A stretch of 32,774 nt of DNA, from NCBI GenBank assembly GCA_016763155.1, contig JAESUH010000187.1, positions 1-32,774 on the forward strand. Reading direction: 5' to 3'. How positions within the stretch are numbered: the stretch's first letter is position 1; each line of letters opens with the position of its first letter. The notes under the pieces were generated by a model. The model worked only from the letters and a program-made list of their open reading frames with translations. It searched no databases and was not told where the DNA came from. Both the position numbers and the translations under genes were made by a program. Source of the stretch: Rhizobiaceae bacterium. GTDB lineage: Bacteria > Pseudomonadota > Alphaproteobacteria > Rhizobiales > Rhizobiaceae. This document shows, piece after piece, positions 1 to 32,774 of this stretch.

Positions 1-126
<126 letters not shown>

Positions 127-138
127 GCGGGTAATAAG

Positions 139-903
139 ATGCGAATTTTGCTGGTCAATGATGATGGTATCCACGCGCGGGGGCTTGTCAGCCTTGAAAA
201 AATTGCTCGTGAATTCACTGATGATATCTGGATAGTTGCACCCGAAAGCGACCAAAGTGGCCTTGCTCATTCTCTGACTTTGAATGATCCGCTTCGACTT
301 CGAAAAATTGAAGACAAGAAGTTCGCCCTTAAAGGTACGCCAACGGATTGCGTGATTATGGGTGTTCGTGAATTGATGGACGGAGCTCCTGACTTGATCC
401 TTTCAGGTGTAAACTCCGGCCATAATATTGGCGATGATGTTACCTATTCGGGTACTGTAGCAGGCGCCATGGAAGGAACGCTGTTGGGCATTCGCTCCAT
501 TGCGTTATCGCAAGGATATAATTGGGCGGACGGCGTTCGCGCTGTGCCGTGGGAAGTTTCGGAAGCCCACGGACCGGGCGTTGTTGCAAAATTGTTGGAA
601 ACAGATTTTCCTGAAAAATCTTTTGTAAACATCAATTTTCCCAATTGTGGAATTGATGAAGTTACCGGCATAGAAGCAACCAGGCAGGGTGTGTTCACCT
701 ATGGTTTATCCATGGAGAAACGTCATGATGGTCGCGGTTTCCCCTATTATTGGTTGAGATTTGGCCGGGAAATTCCTGATCAAAAGTCACATGCAGACAT
801 TTCAGTTCTTCAGGAAAACAAGATTTCCGTTTCTGCGCTACAGCTTGATTTGACCCATGAGAGTTTCAGGTCCAGTTTGGAAGAACTGTTTTCTAAGGGG
901 TAG
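139..903 (+). CDS. surE: 5'/3'-nucleotidase SurE (survival protein)
   Basis: This 254-residue protein matches the usual SurE length. It opens with the diagnostic metal-binding start [15 protein letters not shown], in which the paired Asp residues bind the divalent metal. It continues with [14 protein letters not shown] and with [22 protein letters not shown], where the Ser/Asn-rich loop belongs to the active site. SurE enzymes dephosphorylate nucleoside monophosphates, with side activity on short polyphosphate, and are linked to stationary-phase survival. The ATG at 139 is the natural start because the metal motif begins at residue 1; no strong Shine-Dalgarno site precedes it. It follows serS by 12 bases and precedes pcm by 6, consistent with one operon and with a partner that repairs ageing proteins. 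Confidence 0.97.
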
Positions 904-909
904 ATTTTC

Positions 910-1554
910 ATGGCAAACAACAAGGAAGCTCTCGCTGCATTTTTGCTGCGGTTGCGTTCTCAAGGGGTGACAGATCATACCCTGTTGTCAGCTTTTGAAA
1001 AAATTCCACGCAGAAACTTTGTGCCGATTATCCATTTGGATGATGCGTATGCACGTGGGCAAATGCCGATTGAATGCGGGCAGACAATGGCTTCTGCGGA
1101 CCATGTTGCAAAAATAATATCCAATTTGGAAATTGAGCCCTCGCACCGTGTTTTGGAACTTGGCACGGGAACCGGATATCAAACAGCATTGCTTTCGACT
1201 CTTGCCAATAAGGTTACATCTATCGAGCGCTTTCGCACATTATATGAAAAAGCCGAAACCAGGTTATCCAGTCTTGGAATTGAAAATGTCGTTATGATTC
1301 TAGGCGATGCTACGGCGCCGGATACTGAATGGGGGATGTTTGACCGCATTGTTTCGAATTGCGCATTTGCGCATGCTCCCAAGGAATATCTTGAATTCCT
1401 GATATCCGACGGCATTATGATGGCACCGGTTGGACCGCCAGACGGGTTGCAAAAAATTGGCAAATATCGAAAAATTGGCGTTCGATTTGAACTCACAGAA
1501 TTGATGGATATCAGAACCCAACCGTTCTTGCCGGGGATGGCATCTACAATTTGA
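910..1554 (+). CDS. pcm: Protein-L-isoaspartate O-methyltransferase
   Basis: This 214-residue SAM-dependent methyltransferase is of normal PCMT length. The N-terminal region has the IPRRNFVP motif and the GQTMAS segment, which correspond to substrate-binding parts of the family. The SAM-binding glycine motif LELGTGTGYQTALL lies near residues 79-92, followed by an acidic end of strand 2 (TSIERF). The enzyme methylates isoaspartyl residues formed by protein ageing and so starts their repair. It sits directly behind surE with a 6-base gap, the same pairing seen in enterobacteria (surE-pcm-nlpD) and many alphaproteobacteria. A more distant PCMT-like paralogue lies at 12910-13575; this copy is the better match to true Pcm. 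Confidence 0.93.
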   Translation: MANNKEALAAFLLRLRSQGVTDHTLLSAFEKIPRRNFVPIIHLDDAYARGQMPIECGQTMASADHVAKIISNLEIEPSHRVLELGTGTGYQTALLSTLANKVTSIERFRTLYEKAETRLSSLGIENVVMILGDATAPDTEWGMFDRIVSNCAFAHAPKEYLEFLISDGIMMAPVGPPDGLQKIGKYRKIGVRFELTELMDIRTQPFLPGMASTI

Positions 1555-1662
1555 TTACAGTTTAATCCCCAAAAAAATCAGTTTTTCTTTCTGGCTTAAC
1601 CCTCCAGTAACATTAACGCGCTTTAATATACGTGTTTAGTTCTATTAGCACGAGTATTGATT

Positions 1663-3441
1663 ATGCGTTCTTTGGTATTGCGTGGCCGCATCAAAAATCT
1701 ATCCCAGACAGCTTCGCTGCTGGTGATTTCTGGGTTGGTCGCTGGGTGTAGTTCAGGTTTTTCACGGTTTGAGAATTCGCTTATGGCAAGTTCCGCTCCT
1801 CAGGGTGCGTCTGCTGCTGTTAATCCGTACCCCGATGGTTTGGATAGAACCACCACAGCTTCGGTCAGAAGACGATTTTCTCCAATGGGAGATGTAGGTT
1901 CAAAAGCTCCGACAGCTGAACCAATTACGCCTCGTGGTGTTTATTATCATTCACCAGAGCCGCAATATGCGGCACGTCAATACCCACAAAAAACTGCTCA
2001 GCAGCAGCCTGTATATATTGCGCCGAAGGCGCCTCAGTATAAACCGCCGGCACCTCAGCCTTATCCTGTAGCCAATTATTCGCCGCCGATTCCCCAGTAC
2101 CAAGCCACGCCTAAGGTTGAGAAGAGGAATTTACCCAAGCTGAGTAATTCAGGATATACCAAACGCAGTTTGGATATGGTGAACACCTCTTCTGTTGATC
2201 GTGAAATTGAGACCGGTAAATCTACAATCCGCACAATACAGGCGTTTCCTGGAGATATGAATTCTTCCCAGCCTTATCCTGGGAATGCGAAAGTAACTAT
2301 TCCCAAGCCTTTGCAGCCGAAAATTGCCAGCGCTGGCAATCGTGCAAATGGTTGGAGCCGCATTGGCGGCACGGTTATTTCCGTGCGTAATGGCGAGACC
2401 CTATATAATATTTCAAAACGCTACGGTGTTCCAGTAAGCGCGCTGATGAAGGTGAATGGATTTTCTAATGCTGATCAGGTGCAAGCTGGCCAGCAAATTG
2501 TAATTCCGAACTTCATCTATTCGAAGACCGCTTCTGTTTCTGCGCCTGATAATGATCCCAAGACACGGGCATCAACTTCTCATACGGGGATGATTGGCGA
2601 AATAAGAAATATTCAGGCTCCAATTCCTAGCCGTCGCCCTTCAAGTCAGGTTGCGCGGTATGTTGAACCGATCCATGATGAACCACAGGAAGATTTTGAT
2701 AAACCGGATTATTCTCTTGTCACCGGTTCTATCAGACCCAATCCAATCAAAAGCAGCAGCATCTATGTGGTGAAAAGTGGAGATAGCCTCTCCAGAATTG
2801 CTTCGAAAAACGGTGTAAGTGTTTCAGCACTTAAATCTCACAATAAACTGAACGATTACTCCATAAAAATCGGTCAGAAATTGAGAATTCCGTCTGCTCG
2901 TTCCGTGACTAATGTTGCTGCATTAAATGATGGTTTTGGGGTTGATCCGATTATTACCGGTAGCATCAAGCCAACAGTTAGCCCGGCCAAGCGCAAAGCA
3001 AAGAAAATTAGCGAAGTCAGCCAGCCATTCCCTGGGGATGTAGCGCCAAAACGCACCGGAATTTCTGAGTTTCGCTGGCCAGTACGTGGTCGTGTTATCT
3101 CCAAATTTGGAGAAAAGAACGGTTCTGCAAGGAATAAAGGTATCGATATTTCTGTGCCAGAGGGAACAGCAGTTCGTGCTGTTGAAAATGGCGTGGTGTT
3201 ATATGTGGGTAACGAAGTTGAAGAGTATGGCCGCCTGATTTTGGTGCGTCATGAGGATGGCTGGGTATCAGCCTATGCACACAATAAAACCTTTGAAGTT
3301 ACCAAGGGTGAAACCATTCGCCGTGGTCAAATTATAGCCAGATCAGGTCGTACTGGAACCACAAGCCAGCCAAAACTACATTTTGAGCTGCGTAAGAATG
3401 CCAAGCCGGTTAACCCGCTGAAGCATTTGGGAAGAGCCTGA
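1663..3441 (+). CDS. nlpD: NlpD/DipM-like lipoprotein: two LysM domains and a degenerate M23 (LytM) domain
   Basis: From the ATG at 1663 the protein has 592 residues; a TTG at 1657 is a weaker alternative. An N-terminal signal ends in a lipobox (GLVAGCSS) with the lipid-bearing Cys near residue 29. A long Pro/Gln/Tyr-rich linker follows, then LysM domains at about 238-284 and 367-410 that should bind peptidoglycan, and an M23 domain at about 468-588. The M23 zinc motif is altered: Asn replaces the first His (NKGID) and Lys replaces the first His of HxH (KLHFE). Non-hydrolytic division regulators such as NlpD show the same loss. The likely role is to localise or activate cell-wall amidases during division. 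Position after surE-pcm matches enterobacterial nlpD; in alphaproteobacteria the comparable protein is DipM. Confidence 0.85.
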   Translation: MRSLVLRGRIKNLSQTASLLVISGLVAGCSSGFSRFENSLMASSAPQGASAAVNPYPDGLDRTTTASVRRRFSPMGDVGSKAPTAEPITPRGVYYHSPEPQYAARQYPQKTAQQQPVYIAPKAPQYKPPAPQPYPVANYSPPIPQYQATPKVEKRNLPKLSNSGYTKRSLDMVNTSSVDREIETGKSTIRTIQAFPGDMNSSQPYPGNAKVTIPKPLQPKIASAGNRANGWSRIGGTVISVRNGETLYNISKRYGVPVSALMKVNGFSNADQVQAGQQIVIPNFIYSKTASVSAPDNDPKTRASTSHTGMIGEIRNIQAPIPSRRPSSQVARYVEPIHDEPQEDFDKPDYSLVTGSIRPNPIKSSSIYVVKSGDSLSRIASKNGVSVSALKSHNKLNDYSIKIGQKLRIPSARSVTNVAALNDGFGVDPIITGSIKPTVSPAKRKAKKISEVSQPFPGDVAPKRTGISEFRWPVRGRVISKFGEKNGSARNKGIDISVPEGTAVRAVENGVVLYVGNEVEEYGRLILVRHEDGWVSAYAHNKTFEVTKGETIRRGQIIARSGRTGTTSQPKLHFELRKNAKPVNPLKHLGRA

Positions 3442-3459
3442 ATCTAGGGGCAGGCCTGA

Positions 3460-4299
3460 TTAAAGCTGAATAACATCGCCCTCGCGGGCGACTCCGCTCT
3501 TGGGTTGGGTCTTTTTGATTTCGGCTTCAATCAGGTCCAGTTCGCTATCAACGCGAAATGGCATGTGATGATAAGCAAGATAGGCACCGGCATTGGCCAG
3601 TTTGCAAAGGCGCATGCCTTCTTCAAAGGTTGAGTGCCCATAACCGACAAAATCGGGAAATTCTTCATCCGTCAGGCTGCTGTCGTAGATGAATAAATCC
3701 ACATCCTGGATCAGCTTGATGATATCTTGATTAACCTCACCGGGGATGCTCTCTGTATCGGTCACATAGGCAAAGGAGCGCCCGTCAAAATCCACTCGGT
3801 AGGCGGTTGCTCCGCCGGGGTGATTGAGCGGTGCTGTGGTGATTCTGATTTCAGGTGTGAGATCAAATGCTGCCCATCGAGGGACATGGAGATATTCCAC
3901 ATCAGCTGTAAATACACTTGGTCCGACCGGGAAATAGGGAGGCCGCATTAATTCTTCCACAGTCTCCCTTGTGGAGCTGCTACCTTCAAGCGTGCCGCAC
4001 CAAACCTGAACGTTGAATTTGTCGCAAAAGAAGGGTGCAAAGAACGGGATGCCTTCCATGTGATCGTAATGGGCGTGGGATAAAAACAGATCAATGTTTC
4101 CCTTTCCAACGCCATTGCAAATCTTGCTGCCTAATTCGCGAATGCCTGTTCCTGCATCAAATATAATCGTATGGCCACCGCAGTTGAGTTCCGTGCAATT
4201 GGTATTGCCACCTGTGCGAAGATAAAGCTCTCCGGGTGCAGGAAGGGTGCCGCGTGTTCCCCAAAAAGTAATTGAAAATTCTTTTTTTGCTTTGGTCAA
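3460..4299 (-). CDS. Metallo-beta-lactamase-fold hydrolase, PhnP/RNase Z-like group
   Basis: This 279-residue protein has the binuclear-metal signature HAHYDH at residues 75-80, preceded by the strand IIFDAGTGIRELG. Further likely ligands follow: a His in LNHPGG, an Asp in YVTDTES, and late His residues in GHST and YHHMPF. The opening FWGTRGTLPAP is typical of MBL proteins that cleave phosphodiester bonds, such as phosphoribosyl cyclic phosphodiesterases and RNase Z relatives. There is no signal peptide, so it is cytoplasmic. It is the last gene of the minus-strand cluster, 50 bases after the cyclic-nucleotide-binding gene. A cyclic-nucleotide phosphodiesterase role would suit the neighbours, since some class II cAMP phosphodiesterases have this fold, but the sequence alone does not show the substrate. 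It converges with nlpD with an 18-base gap. Confidence 0.85.
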   Translation of the reverse strand: MTKAKKEFSITFWGTRGTLPAPGELYLRTGGNTNCTELNCGGHTIIFDAGTGIRELGSKICNGVGKGNIDLFLSHAHYDHMEGIPFFAPFFCDKFNVQVWCGTLEGSSSTRETVEELMRPPYFPVGPSVFTADVEYLHVPRWAAFDLTPEIRITTAPLNHPGGATAYRVDFDGRSFAYVTDTESIPGEVNQDIIKLIQDVDLFIYDSSLTDEEFPDFVGYGHSTFEEGMRLCKLANAGAYLAYHHMPFRVDSELDLIEAEIKKTQPKSGVAREGDVIQL

Positions 4300-4349
4300 T
4301 TGTCTCTAGCCTTTGGTCGCGCGTCCAATTGCGGGTAATTTTATCTGGA

Positions 4350-4817
4350 TTAGCTTGATTGCGATTTCAGTTGTTGGCGTGCTTCACTGAGTTCTGCTGT
4401 GGTTTTACTCAGGCGCAGAGCAAGTTCACGCATTACTTCGATGCCCAGTTGCGGTGCGTCTTCAATCAGCCCCAGGAAGTGTTCTTTCTTGATTTTCAAT
4501 GTATCAAGCTCTCCCTCGGCTTTAATTGTCGCGGTCCTTGGCATGTCGCACAAAATTGCAATCTCGCCAATAAAATCATTCTCTGACAGTTTTGCAACCG
4601 ATACATCATTTCCCCCAATTGAAACGATAACATCTGCAATGCCGGATACAACAACATAGGCAGCGTCTCCCACATCTCCTTGCTTGAAAACAGTCTGTCC
4701 ATCGTGGAATACCTGACGGTCTGACGCAAAGGCAAGAAGTTTCAACTTGCCCGGATCGATGGCTGAAAACAAGGGTATCCTTCGCAGTAGAGTGACTTCA
4801 TCTTCAAGCGTGGACAT
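4350..4817 (-). CDS. Stand-alone cyclic nucleotide-binding domain protein
   Basis: This 155-residue protein is almost entirely one CNB (Crp-type) domain. It begins with RRIPLFSAIDPGKLKLLA, contains the beta-roll glycine segment FKQGDVGDAAYVV, and has a phosphate-binding cassette at residues 83-97 (FIGEIAILCDMPRTA). The Gly-Glu and the Arg that hold the cyclic phosphate and ribose (E85 and R94) are present, so it looks able to bind cAMP or cGMP. Unlike Crp/Fnr regulators it has no helix-turn-helix after the beta-roll; a charged, probably coiled helix ends the chain. It is therefore a receptor or regulatory subunit rather than a transcription factor. It lies 71 bases after the ABC-like gene and 50 before the MBL gene, in a cluster that also encodes a cyclase. 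Confidence 0.9.
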   Translation of the reverse strand: MSTLEDEVTLLRRIPLFSAIDPGKLKLLAFASDRQVFHDGQTVFKQGDVGDAAYVVVSGIADVIVSIGGNDVSVAKLSENDFIGEIAILCDMPRTATIKAEGELDTLKIKKEHFLGLIEDAPQLGIEVMRELALRLSKTTAELSEARQQLKSQSS

Positions 4818-4888
4818 GGGCTACTCCATTACAATTGCAACATTTGGCAAGTGATTGCCAAGAGGCGCAGAATTTCAAATGATTTCTA

Positions 4889-7672
4889 TCAGACATTCAA
4901 CAATTCCTGAAATTGAGGTTGGGATTTGTTCATGTCGTCAGGATTTCCATCTGCAATCAGCTCCCCGTCAGAAAACAACAATACCCGATCAAATAACAGG
5001 GATATCTTTGGGTTTATTGGGACCCAGATTACACCGCAAGGGTGACCATCGGTATTTCGTGCACGTTTAAGCACGTTTTCAATGATATTACGCTGGCTAC
5101 GTGAATCCAGCGAGTTCAGGGCGCGGTTTACAATTAAGAAATCAGGTTTTTTCAACAATGCGCGGGCAAGGTGCAATTTTTGGCGCTGAATTTCTGAAAG
5201 CCGTTTGCCTCCGGTCCCGATATTGAAATCAAGGCCAATGTGGAAGATATCATCAGTCAAGCCCATTTCGTCGAGCAGGGCCTTGATGGCTTCATCCACC
5301 CGCCCGCTGCCTTCGGCAACATTGGTGGCAACACGGCCAAGAAGCACGTTATCCAGCACGGAAGCGGCAGGATTATAAGATTCCGTTTCAAAAAACGCCA
5401 CAGGCGGAACTTTAAGTTTGCTAAGAATCAGACGAATGCTTTTGCGAGCCTCCAATATGCGGGCGCGCAAATCATCGGTCAGGAGACCCAGACGGTTTTT
5501 GTTTTCCGTGTAGGAAAACGGAAGTTTCATGATCAGCAGGCGGTCTTCCTTGTCAATTTTTGATATGCTCAAATTACCAATTCGGGTCAACGCAGCCTTA
5601 TATTCAGGTAAATCTTCTGCATCCATATAGTTCAATTGATCGAAGAATGGATTATCCGGTGCCAAATCTCCAAACAGATCAACGGTGGTGGCAGCAACTT
5701 CCTTACCCATCTCAAAGAGAGCATCTTCAAGATCGTTTTCAACCAGAATACTCTGGACAATCGGATTGGAGGCAAGGTTTTCCGGTTTGTAAGCTGAATC
5801 AAGTGCTGTTCCAAACAGCAGGTTTTCAGCGACGCTGGCCTGTATATTATAACTATTTGGCTCAAATGGCTCCACAAAGTCTTCAAAACCCAACTCGCTC
5901 AGGCGAGCCTTGAAACGTTTTCTGGCAATGATCAACTGATCACACAAATCGCCATATTCTGCCGGGTCGAGCGTGCCGCGCAGTCCAAATCCGCGAATAT
6001 CTTCTTCCAGTTGAACATCCACCAATATTGACCGAATTTCTTCAATCAGTTCGGAAGGGCCTTTAACGCCTGCACGATCGTAATCGACCCAGTTTGCATT
6101 GAAATCCAATTCAATATTGGCAGCGCGCCGGGTCTCTGCCAGTTGGTTCATATATAGCGCTTCTTCTGCGCCAGTGAGATCACGATCCACAATTGGTTGA
6201 TTCTTGAGCACATAAGTAAGGGCGTTCAAAATTGAAGTCTGAGGAAAGAATGTACCGCCATCCACATAGGAAATGCGCCGTCCGGTAACATATTCCGGCA
6301 GGTCATCAATGGGGGTGCCATTCACATATACCCGGCCAGAGGTGGGCTTTAGAACTCGCGCCAACACTTCTGCCATGTGATGTGAGCCACTATTGACTGC
6401 GCCAACTATTGCAAGTTGTTCGCCGATATTAATGGTTACACTGGCTTTTTCAATCAGCTTGGTCCCGGTTTCATCAGTCACGGCAAGGTTTGAGATATCA
6501 AACCCTTTTGATAATTGAGGAACGGGGCCTGTTGCCGTTATTTGTGTCTCGGGGTCTTGTAAATCGTCTGCTGCAAACTGTTCCAGGATTTGTTCATAGC
6601 GGACTTCAACCGTCAGGCGACGTTGGTCATAGTCAATCAAGCCACGAATTGGATCCGGCAAATCCTTATAGGCTGCAATCACAGCAACCAATTGCCCGAT
6701 ATCCATCGTGCCAGTGATCGCCAGATATCCGCCCACTGCATAAAACAGGAATGCAAGAAACTGGATCAGTAGGTTATTGATGAATTTGACACCAAATTTC
6801 CGTTGAAATAGTTCAAACCGGATAAAATACAACCGTCCTAATATGTCGGAAATGTTTGCCCGCTCATAATTGGTCGTGTCGTTTGTGTGGGCATCCTGAA
6901 TACCATCAACAATTTCACCCAGCCGCCCGGCAAGTTCGCGTGAGGCAATCTGGCGTTGTTTGCCCAGTTGAATTAGCCGCCTGCGCAATCGCGGAACCAG
7001 CCATGCCTGAATAACCACGATGACAAGGGTTGCAAAACCCAGCATCGTATTTTGTAGAAAAATGAATGTAAGGCCCGTAAGTGCCTGGCCACCTAAAAAT
7101 AATGGAAGCGTATAAGCATCCCCGATGAATTCACCCATCGGTTCAACTTCATCCTTGATCATGGTGGCGACTTCGGAAGATTTTGTGCGACGGAATCGGG
7201 GCAGGGGATAACGCAACACCCGATCAAATAGTTGAAAGCGCAGACGGCGCAATATGCGCTCTCCCATGCGCCCTTTAAATGTATTGATATATAATTTAAA
7301 GAGGCCGTTCGCTGCTACCAGACCCAAAAAGGTCAGGCTAAGAGCCAACAAAAACGGAATGCGTTCCAGTTCAAACCCGGAAAATAGCAGAATGGGTTCG
7401 CCCAAAATCCAGTCGGGTACCGGCAAATATGTTTGGAGAAAATGACCGACATCGTCGGGACTTTCAAACCCGAGACCCTGAATTGGGCCGTTGACTATCC
7501 TCTTTGGCAGTTCGAGAGACAAAAAATAAGTCGGCATCGAAAGCAGAATGATGATGAGCATCCAAATCTGTTCTTTGCGCGAATGCCGCCATACATATTT
7601 AAGAAGATTGGGTTCCATCGTGTCCAGACTGCTTCTCTTTGTCAGTTTTCGGATAGTTTCAAATTTTTGCAC
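4889..7672 (-). CDS. ABC-exporter-like protein with degenerate ATPase motifs and an expanded, repeated NBD
   Basis: The protein has 927 residues; a type-I exporter half with one NBD is usually near 600. Residues 30-345 form a membrane domain with several hydrophobic helices. The NBD starts near 390. Its Walker A site reads VGAVNSGSHH, with Ser at the Lys position. Its Walker B-like strand FLIVNRALNSLD lacks the Asp and the catalytic Glu, the signature is LSEIQ, and the H-loop His is absent (VIWVPINPK). ATP hydrolysis is therefore unlikely. Between Walker A (424-431) and the signature (825-829) lie about 390 residues instead of about 100. Q-loop/ENxLxG-like segments recur near 475, 607 and 765, with ARK/ARA helix segments after each. 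The start is GTG at 7672, 10 bases after the cyaC stop; ATG at 7618 is an alternative. Substrate and role are unknown. Confidence 0.85.
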   Translation of the reverse strand: MQKFETIRKLTKRSSLDTMEPNLLKYVWRHSRKEQIWMLIIILLSMPTYFLSLELPKRIVNGPIQGLGFESPDDVGHFLQTYLPVPDWILGEPILLFSGFELERIPFLLALSLTFLGLVAANGLFKLYINTFKGRMGERILRRLRFQLFDRVLRYPLPRFRRTKSSEVATMIKDEVEPMGEFIGDAYTLPLFLGGQALTGLTFIFLQNTMLGFATLVIVVIQAWLVPRLRRRLIQLGKQRQIASRELAGRLGEIVDGIQDAHTNDTTNYERANISDILGRLYFIRFELFQRKFGVKFINNLLIQFLAFLFYAVGGYLAITGTMDIGQLVAVIAAYKDLPDPIRGLIDYDQRRLTVEVRYEQILEQFAADDLQDPETQITATGPVPQLSKGFDISNLAVTDETGTKLIEKASVTINIGEQLAIVGAVNSGSHHMAEVLARVLKPTSGRVYVNGTPIDDLPEYVTGRRISYVDGGTFFPQTSILNALTYVLKNQPIVDRDLTGAEEALYMNQLAETRRAANIELDFNANWVDYDRAGVKGPSELIEEIRSILVDVQLEEDIRGFGLRGTLDPAEYGDLCDQLIIARKRFKARLSELGFEDFVEPFEPNSYNIQASVAENLLFGTALDSAYKPENLASNPIVQSILVENDLEDALFEMGKEVAATTVDLFGDLAPDNPFFDQLNYMDAEDLPEYKAALTRIGNLSISKIDKEDRLLIMKLPFSYTENKNRLGLLTDDLRARILEARKSIRLILSKLKVPPVAFFETESYNPAASVLDNVLLGRVATNVAEGSGRVDEAIKALLDEMGLTDDIFHIGLDFNIGTGGKRLSEIQRQKLHLARALLKKPDFLIVNRALNSLDSRSQRNIIENVLKRARNTDGHPCGVIWVPINPKISLLFDRVLLFSDGELIADGNPDDMNKSQPQFQELLNV

Positions 7673-7682
7673 TTAATACAAG

Positions 7683-9461
7683 TTAGGTGCTTTCCAACAA
7701 CTTTTCCAGAGTTTTCATATTTGTCATGGCTACGACTTCAATTGGCATTGTAATATTGTGGACATAGATTTCGGAGGTTTCGCCCAATTTGTCGATTGCT
7801 TCTTTGCCACCTTTAATCTGGTCCAGTTCAGCGCATTTTATCAATTCGCTGGACGCGACGATTTTGCATTGAAGTTCTTTCGTCGCGGATTCCAGACGTG
7901 CCGCAACATTTACAGTATCGCCAATCGCAGTAAGCCTGCTTGGCGTTACCTGATCGGAGGTTTTGCCAATACGCCCCACAACGGCTGTACCCACATGAAT
8001 GCCAATGCCAATCTTGATTGGTTCATCAATATGCTGGGTAAGCATCTGGCTGACCCGCTCCGTTGCGGCCTGAGCATTACAAGCTGCATAAAGTGCGTCG
8101 CGACAAGCTTGGGACGGAGAAGATGACAGGCCGAAAAGCGCCATCATTCCATCTCCCATAAATTTATCCACATAGCCGTTTTTGCCCTCAATTTCGCGGG
8201 TGATTTCATCAAAAAAGCTGTTGAGAATGAAAACGATATCATAGGGCAAGCTTTTTTCAGATATTTTGGAAAACCCGCGTATATCCAAAAATAATACGAC
8301 AATTTCGCGCTCCACCCCCCAGCCAAGCGGGTCTGTATGGCGTGAAGTGGCAACGCTGCTTTGTGTTTCAATCAATGGGCGAATTTCAATGTCTCCGCGC
8401 ACTCTTGCCTGACAAGCAAGACGAATATCTGCGTCAGCGTTTAATTTCGTGAGTAATTTGGTTTCTGATTCCGTTGGCGGGCTCAGGTTTTCTTTGCCAC
8501 TAACCACCAGGGTTCGGCAGGTCGAACATCTTGCGCGTCCTCCGCAAACAGACATGTGGGGTATTCCTGCAAGTCTGCTGACATCCAAAATAGTGGAGCC
8601 CGGCGGTGTGGATACAACACTGCCATCGCCATAGGTAACGGAGACTGAGTCGCGAAATCTGGAAATCGTATAGCGAATGAGGAGTACCAATAATATGAAC
8701 ACTGCCATGCCCATGATGTTGTTTTGGGCAAAACTTTCCCACTCAGCCAGCGTTTCGCGGATGAATTGGATGATTTCACGAATTTCCTGATCTTCGGCTG
8801 AAAGTTGTCCTCCCCCACCATTTGAACCGGATGCCGAATTCGCAATTTTTTGGGCAGCATCAGCCTGACGCCGCGCGGCTGCAATCCAGCCAGAAATAGA
8901 AATTGCCGGCACCAGCACTGTCATACTCAATAATAAGGGAAAATATTTGGTGTAATTATTACGGATGCGCAGCCAGAAATGAATTCCGAGGCAGCCATGC
9001 GTCCAAACGATCAACATCAGCGCGGTTTGTTGTAATGCGGCACCCGACCAGATGAGCGATAATTCCTGAGAATAATTGACATCGATACCAAGTTCCACCT
9101 CCGCCCAGCGCGCGTAGACCAGATGGGACGCAAGCCAGAATGGTATTGAGAGCCCCAGTAGAATTTGCGCCCATTCCCATGCGGGTAGGCGGTAGGTGTT
9201 TAAGGTTGCAACCCGCCATAGGCCTAACCCGGCATGAACACTCAGGGCGCCGTATAAAACAAAGATGCCCACATAGGATTGCCAAATCGTTGCTTGCCAA
9301 ACCAGAACAGTTTCCATCGCAGCAATTGAAACATGGCCAAGTGCATGATTGAGGAAATGTAAGGTGACATAAAACATCAGCACCAGACCGCTAAACAGCC
9401 GCGCGCGCTGTAGGGCTGAGCCTCTTCCGGTCAGGTCTATGGTATCAAGACTGTTTGCCAC
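7683..9461 (-). CDS. cyaC: Membrane adenylate cyclase with heme-anchor-like helices and a 2Fe-2S domain (CyaC type)
   Basis: This is a 592-residue, three-part protein. Residues 20-195 hold about five to six hydrophobic helices with buried histidines (H35, H39, H76, H113, H155, H161), resembling the diheme b anchor of succinate dehydrogenase. One more helix lies at about 248-266. Residues 272-365 are a plant-type ferredoxin domain with cysteines C306, C312, C315 and C350 for a 2Fe-2S cluster. Residues 383-565 are a class III cyclase domain with metal-binding D393 and D437, purine-selecting K433 and T511, and transition-state N518 and R522, all as expected for a class IIIb adenylate cyclase. 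S. meliloti CyaC is known as a redox- and quinone-responsive cyclase with a diheme b anchor, so redox control of cAMP synthesis is the likely role. The start is GTG at 9461 with no clear Shine-Dalgarno site. It leads the minus-strand cluster. Confidence 0.9.
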   Translation of the reverse strand: MANSLDTIDLTGRGSALQRARLFSGLVLMFYVTLHFLNHALGHVSIAAMETVLVWQATIWQSYVGIFVLYGALSVHAGLGLWRVATLNTYRLPAWEWAQILLGLSIPFWLASHLVYARWAEVELGIDVNYSQELSLIWSGAALQQTALMLIVWTHGCLGIHFWLRIRNNYTKYFPLLLSMTVLVPAISISGWIAAARRQADAAQKIANSASGSNGGGGQLSAEDQEIREIIQFIRETLAEWESFAQNNIMGMAVFILLVLLIRYTISRFRDSVSVTYGDGSVVSTPPGSTILDVSRLAGIPHMSVCGGRARCSTCRTLVVSGKENLSPPTESETKLLTKLNADADIRLACQARVRGDIEIRPLIETQSSVATSRHTDPLGWGVEREIVVLFLDIRGFSKISEKSLPYDIVFILNSFFDEITREIEGKNGYVDKFMGDGMMALFGLSSSPSQACRDALYAACNAQAATERVSQMLTQHIDEPIKIGIGIHVGTAVVGRIGKTSDQVTPSRLTAIGDTVNVAARLESATKELQCKIVASSELIKCAELDQIKGGKEAIDKLGETSEIYVHNITMPIEVVAMTNMKTLEKLLEST

Positions 9462-9698
9462 TGTGTGGGAACTTTCATATTGGCAATTGAATGATTATGT
9501 TACGTGTAACTGGACTAAAAATTTACGGCAATTAGGCTAATATGTAACTGTAATATAGCCATTTTCTACTAACCTTTGAAAGCAAATGTTGAATTTTGCA
9601 TCCACACACCACATCTGATGGTGCTATAACCGGTTTCAAGATTTTTAGACTTTAGACCCGTTTATCTGAAAAATATTCAACATTTTGAATGGAACAAC
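9462..9698. promoter_or_regulatory. Divergent control region between cyaC and the second cyclase
   Basis: This 237-base AT-rich gap must hold the promoters of two divergent cyclase genes. Visible elements are: an inverted repeat GTTAC-GT-GTAAC at 9499-9510; a recurrence of TGTAACTG at 9506-9513 (one mismatch, G) and 9543-9550; an extended -10-like TGCTATAAC at 9622-9630 pointing to the plus-strand gene, without a good -35; a tandem TTTAGAC pair at 9644-9657; and an 11-bp inverted match between 9584-9594 and 9675-9685. A weak GGAA ribosome site lies before the ATG at 9699. No open reading frame of note is present. Confidence 0.45.
9499..9510. repeat. Inverted repeat GTTAC-GT-GTAAC, possible operator
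   Basis: Two perfect 5-base arms with a 2-base spacer lie 38 bases upstream of the cyaC GTG start. A related half-site, TGTAACTG, recurs at 9543-9550. The position, next to one cyclase promoter and between two divergent cyclase genes, would suit a transcription-factor site. Arms this short could arise by chance, and the binding protein is unknown. Confidence 0.3.
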
Positions 9699-10937
9699 AT
9701 GTCTCAAGACGCACTTCTAACGCCTATTCGGGAATGGTTGATCGACCAGTCTTTGGGTGATTCTGACATTGTTTCTCTATTTGAGACCCTATGTCTGCGC
9801 CTTACTGCGATTGGAATTCCCATTGTACGCGGCAGGCTTATTTGGTCTACGCTTCACCCACTGTTTCAGGCTGAAACAGTGATGTGGGATCGTGGAAAAC
9901 CTGCGGTTCTCGAACAATTTGTTCATCAGGATGAAGAGACCAGCACATGGTCACGCAGCCCGATGAAATACGTTATCGAAAATGAGATTGAAGTATTTCA
10001 GCGCAGGCTGGACGGTCCGAATGAGCTGCTTGACTATGACATGCTTCATGATTTGAAAAAGCAAGGCGTCACGGATTATCTTGTTTTGGCAACCAAGCTT
10101 GAAACGCCGCACACCAGAAGGCAAAATCAAACAGGTGCGCGTGGGATAATTGTGACCTGGGCCACCGACCGTCCATCAGGGTTTTCCGCAGATGATCTGA
10201 ACTCACTACAACAAATCCAGAAACGATTTGCTGTCGCATGTAAAACCCTTGTCCAGTCGCGTGTTTCAAAAAACATTACCCGAACTTATCTTGGCGATCG
10301 GGCCGGGCAAAGTGTGTTGGATGGGCAAATTCGCCTAGGTGACGGGCAAAAAACCAAGGCAGTGGTTTGGTTTTCTGATCTTCGCGGCTCCACAAGTCAT
10401 GCGGAAACAATGGAATCAGATGCCTATTTCAATATGCTCAATAGCTATTTTGAAACCACCGCTGGAAGCGTTGTGAATAATGGTGGAGAGGTGCTGGATT
10501 TCATCGGAGACGGTGTCCTGGGTATTTTTCCTTATGACAGTGATGAGGATCTGCCTGTGGCTGCAAATCAAGCCCATTTGGCGCTGGATCAGACAATCGC
10601 CCGGGCAAATGATGTGAATGCCGAGCGTCAATCTGCAGGTCTGCAACGCTATAAGTTTGGTGTGGGGCTGAATGTGGGAGAAGTCATGTTCGGCAATATT
10701 GGCATTCCTGAGCGCTTGTCGTTTTCTGTGATTGGCCCTTCTGTCAATGAAGTGTCCAGAATTGAACAAATGACTAAATTCCTGCAAAAGCCTGTTCTGG
10801 CTGGCAAAAAACTAGCTTCTCTTGCTCCAAAACGTTGGCAATCTGTGGGACCCCATAAATTGGAAGGGGTGCTTGAGCCAGTGGAACTGTTTAGCTTTAA
10901 ATGTGCGGCCAATGAATGCAGTTCCTCGCTCTTATAG
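9699..10937 (+). CDS. Soluble class III adenylate/guanylate cyclase with altered substrate-selecting residue
   Basis: This 412-residue protein shows no membrane helices. Residues 1-190 form an N-terminal domain with a sensor-like look (RLIWSTLHPLFQAET, then a strand-rich stretch) found in rhizobial cyclases; a GAF-like fold is possible but not proven. Residues 218-400 are the class III catalytic domain. Metal ligands D227 (FSDLRGST) and D271 (FIGDG) and the catalytic N350 and R354 are present. At the position that normally carries the purine-selecting Lys, this protein has Asp (D267, in EVLDFIGDG), and the partner position has Ser (S343). This could lower activity or change the nucleotide used. 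It is divergently transcribed from cyaC across a 237-base gap, so the two cyclases may be co-regulated. Confidence 0.88.
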   Translation: MSQDALLTPIREWLIDQSLGDSDIVSLFETLCLRLTAIGIPIVRGRLIWSTLHPLFQAETVMWDRGKPAVLEQFVHQDEETSTWSRSPMKYVIENEIEVFQRRLDGPNELLDYDMLHDLKKQGVTDYLVLATKLETPHTRRQNQTGARGIIVTWATDRPSGFSADDLNSLQQIQKRFAVACKTLVQSRVSKNITRTYLGDRAGQSVLDGQIRLGDGQKTKAVVWFSDLRGSTSHAETMESDAYFNMLNSYFETTAGSVVNNGGEVLDFIGDGVLGIFPYDSDEDLPVAANQAHLALDQTIARANDVNAERQSAGLQRYKFGVGLNVGEVMFGNIGIPERLSFSVIGPSVNEVSRIEQMTKFLQKPVLAGKKLASLAPKRWQSVGPHKLEGVLEPVELFSFKCAANECSSSLL

Positions 10938-11048
10938 CGTTGGATTGCTTTTCAAACAGGCGATCACGCTTTGTTTAATGGCGGAAATTTGGCAACCAAA
11001 CTAGATTTCCGTCTTGAAACACTATTTGGACAAGGCGTTAAAACCTAT

Positions 11049-11444
11049 ATGAATACCAACTTAATAATTCGCCTGCTGGTTGCTGCGGCCTGCATATATT
11101 TGCTGGAGGTCTCAGGCTTTTGGGTCTGGCTGGTAGCCCATCCGTTCTGGAGCTTTAAGGGCGTATTAATCGGTATTGCTGCCGGGATTGGTATTTTGCT
11201 CGTCGCCAAGTTGATTTTCAGATACAAGACAGGAAACAGAACCCTGACTCTGGGTCTGTTATTGCTGGCAGTCATCATTGCAGCAGCAGGAACATTTTAC
11301 GGAAAATCAGGCTTTGCCGCATCTTTTGGTGAAAACCGGACCGCCGGAGTATTTTGGTATTACGGCTATTTGGCCCTTACCACGGCAAGTTTCATGACGA
11401 TTTTTGAACTTTCCGGGTACATATTTGGTCAAAAATCACGCTGA
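11049..11444 (+). CDS. Small four-helix membrane protein of unknown function
   Basis: From the ATG at 11049 the product has 131 residues; the frame is open to 10971, but the upstream part has no plausible membrane start. Four hydrophobic stretches are visible: near residues 5-30 (VAAACIYLLEVSGFWVWLV), 35-56, 68-86 and 100-122, joined by short basic loops such as FRYKTGNR. There are no Cys pairs or known catalytic motifs. I do not recognise the family. It follows the second cyclase by 111 bases on the same strand, so co-transcription is possible but not shown. The ribosome site is weak (an AAGG about 14 bases upstream). Length, hydrophobicity and orderly topology support a real inner-membrane protein. 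Confidence 0.65.
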   Translation: MNTNLIIRLLVAAACIYLLEVSGFWVWLVAHPFWSFKGVLIGIAAGIGILLVAKLIFRYKTGNRTLTLGLLLLAVIIAAAGTFYGKSGFAASFGENRTAGVFWYYGYLALTTASFMTIFELSGYIFGQKSR

Positions 11445-11446
11445 CA

Positions 11447-11461
11447 TGATTCGTTCGCCAA
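11447..11461 (+). repeat. 15-bp direct repeat, left copy
   Basis: The sequence TGATTCGTTCGCCAA occurs here and again, identical, at 11613-11627. The pair brackets the degenerate tRNA-Cys-like gene at 11515-11588, so the unit between them is about 150 bases. A chance 15-base match this close is very unlikely. It could be a target-site duplication, a scar of a small tandem duplication, or a trace of recombination. Confidence 0.8.
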
Positions 11462-11514
11462 GGGTTGTCACTCTTGGAAGCGACTTACTTGATATCTATA
11501 CAAATGAATATTGT

Positions 11515-11588
11515 TGGAGGCCTCGCCCGGAATCGAACCGGGGTGCAAGGATTTGCAATCCTCTGCGTAACCATTCCCCAACGATGCC
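11515..11588 (-). tRNA. tRNA-Cys(GCA)-like gene, diverged copy, possibly a pseudogene
   Basis: Read on the minus strand this is a full 74-base cloverleaf with CCA encoded, anticodon GCA and discriminator U. It differs from the intact tRNA-Cys at 12735-12808 at six sites, five of them in the 5' part: gene positions 4, 9, 11, 15, 24 and 42. The change at position 4 makes an A-G mismatch in the acceptor stem, the change at 11 makes a G-G mismatch in the D stem, and the change at 42 leaves a G-U closing pair in the anticodon stem. The last 32 bases are identical to the intact copy. Two uncompensated mismatches suggest a decaying duplicate, though weak function is not excluded. Confidence 0.8.
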
Positions 11589-11612
11589 CCACCTTATTTG
11601 TGGCGAGCTGTT

Positions 11613-11627
11613 TGATTCGTTCGCCAA
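11613..11627 (+). repeat. 15-bp direct repeat, right copy
   Basis: This is an identical second copy of TGATTCGTTCGCCAA from 11447-11461. It lies between the 5' end of the tRNA-Cys-like gene (11588) and the 3' end of ddaH (11635), so it falls outside both genes. Confidence 0.8.
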
Positions 11628-11634
11628 ATCCCCG

Positions 11635-12420
11635 CTAGAAGCGGAGAGACATGCAGGATAAGCCGCCATCCACTTTTGCTGCTTCGTTGGTATCAATAAC
11701 GATCAGCTTATAACCGTGGGCTTTTAATAGCGCTTCGGACTTGGGATAGCCCTTGCTGATGAACAAATAATCGTTGAACCGCACGATATTGGCAGCGCCT
11801 TCTTCACCCTTAGGGGCAATTATCAGCTGATAGTCGTCAAAACACCCAACTGCCGCAAGATTGGCGGTTGCAAATATTGTTTGCGAATCAAGTAGGCCGC
11901 ATTCAGTTTTGAAATGCAGAATGTTGGAAGGCGTTTTAATTCTCACCGGTGTATAGCCAAATTCACTAACAATTTTGGCAAGCCCGTCAAATCCTGCCTG
12001 ATTGGTCCGGGCGGATAATCCGATAAATGCATCTTTATCGCTTAATAGGACGTCTCCACCGTCAACCAGGCCATCTCCGGGTAATTCAATCACTTTTGAA
12101 AAGTGTTTTTCCAGAGCAGGGCGGATGTGGGCCGCTTCTCCGCGGCGACTTGGCGCACCCGGTCGAAGAACAATGGCTGCTTCTTTCAAACAAAGCGCCG
12201 AATCTTCAACAAATACAGAATCAGGGAAATCATCCAGCGGAGGCAAAAGGTCAACTTTTGCGCCAGCCTTCTTCAGTGCGGCAATATAATTTGAATGCTG
12301 TTGCGAGAATAACCCGGCATCAGGGTCTGGCCCGCTACCATCACGAAGGCCGTTTGTGACACTGGTGGCTGGCTGGCGAGTGATTGCGGTATTGAACGTG
12401 AAAGAACGTCTAGCAAACAT
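11635..12420 (-). CDS. ddaH: Dimethylarginine dimethylaminohydrolase (DDAH family)
   Basis: From the ATG at 12420 the protein has 261 residues, normal for bacterial DDAH. Family marks are the substrate-binding acidic segment FPDSVFVEDSAL (E72, D73), GDGLVDGGDVLL, a catalytic His in NILHFKT (H169), and the nucleophilic Cys near the C-terminus in GGLSCMSLRF (C256). DDAH hydrolyses methylated arginines to citrulline and methylamines; relatives act on arginine itself. A GGA lies 7 bases before this ATG. ATG at 12432 is an in-frame alternative. Any start further upstream would run into the tRNA-Asn gene and is rejected. The gene begins only 24 bases after the tRNA-Asn 3' end on the same strand, so it may be read from the tRNA promoter. 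Confidence 0.9.
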   Translation of the reverse strand: MFARRSFTFNTAITRQPATSVTNGLRDGSGPDPDAGLFSQQHSNYIAALKKAGAKVDLLPPLDDFPDSVFVEDSALCLKEAAIVLRPGAPSRRGEAAHIRPALEKHFSKVIELPGDGLVDGGDVLLSDKDAFIGLSARTNQAGFDGLAKIVSEFGYTPVRIKTPSNILHFKTECGLLDSQTIFATANLAAVGCFDDYQLIIAPKGEEGAANIVRFNDYLFISKGYPKSEALLKAHGYKLIVIDTNEAAKVDGGLSCMSLRF

Positions 12421-12444
12421 AATAATATCCATGAAAGGAAAAGA

Positions 12445-12520
12445 TGGCTCCCCGAGCAAGACTCGAACTTGCGACAAAGCGGTTAACAGCCGCTTGCTCT
12501 ACCAACTGAGCTGTCGGGGA
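12445..12520 (-). tRNA. tRNA-Asn(GTT)
   Basis: On the minus strand the gene starts TCCCCGA and ends TCGGGGA followed by G and an encoded CCA, 76 bases in all. The anticodon arm is AGCGG-CTGTTAA-CCGCT with anticodon GTT. The D arm (AGCTCAGTTGGTAGAGC) and the T arm (GCAAG-TTCGAGT-CTTGC) are canonical. All stems pair well, so it should be functional. A strong promoter lies just upstream. Confidence 0.96.
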
Positions 12521-12540
12521 ACAGTTGCTTTCGTTAGCGC

Positions 12541-12569
12541 ATATAACAAAGGCGATACCGATTTGCCAA
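12541..12569 (-). promoter_or_regulatory. Sigma-70-type promoter for tRNA-Asn (and perhaps ddaH)
   Basis: On the minus strand TTGGCA (12564-12569) and TTATAT (12541-12546) are separated by exactly 17 bases. A GC-rich discriminator (GCGC) follows the -10, as is typical for stable-RNA promoters. Transcription would start near 12534, about 14 bases before the mature tRNA. Directly upstream of the -35, A- and T-tracts (12583-12600, including the palindrome CTTTTTTAAAAAAG) could act as an UP element. Confidence 0.65.
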
Positions 12570-12734
12570 GAGGGAAAATGCGCTTTTTTAAAAAAGTTTT
12601 TGCGACCCTTTGACAGTTTCTTAATAAAATTCCGTCCATAAGCAAATATCTGTCGTAAATAGCGATTTAGAGCATTGGCAAGGTGGATGGGCTCTGTTAT
12701 TGAGCAGCCGTTCGCGCAATATTTGTTGAGACAG

Positions 12735-12808
12735 GGCCTCGTGGCGGAGTGGTTACGTAGAGGATTGCAAATCCTCGCACCCCGGTTCGATTCCGGGCGA
12801 GGCCTCCA
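12735..12808 (+). tRNA. tRNA-Cys(GCA), intact copy
   Basis: This 74-base gene has acceptor strands GGCCTCG and CGAGGCC that pair perfectly, discriminator U as required for cysteine identity, and an encoded CCA. The anticodon stem-loop is GAGGA-TTGCAAA-TCCTC with anticodon GCA, and the T arm is CCCGG-TTCGATT-CCGGG. This is the likely functional tRNA-Cys; a diverged copy in the opposite orientation lies at 11515-11588. No clear promoter hexamers were found directly upstream. Confidence 0.96.
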
Positions 12809-12909
12809 ACAACAAATAGCGCCAACAAATATTTCGCAGTGGCATCAAACTGCCCTTGGGTGGTATAGATAGCGCTGGCGATTCATTCCCTGGGCGGAGT
12901 ATTTGTAAT

Positions 12910-13575
12910 ATGATTGATTTCTCTAAAGCACGCACGATCATGGTGGACTGCCAGGTGCGAACGGTAGATGTAACCGAACTTGAATTGTTGTCGGCTATGT
13001 TATCTGTGCCACGAGAGGAATTTGTGCCAGCTGATGCACGTCCATTGGCTTATATCGACGAAGATATTCCTCTTAAATCCCTTGCAAACTCTGAGCGTTA
13101 TTTGATGGAGCCCGGTCCATTTGGCCGTTTGTTGCAATTGGCTGCTCTGCAAAAGGATGATGTGGTTTTGGATGTTGGTTGCGGCAGCGGTTATTCCTCT
13201 GCGGTGATGTCCTTGTTATGCACATCAGTTGTTGCGGTAGAAGAAGACGACGCGTTGGTAGAATTTGCTTCAAATAAATTGAACGAACTTGAATATCATG
13301 GGGCTGTGGTTGTCAAAAACCCACTGACCGAAGGATATCCAAGCGAAGGCCCTTATGATGTCATTTTCCTGGGTGGGGCTGTGGATAAAATTCCTGATGC
13401 TATTTTTGATCAATTGAAAGAAGATGGGCGTCTGGTTGCTGTTGAGGGAATGGGAAATGCTGCAATTGCGAAGCTGTATTTCAAGGAAGGTGGCAAGATT
13501 TCAGGCCAGTTTGCCTTTAATTGCTCAATTCAGCCACTGCCAGGCTTTCAAAATGAGCCGGAATTCGTATTTTAG
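12910..13575 (+). CDS. PCMT-like SAM-dependent methyltransferase (second paralogue)
   Basis: The ATG at 12910 is chosen because GGAG lies 10 bases upstream and the family's N-terminus (MIDFSKARTIMVDCQVRT) starts there; this gives 221 residues. The protein carries the PCMT-type lead segment VPREEFVP, a Pro-Gly loop (MEPGPFGRLLQ) in place of the GQTxS motif of true Pcm, and the SAM motif LDVGCGSGYSSAVM near residues 80-93, followed by VVAVEED. This divergent group is often annotated as protein-L-isoaspartate methyltransferase and, in Rhizobiales, commonly sits upstream of tolC, as here. Because the substrate-loop motif differs from the copy at 910-1554, the substrate may not be isoaspartate. 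Confidence 0.85.
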   Translation: MIDFSKARTIMVDCQVRTVDVTELELLSAMLSVPREEFVPADARPLAYIDEDIPLKSLANSERYLMEPGPFGRLLQLAALQKDDVVLDVGCGSGYSSAVMSLLCTSVVAVEEDDALVEFASNKLNELEYHGAVVVKNPLTEGYPSEGPYDVIFLGGAVDKIPDAIFDQLKEDGRLVAVEGMGNAAIAKLYFKEGGKISGQFAFNCSIQPLPGFQNEPEFVF

Positions 13576-13707
13576 GGCATCCTTTAGCGAAGCCAGACAC
13601 TTTCGAAAATAATCCCACTGATTTTGTTGCTAAATTGCAGCAATCTGGGGTTAATGATCATATTAACAGAAAATTAAGTTGAACATTTTTTGCGGAGAGG
13701 TATTTTA

Positions 13708-13728
13708 CCAATGGATGGTCTCCATTGG
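13708..13728. promoter_or_regulatory. Perfect 8-bp inverted repeat upstream of tolC, possible operator
   Basis: CCAATGGA and TCCATTGG are perfect complements around a 5-base spacer, 74 bases before the tolC ATG. No run of T follows on either strand, so it does not look like an intrinsic terminator of the preceding gene. An operator for a dimeric repressor of the TolC gene is a reasonable guess; the regulator is not in the window. Confidence 0.45.
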
Positions 13729-13802
13729 CCCGAATGCCGTTTGAGCCGAGGTTTCGATAGTTCCACATTTTTGTTGCGTCACGAGTATAGGTAAAAGTAC
13801 AA

Positions 13803-15203
13803 ATGAGTGATATTGGCGGTAAATCCCTGCTTAGTTCTGCTAGACAAATTTCGATATTTGTCGGTCTGACTATCTCTGTATGCGGAATTCCCACAATAGT
13901 TTCGGCTGAAACGATCCACAGCGCGCTTGCATCCGCTTATTCGAATCATCCCACATTAAATGCACAACGTGCTGCAACCAGGGGCGTTGATGAAAACGTA
14001 GCCATTGCAAAATCTGGATGGCGTCCGCAAATTTTCGGCGGCGCTGACATAACCAGCAGAAATATCTCTACGCGCATTCCGACGTTTTCCTCGGGGAGTT
14101 CCACTCCTGGAGGCTTTGGCGTCACAATTTCCCAGTCGCTTTGGGATAGCAACAAGACGCTAAATAATGTGGATGCAGCCCGTGCGGCCGTGAGAGCCAG
14201 CCAGGAAGGTCTTCGAAATACCGAACAGAACGTGCTGTTTGATAGTGCCGCTTCCTATATGAATGTTCTCCGCGATCAGGCAATTGCCGGGTTTCGTGCC
14301 CAATCCCTAAAGTTTTTGAATGAACAGGTTCGCTCAGAACGTGCAAGATTTGAAGTAGGCGAGAGCACTCGCACAGACGTTGCCCAGGCAGAAGCAAGCC
14401 GGGCTGCCGCAGTTGCCCAGCTAAATCGTGCAGAGGCTAATTTAAATACTTCCCGCGCTGTTTTTCGCCAGAACATTGGGCGCGAGCCCAAGAATTTGAA
14501 AAATACTAGCGGCGTTGGTAAATTGCTTCCCCGTTCCCTTGGGGTTGCAACATCAATTGCTCTCAAGCGGCATCCGGCGATCAGATCTACCAAGCATTTG
14601 GTTGATCAGGCTTCTTATAACGTTAAATCCTCGGAAAGTGACCTGTTGCCAACCATTACGTTGGAAGGCGCAGTGCAACGTGATTATTTGAGAGATGGTA
14701 CGGGGCAAATTACGGACAGCGCCCAAATTACCGCAAGATTGCGTGTCCCTATTTATCAAGGCGGCAGGGTTTCTGGAATTGTTCGCCAGAACAAGGAAAG
14801 TTTGAGCCAGAAACGCATTGAAGTCGATCAAAGTGTTGATCAGGTGCGTGCTGCGGTGGTTTCCTCCTTTGGGCAATTGGAAGCTTCAAAAGCTTCTGTA
14901 ACTGCAAATCAGACGCAATTGCGTGCTGCAGAACTGGCTTTGTCTGGCGTAGTTGAAGAACGCAAAGTTGGACAACGAACAACTCTGGACGTGCTCAACA
15001 CCCAGCAATTGGTGATTACGGCTCAATTGTCACTTGCAAGCGATCGCCGCGATGTGGTGGTGGCAGGATATGCGCTTTTATCTGCTATTGGGCGCCTGAG
15101 TGCTGTAAATCTACGCTTGCGTGTGGCGCAATATGAGGCCGAAGAACACTTCGATGCCGTAAAAGATAAATGGTTTGGATTAAGAACTCCGGACAAACGC
15201 TGA
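13803..15203 (+). CDS. tolC: TolC-family outer membrane efflux channel
   Basis: This 466-residue protein is in the TolC range. An N-terminal signal peptide (basic start, hydrophobic 17-30, likely cleavage after VSA near residue 35) sends it to the periplasm. The mature part begins TIHSALASAYSNHPTLNAQR, the usual first TolC helix. Two similar halves of long amphipathic coiled helices with Ala/Gln/Arg patterns follow, including RFEVGESTRTDVAQAEA and its internal counterpart EERKVGQRTTLDVLNTQQ, which are the hallmark repeats of the family. The channel forms a trimer across the outer membrane and works with inner-membrane RND, ABC or type I secretion partners, none of which is encoded here. A palindrome lies upstream. 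popZ follows after 188 bases. Confidence 0.94.
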   Translation: MSDIGGKSLLSSARQISIFVGLTISVCGIPTIVSAETIHSALASAYSNHPTLNAQRAATRGVDENVAIAKSGWRPQIFGGADITSRNISTRIPTFSSGSSTPGGFGVTISQSLWDSNKTLNNVDAARAAVRASQEGLRNTEQNVLFDSAASYMNVLRDQAIAGFRAQSLKFLNEQVRSERARFEVGESTRTDVAQAEASRAAAVAQLNRAEANLNTSRAVFRQNIGREPKNLKNTSGVGKLLPRSLGVATSIALKRHPAIRSTKHLVDQASYNVKSSESDLLPTITLEGAVQRDYLRDGTGQITDSAQITARLRVPIYQGGRVSGIVRQNKESLSQKRIEVDQSVDQVRAAVVSSFGQLEASKASVTANQTQLRAAELALSGVVEERKVGQRTTLDVLNTQQLVITAQLSLASDRRDVVVAGYALLSAIGRLSAVNLRLRVAQYEAEEHFDAVKDKWFGLRTPDKR

Positions 15204-15391
15204 TTTTCATAAAACTGCGACATGCGGAATTTATCTGCCAAATTGCGTGATTTTTCAGTTGGTATCTATCCCCGACAGTAGGAATTTTTCCCCTTTTCAG
15301 CTATTTGAGAAGGTACAAGGCATTTGAAATTTGATTCGCCACGCAATGGTTGCGGTTCATTTTCTAAGAAGTACAACGTCGGAGAATTACA

Positions 15392-16102
15392 ATGGGTGAA
15401 GCAGTGGTGAAAGAACCTTCCATGGAAGAAATTCTTTCCTCTATCCGGAAAATTATTACGGATGATAGCAATGATATACTAGATCAGCCGGAGCCAGCCA
15501 ATATTGGCGCGCGTGAACCTGCTCCTTCTGCGATGTCATCTGCACCAGCACCGCAGGAATCAATTGCCCCGCGGCAGCCCGTATCAAGATCTCCAGATGT
15601 GCAGGATGCGCCTCAACCAATTCCTGCCCCGGTAGCAGCGAGGCCTGAGGCAATTGTACCTCCGCAAGAGATTTATGTGCCACCCGCACCATCACCGGAA
15701 GTTGTCGTGGAACTGGTGGAAGAAAAACCTGAAGCGGTTGCTCCGGTTTTTGAAGCACCTCGCCCAGCACCTGCCCCTGTATCTTCAACACCAGTGGCAC
15801 CCGTGGCCCGAGAAAATACTCCGGCACCTCAAGCAGAAGTTGTTTCTGCTCCTGCTCCAACCGCAGAGGCTACCTCTCGCGATGAAGCTGATACTTTTAA
15901 AGGCGCATTGATGTCGCCAGGAACGGATGAAATTGTGAGTGAAGCATTCGAGCGGTTAAAACGCGAAACAATGGAAAGCATCGAAGATAAAACAGAATCG
16001 ATATTGCGTCCAATGTTGAGCGAATGGCTCGATAACAATTTGCCAACTCTGGTGGAACGTCTGGTACGTGAGGAAATTGAACGCGTTTCTCGTGGACGCT
16101 AG
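15392..16102 (+). CDS. popZ: Polar organising protein PopZ (DUF2497)
   Basis: This 236-residue protein has the three-part PopZ layout. There is a short conserved N-terminal helix (PSMEEILSSIRKIITDD, residues 9-25) that binds client proteins. A long acidic, Pro/Ala/Glu-rich disordered linker spans about 30-165. A conserved C-terminal helical region covers about 170-236 (DEIVSEAFERLKRETMES to RLVREEIERV) and drives oligomer formation. In alphaproteobacteria PopZ forms a pole-localised condensate that anchors the chromosome origin and recruits cell-cycle factors. A good ribosome site (GGAG, 8 bases before the ATG) supports the start. In many relatives the next gene is valS; here it is a PAP2 phosphatase. 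Confidence 0.92.
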   Translation: MGEAVVKEPSMEEILSSIRKIITDDSNDILDQPEPANIGAREPAPSAMSSAPAPQESIAPRQPVSRSPDVQDAPQPIPAPVAARPEAIVPPQEIYVPPAPSPEVVVELVEEKPEAVAPVFEAPRPAPAPVSSTPVAPVARENTPAPQAEVVSAPAPTAEATSRDEADTFKGALMSPGTDEIVSEAFERLKRETMESIEDKTESILRPMLSEWLDNNLPTLVERLVREEIERVSRGR

Positions 16103-16273
16103 TCGCTTATAAGAGAGGCATTGAAGGTGAGTGCGCTCAGGTTTGATCTTTAGAAAATTCATAAGATCATCTGGGTGTCAATTTATTTGGTAATATGAGA
16201 ATATGCGGCGGGATATGACGATGTCCTATCCCTCGCCAACAGACAAATAAAGTTGTGTCAAAACACCGGAACT

Positions 16274-17101
16274 ATGGCTCACTATTTTAGAAATATTGCT
16301 GACTATTTTTCGTTTGTTTCTCGACGACGACAAGACACTCGCCATGCGGTGCTTCCCAGGAAAACCTATTTAGTCATCGGGTTTTCGATCATTGCGATGT
16401 TGGTATATCTGCTCGTCAGGTCTGTTGATCCGCTATTTTTGACGATAATGCTTGATCGAAGCTGGGAAAAGAACGCCTTTTTTGATTTTATCACTGAGGT
16501 GGGGAATTCCAACTGGCTCTTGATTTCAACCGGCATTGTGTTGGTCATTCTATCTTTTTTAACCGCTAATCGTTTTGGCGGTGCCAAGCATATGGTTTGG
16601 CACCGGGTGTTTTTATACGCGTATTTTTTGTTTACCAGCGTTGCCTTTTCCGGCGCCATTGTGAACTTGTTCAAACTGATTTTTGGCCGAACAAGACCAC
16701 ATTTATCCGACGGTACTGACATTTGGGCACCACTCAGTTTTGGTGACATTTTCATCAATGGCAGCTTTCCGTCCGGACATGCGACGACTGCAGGTGCGCT
16801 TGCTGTGGCGCTTAGCCTGCTTTTCCCCCGGGTTAAATGGTTGGTTGTGATGGTCTTTACGTTAGTTGCCATCAGTCGCCCCGGTGTTGGCATACATTAT
16901 CCTTCGGACGTGTTTGCCGGCGTCATGTTGGGCGGGGTTTTCACCTATTTTTATGCCCGCTATTTTGCTCGTAAGCGATTGCTGTTTGCCTTTGAAAGTA
17001 ATGGCGGAATAGTCCTTCGTGGTGAGGGAAGGGGCAAAATGAAGCATCTTGGCAGTATGATCCGGGAAGGGATTAAACCGCGTGACCATTCTAGTATTTG
17101 A
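16274..17101 (+). CDS. PAP2-family membrane phosphatase
   Basis: This is a 275-residue membrane protein with about five to six hydrophobic helices. All three parts of the PAP2 phosphatase signature are present, numbered from the ATG: K-x6-RP (K134 to P142, in KLIFGRTRP), PSGH (166-169), and SR-x5-H-x3-D (S201, R202, H208, D212). The active site should face the periplasm. Likely substrates are undecaprenyl diphosphate or lipid phosphates, but the motifs alone cannot choose. The start is uncertain: ATG 16274 is preferred over TTG 16253, and neither has a good ribosome site. The 3' end overlaps murI by 20 bases, so the two are translationally linked, which would fit a peptidoglycan-precursor role. 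Confidence 0.88.
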
Positions 17102-17891
17102 TTCTGGCATTGGAGGCCTGACTGTTTTACGCGAATTGCGGGTAATGATGCCGGATCAACACTTTGTTTATATGGCTGATGATGCTGCATTTCCTTTTGG
17201 CGACTGGTCGGCAGAAGACCTGCGAGCTCATATCTTGAAATTGTTTGACGAATTGATTGAAACATACGAACCGGAAATGGTCGTTATTGCCTGCAACACG
17301 GCTTCAACATTGGTGATGGAGGATTTGCGAGCTCGTTTCAGCGATGTTAAGTTTGTGGGCACGGTTCCAGCAATCAAACCCGCAGCGGAGAGAACCCGTT
17401 CCGGTCTTGTTTCTGTGCTGGCGACACCGGGCACAGTTGAGCGTGAATATACCAGAGATCTGGTTCGATCCTTTGCCAGCCAGTGTCATGTCCGATTGGT
17501 GGGAAGCGCTACTTTGGCTGTATTGGCGGAAGCTCATATTCGTGGTGAAACACTGGAAAGCGCTGAATTACTAAGCGAAATCTCGCCTTGTTTTGTCGAA
17601 CATAGCGATAAGCGCACGGATATTGTGGTGCTTGCCTGCACCCATTACCCATTTTTGACCAATGAATTTCGAAAACTGGCCCCATGGCCTGTAGATTGGC
17701 TCAATCCTGCTGAGGCAATCGCGCGCCATAGCCTCTCGCTTGTGAAGCAACCTAATGAGGCGCAGATTCTTAAGAATCTTGGCCAATTTGATGAAGCGAT
17801 TTTTACTTCCGGTAAGCCCGATTTCGCCACCAAAAGATTGTTGCATGGTTTTGGCCTGCGGGTAACTGCCGATAGCGCGCATTGTGCTTGA
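17082..17891 (+). CDS. murI: Glutamate racemase
   Basis: This 269-residue protein begins with the racemase motif [17 protein letters not shown] at its N-terminus. It carries the two catalytic cysteines in their conserved settings: C71 in ACNTAST and C186 in ACTHYPFL. It converts L-glutamate to D-glutamate for peptidoglycan stem peptides, in the cytoplasm and without cofactor. The GTG start at 17082 lies inside the PAP2 gene (20-base overlap) and is supported by GGGAAGGGA about 11 bases upstream and by the family motif starting at residue 2. rpsD lies 195 bases downstream. Confidence 0.96.
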
Positions 17892-18086
17892 CTTGCGGGG
17901 GAATCGAGCATATTAAATCGCAGTCTCCAGACAGCAATGTGTGGAGCATTTAACGTGTCCCGTGAATTCATCGGCCAGTTTGCGCAGATGGTTCTGTCAG
18001 TTTCCTGAAATAGGGGAACAGAGGAGGGCGCGTTTCCTTAAACTCGTGCAATAATGTGCGGGTGTTTTACTTTTGAAGGAAATGCG

Positions 18087-18704
18087 ATGAGCAAGCGTCT
18101 TGCATCAAAATATAAAATCGATCGCCGTTTGGGCGAAAACATTTGGGGTCGTCCTAAATCACCGGTAAATCGTCGTGAATACGGCCCCGGCGAACACGGC
18201 CAGCGTCGCCGCAACAAACCATCTGATTTTGGCATTCAGTTGCGCGCCAAACAAAAACTTAAAGGCTATTACGGCAATATTTCGGAAAAACAGTTCCGTA
18301 AAATTTATGCTGAAGCCGTTCGTCAGCGTGGCGATACTTCTGAAAAATTGATTGGTCTGCTGGAAAGCCGGTTGGATGCGATCGTTTATCGTTCAAAATT
18401 CGTAGCAACAGTGTTTGCTTCTCGCCAGTTCATCAACCACGGTCACGTTACTGTAAACGGCCAAAAAGTTGATATTCCATCATACCGCTGCAAGCCAGAT
18501 GATGTGATCGAAGTGCGCGAAAAATCAAAACAGCTGGCATTTGTGCTGGAAGCTAATCAGTTGGCCGAGCGTGATATTCCTGAATATCTAAACGTTGACC
18601 ACGGTAAAATGACTGCAACTTATGTGCGTGTTCCTGATTTCTCAGACGTGCCATATCCAGTGGTTATGGAACCAAACCTGGTAATCGAGTATTACTCCCG
18701 TTAA
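18087..18704 (+). CDS. rpsD: 30S ribosomal protein S4
   Basis: This 205-residue protein matches the normal S4 length in alphaproteobacteria. The N-terminal part ([21 protein letters not shown], then a basic stretch with [15 protein letters not shown]) and the S4 RNA-binding domain from about residue 94 ([20 protein letters not shown], then [14 protein letters not shown]) are canonical. It binds 16S rRNA early in 30S assembly. The ATG at 18087 is chosen over an upstream in-frame ATG at 18054 because GAAGGA lies 6 bases ahead and the family starts with MSKR. It stands alone rather than in the alpha ribosomal operon, and a strong terminator follows. Confidence 0.98.
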
Positions 18705-18726
18705 GGGGCTGACAAATTTGAATTTG

Positions 18727-18752
18727 AAAGAGCCCCTGATGGGGCTCTTTTT
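18727..18752 (+). terminator. Intrinsic terminator of rpsD
   Basis: A perfect 10-bp stem (AAAGAGCCCC pairing with GGGGCTCTTT) with a TGAT loop is followed by further T-rich sequence (TTGTTT). It begins 22 bases after the rpsD stop and ends 18 bases before the next gene. It is the clearest intrinsic terminator in the window. Confidence 0.92.
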
Positions 18753-18770
18753 GTTTGAGGTCTAATCATT

Positions 18771-19361
18771 ATGACGCAAAATCTGGTTGGATATTTTGGC
18801 TTTGGTTCGCTGGTAAACACCGCAACCCTACGCACAAACTATGTGGATACCATTCCCGTAGTCCTGAATGGTTGGCGGCGCCACTGGCAGGGGCGCCCGG
18901 GTATTGATGATCCTGAAATTGCTCTTCTCAGCATCCACCGCCATGAACAGAGCAAATTGCACGGCCTCCTTGTGGTTGATAATCTGGACAATCTGAAAAA
19001 GGTCGACGAGCGCGAAGAGGGCTATCAGCGGATACGCCTTAGCAGTGATGATCTTGCGATTGCTACTGGAACCCGGGAACTGCCGGAGGCCTTATATGTC
19101 TATGTGGCAAACCCGGCCCGTGAACCAGATTCCCGCCCACCCTTGTTGCAGAGTTATCTGGATGCGGTGATGCAGGGATATTTGCACCAATTCGGCGCCA
19201 GTGGCCTATCGCATTTCATTGAAACGACCATCGGATTTGACCGCGAAATCATTAAAGATCGTCATCAACCACAATATCCAAGAGCAATCATACTGGAAAA
19301 AAACCATGCTGATTTGTTCGATGATACATTGAGCGGTGCGGGGGTAATGTTTTCGGGGTAA
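18771..19361 (+). CDS. Gamma-glutamylcyclotransferase-like protein
   Basis: This 196-residue protein opens with the family's nucleotide-like loop YFGFGSLVN (residues 8-16; the usual form is YGSL). A typical GWRRHW segment follows. A conserved acidic region VDEREEGYQRI near 82-92 should hold the catalytic Glu and a nearby Tyr. Enzymes with this fold cyclise gamma-glutamyl groups to 5-oxoproline, for example in glutathione turnover; bacterial members are mostly uncharacterised, so the substrate is inferred only from the fold. The gene lies between the rpsD terminator and the DAHP synthase gene and appears to have its own transcription unit. Confidence 0.78.
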   Translation: MTQNLVGYFGFGSLVNTATLRTNYVDTIPVVLNGWRRHWQGRPGIDDPEIALLSIHRHEQSKLHGLLVVDNLDNLKKVDEREEGYQRIRLSSDDLAIATGTRELPEALYVYVANPAREPDSRPPLLQSYLDAVMQGYLHQFGASGLSHFIETTIGFDREIIKDRHQPQYPRAIILEKNHADLFDDTLSGAGVMFSG

Positions 19362-19496
19362 ATGTTTCACTTATACCTTTAACCCTCAGATATCTTTTTT
19401 GTGGCAAATCCCGATTAATCTCTCTATACCTGCGGAACCAATTTTCAGGCAAATGCCTTCAAAATGTAATGCAGTATTCAAGGTAGGAAAACTAAA

Positions 19497-20876
19497 ATGG
19501 CAAATAACTGGCAGCCGGACTCCTGGAGAAATAAACCAATTATCCAGGTCCCAGAATATCCCGATCAAGCCGCATTGAAAACGGTTGAAGATCGGCTAAG
19601 CAGCTATCCGCCATTGGTTTTTGCCGGTGAAGCACGCGCACTTAAGAGCCATTTGGCCGAAGTGTCCAAAGGCAATGCGTTCCTGCTTCAGGGCGGAGAT
19701 TGCGCTGAGAGTTTTGCTGAACATGGTGCCGATAATATTCGCGATTTCTTCCGTGTGTTTTTGCAAATGTCTGTGGTTCTCACCTATGCAGCCGCTAAAC
19801 CGATTGTAAAAGTGGGTCGTATTGCTGGCCAGTTTGCTAAACCGCGTTCTTCTGATGTGGAAACACAGGGTGATGTTGTTCTGCCGAGTTACCGCGGCGA
19901 TATCATCAATGGTTCTGAATTTACTCCTGAATCTCGTATCCCTGATCCTGAACGTCAGATCATGGCTTACCGTCAATCTGCCGCAACGCTTAATTTGTTG
20001 CGCGCTCTTGCCCAAGGCGGCTATGCCAACCTTGAACATGTGCAACAGTGGACGCTGGATTTTGTCAAAGATGGCCCGCAAATGCAGCGTTATGCTGATC
20101 TTGCTGATCGACTGGGCGAAACCCTGCGCTTCATGAAAGCGATTGGCATTGACCCGGATACTCACCATCGCCTGCGCGAAACGGAAATGTATACCTGTCA
20201 CGAAGCCTTGTTGCTTGGTTATGAAGAGGCCCTGACACGGGTGGATTCAACCAGTGGCGATTATTACGCGACTTCCGGCCATATGGTATGGATCGGTGAT
20301 CGCACCAGACAGGCCGATCATGCCCATGTGGAATATTGCCGTGGCATTAAAAACCCTATCGGGTTCAAATGTGGCCCATCAACTACGCCGGATGGCATGT
20401 TGGAATTGATTGATATTCTCAACCCATCCAATGAGGCTGGTCGTATTACACTGATTACCCGGTTTGGCCATGAAAATGTGGGCGAGCATTTGCCAGCATT
20501 GATCCGTGCTGTCGAGCGTGAAGGTAAATCAGTCGTTTGGTCTTGTGACCCAATGCATGGCAATACAATTTCAGCGGGTGGTTATAAGACCCGGCCGTTT
20601 GATTTCGTATTGAAAGAAGTGCAGAACTTCTTCGCTATCCATCGTTCAGAAGGCACCTATCCTGGTGGTGTGCATTTTGAAATGACTGGCAAGGACGTCA
20701 CTGAATGTACTGGCGGTGCACGTGCTGTGACCGAGGCGGATTTAGGTTCTCGTTATCACACCCATTGCGACCCTCGTTTGAACGCCAGCCAATCGCTGGA
20801 ACTTGCGTTCCTGTTGGCTGAATTGTTGCAGGAAGATCGCAGCGCATCAAATGAGAAAATTTCTGCCTCTGCCTGA
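19497..20876 (+). CDS. aroG: 3-deoxy-7-phosphoheptulonate (DAHP) synthase, class II
   Basis: This 459-residue protein is clearly a class II (plant and Mycobacterium type) DAHP synthase: it begins [19 protein letters not shown], the standard N-terminus. It carries the metal-binding Cys in [10 protein letters not shown] (C69), [14 protein letters not shown] for phosphoenolpyruvate binding, [24 protein letters not shown], and THCDPRLN near the end. It joins phosphoenolpyruvate and erythrose 4-phosphate in the first step of the shikimate pathway. The ATG has a purine-rich ribosome site (AGGTAGGAAAA) upstream. A GFA-family gene follows after 16 bases and may be co-transcribed. The symbol is conventional; other names are used for class II enzymes. 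Confidence 0.96.
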
Positions 20877-20892
20877 TTTGGGAGAATGAAAA

Positions 20893-21270
20893 ATGGCTAA
20901 AGGTTCATGTCTTTGTGGTGGTGTAAACTATGAGGTAAATGGGCCTTTACGCCCAATCACCGTGTGTCATTGCACCCAGTGTCGCAAACAGACCGGGCAT
21001 TTTTATGCGGCAACGGCAACAGATGCTGATAACCTCGTCATTCACGGGGAAGAGAACCTGACATGGTTTCATGCTTCAAAAGATGCGGAGCGGGGTTTTT
21101 GCAAAACTTGCGGCTCAGCTCTGTTTTGGCGTCATTCAGCTGAGAAACATATTTCGATTCTTGCCGGTAGTCTGGATGGCGAGACTGGCTTGAAAATTGA
21201 AAAGCACATTTTTGTCGCAGACAAAGGTGATTATTACGAGATTGAAGATGATGCTCCACAGACGCCATAA
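20893..21270 (+). CDS. GFA-family zinc-binding protein
   Basis: This 125-residue protein has the GFA (glutathione-dependent formaldehyde-activating) domain pattern. GSCLCGGVNYEV at residues 4-15 supplies the first Cys pair, CHCTQCRKQTG near 28-38 the second set, and FCKTCGSALFWR near 76-87 the last pair. Together these can hold zinc in the usual Cys-rich arrangement. Despite the family name, most members have no proven formaldehyde activity, so function is unassigned. It is placed 16 bases behind the DAHP synthase gene and appears to share its transcript. Confidence 0.88.
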   Translation: MAKGSCLCGGVNYEVNGPLRPITVCHCTQCRKQTGHFYAATATDADNLVIHGEENLTWFHASKDAERGFCKTCGSALFWRHSAEKHISILAGSLDGETGLKIEKHIFVADKGDYYEIEDDAPQTP

Positions 21271-21436
21271 TCATTCTATCTCCGTGTAAAATATAGATTT
21301 TCTTTGCCGAATGTTTATTCTTTCGCATTATTATCTATTGAAATGATTTGAAATTTGAATTGAGTTTTCTGCCCCCGTTTTATCAGTTAGTTAGGGGACG
21401 AAAACAAGTATTGGATAGATTCCAAAGGGGAATGAG

Positions 21437-23263
21437 ATGTGTGGCATTGTTGGCATTGTTGGGAAGACGGCTGTAGCGCCACAATTGGTGGATGCGTTGA
21501 AGCGGCTTGAATACCGGGGCTATGATTCAGCCGGTGTGGCAACACTCACAAATGGTTCATTACAGCGTAGGCGTGCTAAAGGTAAGCTGGTTAATCTGGA
21601 AAGCCGTTTGAATGCAGAGCCTTTGGAAGGCACCACTGGCATCGGCCACACGCGTTGGGCTACCCATGGCGTTCCTAATGAAAACAATGCCCATCCCCAT
21701 TTTGCGGAAAATGTTGCACTTGTGCATAATGGCATTATTGAAAATTTTCGTGATCTGAAAGATGAACTTGTCGCTGAGGGATTTGTATTCTCCTCCGAAA
21801 CCGACACCGAAGTTGTTGCCCATCTTGTATCCAAATATTTGAAAGAGGGCGCCGATACGCTGGAAGCAGCGCATAAGGCCATTAACCGCCTTGAAGGTGC
21901 ATTTGCACTAGCAATCATGATCAAGGGGGCCGATGACATCATCATTGGCGCACGAAATGGTCCGCCTTTGGCAATCGGCCACGGTGATGGTGAAATGTAT
22001 TTGGGTTCAGATGCGATTGCGCTTGCCCCATTCACCAACCAGATTACCTATCTTGAAGATGGAGACTGGTGCGTAGTTCGTCATGAGGGTGTTGAAATTT
22101 TTGATGTTGATGGCAATCCGGTTGAACGGGTCAAGCAATTATCCGTCGGATCAAGCCTGATGGTTGATAAGGGCAATCACCGCCATTTCATGCAAAAGGA
22201 AATCTACGAACAAGCAGAAGTAGTTTCCCATACTTTTTCCCATTATTTGGATTTTGCTGAGTGCAAAACCCGCATTAATGAGGATTTGCCGTTTAATTTT
22301 GCTGATCTCGACCGTATCGCAATTTCCGCTTGTGGCACGGCTTATCTGGCGGGCATGGTTTCTAAATACTGGTTTGAGCGTTATGCGAGATTGCCGGTAG
22401 ATATCGATGTGGCATCGGAGTTTCGTTATCGCGAAATGCCTTTGGCGAAAAACGGGTTATCTCTGTTCATCTCACAGTCTGGTGAAACTGCTGATACACT
22501 TGCATCGCTTCGCTATTGTCAGGAGCAGGGCCAACATATTGGCAGTGTGGTCAATGTGCGGGAATCTACGATTGCGCGCGAATCTTCCATCGTGTTCCCG
22601 ACCCTTGCTGGGCCGGAAATCGGTGTTGCATCAACGAAGGCCTTTACCTGCCAATTGGCAACCCTTGCCTCTATCGCCATTGCCGCAGGTCGTGCGCGTG
22701 GTGTTTTATCCGAGGCGCAGGAAGTTCAACTGGTGCGTGATCTGACTGAAGCATCAAAATACATCAATCAGGCGCTCAAGCTTGAAAGCGAGATTGAAAA
22801 AGTTGCTCACGATTTAGCCAAAGTTCACAATGTCCTCTATTTGGGTCGTGACACTAACTATCCACTTGCCATGGAAGGCGCACTGAAACTCAAGGAAATT
22901 TCCTATATTCACGCTGAAGGTTATGCTGCTGGGGAACTAAAACACGGGCCAATCGCATTGATTGATGAAGATATGCCAGTGGTAGTGATTGCACCTTTTG
23001 ATCGCATATTTGAAAAAACTGTTTCCAACATGCAGGAAGTTGCTGCGCGTGGTGGGAGAATTATTTTGATCACCGATGAGCGTGGTGCGGCTGCATCTTC
23101 GGTTAATGCCGAACATACCATCGTTATGCCTGATATGCCTGAAATTTTGACCCCGATTGTCTATTCACTGCCTATCCAATTGCTGGCCTATCATACGGCT
23201 GTGATCATGGGTACTGATGTTGATCAACCGCGCAATCTGGCGAAATCTGTCACCGTTGAATAG
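21437..23263 (+). CDS. glmS: Glutamine-fructose-6-phosphate aminotransferase (isomerising)
   Basis: This 608-residue protein is of normal GlmS length. The N-terminal nucleophile Cys follows the initiator Met (MCGIVGIVGK), and the glutaminase domain continues with RLEYRGYDSAGVA, HTRWATHG and HNGIIEN. Two SIS domains bind fructose 6-phosphate: ACGTAY and SQSGETADT lie in the first, and KEISYIHAEGYAAGELKHGP and the C-terminal AKSVTVE in the second. It makes glucosamine 6-phosphate, the first step toward UDP-GlcNAc for peptidoglycan and lipopolysaccharide. A strong ribosome site (AGGGGAATGAG) precedes the ATG. The 166-base upstream gap shows no glmS-ribozyme-like or other feature I can support. 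Confidence 0.97.
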   Translation: MCGIVGIVGKTAVAPQLVDALKRLEYRGYDSAGVATLTNGSLQRRRAKGKLVNLESRLNAEPLEGTTGIGHTRWATHGVPNENNAHPHFAENVALVHNGIIENFRDLKDELVAEGFVFSSETDTEVVAHLVSKYLKEGADTLEAAHKAINRLEGAFALAIMIKGADDIIIGARNGPPLAIGHGDGEMYLGSDAIALAPFTNQITYLEDGDWCVVRHEGVEIFDVDGNPVERVKQLSVGSSLMVDKGNHRHFMQKEIYEQAEVVSHTFSHYLDFAECKTRINEDLPFNFADLDRIAISACGTAYLAGMVSKYWFERYARLPVDIDVASEFRYREMPLAKNGLSLFISQSGETADTLASLRYCQEQGQHIGSVVNVRESTIARESSIVFPTLAGPEIGVASTKAFTCQLATLASIAIAAGRARGVLSEAQEVQLVRDLTEASKYINQALKLESEIEKVAHDLAKVHNVLYLGRDTNYPLAMEGALKLKEISYIHAEGYAAGELKHGPIALIDEDMPVVVIAPFDRIFEKTVSNMQEVAARGGRIILITDERGAAASSVNAEHTIVMPDMPEILTPIVYSLPIQLLAYHTAVIMGTDVDQPRNLAKSVTVE

Positions 23264-23285
23264 CCTGATTTCGCGGACTTGTTAG

Positions 23286-23690
23286 ATGCAATTCACCTGG
23301 CTTGAAGAAATTGAACAGACCCGCCTTCAGGAGCTTTTCGAATTCTACAAAGAAGAGTGGTGGACAAAAGAGCGTTCCTTTCAGCAGGTAGTTCAAATGC
23401 TGGAAGGCAGCGATGTGATTATCGGCTGTTGCTCTTCGGATAACAAACTTATCGGATTTGCCCGCGTTCTAACCGATTTTACCTTCAAGGCGATGATCTT
23501 TGATGTGATCGTTCGTGAAGAGTTTCGTGGAAACCAGATTGGTTCTGCAATTATCAATCATATCTTCTCGCTGGATATTCTCAAGGACGTAACCAGCTTT
23601 GAACTGTATTGTCCCGACAGGCTAACGCCGTTTTATGAAAAACTGGGCTTTAACAAGGGCAGTGCAAACATATTATTCAAGGAACGGTAG
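23286..23690 (+). CDS. GNAT-family N-acetyltransferase
   Basis: This 134-residue protein has a compact GNAT fold. Strands 2-3 are in VIIGCCSSDNKLIGFARVLTDF. The acetyl-CoA pyrophosphate-binding loop is VREEFRGNQIGSAIINHIF, near residues 78-96, matching the R/Q-x-x-G-x-G/A motif. A late FYEKLGF segment is typical of strand 6-7 in the family. It should acetylate a small amine or a protein N-terminus, but nothing visible defines the substrate. It starts 22 bases after the glmS stop on the same strand and may be co-expressed with it. Confidence 0.85.
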   Translation: MQFTWLEEIEQTRLQELFEFYKEEWWTKERSFQQVVQMLEGSDVIIGCCSSDNKLIGFARVLTDFTFKAMIFDVIVREEFRGNQIGSAIINHIFSLDILKDVTSFELYCPDRLTPFYEKLGFNKGSANILFKER

Positions 23691-23756
23691 TGGCATTGGG
23701 CGGATGTTAGACGTCCATACAATTCTTTTCGTCAGTATTGCCACAAAACGGTTTTA

Positions 23757-24482
23757 ATGTTGCGCCAACACCTTATATGTGTTGCTGAACAACAAATATG
23801 GGGTCAGAATTTGCCAAATAGCGTACAGGTAAAAGTTGGTGTGGTTGGCCGTCTTCGGAATTATTTCCTGACGGGACTGATCATTACTGCACCGGTGGCA
23901 ATCACCATCTATTTGACATGGACGCTAATCGGCTGGGTCGATGGCTGGGTCGAACCCTATATTCCTGCAGCTTACAATCCGAGCACATATTTGCCGTTTG
24001 ATGTTCCTGGCTTTGGCTTGGTTGTTGCTGTTTTTCTCATCATCATCATCGGCTTCCTAACTGCAAACTTTATCGGCAGAACCATATTGGGTTATGGCGA
24101 GCGGTTGCTTAACCGTATGCCGCTGGTGCGCACGATCTATTCAGGCCTAAAACAGATATTTGAGACGGTGCTCTCGGATACTACAAAATCATTTCAAACA
24201 GCAGCTATTGTCGAATATCCGCGCAAAGGGCTTTTCGCCCTATGTTTCGTCGCGACAGACACTAAGGGCGAGGTTGAGGTGAAAATGAATGCCTTGGGGT
24301 ATGAAACCGTTAGCGTGTTTTTGCCAACTACTCCTAATCCTACTTCGGGGTTTTTATTATTCGTGCCGAAGCAAGACCTGACAGTTCTTGATATGAGCGT
24401 TGAAGATGCGGCGAAACTGGTGATTTCTGCAGGTCTGGTGACCCCGGATGAACTGGCGGAAAAAGCCAAGAAAAAAACCTAG
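23757..24482 (+). CDS. DUF502 family membrane protein
   Basis: This 241-residue protein has two strong membrane helices: near 35-55 (NYFLTGLIITAPVAITIYL, then WTLIGWVDGWVEPYIP) and near 84-105 (GFGLVVAVFLIIIIGFLTAN). A conserved soluble domain follows, with GRTILGYGERLLNRMPLVRTIY, a KQIFETVLSD segment and the late PNPTSGFLLFVP motif. This pattern is characteristic of DUF502, a widespread bacterial family of unproven function. The start is uncertain: the first 25-30 residues are unlike the family and a later non-ATG start is possible. A short gap separates it from recG, which is convergent. Confidence 0.85.
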   Translation: MLRQHLICVAEQQIWGQNLPNSVQVKVGVVGRLRNYFLTGLIITAPVAITIYLTWTLIGWVDGWVEPYIPAAYNPSTYLPFDVPGFGLVVAVFLIIIIGFLTANFIGRTILGYGERLLNRMPLVRTIYSGLKQIFETVLSDTTKSFQTAAIVEYPRKGLFALCFVATDTKGEVEVKMNALGYETVSVFLPTTPNPTSGFLLFVPKQDLTVLDMSVEDAAKLVISAGLVTPDELAEKAKKKT

Positions 24483-24541
24483 AGCGTTTCATTTTACGCA
24501 CTCCTTATCCGAAAACCGGCCGTCAGTATTCGGGAAGTGCT

Positions 24542-26650
24542 TTAGCCCGCTCGCAGCAGCCTGATTGCATCATCCTGCCCAAATAGGTAAAGTAAAAGCC
24601 GCAGCGCTTCGCCCTGTTCTTTTTCCAGATTTGGGTTGGTTTCGACTATCAACCGCGATTGATCTCTCGCCATTTCCAGAATGTCACCGTGAAATTCTAT
24701 TTCAGCCAAATTAAATCCGGGCATGCCTGATTGACGTGTGCCCAGCACTTCTCCTTCACCGCGTAATTTTAAATCTTCTTCTGCGATGCGAAACCCGTCT
24801 TCGGTTTCGCGCATGATATTCAACCGTGCTTTGGCGACTTCGCCAAGCGGGCCTTTATATAACAAAACACAACTGGACGCTTTATCGCCACGTCCAACCC
24901 GCCCGCGCAGCTGATGCATCTGGGCCAGACCGAAGCGTTCGGCGTGTTCAATCACAATGATTGTTGCATCGGGCACATCTACGCCCACTTCAATCACTGT
25001 GGTTGCCACCAGAATTTTCGTGGTGCCATCACTGAAATCCTGCATTGCCGCTGATTTTTCATCTGAACTCATGCGCCCATGAACGAGGCCAATGCCACTG
25101 CCAAATTGTTGCACCAAAGTTTCGTAGCGATCTTGTGCGGCGGTAAGTGGCAATTCTTCGCTTTCTTCCACTAGCGGACATATCCAATAGACTTTCTGTC
25201 CGGTTTTTACGGCGGTGCCGATACGCTCAATCAGAGCAGACAATCGCTCCAGCGGAAGCGCATTGGTTTGAATTGGAAGTCTGCCCGGAGGTTTCTCATC
25301 AAGCTGGGAGACATCCATGTCGCCAAAATAGGTGAGAACCAATGTGCGAGGAATTGGCGTAGCGGTCATTACCAAAATATCGACAGCTTCGCCCTTTTCT
25401 CCCAGAGCCAAACGTTGATGCACACCAAACCGGTGTTGCTCATCAATAATGGCAATTCGCAAATCATCGAACTTTACCGCATCCTGAAACAGGGCATGGG
25501 TGCCAATGATGATGCGTGTTTCGCCGGATGCAAGGCGTCCATAGATTTCCCGGCGTGAAACTCCCTTGTCCTTACCACTCAACACTTCAATAGAAATGCC
25601 GATCTCAGCACAAAGGGGGGCAAGGGTTGAATAATGTTGGCGTGCCAAAATTTCGGTAGGCACCATAATTGCCCCTTGGCCACCGGTTTCAATGGCGTTC
25701 AGAATTGCCAGCAACGCAACCACAGTTTTGCCGGAACCCACATCTCCCTGTAATAGGCGCAACATGCGTTCGGGCTTGGCCAGATCGCCGGTGATTTCTT
25801 TGAGTGAACGTTCCTGAGCGCCAGTCAATGTATAGGGCAGGTGAGTGCGCAGCTTGGCAGATAATTCTCCGCTGCCTGTACGCGCTTTACCGTGTAGTTT
25901 CTTCATTTTTGCTCGCATTAATGCGAGTGCCAATTGACCAGCCAAAAATTCATCCATCGCCAGACGTCGTCTTGACGGACTTTGTGGCGCTATATCCACT
26001 CCGTCGCTGGGGTGATGCACAAGTTCCAGAGACTGTTTGAAGCTTGGCCAATCTTCACGCACCATCAAATTTGCATCTATCCATTCATCAAATTCGGGTA
26101 ACATCCCAACGGTACGATGGATTGATCGCATTAATATCTTGGCAGATAGCCCAGCGGTGTTGCCGTAAATCGGTTCGACCAGAGGCATATCGGCAAATTC
26201 GGCTTCGCTCACCACATGGTCCGGGTGCGCCATGGTCGGATTGTCGTTGTACCACTCCATCTTGCCACTCACATAGCGCATCTCGCCAATTGGCAGTGCT
26301 TTTTCAATCCACGCCTGATGGGCGTGAAAGAATACCAGGGTCATGGTCGCACTATCGTCATGGACCTGAACCCGGTACGGAACGCGGCGGTTGCCACGCG
26401 GTGGCGGACTGTGGCTATCAACCCACACTTTCATGGTGACAATTGCTCCCTCAATGGCATCTGCAATCGCTGGCTGTTGACGACGATCAATGATTGAATG
26501 GGGAATATGAAACAACAAATCCACTAATCGCGCGGCATCTGCTTTCTCATTGCCAAAAAACAGACGATTAAGTGCCTTCTCCAACTTGGGGCCAATGCCT
26601 GCAAGGGAGGATACGGGAGCAAATAACGGATCAAGAATGGTTGGGCGCAT
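24542..26650 (-). CDS. recG: ATP-dependent DNA helicase RecG
   Basis: This 702-residue protein is of standard RecG length. The N-terminal wedge (OB-fold) domain covers about 60-170. The helicase core has Walker A GDVGSGKT at about 302-309, the DEQH box (IIDEQHRFG), motif III TATPIPRT, and motif VI QLRGRVGRG. The C-terminus has the RecG-specific LGTRQSGMPGF element. RecG remodels stalled forks and recombination intermediates by branch migration. It is transcribed divergently from the sdhE-mfd pair across a 134-base gap, a neighbourhood conserved in alphaproteobacteria. Confidence 0.97.
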   Translation of the reverse strand: MRPTILDPLFAPVSSLAGIGPKLEKALNRLFFGNEKADAARLVDLLFHIPHSIIDRRQQPAIADAIEGAIVTMKVWVDSHSPPPRGNRRVPYRVQVHDDSATMTLVFFHAHQAWIEKALPIGEMRYVSGKMEWYNDNPTMAHPDHVVSEAEFADMPLVEPIYGNTAGLSAKILMRSIHRTVGMLPEFDEWIDANLMVREDWPSFKQSLELVHHPSDGVDIAPQSPSRRRLAMDEFLAGQLALALMRAKMKKLHGKARTGSGELSAKLRTHLPYTLTGAQERSLKEITGDLAKPERMLRLLQGDVGSGKTVVALLAILNAIETGGQGAIMVPTEILARQHYSTLAPLCAEIGISIEVLSGKDKGVSRREIYGRLASGETRIIIGTHALFQDAVKFDDLRIAIIDEQHRFGVHQRLALGEKGEAVDILVMTATPIPRTLVLTYFGDMDVSQLDEKPPGRLPIQTNALPLERLSALIERIGTAVKTGQKVYWICPLVEESEELPLTAAQDRYETLVQQFGSGIGLVHGRMSSDEKSAAMQDFSDGTTKILVATTVIEVGVDVPDATIIVIEHAERFGLAQMHQLRGRVGRGDKASSCVLLYKGPLGEVAKARLNIMRETEDGFRIAEEDLKLRGEGEVLGTRQSGMPGFNLAEIEFHGDILEMARDQSRLIVETNPNLEKEQGEALRLLLYLFGQDDAIRLLRAG

Positions 26651-26784
26651 GATAATTTTTTGCCAGATTGAGTGCGCTGCGTCTAGGCCATGAACTCATA
26701 AACAGGGTCAAACTGCAAACTAGGGTTTGCAGAGGTTTGAAAATAGTGTTCAAGAAGCAACAAACTAATTTGGAAAACTGTCAA

Positions 26785-27042
26785 ATGGATGCCAGACGCA
26801 AGCAGCTGCTATATCGAGCCAATCATCGTGGAATCAAAGAAATGGATATTCTGCTGGGTGGGTTTGCAAGCGCCAATTTGGGCGATTTAAGCGAAGCGGA
26901 AGTTGATACATTTGAGGCAATTGCCGAACATCCCGACCGGGATTTGCTAACTTGGTTTACCGGCGAAGTTAAAACGCCAGATGATGTGGCCGGTGCAATG
27001 TTTGACCGTATATTGGCTTTTCAGGCAGCAAGTGTGAAGTAA
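26785..27042 (+). CDS. sdhE: Succinate dehydrogenase assembly factor 2 (SdhE, DUF339)
   Basis: The ATG at 26785 gives 85 residues, the normal length for the family. The frame is open to a TTG at 26668, but the extra residues do not resemble SdhE. The family motif RRKQLLYRANHRGIKEMD at residues 4-21 contains the RGxxE element (R15, G16, E19) needed for attaching FAD to the succinate dehydrogenase flavoprotein. A conserved helical remainder with the DRDLLTWFTGE segment follows. GGAAA about 10 bases upstream may be the ribosome site. The stop lies 5 bases before mfd, so the two are in one transcript. Confidence 0.9.
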   Translation: MDARRKQLLYRANHRGIKEMDILLGGFASANLGDLSEAEVDTFEAIAEHPDRDLLTWFTGEVKTPDDVAGAMFDRILAFQAASVK

Positions 27043-27047
27043 TCAAA

Positions 27048-30000
27048 ATGTTGGAATTTCAACAATTAACCTCAGTCTTTGAAGAAGACCTGCCAACGAC
27101 GATAACCGGCGTGCCTGAAGGATTTGAAGGGCTGGCGTTGGCAAGGCTTGCAGCCCTTGCGGCTGAGAGTGGCAAGGCGTTAGCCTTTGTGGCCAATGAT
27201 CATTTACAACTGAATTCAATTTCCGAAACCCTGGGGTTTTATGCGCCCTGGCTTGAGGTGATTGAGGTTCCCGCATGGGATTGTCTGCCTTATGACCGGG
27301 TCTCCCCAAGTGGCGAGATTGTTGCCAAACGGGTGGATGCTCTTAGCCGGATTGCAGCGCTTGGAAAAGTCGAAAAACCACTGCTGATCCTAACTACCGC
27401 TAATGCACTGGTACAACGCAATGTAACAGCCGAGCGGATGGTCGATCAGGTGACCTATATGGCGCCGGGCAACCGCGTAAATATGGATAGGCTGGTCGAA
27501 TGGCTGGCCGGGAATGGATTTGAGCGGGTTCCTGCGGTTCGTGATCGTGGCGAATTTGCTGTGCGTGGCGGTATTCTGGATTTCTTTGCGCCTGGAACTG
27601 AAGAACCTGTCAGACTGGATTTCTTCGGCGATACGCTGGAATCCATTCGCAGTTTCGATGCAGCCAGTCAGCGCACCACAAGCCAGCTCAAAAACCTAAC
27701 CATCGCTCCCATGAGTGAAATTGTCTTTGGTGAAGAAGAAATTCGTCGCTTCCGCACCAATTATTTATCCCTGTTCGGGGCGGCAAACCGTGATGACGCA
27801 TTATATGTGGCAATCAGCGAGGGGCGGCGATTTGCAGGGATGGAGCATTGGATGCCTCTGTTCTACGAGGAGTTGGACAGCCTGTTTGATTATTTCAAAC
27901 AATGTCATATTGCCATCGGCCATAATGTAATGGAGGCGGTGCATGAGCGGCTTGATCAAATCAAAGATCACTATCAGGCACGCTTAGATGTGATCGATGG
28001 TAAAATGGATGGGGGAACTCCCTATAAGCCAATTGAACCGACTAGCCTTTATCTTGCTGAAAACGAAATCAAGCAGGGGCTGGATGACGCTGTTGCAAGC
28101 ATTCTTTCTCCGTTTAATACCATTGAAACCAGCCAGACCAGAGTGGTCTCACTTGGTGGCAAACAATCGCGTAATTTCTCCGTAGAACGTTCAACGGGCG
28201 CTAATGTATTTGAAGCGGTGACAAGTTTTGCCGCCGAAGAGCGCGGCCTTGGCAAAAAGGTAGTGATTGCTTGCTGGAGCACCGGATCACGTGAGCGGCT
28301 ATCCAATGTTTTGGCCGAGCACGGCATGGGTAATATTGTTCAGATTGAAGGTTTCGGCGCGCTCGAATCCTTGGGCAAGGGCAAAACCGCCTTGGCGACC
28401 ATGCCGATGGAACACGGGTTTTCCACGGATGAAATAAGCGTAATTGCAGAACAGGATATTCTCGGCGACCGATTGGTGAGGCGCACCAAACGCAAAAAGG
28501 GCAGCGACGTCATTTCTGAGGCCGCAAGTCTGGGTGAGGGCGATATCGTGGTTCATGTGGATCATGGCATTGCACGCTTTATCGGGCTGAAAACAATCGA
28601 AGCCATGGGTGCGCCCCATGATTGTCTGGAATTGCATTATGCAGGCGAAGACAAATTGTTTCTGCCAGTTGAAAACATTGAATTACTATCCAGGTTTGGC
28701 AATGCTGATAGCGAAGTTCAGCTTGATCGTCTGGGCGGTGCCGCATGGCAGGCACGCAAGGCCAAGCTGAAGAAAAACATTCTTGAGATGGCAGACCAGC
28801 TAATCAAGATTGCAGCTGAACGTGCCTTGAGAACCGCCGAACGGTTTGTTGCTACAGAAGGTGTCTACGACGAGTTTGTCACCCGCTTTCCCTATGATGA
28901 AACGGAAGATCAACAAAGCGCCATTGATGACGTGCTCGATGATCTGGCTTCCGGCACACCGATGGATAGGCTGGTTTGCGGGGATGTTGGTTTTGGTAAA
29001 ACCGAAGTTGCCTTGCGTGCGGCCTTTGTTGCGGCCATGGCAGGGCGTCAGGTGGCCATTGTCGTGCCTACAACCCTTCTTGCCCGCCAGCATTATAAAA
29101 CCTTCTCCGACCGCCTTCGTGGGTTGCCACTGAAAATTGCCCATGCCTCGCGTCTGGTAGGCAGCAAGGAACTTGCGGCAGCACGAGCTGGTGTTGAAGA
29201 CGGCACTGTTGATGTGGTGATTGGCACCCATGCACTGTTGAGCAATTCCATCAAATTCAAGCGACTTGGCCTTTTGGTGATTGATGAAGAGCAGCGCTTT
29301 GGTGTGAAGCACAAGGAACGGCTGAAAGAACTTCGTTCGGACGTGCATGTGCTTACCCTTTCTGCAACGCCAATTCCGCGTACACTGCAACTGGCCCTGA
29401 CGGGGGTTCGTGAACTATCGCTGATAACCACAGCTCCGGTAGATCGTATGGCTGTTCGAACCTTCATTTCTCCCTTTGATGGTCTTGTGGTGCGTGAAGC
29501 ATTGCTTCGCGAGCGCTATCGTGGCGGCCAGAGTTTTTATGTTTGCCCAAGGGTCGATGATCTGGCTGAACGAAAAGCGTTTCTTGACGAACACGTTCCA
29601 GAGTTAAAAGTTGCCATAGCCCATGGCCAGATGCCGCCGGGCGAACTCGACGATGTGATGAACGCGTTTTACGATGGTAAATATGACGTTTTGTTATCCA
29701 CTACCATTGTGGAATCCGGGTTGGATATTCCAACCGCCAATACTCTGATTGTGCATCGGGCAGATATGTTTGGTCTGGCGCAGCTTTATCAATTGCGGGG
29801 CCGGGTAGGGCGTTCCAAGGCTCGTGCTTATGCCCTTTTCACTTTGCCGGTGAACCGGGTTCTAACCAAAACAGCAGAACGTCGTTTGAAGGTTTTGCAA
29901 TCGCTTGATAGTCTTGGTGCCGGGTTTGAATTGGCGAGCCACGATCTTGATATTCGCGGATCCGGCAATTTGCTCGGAGAAGAGCAATCCGGACAAATCA

Positions 30001-30542
30001 AGGAAGTGGGCTATGACCTTTATCAGCAAATGCTGGAAGAGGCCGTTGCCGAACTTAAAGAGGGCGAGGACTACACTGGAAGTGATAAATGGTCTCCTCA
30101 AATTTCTGTCGGCACTCCGGTATTGATCCCAGAATCATATGTGCCTGACCTTACACTTCGTCTCGGGCTCTATCGTCGTCTGGCTGATCTGCACGAGATG
30201 CCGGAAATTGAAGCATTTGCAGCTGAATTGATCGACCGTTTTGGCAAATTGCCAAATGAAGTAGATCAATTGCTCAAAATTGTCTTCATCAAGGGGCTAT
30301 GCCTGAAAGCCAATGTCGAAAAACTCGATGCAGGGCCAAAAGGATTGGTGATCTCGTTCCGTAACAATGATTTCTCTAATCCGGCAGCTCTTGTGCAATG
30401 GATTGGTGAGCAGGGTAGTTTGGCAAAGATCAGGCCCAATCAGGCAATCGTCCTGCAACGCGATTGGGAATCAGCTGATAAGCGTCTCAAAGGTTCTGCT
30501 GTCATCATGAACAAATTGGCTAAATTTGCTGAGGCCGCCTAG
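27048..30542 (+). CDS. mfd: Transcription-repair coupling factor Mfd
   Basis: This 1164-residue protein matches Mfd. The N-terminal UvrB-like module includes PAWDCLPYDRVSPSGEI and RDRGEFAVRGGILDFF. An RNA-polymerase-interacting domain follows (GDIVVHVDHGIARFIGL near residue 500). The RecG-like translocase has Walker A GDVGFGKT at about 645-652, DEEQRFG near 745, SATPIPRT, and QLRGRVGRS. The C-terminal domain contains GSGNLLGEEQSGQIKEVG and a TRCF end that masks the UvrA-binding face. Mfd pushes stalled RNA polymerase off damaged DNA and recruits nucleotide excision repair. It starts 5 bases after sdhE and ends in a stop that shares its bases with the thiQ stop on the other strand. Confidence 0.97.
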   Translation: MLEFQQLTSVFEEDLPTTITGVPEGFEGLALARLAALAAESGKALAFVANDHLQLNSISETLGFYAPWLEVIEVPAWDCLPYDRVSPSGEIVAKRVDALSRIAALGKVEKPLLILTTANALVQRNVTAERMVDQVTYMAPGNRVNMDRLVEWLAGNGFERVPAVRDRGEFAVRGGILDFFAPGTEEPVRLDFFGDTLESIRSFDAASQRTTSQLKNLTIAPMSEIVFGEEEIRRFRTNYLSLFGAANRDDALYVAISEGRRFAGMEHWMPLFYEELDSLFDYFKQCHIAIGHNVMEAVHERLDQIKDHYQARLDVIDGKMDGGTPYKPIEPTSLYLAENEIKQGLDDAVASILSPFNTIETSQTRVVSLGGKQSRNFSVERSTGANVFEAVTSFAAEERGLGKKVVIACWSTGSRERLSNVLAEHGMGNIVQIEGFGALESLGKGKTALATMPMEHGFSTDEISVIAEQDILGDRLVRRTKRKKGSDVISEAASLGEGDIVVHVDHGIARFIGLKTIEAMGAPHDCLELHYAGEDKLFLPVENIELLSRFGNADSEVQLDRLGGAAWQARKAKLKKNILEMADQLIKIAAERALRTAERFVATEGVYDEFVTRFPYDETEDQQSAIDDVLDDLASGTPMDRLVCGDVGFGKTEVALRAAFVAAMAGRQVAIVVPTTLLARQHYKTFSDRLRGLPLKIAHASRLVGSKELAAARAGVEDGTVDVVIGTHALLSNSIKFKRLGLLVIDEEQRFGVKHKERLKELRSDVHVLTLSATPIPRTLQLALTGVRELSLITTAPVDRMAVRTFISPFDGLVVREALLRERYRGGQSFYVCPRVDDLAERKAFLDEHVPELKVAIAHGQMPPGELDDVMNAFYDGKYDVLLSTTIVESGLDIPTANTLIVHRADMFGLAQLYQLRGRVGRSKARAYALFTLPVNRVLTKTAERRLKVLQSLDSLGAGFELASHDLDIRGSGNLLGEEQSGQIKEVGYDLYQQMLEEAVAELKEGEDYTGSDKWSPQISVGTPVLIPESYVPDLTLRLGLYRRLADLHEMPEIEAFAAELIDRFGKLPNEVDQLLKIVFIKGLCLKANVEKLDAGPKGLVISFRNNDFSNPAALVQWIGEQGSLAKIRPNQAIVLQRDWESADKRLKGSAVIMNKLAKFAEAA

Positions 30543-31174
30543 GTCTGTTGAGTAGTCACTAGCTGGCGATCAATAACTCGATATTGCCGCGTGGCAATGG
30601 CATCGCAATCACTTTGGTCATGGGTGACCATGAGGACACAACGCTGTTCTTCCTTGGCCAGTTTTTCAATCAGGGCCAACATTGCGGCTTTATTGGTGTC
30701 ATCCAGCCCGCTAAAGGGTTCGTCTAGCAGTAAAACAGGGGCATCACGCACCAATGCGCGTGCCAACGCCACACGCTGTTGTTGACCGCCGGACATTGTG
30801 TTGGCGATTTGATTTTCCAACCCGGTAAGGCCGACTTTTTTCAAAGCTTCTCCCACAATGGAAGGATCGACCTTTCCTTTAAGGCCCAGCCCCACGTTGC
30901 GGTTTGCAGAAAGGTGTTCAAATAAATTGTGGTTTTGGAATAGGGTTGTGACCGGACGAAGTTCTGGTGGGAGAGGTGTCAGGTCTTTGCCTTGCCACGT
31001 CAATTCGCCTCCATCCGCAATCAAGAAACCGGCGATCAATTCCAGCAAGGTTGATTTGCCAGAACCGCTCTCACCCATAATTGCGATGATTTCGCCCGGT
31101 TGCACATTGAGGCTGAACTCATATTTATCCGGTGAGCCCTTATAGTGAAATGTGAGGTGATCAAGTTTCAACAT
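30539..31174 (-). CDS. thiQ: Thiamine ABC transporter ATP-binding protein ThiQ
   Basis: This 211-residue ABC ATPase has intact motifs: Walker A MGESGSGKST at about 34-43, Q-loop FQNHNLFEHL, signature MSGGQQQRVALARAL, Walker B VLLLDEPFSGLD and H-loop MVTHD. The short length, the N-terminus LKLDHLTFHYKG and the adjacent fused permease identify it as ThiQ rather than a general importer ATPase. It powers uptake of thiamine and its phosphates. The gene overlaps the 3' end of thiP by 14 bases, so the two are translationally coupled, and it converges on mfd. The binding-protein gene thiB would lie upstream of thiP, outside the window. Confidence 0.93.
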   Translation of the reverse strand: MLKLDHLTFHYKGSPDKYEFSLNVQPGEIIAIMGESGSGKSTLLELIAGFLIADGGELTWQGKDLTPLPPELRPVTTLFQNHNLFEHLSANRNVGLGLKGKVDPSIVGEALKKVGLTGLENQIANTMSGGQQQRVALARALVRDAPVLLLDEPFSGLDDTNKAAMLALIEKLAKEEQRCVLMVTHDQSDCDAIATRQYRVIDRQLVTTQQT

Positions 31175-32774
31175 GGCTGGCCTTGCGTGAAATTGCGAAT
31201 AATCTGGGAACGGCGAGGAAAACGACCAAGGTCAGGACAAGCATAATCAACGCAACCCCGGCAGCATCATGGGTGCGGTAGGAGCCCATCATTTGATATA
31301 AATACCAAGGCAGCGTAGCAAAATCCTGACTGCCAAATAGTGCGATCACGCCCAAATCTCCCATCGACATGCAAAAAGAGAGCGCGCAGATATAACCGAT
31401 ATCACCGCGCAATAAAGGCCACTCCGCATAGCGCCAACGCTGTAAGGGTGAGAGCCCAAGAGAAAAGGACAATTTATCATAACGCAGCGCCGTCTTTTCC
31501 ATTGCGGGTGCCAGAATGGGCAATGCGAATGGTAAGGCCATAAATAGATTTGCGCTGATCAATGCAAACACAGCCCACAAATTTAAAGAGCCCGGCATTT
31601 GGCGCGCTAAAAGGAAAAACCCAAGGCCTAAAACCAATGAGGGCACGGCCAGATAAAGCATTGCAGAAAATGAAAGCGCCCGGTTAGCAATCTTTGATAA
31701 CATCGAGGCGCCCAATCTTGAATTGAGGGTGAAATTGCGTTTGGTAGCCGCGATTAACAATGCAACGACAATTGTTAGCAAGCTGGATGCCGTTGCAATG
31801 GCAATGGTGGTTATGAAGGCTTTTCTAAAGGCTGGTTCATTTAAAATTTTGCCATAATCCGCCTTTAGGCCATCCATAAAAATTGCACCCAATGGCAGCA
31901 GGAATAACAGACCAAGAATAAGGATCAGGCTTTTTTGGATTGTTCCGACAAGGCGGGGTTCCGGCCATTGGAAATTGCTCGTCTGAACTGAAATATTTTG
32001 TAACCCGGAGCGAAACCCCGATGCGAGCATCACCAAAACTGCGCAGATGATGAGTTGAAGCACGGCCAGATCCAAGGCCCGTGGAATATCAAAATCAAGC
32101 TTCAAAGCTTCATATATTGTCACTTCAAGCGTGTTGTAGCGGGGCGAGCCACCTAAAATCAACACAACTGCAAAGGAAGTGAAGCAAAGCAGAAATATTG
32201 TAACGGCCAGTCCGGGTATGGTTGTGCGGATGGCTGGCCATTCGATCAGATAAAACCGTTGCCATGGTGTCAGCCCAAGGCTGCGACAGAGCTTGCGTTT
32301 TTCCTCAGGAATGGTCGCAAACCGGTTGAGCAGGCTTCGTGCTGCAAATGAGCCGTTGAAATAGACATGGGCAATCAATATGCCTGTCAGGCCATATAAG
32401 AAGCTGCCGAAACTGTGATCAAACAATGCGCCGCTAGTTTGATTGAGCCAGCCATTTCTGCCGAACACGGTGACCAGTCCTAATACCAGCACCAAAGTTG
32501 GAATGACCAGTGCCGATGATAGAAGCGCAATCAGTATGCGCCGCCCCGGGAAATCTCCCTGATGATGCAGGCTCCAGGCCAGTATCAACCCGACCACTAA
32601 TGACAAGATTGTCGAGAGACTTGCCTGAAACAGGGTGAAGCCCACAACCGACCAGTCGCGAGCTAGAAGGCTATTAAAAAGGGTCGCGCTGGAAGTGGAA
32701 AAACCGGCTAATTGCCAAAGCAATACACCGATTAATCCCAACAGTGCTGCGCCAAGTAACGAGCCTGGAATAAG
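31161..32774 (-). CDS. thiP: Thiamine ABC transporter permease ThiP (5' end cut by the window)
   Basis: The frame is open to the last base of the window, giving at least 537 residues. An internal ATG at 32741 is probably not the start because hydrophobic family-like residues continue beyond it. The protein is a fused two-domain permease. Each half has about six helices and its own ATPase-docking (EAA) loop: SLGLTPWQRFYLIEWPAI in the first and SLGLSPLQRWRYAEWPLL in the second. This fused layout is typical of ThiP and of iron permeases; the adjacent ThiQ decides for thiamine. It forms the inner-membrane channel for thiamine uptake. Any thiamine riboswitch would lie upstream of thiB, outside the window. 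Confidence 0.92.
   Translation of the reverse strand, partial: LIPGSLLGAALLGLIGVLLWQLAGFSTSSATLFNSLLARDWSVVGFTLFQASLSTILSLVVGLILAWSLHHQGDFPGRRILIALLSSALVIPTLVLVLGLVTVFGRNGWLNQTSGALFDHSFGSFLYGLTGILIAHVYFNGSFAARSLLNRFATIPEEKRKLCRSLGLTPWQRFYLIEWPAIRTTIPGLAVTIFLLCFTSFAVVLILGGSPRYNTLEVTIYEALKLDFDIPRALDLAVLQLIICAVLVMLASGFRSGLQNISVQTSNFQWPEPRLVGTIQKSLILILGLLFLLPLGAIFMDGLKADYGKILNEPAFRKAFITTIAIATASSLLTIVVALLIAATKRNFTLNSRLGASMLSKIANRALSFSAMLYLAVPSLVLGLGFFLLARQMPGSLNLWAVFALISANLFMALPFALPILAPAMEKTALRYDKLSFSLGLSPLQRWRYAEWPLLRGDIGYICALSFCMSMGDLGVIALFGSQDFATLPWYLYQMMGSYRTHDAAGVALIMLVLTLVVFLAVPRLFAISRKASHVET

Follow-up and report, generated by a model that had tools for sequence, protein, structure and literature searches.

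The window analysed here, a 32,774-nucleotide stretch from a Rhizobiaceae bacterium (contig JAESUH010000187.1), carries four consecutive minus-strand genes, all of which had been called in a first-pass annotation of this DNA and were recovered as open reading frames. They encode an MBL-fold metallo-hydrolase of the RNaseZ/PhnP-like branch (MBL, 279 aa, 3460..4299; PF12706, 2e-20), a stand-alone, single-domain cyclic-nucleotide-binding protein (CNB, 155 aa, 4350..4817; PF00027, 3.5e-19), a pseudo-ABC exporter-like membrane protein (pABC, 4889..7672), and a CyaC-type redox adenylate cyclase consisting of a membrane anchor, a [2Fe-2S] domain, and a class III cyclase (CYC, 592 aa, 7683..9461; Fer2 and Guanylate_cyc). 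The domain content was as first described, with PF00664 and a weak, split PF00005 match in pABC. The gaps of 50, 71, and 10 bases given at that time hold for the longest open reading frames, but the pABC frame (927 aa as called) is probably too long. Its homologues align from window residue 14-19 onward, few matches begin before that, and an ATG (7618) encodes residue 19, so that the protein would comprise 909 aa and the cyclase–pABC gap would amount to ~64 rather than 10 bases. Divergent from the four-gene cluster, across a 237-base intergenic region (9462..9698), lies the plus-strand gene of a second class III cyclase with an alpha/beta N-terminal domain (CYC2, 412 aa, 9699..10937; PF00211), a recurrent partner that the first-pass description of the cluster does not mention. 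The intergenic region, common to both cyclase genes, is a candidate divergent promoter and contains an inverted repeat (AAATGTTGAATTTT/AATATTCAACATTT) at 9584-9597 and 9672-9685. A promoter scan of the operon gave 9 matches versus 8.8 expected from shuffled sequences and thus no excess; a terminator scan gave 9 versus 6.8, indicating little excess.

pABC combines an exporter transmembrane domain (TMD) with the fold of a nucleotide-binding domain (NBD) (PF00664; VIA-align Z 28-30), and its relatives share 44-84% identity across the full length, with the TMD and the coupling regions strongly conserved. In the AF2 model, the type IV exporter TMD (residues ~19-365, 6578..7618; PF00664, 4.9e-19) matched the structures of TM287/288, TmrAB, and MsbA at Z 28-29, and the pseudo-NBD (residues 385-926, 4895..6520) matched the ComA NBD (3vx4) at Z 30.1 with an rmsd of 1.9 over 239 residues (VIA-align, model 385-926). 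The core of the pseudo-NBD is split by a helical insert of ~250 residues (residues ~511-757, 5402..6142) that carries an extra 'SVxENLLFG' motif, giving three such motifs in total near residues 472, 605, and 764. No C39 peptidase domain match (Pfam) was obtained for pABC or its fused homologues.

The ATPase motifs of the window protein are degenerate throughout. Walker A reads GAVNSGSH versus GxxxxGK[ST] (residues 424-431, 6380..6403), Walker B reads FLIVNR versus hhhhDE (residues 845-850, 5123..5140, with N849 and R850 at the catalytic pair), LSEIQ replaces the LSGGQ signature, and there is no switch His at 886. The Walker A Lys is missing in all 96 Hyphomicrobiales pABCs and the following residue is acidic in 86 of them; Walker B has changed from D to N in 95/96 and from E to R in 84/96, and the switch His has been lost as well. 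Outside Hyphomicrobiales, the Walker A Lys/Arg was kept in 54 and the Walker B Glu in 32 of 57 pABCs, with one member (L224) showing canonical residues in both motifs, so nucleotide binding and even weak hydrolysis are possible for the family. In the window's order, pABC is best read from its motifs as a catalytically degenerate exporter-like protein.

CNB directly follows pABC downstream in 95 of the 96 Hyphomicrobiales loci. Among 56 class-level loci, most of which were drawn from different alphaproteobacterial families, CNB was adjacent to pABC in 48 and fused to it in 6 (together 54/56). This pairing exceeds chance, and the pABC–CNB pair is the core of the system. Fusions occur in Azospirillum and Sulfitobacter (both by Pfam) and in one Hyphomicrobiales MAG (fused homologues L128, L129, and L044), and the two are separate genes in the window. 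The fusions lend good support to the earlier suggestion of pABC as an effector or platform. CNB aligns to the CNB domains of PKA/PKG and has the Gly-Glu ... Arg feature of the phosphate-binding cassette (GEIAILCDMPRTAT, residues 84-97, 4527..4568). In 88 Hyphomicrobiales CNBs, G, R, A, and T of the cassette were conserved at 100%, E at 98%, and the first T at 99%; class-wide, G was present in 55/55, E in 52, and R in 54. The best reading of these features is that CNB is the cyclic-nucleotide-sensing subunit of pABC, with cAMP as the presumed ligand. PF00027 was the sole match within its 155 aa and a C-terminal helix-turn-helix was absent, in line with the receptor without DNA-binding domain described at first pass and ruling out a CRP/FNR transcription factor. 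In public annotation, CNB homologues often bear the label 'Crp/Fnr family transcriptional regulator'.

The upstream cyclase CYC shows the features of the CyaC type. Five putative heme-ligand-type His residues in the membrane anchor (H35, H39, H76, H113, and H155) were invariant in 20 relatives. The four Cys of the ferredoxin domain (PF00111, 1.3e-9; C306, C312, C315, and C350) and D393, K433, and D437 of the class III active site were likewise invariant, and N518 and R522 were conserved at 95%. T511 occupies the position of CyaC Thr484, as judged by spacing. By analogy to CyaC of Sinorhizobium meliloti, we propose redox/quinone control of CYC. In CYC2, the metal Asp and the Arg of the active site were found in 17/17 relatives and the Asn in 15, and the substrate-specifying Lys is absent; the best structural match of its AF2 model was the phytochrome-cyclase fusion 6fht.

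Of the 387 alphaproteobacterial genomes sampled, 148 (more than one third) contained pABC–CNB, among them S. meliloti and a large number of Rhizobium species; pABC was found in none of the genomes sampled outside Alphaproteobacteria. The constant partner of the pair is a cluster of genes for glycosyltransferases, a polysaccharide deacetylase, and a peptide-type importer, the latter accounting for the recurrent ABC proteins of this cluster. It lies outside the window and is located in the same genome on contig 34. Divergent glycosyltransferase genes adjoined pABC in ~43 of the 56 class-level loci. No recognised polymerase was found in the cluster, so the term export rests on the ABC fold. In S. 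meliloti, pABC, CNB, and the glycan cluster are on pSymB, with pABC at ~842-845 kb. The assignment of SMb21196 and SMb21200 to this cluster was unsupported; SMb21200 is, by its description, a sigma-54 enhancer-binding protein, so no SMb tags are given to the cluster here.

Gene content at the genome level followed the same pattern. Among the relatives, the marker glycosyltransferase GT28a was present in 17/18 genomes with pABC versus 1/23 without it, the CYC2-type cyclase in 16/18 versus 1/23, and the CyaC-type cyclase in 15/18 versus 1/23. Class-wide, GT28a occurred in 39/40 genomes with pABC versus 1/40 without it (p 1e-20; p 2e-8 at genomes ≥2.7 Mb) and the CyaC-type cyclase, counted only as a full-length match of anchor, Fer2, and cyclase and not as any cyclase, in 32/40 versus 1/40 (p 1e-13; p 1e-5 size-controlled), the uncorrected statistics being inflated because the sampled genomes without pABC are smaller, and the tests ignoring phylogeny. 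After small genomes had been dropped, the CyaC-type cyclase was still found in 31/37 versus 1/11. Seven of the 40 pABC-containing genomes had no CyaC-type match, and one further match lacked the cyclase domain. In the sequence examined on both sides of pABC (for most loci 8 kb each), CYC was encountered at 3/56 and CYC2 at 2/56 loci; since the CyaC-type cyclase is mostly unlinked to pABC, its co-occurrence is not due to neighbourhood. The link between cyclase and receptor made at first pass therefore holds at the genome level even with the genes far apart.

Taken as a whole, the window is best explained, and we hold this with moderate confidence, as the regulatory half of a glycan system distributed across the class Alphaproteobacteria. 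The linkage and fusion of pABC and CNB, the loss of ATPase residues in the order, the intact CNB cassette, and the genome-level association with both the glycan cluster and a CyaC-type cyclase are observed; the co-occurrence of pABC–CNB with glycan genes and a redox cyclase suggests an undescribed direct cAMP switch on a surface-sugar pathway. In the mechanism we propose, the di-heme/[2Fe-2S] anchor of CYC would read the respiratory redox state, and CYC together with CYC2 as a second, soluble cyclase would make the nucleotide, most likely cAMP. Binding of this nucleotide by CNB, the putative sensing subunit that in some lineages forms a single polypeptide with pABC, would elicit a conformational change in pABC, the NBD of which may have become a pseudo-domain with a regulatory or structural role within a complete ABC-exporter architecture. 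pABC could then gate a glycan assembly or export step with the linked glycosyltransferases, the polysaccharide deacetylase, and the peptide-type importer, with control presumably running from nucleotide to glycan and the product presumably being a cell-surface sugar. The output would be post-translational rather than transcriptional, comparable to that of c-di-GMP via PilZ domains. Stated this specifically, as an ABC-exporter-shaped machine without ATP hydrolysis that is gated by cAMP via CNB and acts as a redox-informed post-translational glycan switch, the proposal is tentative.

The strictly local circuit envisaged in the first-pass annotation, in which the cyclase makes cAMP, CNB receives it, MBL removes it, and pABC is the effector, appears rather unlikely. 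The exact four-gene order was found in 6/96 loci, mostly from close relatives, which speaks against a conserved order but not against an association, as cyclases, CNB, pABC, and MBL recur together in several rearranged orders across Hyphomicrobiales. In 14 class-level genomes, MBL occupies the end of the glycan cluster that is distal to pABC, at a distance of 14-20 kb; the number of genomes with MBL and pABC no more than 25 kb apart was 14 versus ~0.7 expected, and MBL adjoined a cyclase domain in 5 of the 14 cluster ends examined. Its metal ligands (HxHxDH at 75-80, H160, D181, H222, and H244) were invariant in 35 relatives, and it shows weak similarity to PhnP and to the cyclic-nucleotide phosphodiesterase model NF041851. 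However, the score against the latter was 28.2 bits at a cut-off of 400, the nearest solved structures were weakly matching RNase Z/ELAC-type proteins, and MBL relatives were also present in 11/40 pABC-free genomes, a weaker co-occurrence than that of the glycosyltransferase or the CyaC-type cyclase. RNase Z itself was ruled out by scores of 60.5-61 bits against TIGR02651 and NF000801, far under the cut-offs of 293 and 252, respectively. MBL is thus an unproven candidate for a cyclic-nucleotide phosphodiesterase and may take part in nucleotide or glycan turnover. Finally, the constant partner of pABC–CNB is the glycan cluster, which in this genome is on another contig, and the circuit is therefore not self-contained.

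A further alternative, which we consider improbable, is that pABC represents the catalytically dead partner in a heterodimeric ABC exporter with its catalytic subunit encoded elsewhere, CNB modulating the pair. Exporters are known in which one of the two sites is degenerate, and two of these, TM287/288 and TmrAB, were among the best structural matches; conservation of the TMD and of the coupling regions is strong, and many class-level pABCs retain the Walker A Lys. Yet the cluster has no recurrent second ABC subunit of the exporter type, its recurrent ABC proteins belonging to the importer, and dead half-sites usually keep Walker A and B, both of which are altered in pABC. That pABC–CNB makes up a unit with the glycan cluster, while the cyclases and MBL of the window are there by chance or through commonness in large genomes, is very improbable: cyclases are numerous (28 in S. 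meliloti, PMC10463352) and seldom encoded near pABC, but the enrichment of the CYC2 type and of the full-length CyaC type, the latter also without small genomes, argues against it.

If the preferred model of a cAMP-gated glycan switch is true, cAMP would act on cell-surface sugars directly rather than through transcription, the redox cyclase CyaC would gain a further receptor, and a large pseudo-ABC family would have kept a degenerate ATPase domain order-wide for a non-ATPase purpose, which would put the ABC fold to a new use. The role of the conserved dead NBD, the identity of the glycan, and an action of the respiration state through cAMP become testable questions. PubMed Central searches retrieved no paper describing the pseudo-ABC/CNB family.

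Among known systems, CyaC of S. meliloti (SMc01818) is experimentally established as a redox/quinone-responsive adenylate cyclase (PMC10463352). It resembles CYC in its membrane anchor with heme-ligand-type His, the [2Fe-2S] centre, and the class III Lys, Thr, Asn, and Arg. Its known partners are the transcription factors Clr and CycR (PMC10463352), whereas CYC of the window is directly upstream of pABC; a CNB–pABC receptor is not reported in the CyaC literature covered. The msbA2 operon of S. meliloti, proposed to export an unknown polysaccharide, likewise combines glycosyltransferases with an exporter-type, MsbA-like protein on pSymB (PMC3687685). It is a different locus, with the ChvI-bound fragment at 938 kb versus ~842-845 kb for pABC, and MsbA2 was therefore ruled out as the pABC gene. 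HetC of Nostoc, a peptidase ABC exporter, resembles pABC–CNB in that a CNB domain is attached to an ABC protein of the exporter type; HetC requires this domain for its function (PMC10986499). HetC has a C39 peptidase, an essential catalytic ATPase residue, and an N-terminal CNB, whereas pABC lacks a peptidase, its NBD is degenerate, and its CNB is separate or C-terminal. As the in vitro ligand of the HetC CNB was ppGpp and not cAMP (PMC10986499), the ligand of the pABC-associated CNB could differ from cAMP. SUR of KATP channels, a structural match, is an example of the ABC-exporter fold in which regulation may take the place of transport; its sequence relationship to pABC is limited to the ABC fold, and the pABC cluster encodes no ion channel. 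A functional parallel is c-di-GMP, a second messenger that controls polysaccharide synthases post-translationally via PilZ, a small receptor domain. In the proposed cAMP counterpart, the receptor would be a CNB domain and its partner an ABC-like protein.

The first-pass annotation described four minus-strand genes, which encode an MBL-fold metallo-hydrolase (MBL, 3460-4299, PF12706), a stand-alone cyclic-nucleotide-binding protein (CNB, 4350-4817, PF00027 and no other Pfam domain), a pseudo-ABC exporter-like membrane protein (pABC, 4889-7672, PF00664 and a weak PF00005), and a CyaC-type redox adenylate cyclase (CYC, 7683-9461, PF00111 and PF00211). All four were present on contig 81 of a 3.99 Mb assembly (85% complete), but a second class III cyclase gene had been overlooked (CYC2, 9699-10937, plus strand, PF00211), which diverges from CYC with 237 bases between them. 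The 10-base gap assigned to CYC and pABC is probably about 64 bases, since alignments of pABC homologues begin at window residue 14-19, few earlier, and an ATG (7618) encodes residue 19. Within the CYC-CYC2 intergenic region (9462-9698), an inverted repeat of 14 nt, AAATGTTGAATTTT/AATATTCAACATTT, with 93% complementary arms at 9584-9597 and 9672-9685, may be a regulator site. A 157-aa protein predicted 3' of CYC2 (10971-11444, plus strand) was conserved only in the nearest relatives and gave no match in Pfam and NCBIfam searches. Two tRNA-Cys(gca) genes, 11515-11588 (minus) and 12735-12808 (plus), lie approximately 1.2 kb apart with a tRNA-Asn between them.

The near-invariant core was pABC-CNB. 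CNB lay directly downstream of pABC in 95 of 96 non-duplicate Hyphomicrobiales loci, the exception lying on a 7.2 kb contig. Among 56 alphaproteobacterial loci, usually a single locus from each family, CNB was adjacent to pABC in 48 and fused to its C terminus in six; Pfam analysis also identified fusions in Azospirillum and Sulfitobacter, and a further fusion was seen in a Hyphomicrobiales MAG. Fusion of otherwise adjacent genes is strong evidence that the two proteins function as a single unit, and supports the proposed role of pABC as effector. Matches to pABC occurred in 148 of 387 alphaproteobacterial genomes, and a phylum-wide sample of 397 genomes gave 35 hits, every one from this class. 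The exact order CYC-pABC-CNB-MBL was local (6/96 Hyphomicrobiales loci).

The AlphaFold2 model of pABC (pLDDT 80, pTM 0.70) resembled over its whole length the B-type exporters TM287/288, TmrAB, MsbA, and PCAT1 (Z 28-29); the ComA NBD superposed on the C-terminal half of the model (Z 30.1, rmsd 1.9, 239 residues). As these 239 residues were scattered over model residues 385-926, the NBD core is predicted to be interrupted by an insert of approximately 250 residues. A segment like S-x-x-[ED]-N-[LV]-L-[FL]-G, found once, after the Q-loop, in ordinary NBDs, occurred in three copies. In the 96 Hyphomicrobiales sequences, the Walker A Lys was always lost and the following residue was acidic in 86, and Walker B carried Asn for Asp in 95 and Arg for the catalytic Glu in 84. 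The switch His was missing. In the set from outside this order (n = 57, including the window sequence), Walker A Lys/Arg was retained in 54 and Glu in 32, the Walker A Ser/Thr was acidic in 45, and the Walker B Asp was replaced in 49; one member had canonical Walker A and B residues. These changes indicate that almost all family members have a rebuilt catalytic metal site, which the window's order has dismantled completely, with the fold retained; pABC is, by its model, a pseudo-ATPase in the shape of an exporter. Frame breaks interrupt both pABC and the CYC2-type cyclase gene in the pSymB record of S. meliloti 1021 (~36127-36200 and 23337-23370 of locus L138), and both genes are intact in strain R14; the splits are either a strain difference or a sequencing artefact.

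A glycan cluster surrounds pABC-CNB in Rhizobium, Phyllobacterium, S. meliloti pSymB, Azospirillum, and Sulfitobacter: glycosyltransferases and a peptide-type ABC importer, variously with nucleotide-sugar dehydrogenase, polysaccharide deacetylase, polysaccharide lyase, DUF3095, cyclases, and MBL. The typical class-wide layout was MBL ... importer genes-deacetylase-GT28b-GT4b-GT4a-GT28a (GT, glycosyltransferase), divergent from pABC-CNB. In the window's genome, the matching cluster is on contig 34, unlinked to pABC-CNB; directly 3' of it (13079-16846 of locus L133 on that contig) are two permeases and a binding protein of the branched-chain/urea type.

In comparisons that ignore phylogeny, with pABC-free genomes smaller on average, pABC-positive versus pABC-negative relatives contained the marker gene GT28a in 17/18 versus 1/23, CYC2 in 16/18 versus 1/23, and full-length CyaC-type cyclase and MBL each in 15/18 versus 1/23. 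Class-wide, under the same limits, the values were 39/40 versus 1/40 for GT28a (p = 1.5e-20; 2e-8 without genomes <2.7 Mb), 32/40 versus 1/40 for full-length CyaC-type cyclase (p = 1e-13; size-controlled 1e-5), and 36/40 versus 11/40 for MBL (size-controlled p = 4e-4). GT28a is almost an obligate partner of pABC. The first-pass proposal of a self-contained cAMP circuit of synthesis, reception, and removal was partly right: the synthesis-reception link was borne out by the cyclase distribution, the main partner proved to be the glycan cluster outside the window, and the removal step by MBL is unproven. CyaC-type cyclase genes were usually distant from pABC (near it in 3/56 loci), and in 14 genomes, against an expectation of ~0.7, MBL and pABC were no more than 25 kb apart. 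MBL retained all metal ligands, scored far under known-equivalog cut-offs, and had only weak, RNase Z/ELAC-type PDB relatives; it could act in nucleotide removal or in the glycan pathway.

The receptor and both cyclases look active from their residues. The CNB cassette GE[I]A[I]L...RTAT was nearly invariant (88 sequences; 55 class-wide), and CNB aligned with PKA/PKG-type domains. CYC has the architecture of CyaC: the His of its anchor and the four Cys of its ferredoxin domain were invariant, and its catalytic residues of class III type were conserved. Two cyclase-less CyaC-like redox proteins of ~386 aa, on contig 44 of the window's genome (5798-6856, minus) and contig 16 of genome G089 (27937-28962), matched CYC residues 16-367 only (anchor and Fer2). 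Among CYC2 relatives (n = 17), the metal Asp and Arg were retained in 17/17 and Asn in 15/17; the canonical substrate-specifying Lys is missing from CYC2, so its product is less certain. The predicted N-terminal domain of CYC2 best matched a phytochrome-cyclase fusion in structure comparison.

Most likely, CNB would serve as the cyclic-nucleotide sensor of pABC, which in turn would gate the assembly or export of a glycan; here the nucleotide would come from CYC2 and from the CyaC-type redox cyclase, whose gene lies just upstream of pABC. The data show linkage, fusion, degeneracy, and co-occurrence; from these we infer cAMP as the ligand, and likewise the sign of control and export. CYC has the same parts as S. 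meliloti CyaC, which is redox/quinone-responsive (PMC10463352). The nearest precedent for CNB on an ABC exporter is HetC (PMC10986499), and by this analogy the ligand may be another nucleotide.

Follow-up and report, generated by a model that had tools for sequence, protein, structure and literature searches.

The nucleotide-binding domain (NBD) of a 927-residue protein encoded in a 32,774-nucleotide stretch of Rhizobiaceae DNA, the whole of which is referred to as the window, contains three copies of the helical subdomain, an architecture that is near certain. To our knowledge, all canonical ABC proteins carry one Q-loop-to-signature helical subdomain per NBD, and the three units of this protein depart from that plan. 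The literature searched held no description of ABC-alpha helical subdomain repeats inside a single NBD. The protein is an ABC exporter relative by fold and fails ABC ATPase membership by its catalytic motifs. The initial annotation had proposed the triplication; the degenerate catalysis of the NBD and the cyclic-nucleotide partner of the protein were both absent from it. We read the protein as a cyclic-nucleotide-controlled pseudo-ABC membrane protein that probably acts on surface glycan, a reading with about even chances of being correct, in which nucleotide binding, docking, gating, and the glycan substrate are inferred.

The pseudo-ABC gene (4889..7672, minus strand, GTG start) is real and conserved; a single scan across genomes collected at species level detected 324 relatives, up to 85% identical and full length. 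The family is currently annotated as ABC transporter and nothing more specific. Pfam matches to ABC_membrane (PF00664, 4.9e-19, residues 108-332) and to ABC_tran (PF00005, 3.6e-12), the latter split into residues 408-509 and about 810-920, place a transmembrane domain (TMD) before an ABC NBD on a single chain, which is the order of the type-IV ABC exporter fold. No Pfam match to an N-terminal C39 peptidase domain was obtained in the 927-residue protein, which is thereby not a peptidase exporter of the HetC/PCAT type. All domains lie on the minus strand and comprise the TMD (residues 1-370, 6563..7672), the N-terminal NBD lobe (residues 385-465, 6278..6520), the three helical-subdomain units, and the C-terminal NBD lobe (residues 844-927, 4892..5143). 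Unit 1 (residues 466-598, 5879..6277) consists of a Q-loop strand, the SILNAL helix, and the signature-like helix LIIARKRF; unit 2 (residues 599-757, 5402..5878) extends from YNIQASVAENLLFG to RILEARKS; and unit 3 (residues 758-843, 5144..5401) extends from YNPAASVLDNVLLG to LSEIQRQKLHLARALL and runs into the Walker B strand.

The six short motifs from which the triplication had been proposed were all recovered, with QTSILNALTYVL (478-489), IQASVAENLLFG (610-621), and PAASVLDNVLLG (768-779) as the Q-loop-like segments with their helix, and QLIIARKRFKARL (579-591), RARILEARKSIRL (736-748), and QRQKLHLARALLKK (829-842) in the downstream helices; the signature-like LSEIQ occupies residues 825-829. 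The Walker A-to-signature distance, previously estimated at about 390 residues, measured 398 from Gly424 to the signature Gly822, and in 151 full-length homologues its median was 398 (range 371-470), compared with about 120 residues in canonical NBDs. The proposal needed amendment in two respects. The Gln of QTSILNAL had been assigned to a Q-loop and is not the Q-loop Gln, the true Q-loop position (472) being occupied by Gly. Moreover, the triplication stands, but the repeated piece is the whole helical subdomain, from the Q-loop-like strand to the signature-like helix.

Self-similarity of the units was assessed by HMM-HMM comparison (hhalign) of 76 non-redundant homologues sharing <70% identity, with unit bounds U1 466-598, U2 596-757, and U3 755-843, and with 60 column-shuffled alignments per pair as controls. 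All pairs were related well above their controls: U1-U2 at P 2.4e-6 (score 40 vs a shuffled maximum of 20), to which the ARK signature-like helix adds another collinear stretch (P 5.7e-5); U1-U3 at P 2.4e-8 (47 vs 22); and U2-U3 at P 1.5e-14 (81 vs 18). The strongest internal repeat is register-shifted and aligns residues 555-660 (copy R1, 5693..6010, minus strand, signature-like helix 1 to Q/ENL helix 2) with residues 715-822 (copy R2, 5207..5530, minus strand) over 92 columns at P 1.5e-20 (score 108 vs a shuffled maximum of 19). Because of this shift, the last duplication event is inferred to have probably copied the stretch from the signature-like helix through the following Q-loop/ENL helix. 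Comparison of the units with TMD and C-terminal segments gave control values of 0.04-0.86, derived from a family alignment that still included one or two alpha-amylase ORFs (L018/L014); the sole strong control value arose when unit 1 was compared with the N-terminal NBD segment and was caused by an 11-residue overlap between these segments. When 398 genomes were searched with a profile of unit 2 alone, unit 3 of seven family proteins was matched as well (E 2.5e-7 to 8e-6), and of the matches listed at E <= 1e-5 none falls in a canonical NBD. A profile built from 5 canonical NBDs recognized unit 1 (8.8e-8) and unit 3 (2.2e-14), and unit 2 weakly (3.8e-4).

An AlphaFold2 model of the protein, built on 38 homologues, had a pLDDT of mostly 84-94 in the NBD. 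Superposed on the ComA NBD (3vx4; 2.1 A, Z 28.4), the modeled NBD (residues 385-926) covers each of its 239 residues, and according to this model it is composed of one complete canonical core with about 300 extra residues. Comparison of the full chain with the PDB gave Z 26-28 for MsbA, TmrAB, CydDC, and others; the top structural match was SUR (7s5v, Z 29.1), within 1 of ComA. For a model of unit 2 by itself (pLDDT 92), the four best matches among 646 PDB chains were ABC NBDs, all aligned between Q-loop and signature: ABCC4 483-551 (Z 5.7, 68 residues at 2.7 A), YbtPQ 427-498 (Z 5.0), CydDC 377-454 (Z 4.7), and CFTR NBD1 490-568 (Z 3.6, level with one unrelated chain). Foldseek with unit 2 alone returned no match at E <= 0.001. 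This absence, together with a best Z of only 5.7, is what can be said for regarding the three segments as coincidental matches within a single unrelated helical domain. That explanation can hardly be upheld: chance motif matches are rejected on the column-shuffled controls, whose maxima are exceeded 2-6x by the HMM-HMM scores; an insert consisting of one unrelated domain is rejected on the self-similarity and the predicted structure of unit 2, with its four best matches all in ABC NBDs; and the repeat is present in a sister subfamily as well. The self-comparison with its controls, the sister subfamily, the unit-2 profile, and the structure thus bear out an internal triplication of the ABC-alpha helical region, and the outcome that would have refuted it (no similarity among the segments, or an unrelated insert) was not obtained.

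The expansion is kept beyond the Hyphomicrobiales and throughout the Alphaproteobacteria. Of the genomes sampled, 69 of the 199 from Hyphomicrobiales and 97 of the 289 from Alphaproteobacteria contained full-length relatives (approximately one third), and the sole match outside the Alphaproteobacteria in the phylum sample was a 382-residue TMD-only protein. All 151 full-length homologues, from across the Alphaproteobacteria, are triplicated, with unit lengths (115-214, 154-167, and 82-86) that vary little, and no one- or two-unit intermediates were seen among these aligned members. In a sister subfamily (L170-L174) the three units recur in the same order with a compact U1, and its HMM-HMM values were 8e-7 for U1-U3, 1e-7 for U2-U3, and only 1e-3 for U1-U2; its TMD matches weakly. 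TMD-only relatives of about 380-435 residues, without NBD, were also encountered (L091:7833-9137, L092:7791-9053, L138:3929-5203, and L177:1-1143), one of which, from Sulfitobacter, adjoins genes for a copper oxidase, copper binding, and heavy-metal efflux. The TMD family thus exists also without any ATPase domain. A further family ORF of 1386 residues (L154:2492-4000) has about 500 residues N-terminal of its ABC part, without a Pfam match there.

The catalytic motifs of the 927-residue protein are degenerate. Walker A reads GAVNSGSHH (424-432), without the Lys of GxxGxGK[ST]; Walker B reads FLIVNR, with Asp replaced by Asn and Glu by Arg; the D-loop is LD; the H-loop His is missing; and the signature is LSEIQ, preceding RQK, instead of LSGGQ. 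Family-wide, the signature Leu, Gln, and Arg are mostly retained, and the position following the Walker A Lys is mostly occupied by Glu or Asp, not Ser/Thr. The Walker A Lys, Walker B Asp and Glu, and H-loop His were each found in none of the 81 Rhizobiales-set sequences. Among the 76 non-redundant members, the Walker A Lys occurs in 28 (followed by Ser/Thr in 3), the Walker B Asp and Glu together in 5, and the H-loop His in 14, and not one (0/76) has the complete five-residue ATPase motif set. Since a minority retain parts of this set, some members might still use ATP; L103 and L118 are among the few that miss mainly the Walker A Ser/Thr. Mean conservation is about 0.66 for TMD residues 121-360 vs about 0.46 for the NBD, making the TMD the best conserved part, which is the opposite of ordinary exporters, in which the NBD is better conserved than the TMD. 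These motif losses, combined with a TMD conserved above the NBD, suggest that in Rhizobiales, at least, the protein is a pseudo-ATPase, although this is judged from sequence in the absence of ATPase data. There is a hint that ATPase loss and partnership with a cyclic-nucleotide-binding domain may go together; the sample is too small for more.

This partner is a stand-alone cyclic-nucleotide-binding domain (cNBD) protein of 155 residues (4350..4817, minus strand; PF00027, 3.5e-19) without HTH, displaying the CNB fold with a phosphate-binding cassette of the form G-E-x-A...R-x-A (GEIAILCDMPRTAT). In 129 of the 151 members the ABC gene is followed by an adjacent cNBD gene of the same orientation, and in another 15 the cNBD is fused to the C-terminus of the ABC protein, so that 144 of 151 have it adjacent or fused; Pfam confirmed the domain in both fused proteins examined. 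The remaining seven members are mostly at contig ends, in short flanks, or missed by the adjacency filter. L103, L110, and L111, which include some of the least degenerate NBDs, have no cNBD gene in their short flanks. In non-redundant partners the cassette is well preserved (Gly 65/65, Arg 64/65, Glu 56/65). No cNBD gene was found in the flanks of the sister subfamily, of which the L174 member adjoins cyclase genes and the L171 member an MBL gene. That this cNBD binds cAMP or cGMP is only inferred; the cNBD of HetC is reported to bind ppGpp and not cAMP (PMC10986499).

Three further window genes are recurrent neighbors. One encodes an MBL-fold hydrolase resembling RNase Z and cyclic-nucleotide phosphodiesterases (3460..4299, minus strand); it matched phosphodiesterase family NF041851 at E 1.2e-6, with 28 bits vs a cut-off of 400, and was outscored there by RNase Z models, likewise below cut-off. 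The others encode class III nucleotidyl cyclases, one (7683..9461, minus strand) in which a membrane region at the N-terminus is combined with a 2Fe-2S ferredoxin domain and a cyclase domain, and a second one at 9699..10937 (plus strand). The hydrolase and cyclase genes are frequent neighbors, yet near only some loci. Of 92 loci, many of them with short flanks, 49 have glycosyltransferases (GT28-C and GT1/4 types) nearby; none is in the immediate neighborhood of the window pseudo-ABC gene. Cluster 6 of the neighborhood analysis proved to be an artefact, its ORFs lying antisense to GT28-type genes in 10-11 of the 14 cases. A DUF3095 protein of unknown function recurs near six loci (cluster 10; for example, L011:12075-13217 and L181:17260-18483).

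Orthologues of all five window genes are found within 31 kb on plasmid pRL11 of Rhizobium johnstonii 3841 (L181:208-31331, corresponding to 56.2-87.3 kb of the plasmid; cluster RL_RS29990-RL_RS30115), where the sugar genes encode four glycosyltransferases, a UDP-glucose/GDP-mannose dehydrogenase, an FkbM methyltransferase, and a predicted polysaccharide deacetylase; an Opp-type importer is also present. The dehydrogenase is probably pRL110056, a tag mapping inferred from gene order, it being the 56th listed plasmid gene, and from the enzyme class; pRL110056 is listed among the O-antigen genes that matter for colonizing roots (PMC11103875). The S. meliloti member is set among three glycosyltransferases and a cNBD gene. 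Its identity with S. meliloti MsbA2 (SMb21191) was ruled out by the differing gene surroundings, because the predicted four-gene operon of MsbA2, which includes an acyltransferase and two glycosyltransferases (PMC3687685), is unlike the neighbors of this member.

The observed fold, triplication, catalytic degeneration, cNBD pairing and fusion, and gene context can be accommodated in a mechanism of which the steps themselves are inferred. In canonical exporters the helical subdomain contacts the TMD and links it to the NBD. In the pseudo-ABC protein the TMD would be the conserved working part, and the NBD would retain its fold and a coupling role without the full catalytic set. The adjacent redox-type cyclases would make cAMP or cGMP, the MBL hydrolase would remove it, and the neighboring or fused cNBD may bind it. 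The nucleotide-bound cNBD might then dock on the enlarged helical region, a site for which only single-chain models are available, and docking could shift the NBD dimer and TMD from one state to another. The membrane step gated in this way would be tied to a surface glycan made by the linked glycosyltransferases. Against this reading, there are no biochemical data, a minority of members keep parts of the ATPase motif set, only about half of the loci have glycosyltransferases nearby, and the sister subfamily is triplicated despite the lack of a detected flanking cNBD gene. A more far-reaching version remains tentative and may well not hold: that these proteins form a widespread alphaproteobacterial ABC-derived class in which cyclic nucleotides replaced ATP as the controlling ligand, with the triplicated subdomain as receptor surface for a cAMP- or cGMP-bound cNBD that drives the TMD, so that the protein would serve surface-glycan production as an ABC channel, flippase, or receptor gated by cyclic nucleotides.

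Alternatively, the protein could be an active glycan or glycolipid exporter or flippase in which ATP is still bound or hydrolyzed via non-canonical residues and the cNBD is a HetC-like regulator; it might, for instance, form a heterodimer whose active site comes from a canonical half-transporter. The glycosyltransferase context would suit such an exporter, as would the preserved NBD core fold and signature region and the GxGK, LDEA, or H-loop His retained in some members; moreover, degeneration of one nucleotide site is a well-known feature of some type I exporters (PMC7756269). We nevertheless consider it unlikely, without setting it aside: the catalytic Lys, Asp, Glu, and His are entirely lost in the 81 Rhizobiales-set sequences, the Ser/Thr after the Walker A Lys position has mostly given way to Glu or Asp, and no canonical half-transporter recurs among the neighbor genes of the family loci.

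A dead NBD, constant pairing with a cNBD, and frequent cyclase and MBL neighbors would also fit a membrane scaffold that joins cyclase, phosphodiesterase-like hydrolase, and cNBD in a local signaling complex and neither transports nor gates. This is improbable, as a pure scaffold would give no reason for the TMD to be conserved above every other domain, and the cyclase and MBL genes accompany only some loci. Human ABCC4 exports cyclic nucleotides, and the cyclase and cNBD neighbors could be taken to suggest the same activity here; with a degenerate NBD that has no evident energy source, and with the glycosyltransferase context left unexplained, very little credence is given to this explanation.

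Bacterial cAMP has been studied mostly via CRP-type transcription factors, and the company that the pseudo-ABC protein keeps (a cNBD, cyclases, and polysaccharide genes) suggests that cyclic nucleotides exert control post-translationally at the membrane. Moreover, the family is a naturally occurring case in which to see what remains possible for an ABC TMD without a working ATPase.

Among known systems, the type-IV ABC exporters (MsbA, TmrAB, PCAT1/ComA, and CydDC) share with the pseudo-ABC protein a 6-TM ABC_membrane domain followed by an NBD in one chain; they differ from it in that the pseudo-ABC helical subdomain is triplicated and its Walker A, Walker B, and H-loop are degenerate. CFTR and SUR illustrate that an ABC fold can serve gating, as a channel or channel regulator, instead of pumping, but they lack the triplication, and a channel role for the pseudo-ABC protein is only hypothetical. 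CyaC of Sinorhizobium meliloti is, like the cyclase at 7683..9461, a membrane-anchored class III cyclase, whereas the extra 2Fe-2S ferredoxin domain belongs to the window cyclase, which looks like a redox-sensing variant of CyaC; cyaC adjoins TetR and LysR regulator genes, with no ABC gene mentioned (PMC10463352). Finally, HetC of Nostoc PCC 7120 likewise pairs a cyclic-nucleotide-binding-type domain with an ABC exporter protein. In HetC the cNBD is N-terminal and combined with a C39 peptidase domain, whereas in the pseudo-ABC family it is separate or C-terminal and C39 is lacking; moreover, HetC needs its catalytic Glu, while the pseudo-ABC catalytic residues are lost. The requirement of the cNBD for ABC exporter function in HetC provides a precedent for the pairing described here (PMC10986499).
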